The translations under genes were made by a program, and so were the position numbers. This document shows, in pieces, positions 1 through 33,074 of a stretch of 33,074 bases of DNA. The DNA is from Candidatus Omnitrophota bacterium (GTDB lineage: Bacteria; Omnitrophota; Gorgyraeia; Aquiviventales; Aquiviventaceae): assembly GCA_023247275.1 (NCBI GenBank), contig JAHFGT010000020.1, positions 1 to 33,074 of the forward strand, read 5' to 3'. Each line of letters begins with the position of its first letter. Position 1 is the stretch's first letter. Below the pieces are notes generated by a model. It was not told the DNA's origin, did no database searches, and saw only the letters and a program-made list of their open reading frames with translations.

Positions 1-208
1 ACGATAACCCGCCAAGCCCCCAGGTGTAGGTGACGCGGATCGCATCTTTGGGGACGCGCACCGGATGCAGGTGGAGGAACACGTTGCCGAAGATCCGCTG
101 CAGCCGGGTCCTCGGCGTGTCAGTGAAGTCATGCCGGAAGATCGATTTCCAGAGCTTGGTTTTCTTCACGGTGTCGGTCAACTTTGGACGTGTTGCCTGC
201 TCAGCCAT
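1..208 (-). CDS. petB: Cytochrome b (b6-type) subunit of a bc complex, N-terminal part only
   Basis: Only the first 69 codons are inside the window; the gene runs off the left edge. The ATG at 208-206 follows the Rieske stop by five bases, giving the usual Rieske-then-cytochrome b order. The visible protein starts MAEQATRPKLTDTVKKTKLW and continues through a charged segment to NVFLHLHPVRV and TYTWGLGGLS. This resembles the cytosolic N-terminus and start of the first membrane helix of b6-type cytochrome b proteins. Family role: the membrane di-heme subunit that oxidises quinol and passes electrons to the Rieske protein and cytochrome c. The heme-ligand histidines lie beyond the window, so the call rests on the N-terminal pattern and the neighbour. 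Confidence 0.8.
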   Translation of the reverse strand, partial: MAEQATRPKLTDTVKKTKLWKSIFRHDFTDTPRTRLQRIFGNVFLHLHPVRVPKDAIRVTYTWGLGGLS

Positions 209-213
209 GGCGC

Positions 214-780
214 TCAGGTGGTGGGAAGAAAGAAGTCGCCCTTCTCTCGACTTCCAGGTCGGTTCTCGAGCCGGCCCTTATCAATGATCATCTGGCCATC
301 CGACCCCAACTGGATAGCGCACCGCCACAGCGGCTTCGGGGCCGGGCCGGCGATGACATCCCCGTCCTTATTGAAGTTCGACCCATGGCAGGGGCATTTA
401 AACCGCCCTTCAGCATCGAACCAGTTTGGGGTGCATCCCAAATGGGTGCAGCGGGCCCAGAGGCAGTAGAATCCTTGCGGGGTCTTCACCAGCCACACGC
501 GTTGTGTCTTCTTCCATTTCTCGATGATGCCCAGCTCAGAATAGTCCTTGGGCTTGCCGGCCTTGAAGACTGAGGTGGGCTCGTAGAGGACGTTCGGAAA
601 CAGATACCGTAAGTTGGACAACAACCAGCCGCCAAGAAACGTCCAAAAGAACAGCCACCCAGATTTTAGCAAGAACTGTCGTCGGCCACACCGTTCCTCC
701 AGCCGTTTCCACAGATCAGCGGATGGTGACGCCGCTGGCGCTGTCCCGTCAGGCGTTGGTGCACTAGGGGTCGAGTCCAT
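214..780 (-). CDS. petC: Rieske iron-sulfur protein of the quinol-cytochrome c reductase
   Basis: 188 residues. The [2Fe-2S] cluster ligands are clear: C111-T-H113-L-G-C116 and C129-P-C131-H132-G-S, each Cys/His pair plus the disulfide cysteines typical of Rieske proteins. A single membrane anchor spans about residues 41-60. It is preceded by GRRQFLLK (residues 32-39), which fits the twin-arginine pattern RRxFLxK, so the folded cluster domain is probably exported by Tat and stays anchored. In the cell it accepts electrons from quinol at cytochrome b. It lies three bases after tatA and five bases before the cytochrome b gene, so the three are probably co-transcribed and coupled. The N-terminal 30 residues are Pro/Ala/Ser-rich and cytosolic. 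Confidence 0.93.
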   Translation of the reverse strand: MDSTPSAPTPDGTAPAASPSADLWKRLEERCGRRQFLLKSGWLFFWTFLGGWLLSNLRYLFPNVLYEPTSVFKAGKPKDYSELGIIEKWKKTQRVWLVKTPQGFYCLWARCTHLGCTPNWFDAEGRFKCPCHGSNFNKDGDVIAGPAPKPLWRCAIQLGSDGQMIIDKGRLENRPGSREKGDFFLPTT

Positions 781-783
781 GGC

Positions 784-957
784 TTAATCCTGTCGCTCCT
801 TTGGCGGATTCTGTTGATCTGGTTTACTGTGCCGCGCATCCTGAAATTCCCGCAGCGCCAGCCCGAGCGCTCGGCCCAGTTCTGGCAGTCGGCGGGCTCC
901 AACCAGCAAGAGCACCAGCAGCAGGATGACGACCAGTTCAGCCCAGCCTAATTGCAT
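784..957 (-). CDS. tatA: TatA/TatE-family twin-arginine translocase subunit
   Basis: A 57-residue protein. It starts MQLGWAELVVILLLVLLLVG, a short N-terminal membrane helix preceded by the conserved GxxE feature. ARRLPELGRALGLALREF follows, the amphipathic helix with the family LPELGRxLG motif, and then a short polar tail ending PPKERQD. TatA oligomers form the channel element through which folded proteins cross the cytoplasmic membrane. The usual FG hinge before the amphipathic helix is VGA here. The gene sits 15 bases after the polyprenyl synthase stop and three bases before the Rieske gene, whose product has a twin-arginine-like motif. No tatC is seen in the window. Confidence 0.88.
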   Translation of the reverse strand: MQLGWAELVVILLLVLLLVGARRLPELGRALGLALREFQDARHSKPDQQNPPKERQD

Positions 958-972
958 CAGAGGTCCTCAGCG

Positions 973-2007
973 CTAATTGGTTCGGGATAACGCATAGTTG
1001 GCGAGCGCATCGTACGTGTGACTCAGTCCATTCAGCGGCACAGCACTCAACGTGTCCTGGCCGGCCTGGATGAATGCGGCTGCGCGCGCCTGGGCTTGGG
1101 CGATCGCGCCTGATTCTTTGGCGGCCTTCGCCACGCGGGCCAGAAATGCCGGGTCTGCCACCGGTCCGACCGCGCCGGTCCGACACGCACCCGCAGCCCG
1201 ACGCAGCGGAGCGAACAGTCGTCGACGGTGGCTGGCGGATAACTGGCGCGTGAGATAGATGATCGGCAACGAGAGCGTGCCTTTATCGATATCCGCCAGG
1301 GTCGATTTCCCCAGCCGTCGCGGATCACCCATCAAGTCAAGACAGTCGTCGATAATTTGGAAGGCCAGCCCGAAGTTGATGGCGAACTGTTCGAGCCGGT
1401 CGATCATTTTCGACGGACATCCTCCGAGATAGGCTCCCACCCGCGCACAGCCGCCAATCAGCGAGGCGGTCTTATCATGGATGATCGACAGATAGTCAGA
1501 CTCTTGAAGATCCAGCCGGTATCTGGCCTCAACTTCGCGGAGCTCTCCCCGACACAAATCTTGGCACACGCCGGCCATGACTCTGACGACGGGCGCAGCC
1601 GACAGCCCGGCCAGCAGCGTAAACGCGGTCGCGTACAGATAGTCGCCCATTAGCACCGCCCGCTCGGTTCCCCAACGGGTGTGGAAGGTGGGTTGCGAGC
1701 GTCGCCGTGGAGAGGCATCGATGATGTCGTCATGGATGAGGGTCGCGGTGTGGATCAGCTCGACCGCGGTGGCGGTTTCGATCAGTGCGCGATGATCCTG
1801 AGTCCGGCCAGACAAGCCCGCCAGCAGCACCAGGGCTGGACGCAGCCGTTTGCCGCCGGCGCTGATGAGGTAGACGACTTTACGGGCAGCCGGATCGGTG
1901 AGGGCTGACAGCACTCGGTCAGTCACCGCCTGTAAATCACGTTGGAGCGGTGCCAACGCGAGATCGAGGTGACTATTTAGTCGCAATGTAGAGGCTGGCA
2001 AGTCCAT
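973..2007 (-). CDS. ispB: trans-polyprenyl diphosphate synthase (quinone side chain)
   Basis: 344 residues from the ATG at 2007. Both aspartate-rich motifs of trans-isoprenyl diphosphate synthases are present: DDIID (residues 93-97) and DDCLD (220-224). The GGKRLRP substrate-binding motif is at 51-57. The enzyme extends an allylic diphosphate with isopentenyl diphosphate to make the long quinone tail; chain length cannot be read from the sequence. It follows ubiE, with which it overlaps by 35 bases, so both probably serve quinone synthesis. An upstream in-frame start would add 17 residues lying wholly inside ubiE and is less likely. The symbol is by family; hepT or a solanesyl synthase name would fit as well. 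Confidence 0.88.
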   Translation of the reverse strand: MDLPASTLRLNSHLDLALAPLQRDLQAVTDRVLSALTDPAARKVVYLISAGGKRLRPALVLLAGLSGRTQDHRALIETATAVELIHTATLIHDDIIDASPRRRSQPTFHTRWGTERAVLMGDYLYATAFTLLAGLSAAPVVRVMAGVCQDLCRGELREVEARYRLDLQESDYLSIIHDKTASLIGGCARVGAYLGGCPSKMIDRLEQFAINFGLAFQIIDDCLDLMGDPRRLGKSTLADIDKGTLSLPIIYLTRQLSASHRRRLFAPLRRAAGACRTGAVGPVADPAFLARVAKAAKESGAIAQAQARAAAFIQAGQDTLSAVPLNGLSHTYDALANYALSRTN

Positions 2008-2749
2008 GAGAAAGTGGAACGTATTGTACCGTAGTTTGCGCGCGCTGCAAATGCTCACGAAAGGCGTCAGGCGAGAGAAATGTCTGTACCGAGCGTGCCA
2101 GATAGGTGAACGGCCAGAGCCGACCGGTCAGAAAGAGTCCAATGATCCGGGCCCCGGTCATGAGGAAGAGTTGATGGCCCCAGCGGACCAGCGGATTGGC
2201 CGGTCGGCCAGTCTCCAAGATGACCAGCTGTCCGCCTGGGCGGAGCACACGAACCATTTCGCGGATGCCGGCCATCAGGTTGGTGAGATTTCTGGTCGAG
2301 AATCCGATGAGCACGCGATCAAAGCTTCCGGTGGGAAACGGCAACGCCTCAGCGTCGGCCTGGATCCACCCGATCCGTGCGGCTTGGCGCTCGGCTTTGT
2401 GACACGCCCAATGGAGCATGGCCCCATTCATGTCGATTCCGACCACATGGCCTTGCCCGCCCTGGCGGCGCACGGCCAAGAGGGCCAGGTCTCCAGTGCC
2501 GGTGCACACATCTAACACGGTATGGGTTGGTTCGAGTTGGGCCCAGCGCAACGCGGCGGCACGCCAGCGAGCGTCGAACCCGCAACTCGCCAGCCGATTG
2601 AACCAATCATACCGCGGGGCGATATCGGTAAACAGCCGTTGAATGTACGGGCGTTTCTCATCTGAGCCGACCGGCCTCCACACGCCTGGATCGGTTCGCA
2701 TGGTCGATACGCTGATGCTGAGGTGCCCTGTGCCACGGTTGGCCCTCAT
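1973..2749 (-). CDS. ubiE: Demethylmenaquinone/ubiquinone C-methyltransferase UbiE/MenG
   Basis: 258 residues. It has the SAM-binding glycine motif VLDVCTGTGDLAL (about residues 79-91), the family segment DIAPRYDWFNRLAS near 42-55 and the post-II motif LRPGGQLVILE. Family role: SAM-dependent methylation of the quinone ring, the last or near-last step of menaquinone or ubiquinone synthesis. The ATG overlaps the rex stop as ATGA, which supports this start, although MRTDPG sixteen residues in is an alternative. The family segment LEFSxP is LETGRP here, a modest divergence. Its place beside a polyprenyl synthase and a Rieske/cytochrome b module fits respiratory quinone metabolism. Confidence 0.88.
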   Translation of the reverse strand: MRANRGTGHLSISVSTMRTDPGVWRPVGSDEKRPYIQRLFTDIAPRYDWFNRLASCGFDARWRAAALRWAQLEPTHTVLDVCTGTGDLALLAVRRQGGQGHVVGIDMNGAMLHWACHKAERQAARIGWIQADAEALPFPTGSFDRVLIGFSTRNLTNLMAGIREMVRVLRPGGQLVILETGRPANPLVRWGHQLFLMTGARIIGLFLTGRLWPFTYLARSVQTFLSPDAFREHLQRAQTTVQYVPLSHGLASLYIATK

Positions 2750-3411
2750 GCGGTCCTAGCCAAGTAAAAGGCCAAGCTTTCAAGTTCGATCGCAAGATCC
2801 ATAGCCCGGACCCACACCGTTGAGGGAACCTCCAGATGTATCGGCGCAAAATTGACAATGGCCCGAACGCCGGATGCGACCAACTGATCGCAGACGGCTT
2901 GGGCGGATTCAACCGGGACCGCGATCACGCCGATATGAATCTTATGCTGCTTGACCAGTTCTGGAAGGTGCTGGGCCGAACCCACGGTCAACCCTTGGAT
3001 CACACGGCCGACCTTAGACGGATCAGCGTCGACGATCGCACGGAACAAGAATCCGCGTTCGCGAAACCCTCGATACGCCAGCAGCGCAGCCCCCAAATTG
3101 CCGACGCCGGCGAGGGCAACGTTCCAGGTTCGATCTGAAACGCCCAGGATGGTGGTGAGTCGGTCGTGCAACCGCTGGACCTCGTATCCGCGGCCGCTGG
3201 TCCCGAACTGACCGAATTGGCTTAAGTCACGCCGGATCTGCGCATCAGTCAAGCCAAGCGGTTCGGCCAGTCGGCGCGACGACACATAACTGATCCGCTG
3301 CGTACCGAGCCGAGCCAGTTCGCGAACATACAGCGACAAGCGTGCGATGCAGGCGTCGGATGCCAGCGCGGTCGAGGCGCGATGATGATGGCGATGGTTA
3401 TTTGAGGCCAC
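2746..3411 (-). CDS. rex: Redox-sensing transcriptional repressor Rex
   Basis: 221 residues from a GTG at 3411. The start is chosen because AGGAG lies seven bases upstream; a longer reading would add 56 Arg-rich residues that are hemL in another frame. The N-terminal winged helix ends in the Rex signature DAQIRRDLSQFGQFGTSGRG (about 56-75). The Rossmann part starts with VALAGVGNLGAALLAYRGF near residue 98. Rex dimers bind NADH or NAD+ and leave their operators when NADH is high, normally controlling respiration and NADH-linked genes. The N-terminus has an unusual His/Asn-rich stretch (NNHRHHH). It overlaps hemL by 14 bases and ubiE by four, so it is co-expressed with heme and quinone genes. 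A matching operator is found at 22213-22230. Confidence 0.92.
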   Translation of the reverse strand: MASNNHRHHHRASTALASDACIARLSLYVRELARLGTQRISYVSSRRLAEPLGLTDAQIRRDLSQFGQFGTSGRGYEVQRLHDRLTTILGVSDRTWNVALAGVGNLGAALLAYRGFRERGFLFRAIVDADPSKVGRVIQGLTVGSAQHLPELVKQHKIHIGVIAVPVESAQAVCDQLVASGVRAIVNFAPIHLEVPSTVWVRAMDLAIELESLAFYLARTA

Positions 3412-4780
3412 GAGCGATCTCCTGGGTCGTGAGCGCACACGCCGCGAAAGCGTCCGCGGCCGCGCGCACCGTCTGATCAATGTGGCGCGGCGTGTGCGCG
3501 GTTGAGATGAACCAGGCTTCCAGTGGCGCTGGCGGGACCAACAGGCCTTGCTGGCGCATGACCTGGGCCCACTGCGCAAACGATGATCGGTGTGTGGTGA
3601 CCGCCTGCGTCCAGTTGTGCACCGGTGGGTCGGTAAAGAAGATCGTCAAGAGTGATCCGATCCGGTTGATGGTCACCGGCACGCCAGCGCTGCGGGCCGC
3701 TTTCCCCAATCCGTCTGCGAGCCGGTGACCGAGCATCTCCAGCCGTTGATACGGCGGCCGACGCGCCAGCTCGCGCAGCGTGGCCACTCCGGCAGCCATC
3801 GTCAACGGATGTCCGGCGAATGTGCCGGCATGATACACATCCCCGAGCGGGGCGAGCCGATCCATCAGTCGGGCCGGCCCGCCGATCGCGCCGATCGGCA
3901 ATCCTCCGCCGATGATTTTGCCAAACACCGTCAAGTCAGGCTGGACGTTGAACAACATTTGCGCGCCACCAGGCCCCACTCGAAACCCGGTGACGACTTC
4001 ATCAAATACCAACAGCGCGCCATGGCGACGGGTCAGCTCTCGTAATTGCGCGAGATAGCCCTGGTGCGGGGGGACCACGCCCATATTAGCTGGGACCGGC
4101 TCGACCATCACGCAGGCGATGGGTCGTTCGGCGTCAGCGAAGAGCTGCTCAACCGCCGCCACATCATTCCAACCGACCCGGATCGTGTGGCGGGTCACAG
4201 GGTCAGGAATCCCGGTTGTTATGCCGGCGAGCAACGAATCGCTATGGCCGTGGTATCCACCCTCCATGAGGACCACGTGGGAACGCTTCGTGATGGCGCG
4301 ACACAAGCGGATCGCGGTCATGCACGCCTCGGTTCCTGAGACGGTGAGCCGCACCTTCTCAACGCTGGGGACCGCGGTGGTGATCAGGCGAGCCAGCTCG
4401 ATCTCATTCGGCGTGGTCAGTCCGAATGCCAGGCCGTTGCGTGCCGCCTGCTCAACGGCACGGACGACCGCAGGAGCCTGATGTCCGAGGATCAAGGTTC
4501 CCCATCCCATGATGAAATCGATGAACGATTGGCCGTCCGTGGCGGTCATCTGCGCGCCGCGCGCTGAGGCGATGTAGAGCGGGTCATCATCGATCGGTCG
4601 GAATGTGCGAACCGGGCTGTTAACCCCGCCGACCAAAAATTGCTCGGCTTGCTGCTGCCACGTGTTCCGCGACCGCGAATCGGGTTGAGGGGTTCTCACA
4701 CGCCGGCGACGGGCATCCGGCGCGCGCCGAATCGTCCTGCGGGTTCGTTGGCGTGTTAGGCTGACGAGTCGCGCAGCCAT
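3398..4780 (-). CDS. hemL: Glutamate-1-semialdehyde 2,1-aminomutase
   Basis: 460 residues. It converts glutamate-1-semialdehyde to 5-aminolevulinate, the second committed step of the C5 heme pathway, using PLP in the cytosol. Visible family features are FLVGGVNSPVRTF near the start of the core, SGTEACMTAIRL (148-159), VFDEVVTGFR (258-267) and the PLP lysine K288 in VFGKIIGGGLPIGA. The ATG at 4780 has AGGAGG seven bases upstream, deciding this start over a longer one. The first 38 residues are Arg-rich and not part of the usual fold (SRSRNTW begins the conserved region), so the protein is about 30 residues longer than typical. It overlaps hemB by 25 bases. Confidence 0.94.
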   Translation of the reverse strand: MAARLVSLTRQRTRRTIRRAPDARRRRVRTPQPDSRSRNTWQQQAEQFLVGGVNSPVRTFRPIDDDPLYIASARGAQMTATDGQSFIDFIMGWGTLILGHQAPAVVRAVEQAARNGLAFGLTTPNEIELARLITTAVPSVEKVRLTVSGTEACMTAIRLCRAITKRSHVVLMEGGYHGHSDSLLAGITTGIPDPVTRHTIRVGWNDVAAVEQLFADAERPIACVMVEPVPANMGVVPPHQGYLAQLRELTRRHGALLVFDEVVTGFRVGPGGAQMLFNVQPDLTVFGKIIGGGLPIGAIGGPARLMDRLAPLGDVYHAGTFAGHPLTMAAGVATLRELARRPPYQRLEMLGHRLADGLGKAARSAGVPVTINRIGSLLTIFFTDPPVHNWTQAVTTHRSSFAQWAQVMRQQGLLVPPAPLEAWFISTAHTPRHIDQTVRAAADAFAACALTTQEIARGLK

Positions 4781-5823
4781 ACGGCCGCCTCCTTCGCCCA
4801 GTAGGTAATGATCAGGTCTGCCCCGGCGCGCTTGATCGCCAGCAGCATCTCCATCCAAATGGCTCGCTCAGGCAGCCAGCCACGCCCGCCGGCGGCTTTG
4901 ACCAGCACATACTCGCCGCTGACGTTGAACGCAGCCACCGGATACCGAAGTCGATCTTTGATCACCCGGATCACATCCAAATAGGCCAGGGCTGGTTTGA
5001 CCATCACGATATCTGCGCCTTGCTCAATGTCGGCCGCGGCCTCTCGCACCGCTTCCTCAAGGTTGGCCGGGTCCAACTGATAACTGCGCCGGTCGCCGAC
5101 CGCTGGCGCAGAGTCGGCTGCCTGGCGAAACGGCGCATAAAACGCTGAAGCGAACTTCGCCGAATACGCCAAAATCGGTGTACGACTCAAGCCGTCATGA
5201 TCGAGCGCTGAGCGAATGGCGCCGACGGTGCCATCCATCATGTCAGACGGCGCGACAAGGTCTGCCCCGGCCTTGACGTGCGAGATGGCGGTCTTCGCGA
5301 GTAACGGCAACGTCGCATCGTTGTCGATCCAAAACTCCTGTGCTGGTTTTTCGAGGCCTCTGCCCCCCGCCCCCCGCCCCTTTCCCCTCTGGTGGCTCTT
5401 TCTCTGAGTCCTAAGAATCCCACAATGGCCGTGCGTGGTATACGCACACAGACACACGTCGGTGAGCACCAACAGTTTTGGGACCTGGAGTTTAAGCGAG
5501 CGCACCGCCTGCTGGACGATTCCGTCGTCAGCATACGCGCCTCGCCCGAGCTCGTCTTTGCGTTCTGGCAAGCCGAACAACAAGACCGCCGGAACCCCGC
5601 GGGCGTACAGCTCGCCAGCCTCGTGGACCAGTTGGTCGATGGAGAGCTGACACTGTCCTGGCATCGATGGAATCGGCGCGCGCACCTGGCGTCCTGGTCG
5701 TACGAATAATGGCATGATCAGTTGATCAGCGGACAACCGCGTGGCTTGCACAAGGTGCCGCAAGGGCTCAGATTGCCGCAACCGGCGTGGCCGGTGGCGC
5801 AGCCATGGAATGGCCTGGCTCAT
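4756..5823 (-). CDS. hemB: Porphobilinogen synthase (ALA dehydratase) with an in-frame insertion
   Basis: 355 residues. It condenses two 5-aminolevulinates to porphobilinogen. The two Schiff-base lysines are K223 (AYSAKFASAFYAPFR) and K276 (MVKPALAYLDVI). The zinc cysteines are C124, C126 and C134 (TDVCLCAYTTHGHCG), so this is a zinc-type enzyme. About 24 extra residues, rich in Gly, Arg and Lys, sit between CGIL (ending at 137) and NDATL (starting at 168), where the family normally has only six to eight. Their DNA contains a G-rich tract at 5363-5387 and AGG/AGA arginine codons otherwise rare here. The frame stays open and all catalytic residues remain. The start overlaps cobA-hemD as ATGA. 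Confidence 0.93.
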   Translation of the reverse strand: MSQAIPWLRHRPRRLRQSEPLRHLVQATRLSADQLIMPLFVRPGRQVRAPIPSMPGQCQLSIDQLVHEAGELYARGVPAVLLFGLPERKDELGRGAYADDGIVQQAVRSLKLQVPKLLVLTDVCLCAYTTHGHCGILRTQRKSHQRGKGRGAGGRGLEKPAQEFWIDNDATLPLLAKTAISHVKAGADLVAPSDMMDGTVGAIRSALDHDGLSRTPILAYSAKFASAFYAPFRQAADSAPAVGDRRSYQLDPANLEEAVREAAADIEQGADIVMVKPALAYLDVIRVIKDRLRYPVAAFNVSGEYVLVKAAGGRGWLPERAIWMEMLLAIKRAGADLIITYWAKEAAVWLRDSSA

Positions 5824-7337
5824 CGTCGACCTCGAACGATGGCGTCAACCAGCCCTTCGATGGTTGAGACCGAGGCTTCAATCGCGACACGGCCACCACA
5901 GGATCGGATGGCTTGCGAGGTCACCGGGCCAATCGAAGCAAACCGAAGATGACGAAACTGCGCACCACGCCCGCCGGCTCGCAACGCCTCATGCAAATGG
6001 TGGACACAACTGGCAGAGGTCACGGTTACCAGATGGAATGGGCGCTGGAAGAGCAGCTTTACCCCGGCGGAAAATCCCTTAGGCCTGATCGTCTGATACA
6101 CCGGGATGTTGCGAACCTGCATCCCGCGTTGCCGCAGCCCGGCCTCGAGCGTGTCACGGCTGTCCAACGCGGCGAAGATCACCGCCCGCTTGCCCTTGAG
6201 TAGACGAGACGGCAATTCATCCAGCAGCCCTTCTTGACGATAGTGAGATGGGATAAAGTCGACATGCAACCCAAGTGATTCGATGGCTTCCGCTGTCTTT
6301 GGCCCGATGGCGGCGATATGGCATCCGGCCAGTTTCCGCAGATCCTTCCGAAGCGGTTTGAGCAAGCGCTGAAACCAGGCCACACCTTCAGGGCTCGTGA
6401 AGAACACCCAGTCGGTCTGCGCCAGCTCCTGGACCGCGTGCGCGAACTGGCCATTGGTGTGGATCGGAGCCTGTTCGATCGCAGCCAACGCTTCAACATG
6501 GGCGCCGAGCGATTCAAGCTGCTCGGTAAGCGACCCGCGTTTTACGCTGGCCCGCGTGACAAGGATTCGCTTGCCGAACAGCGGCTTGGATTCAAACCAG
6601 CGTAACGTTGATCGGAGTCGAACCACATCGCCCACGATGAGAATCGCCGGCGGTCTGATGGCGGCGCGTCGCGCGTTGCGCGTCATCGTCCGGAGCGTTC
6701 CGGTGAGGGTGCGCTGCGTGGGATAGGTGCCCCACTCGATAATCGCGCATGGGGTGTGCGCCGCACGGCCATGGCGAACCAGCTGCGCCACAATGCGCGG
6801 CAGCGTGCGGACCGCCATCAGACAGACGACGGTGTCGCAACCGGTCGCGAGCTGGTCCCAGCGAATGGCGCTCGCGCCTTTGGCCGGATCTTCATGACCG
6901 GTCAAGATTCCAACGGATGACGCATAGCCCCGATGGGTCAGCGGGATTCCAGCGTACGCTGGGACGGCGATCGCGCTGGTCACACCCGGCACGATCTCAA
7001 ACCGGATTCTCGCCTTGGCCAACGCCAGCGCCTCTTCCCCGCCTCGGCCAAACAGAAACGGATCACCGCCCTTGAGCCGAACCACCGTCTGACCAGCGCG
7101 AGCCTCTCGGATGAGCAGTCGATTAATCATCGCCTGGCTGGCGTCTGGATGGTCTGATTCTTTGCCGACGTAGATGCGTTTGGCGTTCGCAGAGCAGTGG
7201 GCCAGCAGCCGGGCGTTGACCAGGTGGTCATAGACCACCACATCCGCCTGGCGCAGCAGCTGCTGTCCCCTGACGGTCAAGAGTCCAGGATCCCCAGGAC
7301 CTGCACCAACCAGATAGACGATCCCGTTCTGTTTCAT
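5820..7337 (-). CDS. cobA-hemD: Fused uroporphyrinogen-III C-methyltransferase / uroporphyrinogen-III synthase (CobA-HemD)
   Basis: 505 residues with two enzymes in one chain. Residues 1 to about 245 are a SAM uroporphyrinogen-III methyltransferase: VYLVGAGPGDPGLLT (7-21), VVRLKGGDPFLFGRGGEE (85-102), PGVTSAIAVPAYAGIPLTHR (117-136). From about 252, KPLFGKRILVTRAS opens a HemD uroporphyrinogen-III synthase domain that runs to the end. HemD closes hydroxymethylbilane to uroporphyrinogen III; CobA methylates it to precorrin-2. The same chain thus makes the heme/siroheme branch point and draws from it. With the precorrin-2 dehydrogenase at 10124-10774 this gives siroheme. The ATG at 7337 begins exactly at the conserved N-terminus; a longer reading runs through the tRNA gene and is rejected. 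It overlaps hemB as ATGA. Confidence 0.93.
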   Translation of the reverse strand: MKQNGIVYLVGAGPGDPGLLTVRGQQLLRQADVVVYDHLVNARLLAHCSANAKRIYVGKESDHPDASQAMINRLLIREARAGQTVVRLKGGDPFLFGRGGEEALALAKARIRFEIVPGVTSAIAVPAYAGIPLTHRGYASSVGILTGHEDPAKGASAIRWDQLATGCDTVVCLMAVRTLPRIVAQLVRHGRAAHTPCAIIEWGTYPTQRTLTGTLRTMTRNARRAAIRPPAILIVGDVVRLRSTLRWFESKPLFGKRILVTRASVKRGSLTEQLESLGAHVEALAAIEQAPIHTNGQFAHAVQELAQTDWVFFTSPEGVAWFQRLLKPLRKDLRKLAGCHIAAIGPKTAEAIESLGLHVDFIPSHYRQEGLLDELPSRLLKGKRAVIFAALDSRDTLEAGLRQRGMQVRNIPVYQTIRPKGFSAGVKLLFQRPFHLVTVTSASCVHHLHEALRAGGRGAQFRHLRFASIGPVTSQAIRSCGGRVAIEASVSTIEGLVDAIVRGRR

Positions 7338-7404
7338 CCGCTCATTTCTAAGGGCACCATTTTGCTTGTCACCTCTGTGTGCCCTTGTGCCTATTATGAA
7401 GAAG

Positions 7405-7478
7405 CGCGCCCGACGGGGATCGAACCCATAACCTCTAGCTCCGGAGGCTAGCGCTCTATCCAATTGAGCTACGGGCGC
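7405..7478 (-). tRNA. tRNA-Arg(CCG)
   Basis: A full cloverleaf can be drawn on the minus strand. The acceptor GCGCCCG pairs with CGGGCGC; the D arm is GCTC-AATTGGATA-GAGC. The anticodon stem is CTAGC/GCTAG with loop CTCCGGA, so the anticodon is CCG, reading CGG arginine codons. The T arm has loop TTCGATC and stem ATGGG/CCCGT. The discriminator is G at 7405 and no CCA is encoded. CGG is much used in the surrounding genes, so this tRNA is likely needed. It lies alone between hemC and cobA-hemD. Confidence 0.97.
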
Positions 7479-7483
7479 GTCGC

Positions 7484-7509
7484 CCTGCACGCCCGAGTCC
7501 TCGTGCAGG
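7484..7509 (-). other. Hairpin just upstream of the tRNA 5' end
   Basis: An 8-bp perfect inverted repeat (CCTGCACG/CGTGCAGG, 10-base loop) ends five bases before the mature tRNA 5' end on the transcribed strand. It could be part of the tRNA leader; a function is not shown by the sequence. Confidence 0.4.
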
Positions 7510-7571
7510 TGTGTAAGCGTGAAGCTTTCGTCATGCCAAACATGCAAGGGATCAAAAGCGTATAGGGCTCC

Positions 7572-7636
7572 CGAAGGGGAAACCTAGGTTTCTCCCTTCG
7601 CGGACGGCCGCAAATGTCATTGGATGGCGGCCGTCC
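7572..7636 (-). terminator. Two adjacent hairpins downstream of hemC, possible transcription end
   Basis: The 203-base gap between hemC and the tRNA is the largest non-coding stretch in the window and holds two strong hairpins. One (7602-7636) has a 10-bp perfect stem GGACGGCCGC/GCGGCCGTCC with a 15-base loop. The other (7572-7600) has about 13 bp with one bulge and a two-base loop (CCTAGG at its tip). Neither is followed by a clear T run on the transcribed strand, so intrinsic termination is only plausible. They mark the likely boundary between the hemA-hemC and tRNA/cobA-hemD transcripts. Confidence 0.45.
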
Positions 7637-7681
7637 TCAACCCCCTTCCTAGAGAACAACCGTGTCAAAAAGAGAGACCGA

Positions 7682-8596
7682 TTAGGAGCGGGCGAGCAAG
7701 CGGCTCGCGCCCTGGGATTCCAGTTGGGCGGCGAGACGCGAGCCGAGCGCGAGCGGATCAGTCATCGACCCGCGCAGGAGGCCGTCAACCTTGGCGCTGC
7801 CATCTGCGGCGACCACTCGGCCCATTAATGCCAAGGTGCCCTCATCGTCGCGAGCATAGGCGGCGATGGGGACACGGCAGCCACCGCCCAGTGCGCGCAA
7901 GAACGCCCGCTCTGACTCGACGCAGGCTCGTGTCGTCGCGTGATCCAACCGGCTCAACAGCTCAAGCACCTCAGCATCCTCTGCCCTGGCCTCGACCGCT
8001 AACGCGCCCTGACCAGGCTCAGGCACCATCAATTCGGTGTCAAGGTATTCGGTAATCCGATTCTGAAGCCTGAGCCGGATGAGCCCGCACGCGGCGACCA
8101 CGATCGCGTCGTACCGACCGTCATCCAGCTTGCGCAACCGCGTATCAACATTGCCCCGGATCTCGCTGATGCGAAGATCGTGTCGACGATTGAGCAACTG
8201 ACTTTGTCGACGAAGGCTGGAGGTCCCAACGTTGGCACCAGCCGGTACAGCGGCAAACAATTCGCCAGTTCGAGACACCCAGGCGTCGCAGGCCTGGTCG
8301 CGGTCCAGAACAGCGGCGAGGCAGAGATCGTTCGGGATCTCCAGCGGCAGATCTTTCAGGCTGTGGACAGCCAGATCAATCTCGCGACACATCAGCGCGG
8401 CCTCGAGCTCCTTCACGAACACACCCTCTCCGCCTAGGTGAGCCAACGACAATTCTGGATCGCGGTCGGCCTGGGCCTGGATGGTCTGGACCTGAAACCG
8501 CCGGTCCGGAGCGATCGCTTGAAGCTTGGCCTGCACGCTCCGCGTCTGGCACATGGCTAAGGCGCTGCCACGGGTCCCAACGATGAGGGGTCGCAT
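7682..8596 (-). CDS. hemC: Hydroxymethylbilane synthase (porphobilinogen deaminase)
   Basis: 304 residues. It joins four porphobilinogens into hydroxymethylbilane on a dipyrromethane cofactor. The cofactor cysteine is C240 in LGGGCRVPIAAYA, and the catalytic aspartate is D82 in HSLKDLP. The N-terminal IVGTRGSALA and VGTSSLRRQSQL motifs are intact. The ATG at 8596 has GAGGAG eight bases upstream, inside the hemA reading frame; a GTG seven codons earlier has no such site. It overlaps the hemA tail by 40 bases in another frame, so the two are translationally linked. It is followed by the two hairpins at 7572-7636. Confidence 0.95.
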   Translation of the reverse strand: MRPLIVGTRGSALAMCQTRSVQAKLQAIAPDRRFQVQTIQAQADRDPELSLAHLGGEGVFVKELEAALMCREIDLAVHSLKDLPLEIPNDLCLAAVLDRDQACDAWVSRTGELFAAVPAGANVGTSSLRRQSQLLNRRHDLRISEIRGNVDTRLRKLDDGRYDAIVVAACGLIRLRLQNRITEYLDTELMVPEPGQGALAVEARAEDAEVLELLSRLDHATTRACVESERAFLRALGGGCRVPIAAYARDDEGTLALMGRVVAADGSAKVDGLLRGSMTDPLALGSRLAAQLESQGASRLLARS

Positions 8597-9621
8597 GGGC
8601 TCAGCTCCTCGCGCCACCAGTCAAGAAATCGATCGACTTTCTCCTCGATAATCGCTTGGGATTGGCCCAGCGCTTGTTGGCGCTGTTCATGGGAATGGGC
8701 GACCAGGCCTTGGAGGTCGTCGATGTTAAACAGGTAGACATTCTCCAAGCGGCTCACGGCTGGGTCGATATTGCGCGGAACGCCAAGATCGATCAGGCAC
8801 AACGGGTGCTGGTGGCGCAGCCGCATGGCGGCTGCGACCTCGGCGCGTGCGATGATCGCCGATGGAGCGTTCGTGGAGGTAATGATGATATCCACCTGCT
8901 GCAGCGATGCGGCCAGCTCATTGAATGGTTGCGGTGTCGCGCCATAGCCAGCGGCCAGGCCTGCGGCGCGATCAGGGGATCGATTCATGATGTGCAGCCG
9001 CGTCACGCCTCGGTCGACGAGTCGGGTCAAGGTCAGCTCTCCCAGCGTGCCGGCGCCAATCAACAAGACGCTGGCCTGCGACAGTCGGCCGAAGATCTTT
9101 TCTGCCAGCTCCACCGCGACCGAGCCAACCGATGTCGCGCCGTGGCCAATCGCGGTCTGCGATCGCACCGCCTTGGCGGTGTTGAGCGCCCGCTGGAACA
9201 ACGTGTTCAGCGCTTTGCCGGTCGCCCCATGCTCCTTGGCCCATTGATACGCGTGTTTGACTTGGTACAGGATCTCGGCCTCACCCAGCACCATCGAGTC
9301 GAGCCCACTGGTGACGCTGAAGAGATGGCGGATGCTGTGCGGCTCGGTATAACAGTACAGTTGCGGCACCAACCCGTCGAGCGCGAGATGGCTGTGCGCG
9401 CTCAAAAATTGTTGGAGGCGATCGATGGTGCCATCTAGCGTGGGCACGCCAGCGTAGATCTCAATCCGGTTGCAGGTCGAGAGGATCGCCGCTTCATGCA
9501 AGCCAACGCGACCGCGCAGCGTCGCCAAGGCGTCAGCCAGTTGCTCGCGGCGAAACGCCAGCCGTTCGCGGATTTCAACCGGCGCGGAGCGATAATTCAT
9601 CCCCACCAGCACAATATGCAT
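8557..9621 (-). CDS. hemA: Glutamyl-tRNA reductase, lacking the C-terminal dimerisation domain
   Basis: 354 residues; well-studied family members have about 420. It reduces glutamyl-tRNA to glutamate-1-semialdehyde, the first step of C5 heme synthesis. The catalytic domain is intact: GMNYRSAPVEIRERLAF at the start, STCNRIEIY with the active-site cysteine, SGLDSMVLGEAEIL, and an NADPH Rossmann segment VLLIGAGTLGELT. After DDLQGLVAHSHEQR and the start of the long spinal helix (DRFLDWWREEL) the frame ends, its last residues being read from the first codons of hemC. About 65-85 residues forming the dimerisation domain are therefore missing and cannot lie downstream. The ATG at 9621 is chosen because it begins at the conserved N-terminus; earlier residues are ccsA DNA. 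Confidence 0.9.
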   Translation of the reverse strand: MHIVLVGMNYRSAPVEIRERLAFRREQLADALATLRGRVGLHEAAILSTCNRIEIYAGVPTLDGTIDRLQQFLSAHSHLALDGLVPQLYCYTEPHSIRHLFSVTSGLDSMVLGEAEILYQVKHAYQWAKEHGATGKALNTLFQRALNTAKAVRSQTAIGHGATSVGSVAVELAEKIFGRLSQASVLLIGAGTLGELTLTRLVDRGVTRLHIMNRSPDRAAGLAAGYGATPQPFNELAASLQQVDIIITSTNAPSAIIARAEVAAAMRLRHQHPLCLIDLGVPRNIDPAVSRLENVYLFNIDDLQGLVAHSHEQRQQALGQSQAIIEEKVDRFLDWWREELSPCDPSSLGPVAAP

Positions 9622-9647
9622 CGGACGACACAGGGTCGACGAGCCGC

Positions 9648-10118
9648 TCACGACACAGACACCCGACGGAGCGTACTCTGATACGGATGCGAAGTCGGCA
9701 ATAACCAACTCGCACCAAGAAACGTGAAGAGCACCAAGGTAAAGCCCAGTACGGACAACAGCGCGACCCGATGGCCCCGCAGCGTTGAGCGCAGCCGGAC
9801 AATCCACAGCAGGAGATAACAGGCCCACAGACCGAGCGCAGCCACCTCTTTGGGATCTGCCACCCACCACCGGCCGAGGATCACCCGGCTACCCACCAGC
9901 CCACATCCCAATCCAATGCTGAGCAGTCCAAACCCAGCGCTAATGGCCAGAAAATTGATCCGGTCCAACAGGTCCAGCGAGGGGAGTCGGTGGAACAACG
10001 CCCCCATCGTTTTTCGCTTTAACTGCCGCTCTTGCATCAGGAACAGCAGCCCGATGATGAAGGCGACGAGAAACGCCACATAGCTGAGCAGCGAGCAGAG
10101 CGTATGAATCAGCACCAT
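9648..10118 (-). CDS. Short CcsA/HemX-like cytochrome c assembly membrane protein
   Basis: 156 residues with about four membrane helices (roughly 9-27, 56-76, 92-110, 117-139). It matches the C-terminal half of CcsA/HemX proteins: MQERQLKRK after the first helix, LPSLDLLDRINF, the WWD-like segment GRWWVADPKEVAALGLW (82-98), GHRVALLSVLGFTLVLFTFLG, and a final SHPY with H144. H5 and H144 are candidate heme ligands. Full-length family members have about 270 residues and eight helices, so the N-terminal half is missing; the DNA before the start is the cysG end, five bases away. CcsA proteins present heme for cytochrome c maturation; HemX next to hemA modulates GluTR in some Gram-positives. Which applies here is not clear. 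Confidence 0.75.
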   Translation of the reverse strand: MVLIHTLCSLLSYVAFLVAFIIGLLFLMQERQLKRKTMGALFHRLPSLDLLDRINFLAISAGFGLLSIGLGCGLVGSRVILGRWWVADPKEVAALGLWACYLLLWIVRLRSTLRGHRVALLSVLGFTLVLFTFLGASWLLPTSHPYQSTLRRVSVS

Positions 10119-10123
10119 ACGTA

Positions 10124-10774
10124 TTAGCTGCCCTGATGGCGATTGAGCAGCTCCAGCGCTTCACGGCGGGCGCCGCGCAGATCGCCAGACTGGACAAGGG
10201 TGAACACCTTCCCACTGACCACGTCATCAAAATACCGCTGGCGCTGCTGGTACGTTGGCAGTACCCGCTTGGCTGGCTGGCGCAATCCGCCGAGGAGTCG
10301 CACCATGTGTGTATAGCGCGGTCCGAGCCGTTGTGCCAGTTCCCGCCGCAACCGCTTTGCCAACGTGGGGCTGGCCCCACCGGTGCTGACGGCGATCGTC
10401 AACGCGCCCCGCCGCACCCATGAGGGGGCGATAAACGAGCACAGCGGTTGATCGTCCACCACATTGGCGAAAATTCTGGCTTTTGCCGCGGCCGCAGAAA
10501 CCTGTGCGTTGACGGCCGGATCACTGGTCGCCGCGATGACCAGCCATGCGTTGCGCACATCGCTGGGCTGAAAGGATCGTGCCGCCAGCTGCACCCGTCC
10601 AGCCGCCGCCATGGCCGCAAGTCGGGCAGTGAGCGTTGGGCTAATTACCACAACCTGTGCGCCGCATCGGATCAGGGCGGTGACCTTTCGATGGGCGACC
10701 GCCCCTCCTCCAACGACCACACAGCGACGGCCTGAGAGATCAGCGAATAACGGATAATAGTGCCGATGGCTCAT
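10124..10774 (-). CDS. Precorrin-2 dehydrogenase / sirohydrochlorin ferrochelatase (CysG N-domain, Met8 type)
   Basis: 216 residues. An NAD-binding Rossmann motif VVVGGGAVAHRKV starts at about residue 19, and the NVVDDQPLCSFIAPS segment holds the conserved catalytic aspartate of this family. STGGASPTLAKRLR follows. The protein oxidises precorrin-2 to sirohydrochlorin with NAD+ and in many members inserts Fe2+ to give siroheme. No methyltransferase domain is attached; that activity is in the CobA-HemD fusion at 5820-7337. Siroheme serves nitrite and sulfite reductases. The start overlaps the panB stop as ATGA and the end is five bases from the ccsA-like gene. Confidence 0.9.
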   Translation of the reverse strand: MSHRHYYPLFADLSGRRCVVVGGGAVAHRKVTALIRCGAQVVVISPTLTARLAAMAAAGRVQLAARSFQPSDVRNAWLVIAATSDPAVNAQVSAAAAKARIFANVVDDQPLCSFIAPSWVRRGALTIAVSTGGASPTLAKRLRRELAQRLGPRYTHMVRLLGGLRQPAKRVLPTYQQRQRYFDDVVSGKVFTLVQSGDLRGARREALELLNRHQGS

Positions 10775-11634
10775 CTGACGTCGTCAGCTCCGAGTTGTTC
10801 TCGTAGACGAACCCACTCCTCCCCTGACATGGTCCGGGTGTGCTCAGGGCCTGGGAACACGCCGCGGTGCACCTCATCGACATACGTCTGGATCGAGTGA
10901 CGAATCGTCTCTGCGAGCCTGGCATACCGTTTGACGAACCGGGGTGTGAACCGTTCGTACAGCCCTAAGAGATCGTGCAGCACCAGGACCTGCCCGTCGC
11001 ATGACGGCCCGGATCCGATTCCGATCGTCGGAATTCGCAGACGTTGGGTGATGTCCTGCGCGACTTCAGTTGGGACGCACTCGATTACAACGGCACAGCA
11101 GCCGACTTCTTGCAGTGCGACCGCCTGCGCGATGATCCGCGCGGCCGAGGCCGCGTCGGTTCCGCGCATCCCGAATCCTCCTTCCCCGGCGGCAGTTTGC
11201 GGCGTGAGGCCAACATGGCCCATGACCGGGATCCCGGCATCGACGATGGCTTTGGCCGTGTCCTCAATGCCCTGTCGCCACTCCAGCTTGACCGCCTCAC
11301 ATCCAGCCTCTTGGAGAAACCGAGCCGCCTGCTTCACCGACTCGTCGACCGACCCACGCACTGCGAGGAATGGCATATCACCTACCAACAGCGCGCGCTG
11401 CACCCCGCGACGAGCCGCCTTCGCGTGGTGCAGCATATCCTCCATGGTCACCGGGGTGGTGGTCTCATACCCGAGCACCACCATGCCCAGCGAATCGCCG
11501 ACCAGGACGATATCCACCCCAGCCTCATCGACCAGCTTGGCCATCGGGTAGTCGTACGCGGTGAGCATGGTCAGCTTCTGACCCTGGGCTTTACTGGCCA
11601 GGACATCAGCGATGCGAATCTTGTTTGCGGACAT
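10771..11634 (-). CDS. panB: 3-methyl-2-oxobutanoate hydroxymethyltransferase
   Basis: 287 residues. It transfers the one-carbon unit of 5,10-methylene-tetrahydrofolate to 2-oxoisovalerate to form ketopantoate, the first step of pantothenate and CoA synthesis. Family motifs are MLTAYDYPMAKLVDEAG, VGDSLGMVVLGYETTTPVT with a metal aspartate, VGDMPFL, and GHVGLTPQ. GLYERFTPRFVKRYA appears near the end. Its use of methylene-THF ties it to the folate genes upstream; it follows the second core-MetE gene by 49 bases and overlaps the precorrin-2 dehydrogenase gene by four. Length and all conserved blocks are normal. Confidence 0.95.
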   Translation of the reverse strand: MSANKIRIADVLASKAQGQKLTMLTAYDYPMAKLVDEAGVDIVLVGDSLGMVVLGYETTTPVTMEDMLHHAKAARRGVQRALLVGDMPFLAVRGSVDESVKQAARFLQEAGCEAVKLEWRQGIEDTAKAIVDAGIPVMGHVGLTPQTAAGEGGFGMRGTDAASAARIIAQAVALQEVGCCAVVIECVPTEVAQDITQRLRIPTIGIGSGPSCDGQVLVLHDLLGLYERFTPRFVKRYARLAETIRHSIQTYVDEVHRGVFPGPEHTRTMSGEEWVRLREQLGADDVR

Positions 11635-11683
11635 CGGCTCACGCGAATGTTGAGAGCGGTGCTGGGGTGAAACAAATTACGTG

Positions 11684-12694
11684 TTACGCAGCGGTTCGGG
11701 CTGCCGACGGGGTTCGCAACCCTGAGCGACGGCCATTGGCCAACTCAGCGCGCACGGCTTGTGTGGCTTCGACCACCACGCGCAGTTTGCCAATCGCTTC
11801 CTCAGGGGTACGGGTTTTAAGTCCGCAGTCCGGATCGACATAGATCTGATCCGGCTTGAACACTTTGAGCGCCTTGCGCAACCCGTTGGCAGCATCCTCA
11901 ACCGATTCGATCTGGTGCGTATGGACGTCGACAATCCCCAAGCCCACCTCTTTCGGAAACCGGCGGCCTTTGAAGAAGCTCAACAGTTCAAAATCGCGAT
12001 TCGCGAACTCCAGGTCGATCTGGTCAACCGGCAACCGGTGCAGCTTCGGGCCGATCGTCTCAAAATCGCCGTAGCAGATATGCGTGATCGTCTTCGCCCG
12101 AAGGCCACGGGTGACGATCCCCAGCGCTTCGATGGCCAGGTCCATTTCCTCCGGACGGGTCGAAATCGCCGGCTCGTCGACTTGGATATACTGGGCGCCG
12201 GCCTGTTCCAGCGCTTTGGCTTCTTCACGAACCACCTTGGCAATGGCCAGCGTGGCTGCCCGACGCGACGGGTAGAACTCGTTGAACGACCAGTCCATGA
12301 TGGTGTACGGCCCAGTCAGCATCCCTTTGACCGGACGGGTCGTCAGCGCTTGTGCAAATCGCCACCAGTCGACCGTGACCGGCCGAGGGCGCCCAACCTT
12401 ACCAACGATAATCGGCTTGCGATAGTACCGATTACCGTAGGACCGGACCAACTCGCTCTGCTGAAACCCGGCCAGATGCTCGGCAAAATAGGCGACCATG
12501 TCGCCACGATACTGCTCGCCATCGACGATGATATCAATCCCGAGCTGTTCCTGTGTGGTGATCCATTCACGAGTGGCCTGCTCTTCCAGGGCGCGCAGCT
12601 GCTTCGGGTCGAGCGACCCCTTGCGAGCCTGGCTGCGCGCGGTCATCAAGTACTCAGGTTTCGGTAAACTGCCCACCGATGTGGTCAATAACAT
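11684..12694 (-). CDS. Core-MetE methionine synthase-like protein with intact zinc site
   Basis: 336 residues, equal to the C-terminal catalytic half of cobalamin-independent methionine synthase, with no N-terminal folate-binding half. The zinc ligands can be placed as H205 and C207 (THICYGD), E229 (IDLEFANRD) and C290 (VDPDCGLKTR). TTRPVKGMLTGPYTIMDW is a family block. The ATG at 12694 has AGGAG seven bases upstream; a GTG overlapping the previous stop is weaker. Single-domain MetE proteins include the folate-independent MesA-D families, which take methyl groups from corrinoid or other donors. I cannot assign which donor is used here. It sits between its zinc-less paralogue and panB, downstream of metF. 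Confidence 0.85.
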   Translation of the reverse strand: MLLTTSVGSLPKPEYLMTARSQARKGSLDPKQLRALEEQATREWITTQEQLGIDIIVDGEQYRGDMVAYFAEHLAGFQQSELVRSYGNRYYRKPIIVGKVGRPRPVTVDWWRFAQALTTRPVKGMLTGPYTIMDWSFNEFYPSRRAATLAIAKVVREEAKALEQAGAQYIQVDEPAISTRPEEMDLAIEALGIVTRGLRAKTITHICYGDFETIGPKLHRLPVDQIDLEFANRDFELLSFFKGRRFPKEVGLGIVDVHTHQIESVEDAANGLRKALKVFKPDQIYVDPDCGLKTRTPEEAIGKLRVVVEATQAVRAELANGRRSGLRTPSAARTAA

Positions 12695-12705
12695 GGGATC
12701 TCCTC

Positions 12706-13710
12706 TCACGATTCCTTGAACGCGCGAGCGGCTTCAGCGAGCCGCTGCACCTTGGCCAGGGCTTGACGATGCGGCAGAAACTCGAGTCCGCAATTCGGGT
12801 TGACATACAAATGATCCGGTGGCACCAACTTCGAGGCGATTCGAAACACGGCTCGGAGATCCTTCACCGACTCCAGTTTTGTGTTCCGAGCATCGAGACA
12901 TCCCAGGGCGAGCGCCTTCGGGATACGGCGAAGCTTTTTCAGCGCGGCCAGGGTGGTTGGCGACGATACCACATCCACTCCGATGATATCGACCGGTGCG
13001 TTCAGTAATTGGGAGAGCCTCCCATTGAGCGCCCCGAAATAGGTCACCACCGCGGTCTTCGTCTTCACGCCACGGGTCGCGATCTGCAGCCCTTCGAGCG
13101 CGAGCTTCATGTCGGTCGTCTTCGCCTTGCTCGAGTGGCGACCGCCTGGCCAGCCAAATCCGATGGCCGGGTCATCAAACTGAATCACCGGCGCACCGGC
13201 TGCGGCCAGATCTCTAGCCTCTTCATTGAGGATCTCGGCCATGCGGCGAACAAACCGACGCGGGTTCTTATAGTACCGATCTTCGCTGACCGCCATGACC
13301 GTGTACGGACCAGGCAGCACCGCCTTGACCGGGCGGGTCGTGCAGCTACGTGCGAACTGATACTCCTGAACGAGGATCGGACCTTGACGGACCGGCGCGC
13401 GATGCAGGATGGGTCGACGATAGTACACGTTATTATTGAACCATCGGGTCAGTCCGTTAACTTCAAAACCGTCCAGCCGTCGGGCGATCGGGGTGACAAT
13501 GTCTTCCCACCGGATCTGGCCGTCCGTAAGCAAATCGATTCCGGCCTGCTCTTGCTCCTGCAGAATGGCCCGCGTGATGTCCTGATACACCTGCTCCAAT
13601 TCCTCGTCCGTGATTTCCTGGCGCTGCCACCGGCTGATGGTGCCGATCAACCGGGTGCCGTACGCGCCTTCAGCGATCTTGGGATAGTTGCCGATGAGTG
13701 TCGTGATCAT
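12706..13710 (-). CDS. Core-MetE paralogue that has lost most zinc ligands
   Basis: 334 residues, similar in layout to the next gene: IGNYPKI start, TTRPVKAVLPGPYTVMA (124-140), VIQFDDPAIGF (175-185), YVNPNCGLEFLP (302-313). Aligned by eye to its neighbour, the zinc His and Cys become V222 and Y224 (AVVTYFG) and the Glu becomes D246; only C307 remains. A normal thiol-activating zinc site is therefore unlikely. It may be a partner subunit, a methyl-donor binding protein or an enzyme with a different chemistry. It lies 11 bases before the intact paralogue, so the pair is probably co-expressed. No strong Shine-Dalgarno sequence is seen at its ATG. Confidence 0.78.
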   Translation of the reverse strand: MITTLIGNYPKIAEGAYGTRLIGTISRWQRQEITDEELEQVYQDITRAILQEQEQAGIDLLTDGQIRWEDIVTPIARRLDGFEVNGLTRWFNNNVYYRRPILHRAPVRQGPILVQEYQFARSCTTRPVKAVLPGPYTVMAVSEDRYYKNPRRFVRRMAEILNEEARDLAAAGAPVIQFDDPAIGFGWPGGRHSSKAKTTDMKLALEGLQIATRGVKTKTAVVTYFGALNGRLSQLLNAPVDIIGVDVVSSPTTLAALKKLRRIPKALALGCLDARNTKLESVKDLRAVFRIASKLVPPDHLYVNPNCGLEFLPHRQALAKVQRLAEAARAFKES

Positions 13711-13752
13711 GAGCTGTTCTCTGCGCCGCCCGTCACGATGGTTCGACCATGG

Positions 13753-13938
13753 CTAACGAGCTGTGCGCGATTCCTCCTGCTGTGCGTGTGACATGACGGC
13801 AGACGACGTGCGTCGCTCTTTCTGCTCAAAGCAGCTTGGGCAGTTAAACAGCGGACGAGCAAGGCTGCGGTCATACCCCTTGGCAATGACCACCCGCATG
13901 ACCGTGGGACCATCTTGACCGCATGTGTGACATCGCAT
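13753..13938 (-). CDS. Small two-CxxC (zinc-ribbon-like) protein, function unknown
   Basis: 61 residues from the ATG at 13938: CHTCG near the start and CPSC at about residues 40-43, a spacing suited to binding one zinc. It ends in a polar tail. It lies between the lipoate-ligase-like gene and the zinc-less MetE paralogue, 32 and 42 bases from them. A GGAG about ten bases before the ATG is a possible ribosome site. A longer reading to 14034 would enter the ligase gene. I do not recognise a family; it resembles small YgiT/MqsA-type zinc fingers only in general form. Confidence 0.55.
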   Translation of the reverse strand: MRCHTCGQDGPTVMRVVIAKGYDRSLARPLFNCPSCFEQKERRTSSAVMSHAQQEESRTAR

Positions 13939-13970
13939 CTGTGGCAAACTCCACAACGACCCGTGATCTG

Positions 13971-14654
13971 TTAGACGGCACACAGTTGCCCGAGCAACAT
14001 GTGTTCCCACCAGGATGACCAGTACTCGGCCCATCGATTGGCCACCTCGACTTCTGTCAACGTCCCCTCGCTGGCGAGGGCGAGCGGGAGGCTACGCTGC
14101 TGCACGGCGTCAGCCCACTCGGTTGGGAGCGCACGCGCAAGCGCTGGCGCGGCCGGCCGAACCAGCAACGACCCTTGGATCAACCAGGCACGAGTAAATC
14201 GGCGCACGGCAAATCCGGCGACCTTTCGATCGCGGACCAGGACCGCATACGGCGCCACATCGGCTAAACAGCAGGTGACGTGGCGGGTCGTTGAACCAGG
14301 ATACAGCACGACCGTCGCCGGCGTACCGTACGCTCCGCACAATCGACTGGCGCTCTGGCACACCGTCTGCATCAACGTATTGATGCCGAGTCCAAGGCCC
14401 AGTGGAATCACAATCGATACGGAGACATCGGTCCCATGCAGCGCCACTGCGCCGGCGGTGGGCCGCTCAATACACGCGACTCCGGCCTGAGCTGCCCAGG
14501 TCGGTGCGGCGTGTTTCCATCCATGGGACACGGCGATTCCAGGCCAGGTGAAGAGGCGAACGGTTGGCCACGCGTCATGAGCCAGTGATTCATCAAACGC
14601 CATTTGCTGGTCAATCGGCCGGGACGTTTCTACCAGGACTCGCCACTCTTGCAT
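13971..14654 (-). CDS. Lipoate-protein ligase / lipoyl-octanoyl transferase family protein
   Basis: 227 residues of the biotin/lipoate ligase fold. ERPTAGAVALHGTDVSVS (63-80) corresponds to the RRxTGGGAVxHxxxxxxS block. DRKVAGFAVRR (142-152) corresponds to the GRKIxGxAxRR block with the lysine K144 used to bind the activated acid, and WLIQGSLLV follows. The glycine-rich block is weaker than usual (AGA for GGG). It likely attaches lipoate or octanoate to GcvH, whose gene is in the same cluster; whether it uses free lipoate or octanoyl-ACP is not clear. Its ATG overlaps the gcvPB stop by one base (TAATG), indicating coupling. Confidence 0.75.
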   Translation of the reverse strand: MQEWRVLVETSRPIDQQMAFDESLAHDAWPTVRLFTWPGIAVSHGWKHAAPTWAAQAGVACIERPTAGAVALHGTDVSVSIVIPLGLGLGINTLMQTVCQSASRLCGAYGTPATVVLYPGSTTRHVTCCLADVAPYAVLVRDRKVAGFAVRRFTRAWLIQGSLLVRPAAPALARALPTEWADAVQQRSLPLALASEGTLTEVEVANRWAEYWSSWWEHMLLGQLCAV

Positions 14655-16132
14655 TAGCGTTGACCCGCCGTCGCCCAGTTGGGCGACCTCCCAGGTCTCC
14701 AGCGCAGATTCGGCTCGCGCGCGGCCTTGACGTCATCCAGTCGATTCACCGGTAACCGATGCGGCGCATGCCGGACCATCTCAGGATCCGACCGGACTTC
14801 GGCGATAATCTGCCCGAGCGCCTGCGCGAACTGATCCAGCGTCTCTTTGGATTCGGTTTCGGTCGGTTCGATCATCAACGCTTCTTCGACGATCAATGGG
14901 AAATAGACCGTCGGGGCATAGCATCCGTAGTCCAGTAGCCGTTTGGCCACATCCCAGGCATTCACCCCATGGGCGCGCACGGCTTTCATCGTGGCGACAA
15001 ATTCATGCAGGCACGCGCGGTCATAGGGCACCGGGCAGATTTCTTGCAGTTTGGTCTTGAGGTAGTTTGCGTTGATGATCGCCACCCGGCTGGCGCGGGA
15101 CAAGCCGTCGCGCCCCAAACTGCGAATATACGTATAAGCGCGAACCAGGACGCCGACGTTTCCATAGAACCCGTGCACACGACCAACCGAGGCGGTTCCC
15201 TCCTCTTGCCAGACGAGCGATTTACCGCGTTGCCGAACCCGCGGCAGTGGCAGCAGGTCGGCTAACGTTGACGTCACCCCCACCGGGCCTGCCCCTGGCC
15301 CGCCGCCGCCATGCGGGGTTGAAAAGGTCTTGTGCAGATTGAGTTGCAGAATATCAATCCCCATATCTCCAGGCCGGGCGACGCCTAAGAGCGCGTTCAT
15401 ATTCGCCCCATCCATGTAGACAAGGGCCTCCTGCTCATGCAGCAGCGCCGCGATGGTCTTGATGTCCCGCTCAAACAGTCCCAACGTGTTCGGGTTGGTG
15501 AGCATGAGCCCGGCCACATCGCCGGTGAGGCGGGCCTTCAACTCCCGCACGTCGATGAGTCCGTCAGGCCCAGAGGGCAGCTGCACCACAGAAAACCCTG
15601 ACAATGCGGCTGACGCCGGGTTGGTGCCATGCGCCGAATCCGGAATCAAGATCGTGGACCGATGACGTTGCTGTCGCCGGTGGTACGCGGCCATGATCTT
15701 CAGGCCGGTGAGTTCACCCTGCGCGCCCGCGGCTGGCTGTAGCGTAAACGCCGCCATACCGGTGATCGCACACAGCAGCTGTTCCAGTTCGTGCAGGAGC
15801 TGGAGGATTCCTTGCGTATGGGCGGCTGGCTGCAACGGGTGCAGCCAACTGAAACCCGGCAACGCGGCGACGCGCTCATTGACCCGTGGATTGTGTTTCA
15901 TGGTGCATGATCCGAGCGGGTAGAAGTGGGTGTCGATTGAGTAGTTGAGCTGTGACAGACGCGTGTAATGCCGGATGACATCCACTTCAGCCACCTCAGG
16001 CCATGTAGCGGCTGTCGCGCGCAACTGGTCGGGTGGAATGAACGCCGATGGATCGGATGGCGGTACATCATTTGGCGGCGGGACATACCCGCGTCGTCCT
16101 GGGATCGATCGTTCAAAGATGAGCGGTTCCAT
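14654..16132 (-). CDS. gcvPB: Glycine dehydrogenase (decarboxylating) subunit 2
   Basis: 492 residues. This is the PLP-bearing half of the two-subunit P-protein, with the lysine in QLNLHKTFSTPHGGGGPGAG. Other blocks are FYPLGSCTMKHNPRVNE near residue 70, DSAHGTNPASAAL and MDGANMNALLGVARPGD. With GcvPA it decarboxylates glycine and loads the aminomethyl group on the lipoyl arm of GcvH; the reaction is reversible. The stop/start junctions on both sides are TAATG with one-base overlaps, so gcvPA, gcvPB and the ligase gene are tightly coupled. Length is normal for the subunit. Confidence 0.96.
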   Translation of the reverse strand: MEPLIFERSIPGRRGYVPPPNDVPPSDPSAFIPPDQLRATAATWPEVAEVDVIRHYTRLSQLNYSIDTHFYPLGSCTMKHNPRVNERVAALPGFSWLHPLQPAAHTQGILQLLHELEQLLCAITGMAAFTLQPAAGAQGELTGLKIMAAYHRRQQRHRSTILIPDSAHGTNPASAALSGFSVVQLPSGPDGLIDVRELKARLTGDVAGLMLTNPNTLGLFERDIKTIAALLHEQEALVYMDGANMNALLGVARPGDMGIDILQLNLHKTFSTPHGGGGPGAGPVGVTSTLADLLPLPRVRQRGKSLVWQEEGTASVGRVHGFYGNVGVLVRAYTYIRSLGRDGLSRASRVAIINANYLKTKLQEICPVPYDRACLHEFVATMKAVRAHGVNAWDVAKRLLDYGCYAPTVYFPLIVEEALMIEPTETESKETLDQFAQALGQIIAEVRSDPEMVRHAPHRLPVNRLDDVKAAREPNLRWRPGRSPNWATAGQR

Positions 16133-17475
16133 TAGACGGCGTGTTTCAGGATCTTGATCAGTCGGTCGATCGAGTCGCGGCTGATGAGCTCAGTCACGCA
16201 CCAGAGCGTGGCTTGGGGCCAGAGAGGATACCAATGGGCCAAGCGATAGCCGCCGACAACGCCGGCGCGTAGCAACCGACGCTGGATCGACTCCAGATCG
16301 ATCGCCGGGTCGGCCTGCAGCGTGAACTCGTTGAAAAACGGTTGATCCCACATCAGGCGCAGCCATGGAATGGTGCACAACTGTTCTTGCGCGTAGTGAG
16401 CTTTGTCAAGATTCAGTCGGGCCAGTTCCGCCAGCCCGCGCGGACCTACCAGCGCCATGAAGATCGTCGCCCGCAGCGCCAACCAGCCTTCGTTGGTGCA
16501 GATATTCGAGGTGGCCCGCTCTCGCCGAATGTGTTGCTCGCGGGTCTGCAACGTTAAGGTATAGCCGCGTCGGCCGCTCTGGTCCACCGTACAGCCGGCC
16601 AGCCGCCCAGGGATCCGACGCGTGAGCGCGTTGGTCGTCGTGAACAACCCTAGCCCAGGTCCGCCATAGGCCGGCGGGCTCCCGAAGCATCGGCCCTCTG
16701 CGACGGCGATATCCGCGTCGTACGCGCCAGGCGGCTGCAGCACACCCAGGCTGATCGGATAGACCGAAGCCACGAACAACGCTCCCACCCGATGCGCCAG
16801 TTCGCCAGCCTGGGTCATCGGCTCCAGACACCCACACGCATTTGGTTGCTGCAGAATCACCGCCGCGACATCGTCGCCCAGCGCCTTGCCCAATGCCTCA
16901 AGGTCGGTGACCCCATTGACGCTGGGAATCTCCTGGATCACCGCCTGCGCGCCACTCAGATAGGTTGCGATCACCTGGCGCGCGTGCGGGTGCACCACCT
17001 CGGACACGAGAATTCGCGGCCGCTGGGTGGCGCGAATCGCCATGACAGCCGATTCGGCGACGCTGGACGCCCCGTCATAGAGTGAGGCGTTCGCCACGTC
17101 CATCTGGAACAGCTCGCAGACCATCGTCTGAAACTCATAGATCGCCTGCAGCGTGCCTTGGCTGGCCTCGGCTTGATACGGGGTGTAGGGGGTCAACCAC
17201 TCGCCGCGCGCCGCCAGCGAGTCCACCGCGGTTGGGATTCCATGCGCATAGCTGCCAGCGCCTAAGAATGCTGTCGCCTGCTTGAGCGAGACGTTCTTCG
17301 CGGCCAACTGTTCGCCCAGCTGGACCACGTCAGCCTCTGATAATCCTGGCAACAGATCGAGCGCTCGGATTCGAAGTTCAGCTGGCACATCGGCTAGTAA
17401 CTGGTCGAAGGAATCAACACCGATCGTCTGCAGCATCTGCTGCAATTGTTCCTCAGTATTCGGGGCGTAATCCAT
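16132..17475 (-). CDS. gcvPA: Glycine dehydrogenase (decarboxylating) subunit 1
   Basis: 447 residues, matching the N-terminal-half P-protein subunit. Recognisable parts are YAPNTEEQLQQMLQTIGVDS at the start, FLGAGSYAHGIPTAVDSLA near 70, and YTPYQAEASQGTLQAIYEFQ (98-117). NASLYDGASSVAESAVMA, PPAYGGPGLGLF and TSNICTNEGWLALRA follow. It pairs with GcvPB to form the glycine-decarboxylating enzyme. A 132-base gap with an inverted-repeat element separates it from gcvH, the widest gap inside the one-carbon cluster, while it overlaps gcvPB by one base. It may therefore have its own expression signal in that gap, though none is clear to me. Confidence 0.96.
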   Translation of the reverse strand: MDYAPNTEEQLQQMLQTIGVDSFDQLLADVPAELRIRALDLLPGLSEADVVQLGEQLAAKNVSLKQATAFLGAGSYAHGIPTAVDSLAARGEWLTPYTPYQAEASQGTLQAIYEFQTMVCELFQMDVANASLYDGASSVAESAVMAIRATQRPRILVSEVVHPHARQVIATYLSGAQAVIQEIPSVNGVTDLEALGKALGDDVAAVILQQPNACGCLEPMTQAGELAHRVGALFVASVYPISLGVLQPPGAYDADIAVAEGRCFGSPPAYGGPGLGLFTTTNALTRRIPGRLAGCTVDQSGRRGYTLTLQTREQHIRRERATSNICTNEGWLALRATIFMALVGPRGLAELARLNLDKAHYAQEQLCTIPWLRLMWDQPFFNEFTLQADPAIDLESIQRRLLRAGVVGGYRLAHWYPLWPQATLWCVTELISRDSIDRLIKILKHAV

Positions 17476-17502
17476 GTTCCCCGCCTCACTCCGTTCGGCG
17501 GC

Positions 17503-17590
17503 GTGAACAGGTGTACCAGTGTACAGGTGAACCGGTCGTCAAGCCGCATGTTGACAACCTGTACACCCGCACACCTGTACACCTGTACAC
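17503..17590. repeat. Inverted repeat of CAGGTG-type units between gcvH and gcvPA
   Basis: The left arm (17503-17535) carries GTGAACAGGTGTACC and GTGTACAGGTGAACC; the right arm (17557-17590) carries three CCTGTACAC units on the plus strand, the complement of the left units. About 20 bases separate the arms. A related element lies at 28550-28633; both start GTGAAC and end CACCTGTACACGA, which suggests one dispersed family. Confidence 0.7.
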
Positions 17591-17607
17591 GAATAGTCTC
17601 GACATGA

Positions 17608-17997
17608 TTAATGGGTTTCTGCTTGGAGTTGTTTGGTGTACTGTTCAGCCGTCATCAGTCTCGTGAATTCGTCCGGGCTGACTGGGGAGATGGTATACAA
17701 CCATCCGACCCCGTAACAGTCCTGATTGACCACTTGCGGATTCTTGGAGACCGAGTCGTTCACGCGAGCGATCGTTCCAGACACTGGCGCATAAATGTCG
17801 AAGGCGGCTTTCACCGATTCAATGACGGCGACCGCCTCGCCCTGTTTCACCGACCGGCCCACGTTCGGCAATTCGACGAACACCACATCGCGCAGCTCTT
17901 CCTGCGCATGGACGGTGATTCCCACGACCGCCTCCCCGCCTTCTCGACGCACCCATTCGTGTGTCTTGGTGTAGAGCAGATGGTCAGGAGTCGACAT
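17608..17997 (-). CDS. gcvH: Glycine cleavage system H protein
   Basis: 129 residues. The lipoyl lysine is K63 in VIESVKAAFDIYAP, and LYTKTHEWVR opens the protein as in all family members. GcvH shuttles the aminomethyl group between the P, T and L proteins on its lipoyl arm. Its ATG lies inside the gcvT end (14-base overlap), so it is coupled to gcvT. The lipoylation enzyme is likely the ligase-like protein at 13971-14654. No L-protein (dihydrolipoyl dehydrogenase) gene is present in the window, so that subunit must come from elsewhere. Confidence 0.97.
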   Translation of the reverse strand: MSTPDHLLYTKTHEWVRREGGEAVVGITVHAQEELRDVVFVELPNVGRSVKQGEAVAVIESVKAAFDIYAPVSGTIARVNDSVSKNPQVVNQDCYGVGWLYTISPVSPDEFTRLMTAEQYTKQLQAETH

Positions 17998-19150
17998 GTG
18001 TCGTCAGCCTTCCTGGTGTTGGTGAGTTCGCCAACGCCGGTTGTCTGGGGTCCCCTTTCCAGAACGGTAGCTTCACAATCGTTCCGGTATACCATTGGTT
18101 GCGGACGGTGAACCGTACCGATGTACCGGGTGCAGCAGAGGCGGGCTCGACATAGCCCATTCCGAGCGGCTTGGCCAGGACCGGACTATACGTCCCGCTG
18201 GTCACTTGACCAATCCGTGTTGGCACGCCGTCTGAAACCGCGAACAGCGCGGTCCCGGTCCTAGGCACCGGGCCTTGGGACAACTCAAATCCGACGAACG
18301 CTCTGGTCACACCGGTCTGGCGTTGCTGGACCAGCGCCGACTTGCCAATAAACTCCGGCTTATTGATGGCAACCGTCCATCCGAGCCCGACCTCCCATGG
18401 GCTGGTTGCGGAATCCATGTCGGTCCCGTACAGGCGCAGGCCAGCTTCGATTCGTAACGTATCGCGCGCCCCCAGGCCGATGGGCTGGATTCCGAGCGGC
18501 TTGGCGGCGGCCAACACCATGTCCCACACCCGGACCGCGTGCCGGTCGGGGAGAAACAATTCAAATCCGTCGCTCCCGGTGTACCCAGTCCGGGCCAAAC
18601 AGGCGTCAGGTCCCATCGTTCGGATGGGCGCAATTTCAAATCGCGCCAGACTGGTCACCTTTGCATCGAGGACCTGCTCCAAAACCCGACAGGCTGTTGG
18701 CCCTTGGACCGCCACGATCGATCGACCCTCGCTGAGATCTGCGATGGTAGTCTGCCCGATGCCGTGCGACTGCATCCACGCCACATCGATAGCCCGGTTC
18801 GCGCAATTGACGATCACCAGATAGGCTTCCGGCCCGATACAGTACACGATGAGATCATCAATGATCCCACCCGACTCGTTCAGCATGAGGGTGTAGCAGG
18901 CTCGGCCTTGTGGCAGTTGACTGACATCGCTGGTCATGAGCCGGTTGAGTGTCTGGCTGGCCTGAGGACCAGTCACGAACACCTGCCCCATATGCGAAAT
19001 GTCAAAGATCCCTAGGGCTTGGCGGACCGCTCGGTGCTCATCCAGGATGCTGGTGTAATACAGAGGCATCTCCCATCCATGGAAGTCGGTCATCTTCGCG
19101 CCGAGTTGACGGTGCCGATCATACAATGCGGTCTTCTGTGGAGACATCAT
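17984..19150 (-). CDS. gcvT: Glycine cleavage system aminomethyltransferase (T protein)
   Basis: 388 residues from the ATG at 19150 (the next codon is also ATG; another ATG eight codons upstream at 19174 is possible). Family blocks are TALYDRHRQLGAKMTDFHGWEMP, GIFDISHMGQ, DDLIVYC and ARTGYTGSDGFELF. GLGARDTLRIEAGLRLYGTD follows and GYVEP lies near the end. It moves the methylene unit from GcvH to tetrahydrofolate, releasing ammonia. The start region has only a GAGAGAG purine run, so the exact start is uncertain. It follows metF after a short repeat-containing gap and overlaps gcvH by 14 bases. About 20 C-terminal residues (DPRQPALANSPTPGRLTTHV) extend beyond the usual end. Confidence 0.95.
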   Translation of the reverse strand: MMSPQKTALYDRHRQLGAKMTDFHGWEMPLYYTSILDEHRAVRQALGIFDISHMGQVFVTGPQASQTLNRLMTSDVSQLPQGRACYTLMLNESGGIIDDLIVYCIGPEAYLVIVNCANRAIDVAWMQSHGIGQTTIADLSEGRSIVAVQGPTACRVLEQVLDAKVTSLARFEIAPIRTMGPDACLARTGYTGSDGFELFLPDRHAVRVWDMVLAAAKPLGIQPIGLGARDTLRIEAGLRLYGTDMDSATSPWEVGLGWTVAINKPEFIGKSALVQQRQTGVTRAFVGFELSQGPVPRTGTALFAVSDGVPTRIGQVTSGTYSPVLAKPLGMGYVEPASAAPGTSVRFTVRNQWYTGTIVKLPFWKGDPRQPALANSPTPGRLTTHVDS

Positions 19151-19167
19151 CTCTCTCGAATTGAAAC

Positions 19168-19206
19168 GAGCCATTGAGCTACTGAGCCATTGAGCGTCCT
19201 CAATGG
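19168..19206. repeat. Direct repeat and hairpin at the metF-gcvT junction
   Basis: The 12-base unit GAGCCATTGAGC occurs at 19168-19179 and again at 19184-19195, a 16-base period. The second copy also pairs with CTCAATGG to form an 8-bp hairpin (19187-19206, 4-base loop) that covers the metF stop codon. It may modulate translation of gcvT or protect the message end; no function is shown. Confidence 0.5.
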
Positions 19207-20120
19207 GCGACTCCTGATTCCTTCAAGATGTCCGGGATCAGGTCTTCCCATCCCAGCGCATACAGATGGATCCCATCCGCGATGTCTTTGACCGCCCGGA
19301 TCAGCTCGGCGGTGACCTTCACGCATTCGGCTCGCTGATCACCCGCCTGCTCAAACCGCGTGATCAGCGGCTCAGGGACATGGATTCCCCAGACATGTTC
19401 ATTCATGTACCGAGCCATCTTTGCCGATTTCACTAACAAAATTCCCGCGAGCACAGGTTTCCCAAACGGCTTTGCCCGGGCCATGAACTGTTGCAATGGA
19501 ACCGCATCGAACACCGCCTGTGTCTGGAAAAATTGCGCGCCGCCAGCCACCTTTGCCTGAAACTTCTGCAGCTCAACGTCCAGATCTTTCGCGCCAGGAT
19601 CTGCGGCTGCGCCGATGCAAAAGCTGGGTGAGCCGGCGAGCGGTTTGCCGGCCATGTCCTGGCCTTGGGTCAACCCGCTGGCCACGTGCATCAGTGCGGC
19701 GGAATTGATGTCGAATACCGGTTTGGCCTCTGGATGATCGCCGGCTTTGGGATCATCACCGGTCAACAGCAGGAGGTTGCGGATTCCAAGGATCGCCGCC
19801 CCTAAGAGGTCGGCTTGCAAGGCCAGGCGGTTGCGATCACGACACGTCATTTGCAGGATCGGGTCGATTCCAGCATCCAACACCGCCGTAGCGACCGCCA
19901 GCGAACATGCCCGCATGATGGCGCCAGAGCCATCCGTCACGTTGATCGCATCGACCACGTCGCGCACACGGTCCACCGAGTCGAGGATGTCGGTCAGATC
20001 GATTCCCTTCGGCGGGTTGACTTCCATGGTGATGAGACATCTCTTGCCCAGCCTGTCCTGGAACCGATTCACTGGCATCGTCATCATGCGCGCATCGTCT
20101 TTCGTTGATGACCCGGTCAT
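19200..20120 (-). CDS. metF: 5,10-methylenetetrahydrofolate reductase
   Basis: 306 residues. It has the MetF barrel pattern: ITMEVNPPKG near residue 30 with the family glutamate, and DGSGAIMRACSLAVA. PILQMTCRDRNRLALQADLLG, RNLLLLTGDDPKAGDHPEAK, FFQTQAVFD and PVLAGILLVKS follow. Family role: FAD-dependent reduction of methylene-THF to methyl-THF with NAD(P)H or another donor, supplying methyl groups for methionine. The two core-MetE genes lie in the same direction further on. The ATG overlaps the DUF2059 stop as ATGA; alternative ATGs eleven and twelve codons later have no better ribosome site. Two methionine-rich residues (MMTM) precede the conserved part. Confidence 0.9.
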   Translation of the reverse strand: MTGSSTKDDARMMTMPVNRFQDRLGKRCLITMEVNPPKGIDLTDILDSVDRVRDVVDAINVTDGSGAIMRACSLAVATAVLDAGIDPILQMTCRDRNRLALQADLLGAAILGIRNLLLLTGDDPKAGDHPEAKPVFDINSAALMHVASGLTQGQDMAGKPLAGSPSFCIGAAADPGAKDLDVELQKFQAKVAGGAQFFQTQAVFDAVPLQQFMARAKPFGKPVLAGILLVKSAKMARYMNEHVWGIHVPEPLITRFEQAGDQRAECVKVTAELIRAVKDIADGIHLYALGWEDLIPDILKESGVAH

Positions 20121-20758
20121 GGCGTCGCGGGTTGACTCGCTGGTGCCGACGGTCCGGTGTCGTGAGTCGGCGTGTGCTGCGTGGTGGCCGATGTCGTGGG
20201 ACGCCGCAGCCGCTCTGTTTCTTCTGCGAGGATCTGTTTCATCAAGGCCATCACCTTTGGCTGAAGGAGCTCGCTGGTGTGCTGCATCGAGGACCGCATC
20301 AGATCTGGCATGACCTGAATCGTTTTCTGACCCGTGGGGGATCGGTAGAACGTGACCAGATTTTGCAATTCTTCCGTCGTGAAGTACTGATCATACAGCG
20401 GTTCGGCGACCTGCTCCATGATGGCGGGGAGATCAATCTGCTGCGTGTACAATTCGCGGAACCGCTGCAGGGTGTGTTGTTGTTCCTCCACCGCCAGTTT
20501 GCTGAACTGTTCTTTGGACAGACCCTGGGGACTACTGGTGAGCTGCGGTTCCATCTCTTGGATCATCTGCGCGTAGTTGTGTTCCATCTGGGTCAACATC
20601 ACATCAACCGTCCGGCTCGTCAGATTTTTCGACTGGGTGATGTCCAGCAGCTGATGGATCAACTGCCGTTTCTCCGGCACGATCGTAACCGGCTCAGCAT
20701 GGAGCGGCCAGGCCCATAGCAACACCAGGAGGCCTCCCACCTTCGTGCTCCATGCCAT
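20117..20758 (-). CDS. DUF2059-type secreted protein of unknown function
   Basis: 213 residues. The ATG at 20758 has AAGGA nine bases upstream and opens a signal peptide: MAWSTKVG, then GLLVLLWAWPLHA with a cleavage site after Ala near residue 21. The mature part is helical, with the DUF2059-like core PLYDQYFTTEELQNLVTFYR and SPTGQKTIQVMPDLM, followed by LMKQILAEE. A Thr/Pro/Ala-rich tail follows (after about residue 185). It is probably periplasmic. Its role is unknown; it lies inside the folate cluster, 25 bases after folD and overlapping metF by four, so it is co-expressed with cytosolic one-carbon enzymes without an obvious reason. Confidence 0.8.
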   Translation of the reverse strand: MAWSTKVGGLLVLLWAWPLHAEPVTIVPEKRQLIHQLLDITQSKNLTSRTVDVMLTQMEHNYAQMIQEMEPQLTSSPQGLSKEQFSKLAVEEQQHTLQRFRELYTQQIDLPAIMEQVAEPLYDQYFTTEELQNLVTFYRSPTGQKTIQVMPDLMRSSMQHTSELLQPKVMALMKQILAEETERLRRPTTSATTQHTPTHDTGPSAPASQPATP

Positions 20759-20783
20759 GTGCTCTGTCCTTCTCAGTTCTTGA

Positions 20784-21644
20784 TTAGTGCTGACGGCCTG
20801 CCATCTGTAGTTTGAAAGCTTCAACGGTATTCTTCATGACCATCATGACCGTCACTGGGCCGACTCCGCCTGGGACTGGAGAGATGCAGGCGGCGCGTTG
20901 ACGGGCTGTCTCAAATTCGACATCGCCGACGACATGTCCATGGACCACATTGATCCCCACATCAATGACGACAGCCCCAGGCCGGATCCAGGCCCCGCGA
21001 ATCAACGCCGGGCGGCCCACCGCAACGACTAACACTTCGGCCCGGCGGACATGGTCCTCAAGGCGGCCGGCTTGATCCGTGCCAACATGGCAGATGGTGG
21101 TCGTGGCCAACTTATCGAGCAGCAGCATGCTGACCGGACGGCCCACGATCTCGCTATGGCCCACGACCACCGCCTCTTTTCCGGCCAGCTCGATTCCGGT
21201 CGTGTCAATGAGCTCCATCACGGCGAGCGCGGTGCATGAGCCGATCCGAGCCTTGGCAAAGAACCGTCGGGCCGAGTTGTGCGGGTGAATGCCCTCGATA
21301 TCTTTTTGGGGGTCGATGACGGAGGAAATCTGCTGCGCGTCGATCTGGGGCGGCATGGGCTGGTGGACAAAGATCCCATGGATCGCCGGATCGTCGTTCC
21401 ATTGCTGAATGATCCGCTCCACATCGGTTTGGCTGGCATTTGTCGGGCACACCACATGCGTGGTGGCAATCGCTAATGCCCTGGCTTGTGCGAATTGCGC
21501 GGCTTGATACACGGCTGAGGCTGGCGTGCGGAAGCTCAGAATGGCCAGCATTGGCCGGTGACGAAAGGTCAGCAATTGGTGCTGCAACTGCTGTTTGAGA
21601 CGTTCTGCAATGGCCTTTCCATCCAACACGACGGCGGTGGCCAT
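20784..21644 (-). CDS. folD: FolD-family methylene-THF dehydrogenase, probably without cyclohydrolase activity
   Basis: 286 residues from the ATG at 21644 (another ATG ten codons upstream overlaps fchA). The NAD(P) domain is well conserved: VVVGHSEIVGRPVSMLLL (159-176), VIDVGIN (226-232), GDVEF and ISPVPGGVGPVTVMM (254-268). Residues known to drive the cyclohydrolase step are all changed. The catalytic lysine of YxxxK is Q50 (VYQAAQ), the glutamine of VQLPLP is H94 (FVHQPMP), and the second aspartate of KDVDG is E117 (KDIEG). The tyrosine Y46 remains. The natural reading is a mono-functional dehydrogenase, with cyclohydrolase supplied by fchA just upstream. Lys-to-Gln at this position in the human enzyme removes cyclohydrolase but keeps dehydrogenase activity. 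Confidence 0.9.
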   Translation of the reverse strand: MATAVVLDGKAIAERLKQQLQHQLLTFRHRPMLAILSFRTPASAVYQAAQFAQARALAIATTHVVCPTNASQTDVERIIQQWNDDPAIHGIFVHQPMPPQIDAQQISSVIDPQKDIEGIHPHNSARRFFAKARIGSCTALAVMELIDTTGIELAGKEAVVVGHSEIVGRPVSMLLLDKLATTTICHVGTDQAGRLEDHVRRAEVLVVAVGRPALIRGAWIRPGAVVIDVGINVVHGHVVGDVEFETARQRAACISPVPGGVGPVTVMMVMKNTVEAFKLQMAGRQH

Positions 21645-21663
21645 TGCTCGCGCTGCGCCTATC

Positions 21664-22173
21664 TCAACGCTCATGCCGTTGGGCCGCCATGGCCAGTCGG
21701 CGATGGATCTGTTGCCGATAGGAGGGGTCACCCAGCCAGGCCAGGTTAATCTGGATAAATCCGTGGGCCGCAGCCGCAGCCGCGGCGGCAAAGGCAAGCG
21801 CACAGCGCACGTCGGACTGGAACTGCGGCCGAATCGCTCGTCGCGCTCGTCGGCCGAACCGCTGAACCGCGTAAGCCTGTTCCATCACGCGGCATGGCAC
21901 GTCGATCGCGTGGCGCAGGGCTTGGCGAAACTGTGCCGGGCGATCAGACCGCATGGCGGCAATGACCTTGGAAAAGACCACCGCATCCTGCTCGACCAGC
22001 CGGGTACACCGGCGGCGAATGGTACGTAATCGATTCGCCTGACCCGGGTCGAGCGTGAGCTTTTCCAGCAGCGCGGCTGATGCGGCGACACCAAGCGCTG
22101 CGACACTGCCCCCGCCGATCCACGATCCGCGACGGGCAACCTGGCTCAAAAAACGTTCAAGCGATGGGTCCAA
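21664..22173 (-). CDS. fchA: Methenyl-THF cyclohydrolase / formiminotransferase-cyclodeaminase-like protein
   Basis: 169 residues from a TTG at 22173. This start is chosen because AGAGGA lies five bases upstream and because an ATG at 22209 lies over the -10 box of the promoter and would not be transcribed. The family signature GGGSVAAL is at about residues 20-27. LVEQDAVVFSKVIAAM and SDVRCALAFAAAAAAAAHGFIQINL follow. Members convert methenyl-THF and formyl-THF (FchA) or deaminate formimino-THF; no formiminotransferase domain is attached. Its place directly before a FolD with altered cyclohydrolase residues favours the FchA role. It heads the one-carbon block. Confidence 0.83.
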   Translation of the reverse strand: MDPSLERFLSQVARRGSWIGGGSVAALGVAASAALLEKLTLDPGQANRLRTIRRRCTRLVEQDAVVFSKVIAAMRSDRPAQFRQALRHAIDVPCRVMEQAYAVQRFGRRARRAIRPQFQSDVRCALAFAAAAAAAAHGFIQINLAWLGDPSYRQQIHRRLAMAAQRHER

Positions 22174-22207
22174 CGGGTTCCTCTGCGACGACGTGTAGGT
22201 AAAAAAC

Positions 22208-22236
22208 ATTATATGTGAAACTTTTCACAGATTCAA
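22208..22236 (-). promoter_or_regulatory. Sigma70-type promoter for the fchA-folD one-carbon block
   Basis: On the minus strand TTGAAT (22236-22231) and a perfect TATAAT (22213-22208) are separated by exactly 17 bases. Transcription would start near 22201, giving a leader of about 27 bases before the TTG start of fchA. It stands out sharply in a GC-rich region. The spacer contains the palindrome listed separately. Confidence 0.78.
22213..22230 (-). promoter_or_regulatory. Rex-type operator overlapping the fchA promoter spacer
   Basis: The 18 bases read ATGTGAAACTTTTCACAG on the plus strand: TGTGAA and TTCACA half-sites with a 4-base centre. The Rex consensus is TTGTGAA-N4-TTCACAA, matched at all positions except the two outermost. 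A repressor here would cover the region between -35 and -10. The Rex gene is in the same window at 2746-3411. Confidence 0.7.
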
Positions 22237-22254
22237 CGAACAGGAATGGACGGG

Positions 22255-22322
22255 GAAATCGGGGACAGCCACTGATTTCCTTGTCTCCCGGGCATTGGAA
22301 ATCAGTGGCTGTCCCCGATTTC
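22255..22322. repeat. REP-like perfect palindrome at the yraN 3' end
   Basis: A 26-bp perfect inverted repeat: arms 22255-22280 and 22297-22322, with a 16-base loop. The arm contains GGGGACAGCCACTGATTTCC, of the GGGGACAG type seen in repetitive palindromes associated with IS200-like (RAYT) transposases. Its right arm overlaps the last codons of yraN. Confidence 0.75.
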
Positions 22323-22700
22323 TTCGAACGCGTTTTGAACCAGTTCGACCACTGGCGGCGATGCAGGCGGCCAAAGGATGGCGATGACATCAAACCGCAC
22401 TGACTCAGGGATCTGCGGCAGCCGCTGGAGATAGCACCGTGCCGCTCGGACCAGCCGGCGGCGTTTAGGGTCTGTGACCGTTGCCAACGGACCGCCCCAT
22501 TCCATTGATGAGGTGGAGCGGACCTCAATGAAGCAGAGGGTGCCGCGGTCCCAGGCGACGATATCGATCTCACCCACGGCGTAGCGGACGTTCGTGTCCT
22601 CGATACGATAGCCATGCGTCACCAGCCACTGACGGGTCAGCGTCTCAGCGCGCTGGCCAAGACGGTGCTGCTGTGGCAGCTTATTCAGGGGACGATTCAT
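22302..22700 (-). CDS. yraN: YraN/UPF0102 nuclease-like protein
   Basis: 132 residues. It has the UPF0102 core: RLGQRAETLTRQWLVTHGYRI near the start and VRYAVGEIDIVAWDRGTLCFIEVRS (about 39-63). This is the restriction-endonuclease-like site E-I-D ... E-V-R, with Arg where many nucleases have Lys. DPKRRRLVRAARCYLQRLP and VRFDVIAI follow. It is linked to DNA processing in the family, but its exact role is unknown. It overlaps rnhB as ATGA, the usual rnhB-yraN pairing. The last residues, EIGDSH and the stop, are encoded by one arm of a REP-like palindrome, so the original C-terminus was probably altered. Confidence 0.9.
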   Translation of the reverse strand: MNRPLNKLPQQHRLGQRAETLTRQWLVTHGYRIEDTNVRYAVGEIDIVAWDRGTLCFIEVRSTSSMEWGGPLATVTDPKRRRLVRAARCYLQRLPQIPESVRFDVIAILWPPASPPVVELVQNAFEEIGDSH

Positions 22701-23464
22701 GGGTGCGGCGAAGTGACGGTCACTTCGCTAGTCACAACCGAGGCTACCGACGCGGGCGTGGGCTGGCTGGGTTGGGCGGGTGCGCTCGGTGCGGCCACTG
22801 GGTTGGCCAAGATCGTCGTGTCATGAGCAACACCTGCGATCGATTCGAGAACCGGCCGGAAGCTGTGACGATGAAATACCGAGGGGCCGAATTGCCGCAG
22901 TCGGCGAGCATGCAGCACCGTCCCGTATCCCTTGTGACGGTGAAAGGCATATCCAGGGGCCAGCCGATGGTAGAACACCATGAGCCGATCGCGAACGACT
23001 TTGGCAATAATCGAGGCGCAGCTCACCACGTAGCACCGCCGGTCGCCTCCAATCATCGGCCGGCACGGCACCGTGGTGAGTGGCGCATGCGGTCCATCAA
23101 CGATGACCAGTTCGGGCGCACTGGGGAGATCTTCGACCGCGTACTGCATGGCGAGCATCGTCGCGCGAAAAATGTTCCGTCGATCAATCTCGCTCGCGCA
23201 GACGATTCCCACGCCAACATCGGCGTGTTCAAGGATAACCTCAAACGCTCGAGCGCGCTGAAGCGCGGTCAGTCGTTTGGAGTCGTCGACTCGGATCGAG
23301 AAGGGCCGACGGCTTTGGAGGACCACCGCAGCAGCCACCACCGGGCCGGCCCAGGGACCCCGGCCGGCTTCATCAACGCCGGCGATCCGTGGGGCGCCAG
23401 CGGTCAAGCCGGTCAACTCAGGAGAGAGGCTTGGCAGCACCGGTGTCCACGGCTGCGACCGCAC
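22697..23464 (-). CDS. rnhB: Ribonuclease HII
   Basis: About 255 residues from a GTG at 23464; TTG at 23491 and GTG at 23440 are alternatives, and none has a convincing ribosome site. The active-site motif GVDEAGRGPWAGPVVAAAV supplies the Asp-Glu pair. LVIVDGP supplies another aspartate, and VSCASIIAKVVRDRLM contains the conserved SIIAKVxRD block. It cuts RNA in RNA/DNA hybrids and at single ribonucleotides. A Pro/Ala/Ser/Thr/Val-rich tail of about 40 residues follows the normal end (SAPAQPSQPTPASV). It overlaps the rplS end by up to 47 bases and yraN by four, as part of the trmD-rplS-rnhB-yraN string. Confidence 0.92.
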   Translation of the reverse strand: MRSQPWTPVLPSLSPELTGLTAGAPRIAGVDEAGRGPWAGPVVAAAVVLQSRRPFSIRVDDSKRLTALQRARAFEVILEHADVGVGIVCASEIDRRNIFRATMLAMQYAVEDLPSAPELVIVDGPHAPLTTVPCRPMIGGDRRCYVVSCASIIAKVVRDRLMVFYHRLAPGYAFHRHKGYGTVLHARRLRQFGPSVFHRHSFRPVLESIAGVAHDTTILANPVAAPSAPAQPSQPTPASVASVVTSEVTVTSPHP

Positions 23465-23858
23465 CGGAGGTTGAATCGATCCTCGACTCAACCCGGTTCG
23501 TCACGTTGGAATCGATGGCGCTTAACCGGGTTTTGCCGAGCGTGTGACGCAGAAAGTACAGACGGCTACGCCGGACCGTCCCCTGCCGCAACAGTTCGAT
23601 CCGGGAGATGATTTTCGCGTCGAATGGGAAAATCCGCTCCACCCCCTCGCCATACGTCACACGCCGGACCGTGAACGTTCTGGACGGGCCACTTCCACGG
23701 CAACGGATCACGATTCCTTCAAATTGCCCGAGCCGTTCTTTCCCTTGTTCCAGGATCTTGAACCAGACGCGAATTTCATCGCCTGGACGAAAGGTGTGCA
23801 TGGTCGAGCCGACCGGGTTACCGTGTACGGATGTGCGCCAGTCCATTCTGCCCCTCAT
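23418..23858 (-). CDS. rplS: 50S ribosomal protein L19
   Basis: 146 residues; most L19 proteins have about 115-120. The core is clear: FRPGDEIRVWFKI, QFEGIVIRCRGSGPSRTFTVR, YGEGVERIFPFDAKIISRIE and VRRSRLYFLRHTLGKTRL. The N-terminus before HTFRPGDE (MRGRMDWRTSVHGNPVGS) does not look like the usual helix with its conserved Ile, Glu and Pro residues. A C-terminal tail of about 35 residues runs into the rnhB start. The ATG overlaps the trmD stop as ATGA; an ATG four codons later has GAGGGG upstream. L19 lies at the 30S-50S interface in the ribosome. Confidence 0.92.
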   Translation of the reverse strand: MRGRMDWRTSVHGNPVGSTMHTFRPGDEIRVWFKILEQGKERLGQFEGIVIRCRGSGPSRTFTVRRVTYGEGVERIFPFDAKIISRIELLRQGTVRRSRLYFLRHTLGKTRLSAIDSNVTNRVESRIDSTSGAVAAVDTGAAKPLS

Positions 23859-24664
23859 GGTTGTGAGCGGATCCGCTCGTTGTCACAATTCACCGCCGAC
23901 CTTTCGACGCGGGCCACGGCCGAAGGCCGGGGCCCTTGCTCAGGGTCATCCTGAGCCAGCGAAGCGAGTCGAAGGACGACAAGATCCGGCCGAGTGGCCA
24001 AGGTCTGAGCGGCCGCTTGCCGGGTTCGCCACTGCGCGATCCGCTCATGATCCCCGGACAGCAAGACCTCAGGGACCGCCATGCCCCTGAAGACTGGCGG
24101 CCGGGTATACTGAGGATACTCGAGCAGTCCGGCGACAAACGATTCTTCGACCGTCGCTTGATCATGGCCAATCACCCCTGGAATCAACCGGGCCATCGCA
24201 TCCATGAACACCATCGCCGGCAGCTCGCCACCGGTCAACACATAATCACCGATCGAGAGGCGTCGTGTCGTCAACGCGTTGACCCGCTCATCCACCCCTT
24301 CGTAATGGCCGCAGATGATGGTGACATGTTGCGCCATGGCCATCTGGTTCGCCAGATCCGAATTGAGCGGGGTTCCCTGCGGGCTCATGAGGATGGTCTC
24401 GCACTGGCCGGCGCTTGGTGCATGCGTGCGGCACGCGGTGCGGATCGCCTCAACCGCCTTGAAGATCGGTTCAGGTTTCATGATCATCCCCGGCCCACCG
24501 CCATAGGGACGATCATCAACCGTCCGATGCTTGTCATGCGTATATTCTCGCAGGTCATGGAGCACCAGCTGTAGTCGGCCAGATTCCTGGGCGCGCTTTA
24601 GAATCGAGCTCCCAGTCACCGCTCGGAACATCTCAGGAAAAAGGGTGATCACATCAATCTGCAT
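23855..24664 (-). CDS. trmD: tRNA (guanine37-N1)-methyltransferase
   Basis: 269 residues from the ATG at 24664, which begins at the conserved MQIDVITLFPEMF; a GTG four codons earlier is possible. The SAM-binding trefoil knot motifs are present: YGGGPGMIMKPEP, CGHYEGVDERV, SIGDYVLTGGELPAM and YPQYTRPPVFRG. It makes m1G37, which prevents frameshifting. After TRQAAAQTLATRPDLV, where the family normally ends, there are about 40 further residues encoded partly by a dispersed repeat (23900-23976). rpsP lies 47 bases upstream and rplS overlaps by four; no rimM gene is between. Confidence 0.93.
   Translation of the reverse strand: MQIDVITLFPEMFRAVTGSSILKRAQESGRLQLVLHDLREYTHDKHRTVDDRPYGGGPGMIMKPEPIFKAVEAIRTACRTHAPSAGQCETILMSPQGTPLNSDLANQMAMAQHVTIICGHYEGVDERVNALTTRRLSIGDYVLTGGELPAMVFMDAMARLIPGVIGHDQATVEESFVAGLLEYPQYTRPPVFRGMAVPEVLLSGDHERIAQWRTRQAAAQTLATRPDLVVLRLASLAQDDPEQGPRPSAVARVERSAVNCDNERIRSQP
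23900..23976. repeat. Dispersed palindromic repeat within the trmD 3' end
   Basis: Nested inverted repeats: CCTTTCGAC (23900-23908) pairs with GTCGAAGGA (23968-23976), and GCTCAGG (23938-23944) pairs with CCTGAGC (23950-23956). The sequence GGTCATCCTGAGC with GTCGAAGGA is a widely seen intergenic repeat type in bacterial genomes. Here it is read through as part of the TrmD tail. Confidence 0.75.
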
Positions 24665-24711
24665 CTGCACACTCACGCGCGGCCTGCCGCGGTGCAGCGC
24701 ACACCGCGCCG

Positions 24712-24969
24712 CTACGCCTTGGAGGTTGCCGCGACGTTCCGGTGACGCTTGACCAGCGTGGAGACCGCATGACTCACCTGGGCGCCGGTCGACAGCCAGT
24801 AGGCCAGTCGCGGCCCGCTCAGCACAAACGTGGCTGGATCGTGGGACGGGTTATAATGGCCGATCGTCTCTAGCACGCGTCCCCCCTGCGCACGGGCACG
24901 ATCGGTCACAACGATTCGATGATGCGGGGTCTTCTTGGTGCCCCGTCGCTCAAGCCGAATGACCACCAT
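24712..24969 (-). CDS. rpsP: 30S ribosomal protein S16
   Basis: 85 residues, normal length. VVIRLERRGTKKTPHHRIVV is the typical N-terminus, followed by ARAQGGRVLETIGHYNPS and LSTGAQVSHAVSTLVKRH. The ATG has AAAGGAG five to six bases upstream. S16 is an early 30S assembly protein. The gene lies 12 bases after murA, an uncommon partner, and 47 bases before trmD. The KH-domain and rimM genes normally found between rpsP and trmD are absent. Confidence 0.96.
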   Translation of the reverse strand: MVVIRLERRGTKKTPHHRIVVTDRARAQGGRVLETIGHYNPSHDPATFVLSGPRLAYWLSTGAQVSHAVSTLVKRHRNVAATSKA

Positions 24970-24981
24970 GTGGACTCCTTT

Positions 24982-26268
24982 CTATTTCTCTGTCTCGTCC
25001 GGTTCGCGAACCCGCCGGATGTCAGCCCCTAGCTGCGTCAGCTGTCCTTCAAGATTTTCATACCCACGGTCCAGGTGGTCAAGCCCGCTCACTTCGGTCT
25101 GGTTGTCCGCGGCCAGCCCGGCGAGAATGAGCGCGGCCGAGGCGCGTAAATCAGTGGCGGCGACCGGCGCACCAGACAAACGACCCACGCCTTTGATGAT
25201 GGCGGTGCTGCCTTCTCGCGTGATTGCCGCGCCCATGCGATTGAGTTCAGCCACATGCATGAACCGGTCTGGGTACACTTTTTCGGTTAAGACACTGACG
25301 CCGCGCGAGATCGTCATGAGCGCCATCATCTGGGCTTGCAGGTCGGTTGGAAATCCGGGAAATGGCAGCGTGACGACATCAGCCGCCTGGGTGAACGACC
25401 CGGCGGACACCTGCACGCTGGAATCGAGCTCTTCCACGCGCACGTTGGCCTCGCGCAATTTGTCCGTGACCGCTGCCAGATGCTCGATCCGGACACCATC
25501 AATCCAGACATCCCCATGGCTCATGGCGGTGGCGATCATGAGGGTGCCAGCCTCGATCCGGTCTGGAATAATTCGGTAGCGTACGCCATGGAGTTGTGGC
25601 ACCCCCTCGATGCGGATGAGGGGGCTGCCGTGTCCATCGATTCTGGCCCCCATCGCGATCAAACAGTTGGCCAGGTCAGAAACCTCTGGCTCGCAGGCCG
25701 CATGCTCAATCATCGTCGTGCCATGGGCCAAGGTGGCAGCCATCATCACGTTGCCGGTGCCCAGGACCGACGAGCCAAACATCCCGGCCAAATGAATCTG
25801 TGCGCCACGCAATCCCTGTGGGGCGGTGGCTGTCACATAGCCATGCTCGGTGGCGATGGTCGCACCGAGCCGCTGCAATCCCTTCAGATGAAGGTCAATC
25901 GGTCGTGCGCCGATCACACAGCCGCCTGGAATGGACACTTGCGCGGTCCGCTGTTTGGCAAGAAGCGGCCCTAAGACACAGATCGATCCCCGCATCCGGC
26001 TCACCAGCTCATAGGGAGCCACGGTACCGGCATACTGCCCTGGGGTAATCGTCAGCACATCGCCGGACAAATCAACGGCGACACCCAGTCCACGCAGGAT
26101 ATCGGCCATCAGCAACACGTCGCTGACTCGTGGGACATTCTCGACAATCGAGCGTTCCTCAGTCAGCAGACAGGCCGCCATGATAGGCAGGACCGCATTT
26201 TTTGCCCCGTGCACGGTCACTCGACCGTGCAACGGACCAGTCCGGTTGATAAAGAGCTTGGAGATCAT
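24982..26268 (-). CDS. murA: UDP-N-acetylglucosamine 1-carboxyvinyltransferase
   Basis: 428 residues. It adds enolpyruvate to UDP-GlcNAc, the first committed step of peptidoglycan synthesis. The catalytic, fosfomycin-sensitive cysteine is in PGGCVIGARPIDLHL. GAKNAVLPIMAACLL lies at the start, DRIEAGTLMIA in the middle, and FPTDLQAQMMALM and DLRASAALILAGL near the end. The ATG at 26268 starts at the conserved ISKLFI; a start 14 codons earlier would lie inside prmC. The gap to prmC is ten bases and to rpsP 12 bases, so it is likely in the same transcript. The sequence predicts fosfomycin sensitivity at this residue, since Cys is retained rather than Asp. Confidence 0.96.
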   Translation of the reverse strand: MISKLFINRTGPLHGRVTVHGAKNAVLPIMAACLLTEERSIVENVPRVSDVLLMADILRGLGVAVDLSGDVLTITPGQYAGTVAPYELVSRMRGSICVLGPLLAKQRTAQVSIPGGCVIGARPIDLHLKGLQRLGATIATEHGYVTATAPQGLRGAQIHLAGMFGSSVLGTGNVMMAATLAHGTTMIEHAACEPEVSDLANCLIAMGARIDGHGSPLIRIEGVPQLHGVRYRIIPDRIEAGTLMIATAMSHGDVWIDGVRIEHLAAVTDKLREANVRVEELDSSVQVSAGSFTQAADVVTLPFPGFPTDLQAQMMALMTISRGVSVLTEKVYPDRFMHVAELNRMGAAITREGSTAIIKGVGRLSGAPVAATDLRASAALILAGLAADNQTEVSGLDHLDRGYENLEGQLTQLGADIRRVREPDETEK

Positions 26269-26278
26269 GCGTCCGGCG

Positions 26279-27178
26279 TTACGCGCCGTCAGGGCCAGAG
26301 ATCTTGGCACCGGGGGCAGCGGTCATCACCACACCCCGAGGCCGACCAGCCAGATCATGAATCGGCCGGACCGTCTCCATCCATGTGGCATGGCGTGCCC
26401 ACGCGCACAATGGGGCAACTTGATCTTCCCCGCATTCAACGACAATCGGACCGCCGAGTCGCACCAGCCGCGACGCCTCGGTCATGATGTGCAGCAAGGC
26501 GTCCAGTCCGTCCGGACCGCCGTCTAGGCTGACGCGTGGCTCCTGGCGCACATCCAATGGCAGCCCATCAACGCGGGTGCTGGGAATATACGGAGGGTTA
26601 GCAATGAGACCGTCGAACTGACCCTGAATCGCGTCACACCAAGAGCCTTGCACCCAACAGATCCGATCAACCACCTGATGACGTACCGCGTTGTTCCAGG
26701 CGACCCAAAGTGCCTTCCATGATAGCTCAACGGCGACGACAACACAAGTCGGAAGCTGGCGAGCCAGCGTAATCGCGATGCAGCCGGTGCCGGTGCCAAG
26801 CTCCAGTAACCGAAGGGGTTGGCCACGAGGGATGGCCAACGAGTCGACCATAACTTGAACGATGGTCTCAGTCTCAGGTCGGGGGATGAACACCCCAGGC
26901 GCCACAGAGAACGACCGGCCAAAAAACTCGGCAGCTCCAACCACATACTGTAACGGCTGGCCACCGGCCCGCGCGGCGATCCCTGCATGAAAGGTGTCGG
27001 CGATCTGAGACGAAATGGGCACGTCATCAACATACAGCTCCACCGGTCTCACATGGAGCAGGCCTGCTAACAGCCATTCGGCCTCATGTCGCGCGACCGC
27101 AGGGTCTGTGGAGCCCAGTCGATGGCTGGCGTCGGCGATCAATTGCCGTACAGACGAGGAAGCGCCCTCACCGGTCAT
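26279..27178 (-). CDS. prmC: Peptide chain release factor N5-glutamine methyltransferase
   Basis: 299 residues. It methylates the glutamine of the GGQ motif of release factors, here RF1 encoded just upstream. The SAM motif is LLELGTGTGCIAITLA, and the substrate-binding NPPY is in LIANPPYIPS. The N-terminal helical domain contains RHEAEWLLAGLLHV and QPLQYVVGAAEFFG, then VAPGVFIPRPETE. Its ATG overlaps the prfA stop as ATGA, the conserved prfA-prmC coupling. A tail of about ten residues (AAPGAKISGPDGA) extends past the usual end. Confidence 0.95.
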   Translation of the reverse strand: MTGEGASSSVRQLIADASHRLGSTDPAVARHEAEWLLAGLLHVRPVELYVDDVPISSQIADTFHAGIAARAGGQPLQYVVGAAEFFGRSFSVAPGVFIPRPETETIVQVMVDSLAIPRGQPLRLLELGTGTGCIAITLARQLPTCVVVAVELSWKALWVAWNNAVRHQVVDRICWVQGSWCDAIQGQFDGLIANPPYIPSTRVDGLPLDVRQEPRVSLDGGPDGLDALLHIMTEASRLVRLGGPIVVECGEDQVAPLCAWARHATWMETVRPIHDLAGRPRGVVMTAAPGAKISGPDGA

Positions 27179-28281
27179 GGCCGACGGTCGAGTTGCTTCG
27201 CCCGTTCTGCGGCCACCAGGGCGTCAACCAGTTCTTGTAGTTCGCCGTTGAGAATGGCATCGAGTTTGTGGAGCGTGACGCCGATCCGGTGATCGGTCAC
27301 CCGCCGATCCGGAAAATTGTAGGTGCGAATCTTCTCGCTGCGCTCACCGGTGCCCACCTGTTTCTTGCGGTCGGTCGCAATCTGGTCTTGGCGTTCTTGC
27401 TGCAGCCGGTCCAGCAGGCGAGCCCGCAACACCCGTAGGGCTTTCTCCTTATTCCGAAGCTGGCTGCGCTCATCTTGACAGGTTACGACCAGTCCGGTCG
27501 GCCGATGTCGGATTCGGACCGCTGAGTCGGTGGTATTGACCCCTTGCCCGCCCGGACCAGACGACCGATACACGTCGATCTCTAAGTCCTTTGACGGAAT
27601 CGGCGGCAACTCGACGTCCTGGGGTTCGGGGAGTACGGCGACGGTGACAGTGGAGGTATGGATTCGTCCTTGCGCTTCGGTGGTGGGCACCCGCTGGACG
27701 CGATGGACGCCACTTTCATATTTAAAACGCTGCCACGCGGTCAGGCCTTTGACCGCGAACGCGATTTCCTTGAGCCCGCCGGCTTCGGTACGCTGGCTTT
27801 CTAATAATTCCGTGGAGAGTGTGGAGGCCGCCGCGTACTTGGTATACATCCGGTACAAATCGCCAACGAACAAACTGGCTTCCAATCCCCCGGTGCCGGC
27901 GCGGATTTCAATGATCAGTGGATGTTCTGGTTCAGCATAGCGGGCGAACCACAACCGTTCCAGTTCGCTCAAGATCCGGATCTGCTGCTGGCGCAACTGG
28001 GCGCCTTCCTCTTTCGCCATTTCACGCAGGTCCGCATCCCCTTGCGCATGAGAGAGCGACTCGGCCTCACCGGCTTCCTGGTCGACCCGCTGGTAGGTCC
28101 GGTACGCCATGACCAGTTCCCGCAGCGCTGCGAGCTCCTTAGTGAACTCCTGGTACCGTTTGTTCGTCGCGCCGCGTTCGCTGGGTTGGCTGGCCAGCGT
28201 GGCCGCTTGGTGTTCGAGCTCGGCATAGCGCCGGTCGAGGCTCGCCAGCTCCTCGAGCAGGCGCTGTGACGGAAGCTGCAT
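27175..28281 (-). CDS. prfA: Peptide chain release factor 1
   Basis: 368 residues. The GGQ peptidyl-tRNA hydrolysis motif is in SSGPGGQGVNTTDSAVRI. The stop-codon reading PxT tripeptide is P-T-T in HRVQRVPTTEAQGRIHTS, which marks RF1 (UAA/UAG) rather than RF2. EIRAGTGGLEASLF is another family block. It follows rpmE after 33 bases and overlaps prmC by four, a common rho-rpmE-prfA-prmC order. The first 90 residues form the helical domain with possible coiled-coil character. Confidence 0.96.
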   Translation of the reverse strand: MQLPSQRLLEELASLDRRYAELEHQAATLASQPSERGATNKRYQEFTKELAALRELVMAYRTYQRVDQEAGEAESLSHAQGDADLREMAKEEGAQLRQQQIRILSELERLWFARYAEPEHPLIIEIRAGTGGLEASLFVGDLYRMYTKYAAASTLSTELLESQRTEAGGLKEIAFAVKGLTAWQRFKYESGVHRVQRVPTTEAQGRIHTSTVTVAVLPEPQDVELPPIPSKDLEIDVYRSSGPGGQGVNTTDSAVRIRHRPTGLVVTCQDERSQLRNKEKALRVLRARLLDRLQQERQDQIATDRKKQVGTGERSEKIRTYNFPDRRVTDHRIGVTLHKLDAILNGELQELVDALVAAERAKQLDRRP

Positions 28282-28314
28282 GTTGGGGTCGGGCGATTCG
28301 CGGACGGAAGGCGC

Positions 28315-28530
28315 TTACAGGGTTGGCGAACTCTTCCGAGTATATTTGCGGCGGAACTTCTCGACACGACCAGCGGTATCCATCACCTTTTGCTGTCCGG
28401 TGAAGAAGGGGTGACAGCTGGCGCAAATCTCCACGTGGATCTTCGGCTTCGTGGATCGGGTGTGATACGCGGCACCGCAGGTGCACGTAATCGTCGCGTC
28501 AACGTAGTCCGGATGAATTCCTGCTTTCAT
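28315..28530 (-). CDS. rpmE: 50S ribosomal protein L31, zinc-binding (C+) type
   Basis: 71 residues. KAGIHPDYVDATITCTCG and IHVEICASCHPFFTGQQK are typical, with cysteines C16, C18, C36 and C39 giving the zinc site. This is the C+ form, which in many bacteria is replaced by a C- paralogue under zinc limitation; no second copy is in the window. AGGAGGT lies eight bases before the ATG, the strongest ribosome site seen here. An inverted-repeat element occupies the space between it and rho. Confidence 0.97.
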   Translation of the reverse strand: MKAGIHPDYVDATITCTCGAAYHTRSTKPKIHVEICASCHPFFTGQQKVMDTAGRVEKFRRKYTRKSSPTL

Positions 28531-28549
28531 ATCAAACTACCTCCTATTC

Positions 28550-28633
28550 GTGAACGGGTGGACAGGTGAAACAGGTGGACAGGTCCGTAGAGGGCCCTTA
28601 CCGGTACACCCGTGCACTCGTTCACCTGTACAC
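28550..28633. repeat. Inverted repeat of CAGGTG-type units between rho and rpmE
   Basis: The left arm (28550-28584) reads GTGAACGGGTGGACAGGTGA and on to GGACAGGT; the right arm (28603-28633) holds ACACCCGTGCAC and TTCACCTGTACAC. Arms pair imperfectly over about 30 bases. It is related to 17503-17590 by sequence, size and ends. It stops about ten bases before the rpmE ribosome site. Confidence 0.65.
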
Positions 28634-28649
28634 GACGCGTAAGTCATGG

Positions 28650-29948
28650 TTACCCTTTTTTGGCCAGACTCGCGAGAAACTCTTGATTCGACTTCGTCTT
28701 CGACAGCCGGTCGATAAGTAGCTCCATGGCTTGCACCGGGTCCATCTCGTGGAGCACCTTGCGGAGCACCCAGATCTTCTGCAGCTCGTCGTTCACGATC
28801 AACAATTCTTCACGTCGGGTATTCGAGCGACGGATGTCGATCGCCGGGTAGATCCGTCGTTGGAACAGGTTGCGGTCCAGCGTCAGCTCCATGTTGCCGG
28901 TGCCTTTGAACTCTTCAAAGATCACTTCATCCATCCGCGAGCCGGTATCGACCAAGCAGGTGCCGATGATCGTCAGGCTGCCGCCTTCTTCCACGCCACG
29001 GGCCGAGCCAAAAAACCGCTTCGGTTTATGCAGCGCGTTCGCGTCTAACCCACCGGTCAGAACCCGGCCGCTGTGCGGCTCGACGGTGTTGTACGCACGA
29101 GCCAAGCGGGTGATACTGTCCAGCAGAATGACCACGTCCTTCTTGTGCTCGACCTGACGCTTGGCTTTTTCCAAGACGATCTCGGCGACCTGGATATGCC
29201 GGTCAGCCGGTTCATCGAATGTCGACGAAATCACTTCGCCGCGGACCGACCGTTGCATATCGGTGACCTCTTCCGGACGCTCATCGATGAGCAGGACGAT
29301 GAGGACCACATCTGGGACATTCGTCGTGATGGCATTGGCCATCTTCTGCAGCAAGATCGTTTTGCCGCTGTACGGGGGCGCGACGATCAATCCACGTTGT
29401 CCTTTGCCGATCGGGGTCAATAGGTCCATGATCCTGGTCGAAATTTCTTTCGGGTTCGTCTCCAACCCAAACCGCTGATTTGGATAGATCGGTGTCAGGT
29501 TATCGAAGTTGACTTTGACCTTTGATTCTTCCGGGTTTTCCCCGTTGACCGCTTCGACTTTTAGCAACGCGAAATACCGCTCGCCTTCTTTCGGTGGCCG
29601 GACTTGCCCGTTGACCACATCTCCGGTCCGCAGATCAAACCGACGGATCTGCGAGGGCGAGACGTAGATATCATCCGGGCATGGGAGATAGTTGTAGTTC
29701 GGCGAGCGCAGGAATCCAAACCCGTCGCTGAGAATCTCGAGGACCCCAGAGGAAAAGATCAGCCCTTCTCGCTCGGTTTGGGCCGAGAGGATCCGGAAGA
29801 TCAGATCCTGTTTCTTCAACCCCGAGATCCCGTTAACACCGAGTTCGCGCGCGACCCGGTTCAGTTCAGGGATCTTCAGATCTTTCAGTGCCGCGATGTC
29901 AAGCTTCGTCTGCGTCGCAGACGCTTGGGCCGTTCCAGACTGTTCCAT
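28650..29948 (-). CDS. rho: Transcription termination factor Rho
   Basis: 432 residues. The N-terminal helical domain is [20 protein letters not shown]. The cold-shock-like RNA-binding part begins at [15 protein letters not shown], and the Walker A loop is [12 protein letters not shown]. Walker B is [17 protein letters not shown], with [12 protein letters not shown] and [12 protein letters not shown] also present. It is a hexameric helicase that ends transcription. The ATG has GGAG five bases upstream and lies 64 bases inside the coaE end. No long insertion domain is seen between the RNA-binding parts. Confidence 0.97.
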
Positions 29949-30523
29949 AGACGCTCCACCTGTGTTCGCGTGGCCTCCACGCCATTGGCGTTATCAATCA
30001 CCGCGTCAGCCAAGGCCACCTTGGCCGACACATCCCATTGCGCGCGACTTCGAGCCTGAATCTCTCGGTCTGACCAGCCGAATTTGCTGCGCAGCCGGCG
30101 CCGCTGTACGCGCGCCGGTGCGGTCACCACCACGACCAGGTCGACGGATCGATGGGTGCCGGTTTCGATGAGCAACGGCACATCCAAGACGACGGCGCGG
30201 ACCCGACCGGATCGGCGCAACCGGCGGATCGCTTCACCCATCCGTCGCCGCACATACGGGTGCAGGAGGGCTTCAATGTCCCGACGCTGCTGCTCATCAT
30301 TGAAAATGATCGCGGCCAGCCGGCTCCGGTTGATCGTCTGGTCGGCGTTGAGGATTGCTGGCCCGAACCGCTTGACCAGCTGTCGCCAGGCACGCTGGTT
30401 CGGCTCCAGGGCTTCGTGGATGAGCGCATCAGCATCCAGCACCTTGGCGCCGAGTTCCGCGAACATCCGGGCGACGGTGGTTTTGCCAGTTCCAACACTC
30501 CCGGTGATTCCAATCACCAACAT
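29885..30523 (-). CDS. coaE: Dephospho-CoA kinase
   Basis: 212 residues. The P-loop is [20 protein letters not shown], followed by [12 protein letters not shown] with the conserved Asp-Ala-Asp and [21 protein letters not shown] and the lid-region arginines ([20 protein letters not shown]) follow. It phosphorylates dephospho-CoA in the last step of CoA synthesis; panB of the same pathway is also in the window. The end after NSLERPK is a basic tail ([12 protein letters not shown]) that overlaps rho by 64 bases in another frame. The gap to polA is 21 bases. Confidence 0.94.
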
Positions 30524-30544
30524 GCGGATTTGACGTGTCGTTTG

Positions 30545-33074
30545 TTATCGAGGAAGTTCTTCGAGATCGAGCCAGTTCGGACCAGCCTTCATCGTGACCG
30601 CCAGGGGCACCGACAACGTCATCGCAGACTCCATAGCTTGTCGGATTGCCTGGGTCGTCGCGGCCAGTTCCTGCCGGGGCGATTCGCACACCAGCTCATC
30701 ATGGACCTGGAGCACCAATTTGGCCGCCAGTCGCTCGGTTCGCAGCGCGGCCGTAAGCCGCACCATCGCTTGCTTAATCACATCCGCGGCGGTGCCTTGA
30801 ATCGGGGCATTGACCGCCATGCGTTCGCCAAACTGTCGGATGACTGGATCCGGGCTGTTGACTTCAGCAATATACCGCCGTCGGCCCAGGACGGTTTCCA
30901 CAAATCCATCCCGCTTGGCCTTGGCGATCTGCGAATCCAGATAGGCGCGCACCTTCGGGTATCGGGCGAAGTAGGCGTCAATGAAGGCCTGGGCCTCTTG
31001 GTACGACACCCCGAGTTCCTTTGACAGTCCGTGGGCCGTCATTCCGTAGAGCACGCCGTAATTCACGGCTTTCATAGCATACCGCTGTTCGCGCTGAACC
31101 TCGGCTTCTGGGATTCCATAGATCAGCGAGGCCGTGACCCGATGGATGTCCTGATCACGGTGAAACGCTTCGACGAGCCGCTCATCGCCGGAGAGGTGAG
31201 CCAACATCCGCAGTTCGATCTGCGAGTAATCCGCGGCGACCAGCACCCCTTCAAGCATACCTGGGATGAACGCCTTTCGAATAGACCGGCCCACCTCTGT
31301 GCGGATGGGGATATTCTGCAAGTTCGGTTCGCTCGACGACAACCGACCGGTTGCCGTGCCGGTTTGGTTGAACGAAGTATGCAGCCGCCCAGTGGTTGGG
31401 TCGACGAGTTTCGGTAAGGCCTCCAGGTACGTGGACACTAGCTTGGACAACTCCCGGTACTGCATCAGCTGCTGCGGCAACGGATGGTGAGCCGCGAGTT
31501 GACGCAACACATCGTTGTCGGTTGATGCGCCGGTCTTGGTGCGCTTGATGATCGGCAGGTGCAGACGATCGAACAATACACCAGCCAGTTGTTTCGGCGA
31601 ATTCAGATTAAATGAGCAGCCAGCGAGCTGGGAGATCTCTTCGACCAGGCGACCTAATTGGCCTTGCATCGTCGCGCGTAAGCCGGCCAAGTGCTCCAGG
31701 TCGAGCGCCACCCCGGTGGCTTCCATCTGGGCGAGAACCTCAAGCACCGGCAGTTCGAGGTCGTCATATAGCGAGCGTAATCCTTGGGCCGTGAGCTGGT
31801 CCACCAACCGAGCGTGCAACGAGACGACGGCGGATGCCAGACGGCCATAGGGCTCGACCAAGGGGGGTGTCAGCTCGGCCAGCGAAGGCGCCTCCAGGCT
31901 TGGCGCAGGTCCGAGCCTCTGCTGTAAGTATTCATCGACCAGGTCGCCAAGCTGTTCATGGGATCGAGCCGGATTGAGCAGATACGCGGCCAGCATCGTA
32001 TCGCCACGCAGTCCGGCCAATGGCGCGCCAACATGCCTGAGCCATCGCATCAGCTGTTTGCCGTTGTGACTTAGCTTGGTGATCGATGGATCGGCCAGCC
32101 ATGCGGCGATCCGTCGGCCTGACGATGTCGCGAGCAACTCTGGCGTCAACGTGGCGACCCAGGCCTGGGTGGCATGGCGAGCCATCGCCACCCGAACCGA
32201 GTGGCTCGGCTCACCAACTGGCCAGGCCAGTACGGCCACAGGCGCAGACCGATCCTGCTCCAGCCAGTCAGCCCATCGATCGCCATCAGCCGATGTGGCA
32301 ACGACGAGTGTGTCGTGATCGGTGGTCGACTGAGTCGGGATCTGCGAATCCAGCGCTTGGAGCAGTCGGGTAAATTCCAATTCGCGATACAGTGTTCGCA
32401 CCGCCGTCCAATCCGGCTCCTGCACGACCAGATCCTCAAGCGTCAACTCCAACGGCACGTGCGAATCGATCGTGGTCAGCGCTTTGGAGAGCTGAAGCTG
32501 CTCCCGTCCCTGCTCTAGGCTGCGTCGCTGCGCGGCTTGATCTACTTCGTGAAGCCGTTGGTAGAGCGACTCGATGCTGCCGAATCGTTGCAGCAGCTGG
32601 ACCGCGGTTTTTTCGCCGATTCCCTTCACCCCGGGAATATTGTCGGTTTGATCACCCATTAAGGCCAACAGGTCGGCCATTTGTTCAGGCCGGATTCCGT
32701 ACCGGGCTTGAACCGCCTCGGCATCCAACAACGCCTCATCCTTATGCGGGTTGTAGACCTGGATGTGATCGCTGATCAACTGCAGCGCATCCTTATCCCC
32801 GGTGACCAGGAACACGTCGAGTTGCGGTCCGACGATCCGGCGCGCGATGGTGGCGAGCACGTCTTCAGCCTCAAATCCTTCACGCTCGAACACCGGGATC
32901 CGATACGCCTTGAGCAGGGCTTTGATGGTCGGAAGCTGGCCGATCAGTTCGTCCGGCATCGGCTTGCGGTGCGCCTTGTACGATTCAAACTGCTGATGTC
33001 GAAAGGTCGGTTTGCCCACATCAAACGCCACCGCGAGATACTCTGGGTGTTGCTTCTCGCGCAGCGACTGCAGC
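30545..33074 (-). CDS. polA: DNA polymerase I, 5' end outside the window
   Basis: The frame enters open from the right edge; the first codons visible read LQSLREKQHPEYLAVAFDVG, so the true start is upstream. The 5'-3' nuclease domain comes first (FRHQQFESYKAHRKPMPDEL, FEAEDVLATIA, DKDALQLI, GVKGIGEKTAVQLL). The 3'-5' exonuclease region is degenerate: PVAVLAWPVG replaces the DxE motif and NGKQLMRWL lacks the second aspartate. The polymerase domain is complete, with motif A VAADYSQIELRMLAHLSG, the O-helix RYAMKAVNYGVLYG and motif C LQVHDELVCE. The O-helix position equal to E. coli F762 is tyrosine. Role: repair and removal of RNA primers. Confidence 0.96.
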   Translation of the reverse strand, partial: LQSLREKQHPEYLAVAFDVGKPTFRHQQFESYKAHRKPMPDELIGQLPTIKALLKAYRIPVFEREGFEAEDVLATIARRIVGPQLDVFLVTGDKDALQLISDHIQVYNPHKDEALLDAEAVQARYGIRPEQMADLLALMGDQTDNIPGVKGIGEKTAVQLLQRFGSIESLYQRLHEVDQAAQRRSLEQGREQLQLSKALTTIDSHVPLELTLEDLVVQEPDWTAVRTLYRELEFTRLLQALDSQIPTQSTTDHDTLVVATSADGDRWADWLEQDRSAPVAVLAWPVGEPSHSVRVAMARHATQAWVATLTPELLATSSGRRIAAWLADPSITKLSHNGKQLMRWLRHVGAPLAGLRGDTMLAAYLLNPARSHEQLGDLVDEYLQQRLGPAPSLEAPSLAELTPPLVEPYGRLASAVVSLHARLVDQLTAQGLRSLYDDLELPVLEVLAQMEATGVALDLEHLAGLRATMQGQLGRLVEEISQLAGCSFNLNSPKQLAGVLFDRLHLPIIKRTKTGASTDNDVLRQLAAHHPLPQQLMQYRELSKLVSTYLEALPKLVDPTTGRLHTSFNQTGTATGRLSSSEPNLQNIPIRTEVGRSIRKAFIPGMLEGVLVAADYSQIELRMLAHLSGDERLVEAFHRDQDIHRVTASLIYGIPEAEVQREQRYAMKAVNYGVLYGMTAHGLSKELGVSYQEAQAFIDAYFARYPKVRAYLDSQIAKAKRDGFVETVLGRRRYIAEVNSPDPVIRQFGERMAVNAPIQGTAADVIKQAMVRLTAALRTERLAAKLVLQVHDELVCESPRQELAATTQAIRQAMESAMTLSVPLAVTMKAGPNWLDLEELPR

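Follow-up and report, generated by a model that had tools for sequence, protein, structure and literature searches.

In full-length cobalamin-independent methionine synthase (MetE), the N-terminal barrel no longer has sites for zinc and homocysteine; the residues changed in the N-barrel of the T. maritima enzyme include Phe230, Tyr232 and Asp253, and Cys309 (T. maritima numbering) is retained in most MetE sequences (Pejchal and Ludwig, PMC539065). A form of the enzyme encoded by two genes is known mainly from archaea (Pyrococcus furiosus PF1268/PF1269, haloarchaea and Thermoprotei) and from Sulfobacillus sp. hq2; PF1268 and PF1269 are adjacent, form a complex and were termed split MetE (Price et al. 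2021, PMC7857596), a term which a non-exhaustive text search of the literature returned from no other paper. In the screen of that study, an N component had to pass the threshold of the Pfam model Meth_synt_1 and to score higher with it than with Meth_synt_2, a rule which, according to its authors, excluded the likely true N component AMET1_0515 (PMC7857596). The requirement that Meth_synt_1 score above Meth_synt_2 therefore serves for screening and does not define split MetE.

Here we describe two adjacent genes in the window (the whole stretch of DNA analysed, 33,074 nucleotides, which is one contig from a Candidatus Omnitrophota genome with 86% completeness) which, with a probability of about 0.9, constitute a split MetE that is probably folate-dependent. 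Judging from sequence, one of them, which has no zinc site, encodes the half without catalytic activity of a MetE that uses folate in the ordinary way but is encoded as two genes. This reading draws together the zinc-site pattern and motifs of MetE N-barrels, a tree branch with 100/99 support, a partner recognised by PRK04326, a surrounding folate cluster, the conserved pairing of the genes and the fact that no other methionine synthase was found in the genome. The features of the pair are:

12706-13710, minus strand: predicted non-catalytic (N-barrel-type) subunit of split MetE, 334 aa (Pfam scores, N-barrel motifs, tree support 100/99)
11684-12694, minus strand: predicted catalytic (zinc/homocysteine) subunit of split MetE, 336 aa (PRK04326.1 and conserved residues)
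12700-12705, minus strand: GAGGAG, a Shine-Dalgarno-like site between both genes, read from the sequence, directly after the TGA at 12706-12708

The zinc-less open reading frame begins with ATG and contains no internal stops. The start of its neighbour is best read as the ATG at 12694, 11 nt behind the TGA of the zinc-less gene, an alternative GTG start lying at 12709. Pairwise alignment of the two proteins (34% identity, 332 aa) placed V222, Y224, D246 and C307 opposite H205, C207, E229 and C290 of the neighbour, exactly the Val, Tyr, Asp and retained Cys described in an earlier, sequence-only reading of this DNA. Comparisons between zinc-less homologues gave dN/dS values of about 0.08-0.19 (four comparisons), and the GC3 of the gene matches that of adjoining genes, which indicates that the gene is not decayed, as had also been proposed.

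The zinc-less gene contains the following short features:

13039-13047, minus strand: codons of V222-T223-Y224, a disabled His-x-Cys zinc motif (by alignment; Phe230/Tyr232 of T. maritima MetE)
12973-12975, minus strand: codon of D246, at the position of the zinc-ligand Glu (by alignment; Asp253 of the T. maritima N-barrel)
12790-12792, minus strand: codon of C307, the retained Cys (Cys309, kept in most MetE N-barrels)
13429-13446, minus strand: codons of R89-W90-F91-N92-N93-N94, the N-barrel hairpin motif (aligns with K117-W-F-N-T-N of E. coli MetE)
12883-12894, minus strand: codons of D273-A274-R275-N276, an N-barrel motif (aligns with NGRN/DGRN of the MetE N-domain)

With Val, Tyr, Asp and Cys at the positions of T. 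maritima Phe230, Tyr232, Asp253 and Cys309, the protein comes close to the inactivated zinc site described for the MetE N-barrel, and Phe follows the Tyr, as in most MetE sequences. The loss of the site is not due to chance, since none of 42 zinc-less-type homologues from Omnitrophota carries the His-Cys-Glu-Cys set, which catalytic-type homologues keep. The residues that stand in for the ligands vary in part: Tyr, Ser, Phe, Val, Gln or Met occupies the His position, at the first Cys position Tyr is found in 30/42 and Asn in 11/42, and the last Cys is retained in just 27. Two motifs typify the N-barrel, [KR][WYF]F-x-x-N and D-[AG]-R-N, and each of their key residues (R, N, R and N) is found in 41 of the 42 proteins; the sole exception, the protein of locus L054 in genome G158, has Ser, Pro, Cys and Ser at these four positions. 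Equivalents of the motifs occur in 13-14 of 14 MetE N-domains and are mostly kept in the N subunit of Natrinema, and at the same places catalytic barrels have SYGxR and DVHT or DIHS. Lys117 of E. coli, at the start of the hairpin motif, is probably the equivalent of the pterin-contacting Lys104 of T. maritima.

A tree of 51 rows (IQ-TREE, LG+C20 PMSF), in which one pair (Natrinema) represented the archaea and two MesD sequences were the only members of MesA-D, separated the two kinds of barrel with 100/99 support. On one side of this branch the zinc-less subunits stood together with MetE N-domains and the N subunit of the haloarchaeal pair; on the opposite side were the catalytic subunits, that of the haloarchaeal pair included, with MetE C-domains and MesD. 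The branch order inside the N side is without resolution, and the haloarchaeal N subunit is a long branch. Within the other half, the Omnitrophota catalytic subunits lie off the MesD branch and nearer to canonical MetE C-domains than the archaeal subunit does, a comparison that involves a single haloarchaeal pair. The label of core-MetE paralogue, which the sequence-only reading had given to the zinc-less protein, thus gives way to that of a MetE N-barrel on three counts, namely zinc-site pattern, motifs and tree position.

The same tree bears on whether the zinc-less gene could have arisen recently as a local copy of the intact gene and now be subject to drift or decay, as the adjacency of the genes and their 34% identity might suggest. 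Forcing the zinc-less and catalytic proteins of Omnitrophota into one clade was rejected by the AU test (p-AU 2.4e-5), barring misleading long-branch effects, and the purifying selection on zinc-less homologues and their conservation across the phylum speak against decay, so that a local duplicate is hardly credible.

The profile scores of the zinc-less protein require a comment, as it matched Meth_synt_2 (159 bits) better than Meth_synt_1 (87.5 bits, cut-off 27). The same preference was seen in seven other N-type proteins of Omnitrophota (8/8 scanned), all of which fail the published N-component rule; this counts against a split MetE and may also explain why these proteins are absent from the earlier survey. 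An AlphaFold model based on an alignment of six sequences was of mediocre quality (mean pLDDT 67). As a single barrel it matched both MetE structures and MesD (3rpd); because it does not separate N- from C-barrels, it was left out of the assignment of barrel type.

The catalytic neighbour passes the NCBIfam model PRK04326.1 narrowly (407.8 bits, cut-off 406), a model passed also by the catalytic half of the Natrinema pair. It has the ligands H205, C207, E229 and C290 together with the equivalents of S433, E484, D599, W561 and H694, and intact catalytic subunits of Omnitrophota keep S433, E484, R515, W561, D599, H641, C643, E665, H694 and C726 (E. coli numbers), as well as, mostly, the DMV motif. 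Among catalytic-type homologues, His and Cys are present in all, and Glu and the last Cys wherever the sequence extends that far, a short fragment (L046) having been set aside. At the position of Glu605 (Glu583 in T. maritima), the residue that contacts the pterin in canonical MetE, these subunits have Thr, Val or Ala, and their beta4-alpha4 loop is without the short insert of canonical MetE and without the pterin Glu. At the equivalent place the zinc-less subunit (window 11684-13710 for the pair) has a longer loop (DDPAIGFGWPGGRHSSKAKTTDMK), and the roles of this loop may have been swapped between the two barrels.

A phylum-wide draw of 384 Omnitrophota genomes contained both genes in 32, and 32/33 carriers of the zinc-less gene also had the catalytic gene; a search for relatives added eight further pair genomes, and those relatives whose records carry a name are MAGs of Candidatus Omnitrophota, for the most part from groundwater. 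The sequence-only reading, which had suggested checking this co-occurrence, regarded a zinc-less gene widespread without the intact one as grounds for giving up the partnership, and one solitary copy against 32 pairs leaves that partnership in place. The genes are nearly always side by side; besides the orphan in G158, the exceptions are L071, where 0.7 kb separates them, and L051 and L059. In these last two loci (L051 5688-11167 and L059 4340-9947, in genomes G098 and G346 of another family) the N and C genes are on the same strand about 3.5 kb apart and share intervening genes which, read from the sequence, apparently encode a LarE-kind ATP pyrophosphatase, an endonuclease IV-like protein, a tRNA thiolation-like protein and a chlorite dismutase/HemQ-like protein. 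Genome G003 has two copies of the pair (L074 and L095, the second cut by the contig end), about equally similar to that of the window, owing either to mixed strains or to duplication.

Full-length MetE was found in 41 of the 384 genomes and never together with the pair (0 of 32 pair genomes; expected 3.4, P = 0.02). MetH was found in 3 of the 32 pair genomes and MetF in 31. In the genome to which the window belongs, the two proteins described here are the only ones with PF01717, and there was no match to MetH, to the homocysteine S-methyltransferase family or to full-length MetE in the 86% recovered. As the Omnitrophota data are MAGs and this genome is incomplete, the absence of MetH is not proven.

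The orphan of G158 (L054, contig C36, 2680-3654, minus strand) lies in the order FTCD-folD-N-panB and has no catalytic partner, although its genome is 96% complete; that genome carries MetH. The orphan is a point against a split MetE, and it could indicate that the zinc-less protein has a separate role, for instance to bind another methyl donor or to methylate another thiol, and is linked to a core synthase by no more than a common operon. We consider this very improbable, since the draw holds a single orphan against 32 pairs and that orphan is the one copy with broken N-barrel motifs, as expected if the motifs serve the partner; it may be a relic that outlasted its partner, or it may have been put to a new use.

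In the window the pair is part of a run of genes in the order FTCD - folD - DUF2059 - metF - gcvT - gcvH - gcvPA - gcvPB - lplA - N - C - panB - cysG, which comprises, besides the pair:

21664-22209, minus strand: formiminotransferase-cyclodeaminase-like protein (FTCD), folate one-carbon metabolism (PF04961)
20784-21803, minus strand: folD, methylene-THF dehydrogenase/cyclohydrolase (PF02882, PF00763)
20117-20824, minus strand: DUF2059 protein between metF and folD
19200-20120, minus strand: metF, methylenetetrahydrofolate reductase, which probably provides the methyl-THF (PF02219, E 5.8e-40)
17984-19174, minus strand: gcvT (PF01571)
17608-17997, minus strand: gcvH (PF01597)
16132-17475, minus strand: probable gcvPA (named from its place between gcvH and gcvPB; conserved neighbour)
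14654-16132, minus strand: probable gcvPB (ORF named from sequence and position; conserved neighbour)
13971-14654, minus strand: lipoate/octanoyl transferase-like protein, LplA/B family (PF21948, PF03099; conserved neighbour)
10771-11634, minus strand: panB, ketopantoate hydroxymethyltransferase, which uses methylene-THF (PF02548; conserved neighbour)

The stretch from folD to hemC is kept across the family, as far as contigs extend, and a more distant genome (L070) retains folD - metF - N - C - panB. Methyl-THF is the product of MetF and the substrate of MetE, and the gcv genes and folD feed the folate pool on which panB draws; the presence of metF, gcv, folD and panB next to the pair therefore points to a folate methyl donor. 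Rfam gave just a tRNA in the window, so that control by RNA, for example through a SAM riboswitch, was discarded. After the folate cluster, tetrapyrrole genes follow on the same strand (window 4756-10774): hemB, a fusion of a TP_methylase domain with hemD, hemC, hemA, a cytochrome c assembly-like ORF and the siroheme CysG N-part. The fusion is a single ORF (5820-7547, minus strand) which joins a tetrapyrrole methylase domain to uroporphyrinogen-III synthase HemD, and the order cysG-hemA-hemC is kept in relatives.

The folate cluster is also relevant to the possibility that the pair consists of a core methionine synthase, folate-independent and similar to MesA-D, and a catalytically dead paralogue acting as its partner or regulator. 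Both proteins are single barrels of about 335 aa, their genes are adjacent and co-occur, and the catalytic subunit is without the canonical pterin Glu605, all of which would agree with this arrangement. However, a core synthase should be without a counterpart of the MetE N-domain, and here a protein which groups with MetE N-barrels and shares their motifs is encoded directly upstream; moreover, the catalytic subunit is off the MesD branch and has the MetE residues Arg515, Trp561 and His694 where MesD has Tyr, Thr and Ala. CdhD, of the CoFeSP-type family, was without a match in the 86% complete genome, which led us to reject both a Wood-Ljungdahl methyl donor and an enzyme of the MesB/MesC kind, expected to occur with CoFeSP (acsC/acsD). 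With metF next door in addition, we regard a core synthase as distinctly improbable.

The analogy with MesD and its partner, put forward in the sequence-only reading, does not hold either, as MesX is a DUF1852 protein and not a MetE barrel (PMC7857596) and the catalytic residues and tree position differ. DUF1852 is absent among the annotated neighbours of the pair; PF08908 (MesX, DUF1852) had no match in this genome, in a search whose control was without a match anywhere either. Of the partner role suggested for the zinc-less protein, a seemingly obligate partnership of an active and an inactive member is supported by co-occurrence and adjacency, and the assignment to a folate-independent core-MetE kind is not borne out by the tree, the motifs and the nearby metF.

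A split MetE would work as follows. In the catalytic barrel (11684-12694), zinc held by His205, Cys207, Glu229 and Cys290, ligands identified by alignment, would bind and activate homocysteine, as in MetE. The zinc-less subunit would dock face to face on this barrel and complete the cleft for methyl-THF, to which it may contribute the R-W-F-N-N-N hairpin. The methyl group would most likely come from methyl-THF made by the MetF encoded close by in the cluster, for which the glycine cleavage system would provide one-carbon units, and the heterodimer may be the only, or the main, methionine synthase of the cell. Heterodimer formation, the shared cleft, the methyl-THF donor and the role as sole synthase are thus predictions from homology and gene context. 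At the level of residues, two observations count against such an enzyme: the catalytic subunits are without Glu605, although the Natrinema subunit also has Thr at this position, and in the alignment the zinc-less subunit shows no clear equivalents of Arg15 and Lys18 of T. maritima, which hold the glutamate tail of folate. The details of folate binding may therefore differ from those of canonical MetE.

What is new here is the spread of split MetE in a bacterial phylum and the fact that a published screen would miss such N subunits. The short "core" MetE proteins of Omnitrophota would then be a likely misannotation, being catalytic halves of a probably folate-dependent enzyme and not cobalamin-using synthases, which changes the predicted methyl donor and vitamin needs of these uncultured bacteria. 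As fused and split MetE occur within one phylum, they form a useful set for asking how the one-chain enzyme originated. We rather doubt, without dismissing the idea, that the Omnitrophota pairs are pre-fusion survivors, a bacterial sister of the still-separate duplicated barrels behind one-chain MetE. This would fit with the lack in the pairs of the catalytic-loop insert and Glu605 present in the fused MetEs examined, with N subunits that seem less diverged than MetE N-domains (shorter stems, and a best score still with the catalytic model) and with the closeness of the catalytic subunits to MetE C-domains in the tree.

Among described systems, the MesB-like proteins of Chloroflexales are also MetE-family members with lost zinc residues (Price et al. 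2021, PMC7857596), but these are related to MesB and have FSHG, YCDQ or YREQ where the zinc residues would be, a distinction we draw from their description. MesD resembles the Omnitrophota catalytic subunit in being a synthase of the MetE family with one barrel that depends on another protein (MesX), and differs in its branch and at R515, W561 and H694. Full-length MetE of E. coli and T. maritima has the same two homologous barrels, one with His-Cys-Glu-Cys and the other with a disabled x-Tyr-Asp-Cys, with DMV, Trp561 and His694 in the catalytic barrel and WF-x-x-N and D-G-R-N in the N barrel; in contrast, the Omnitrophota pair consists of two polypeptides without a linker and its catalytic loop has neither the insert nor Glu605. 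Closest are the split MetEs of archaea and Sulfobacillus, which likewise consist of two adjacent single barrels with a zinc site in the second only; in archaea, as here, the catalytic subunit falls in PRK04326 and the enzyme is usually the sole type of methionine synthase in a genome. In the Natrinema pair (L079), N is also upstream of C, the two genes overlapping by a few bases in the annotation, and Thr occupies the Glu605 position. Unlike the archaeal systems, the Omnitrophota pair is bacterial, lies in one family within a metF-gcv-folD-panB folate cluster and has N subunits which score higher with the Pfam model of the catalytic domain.
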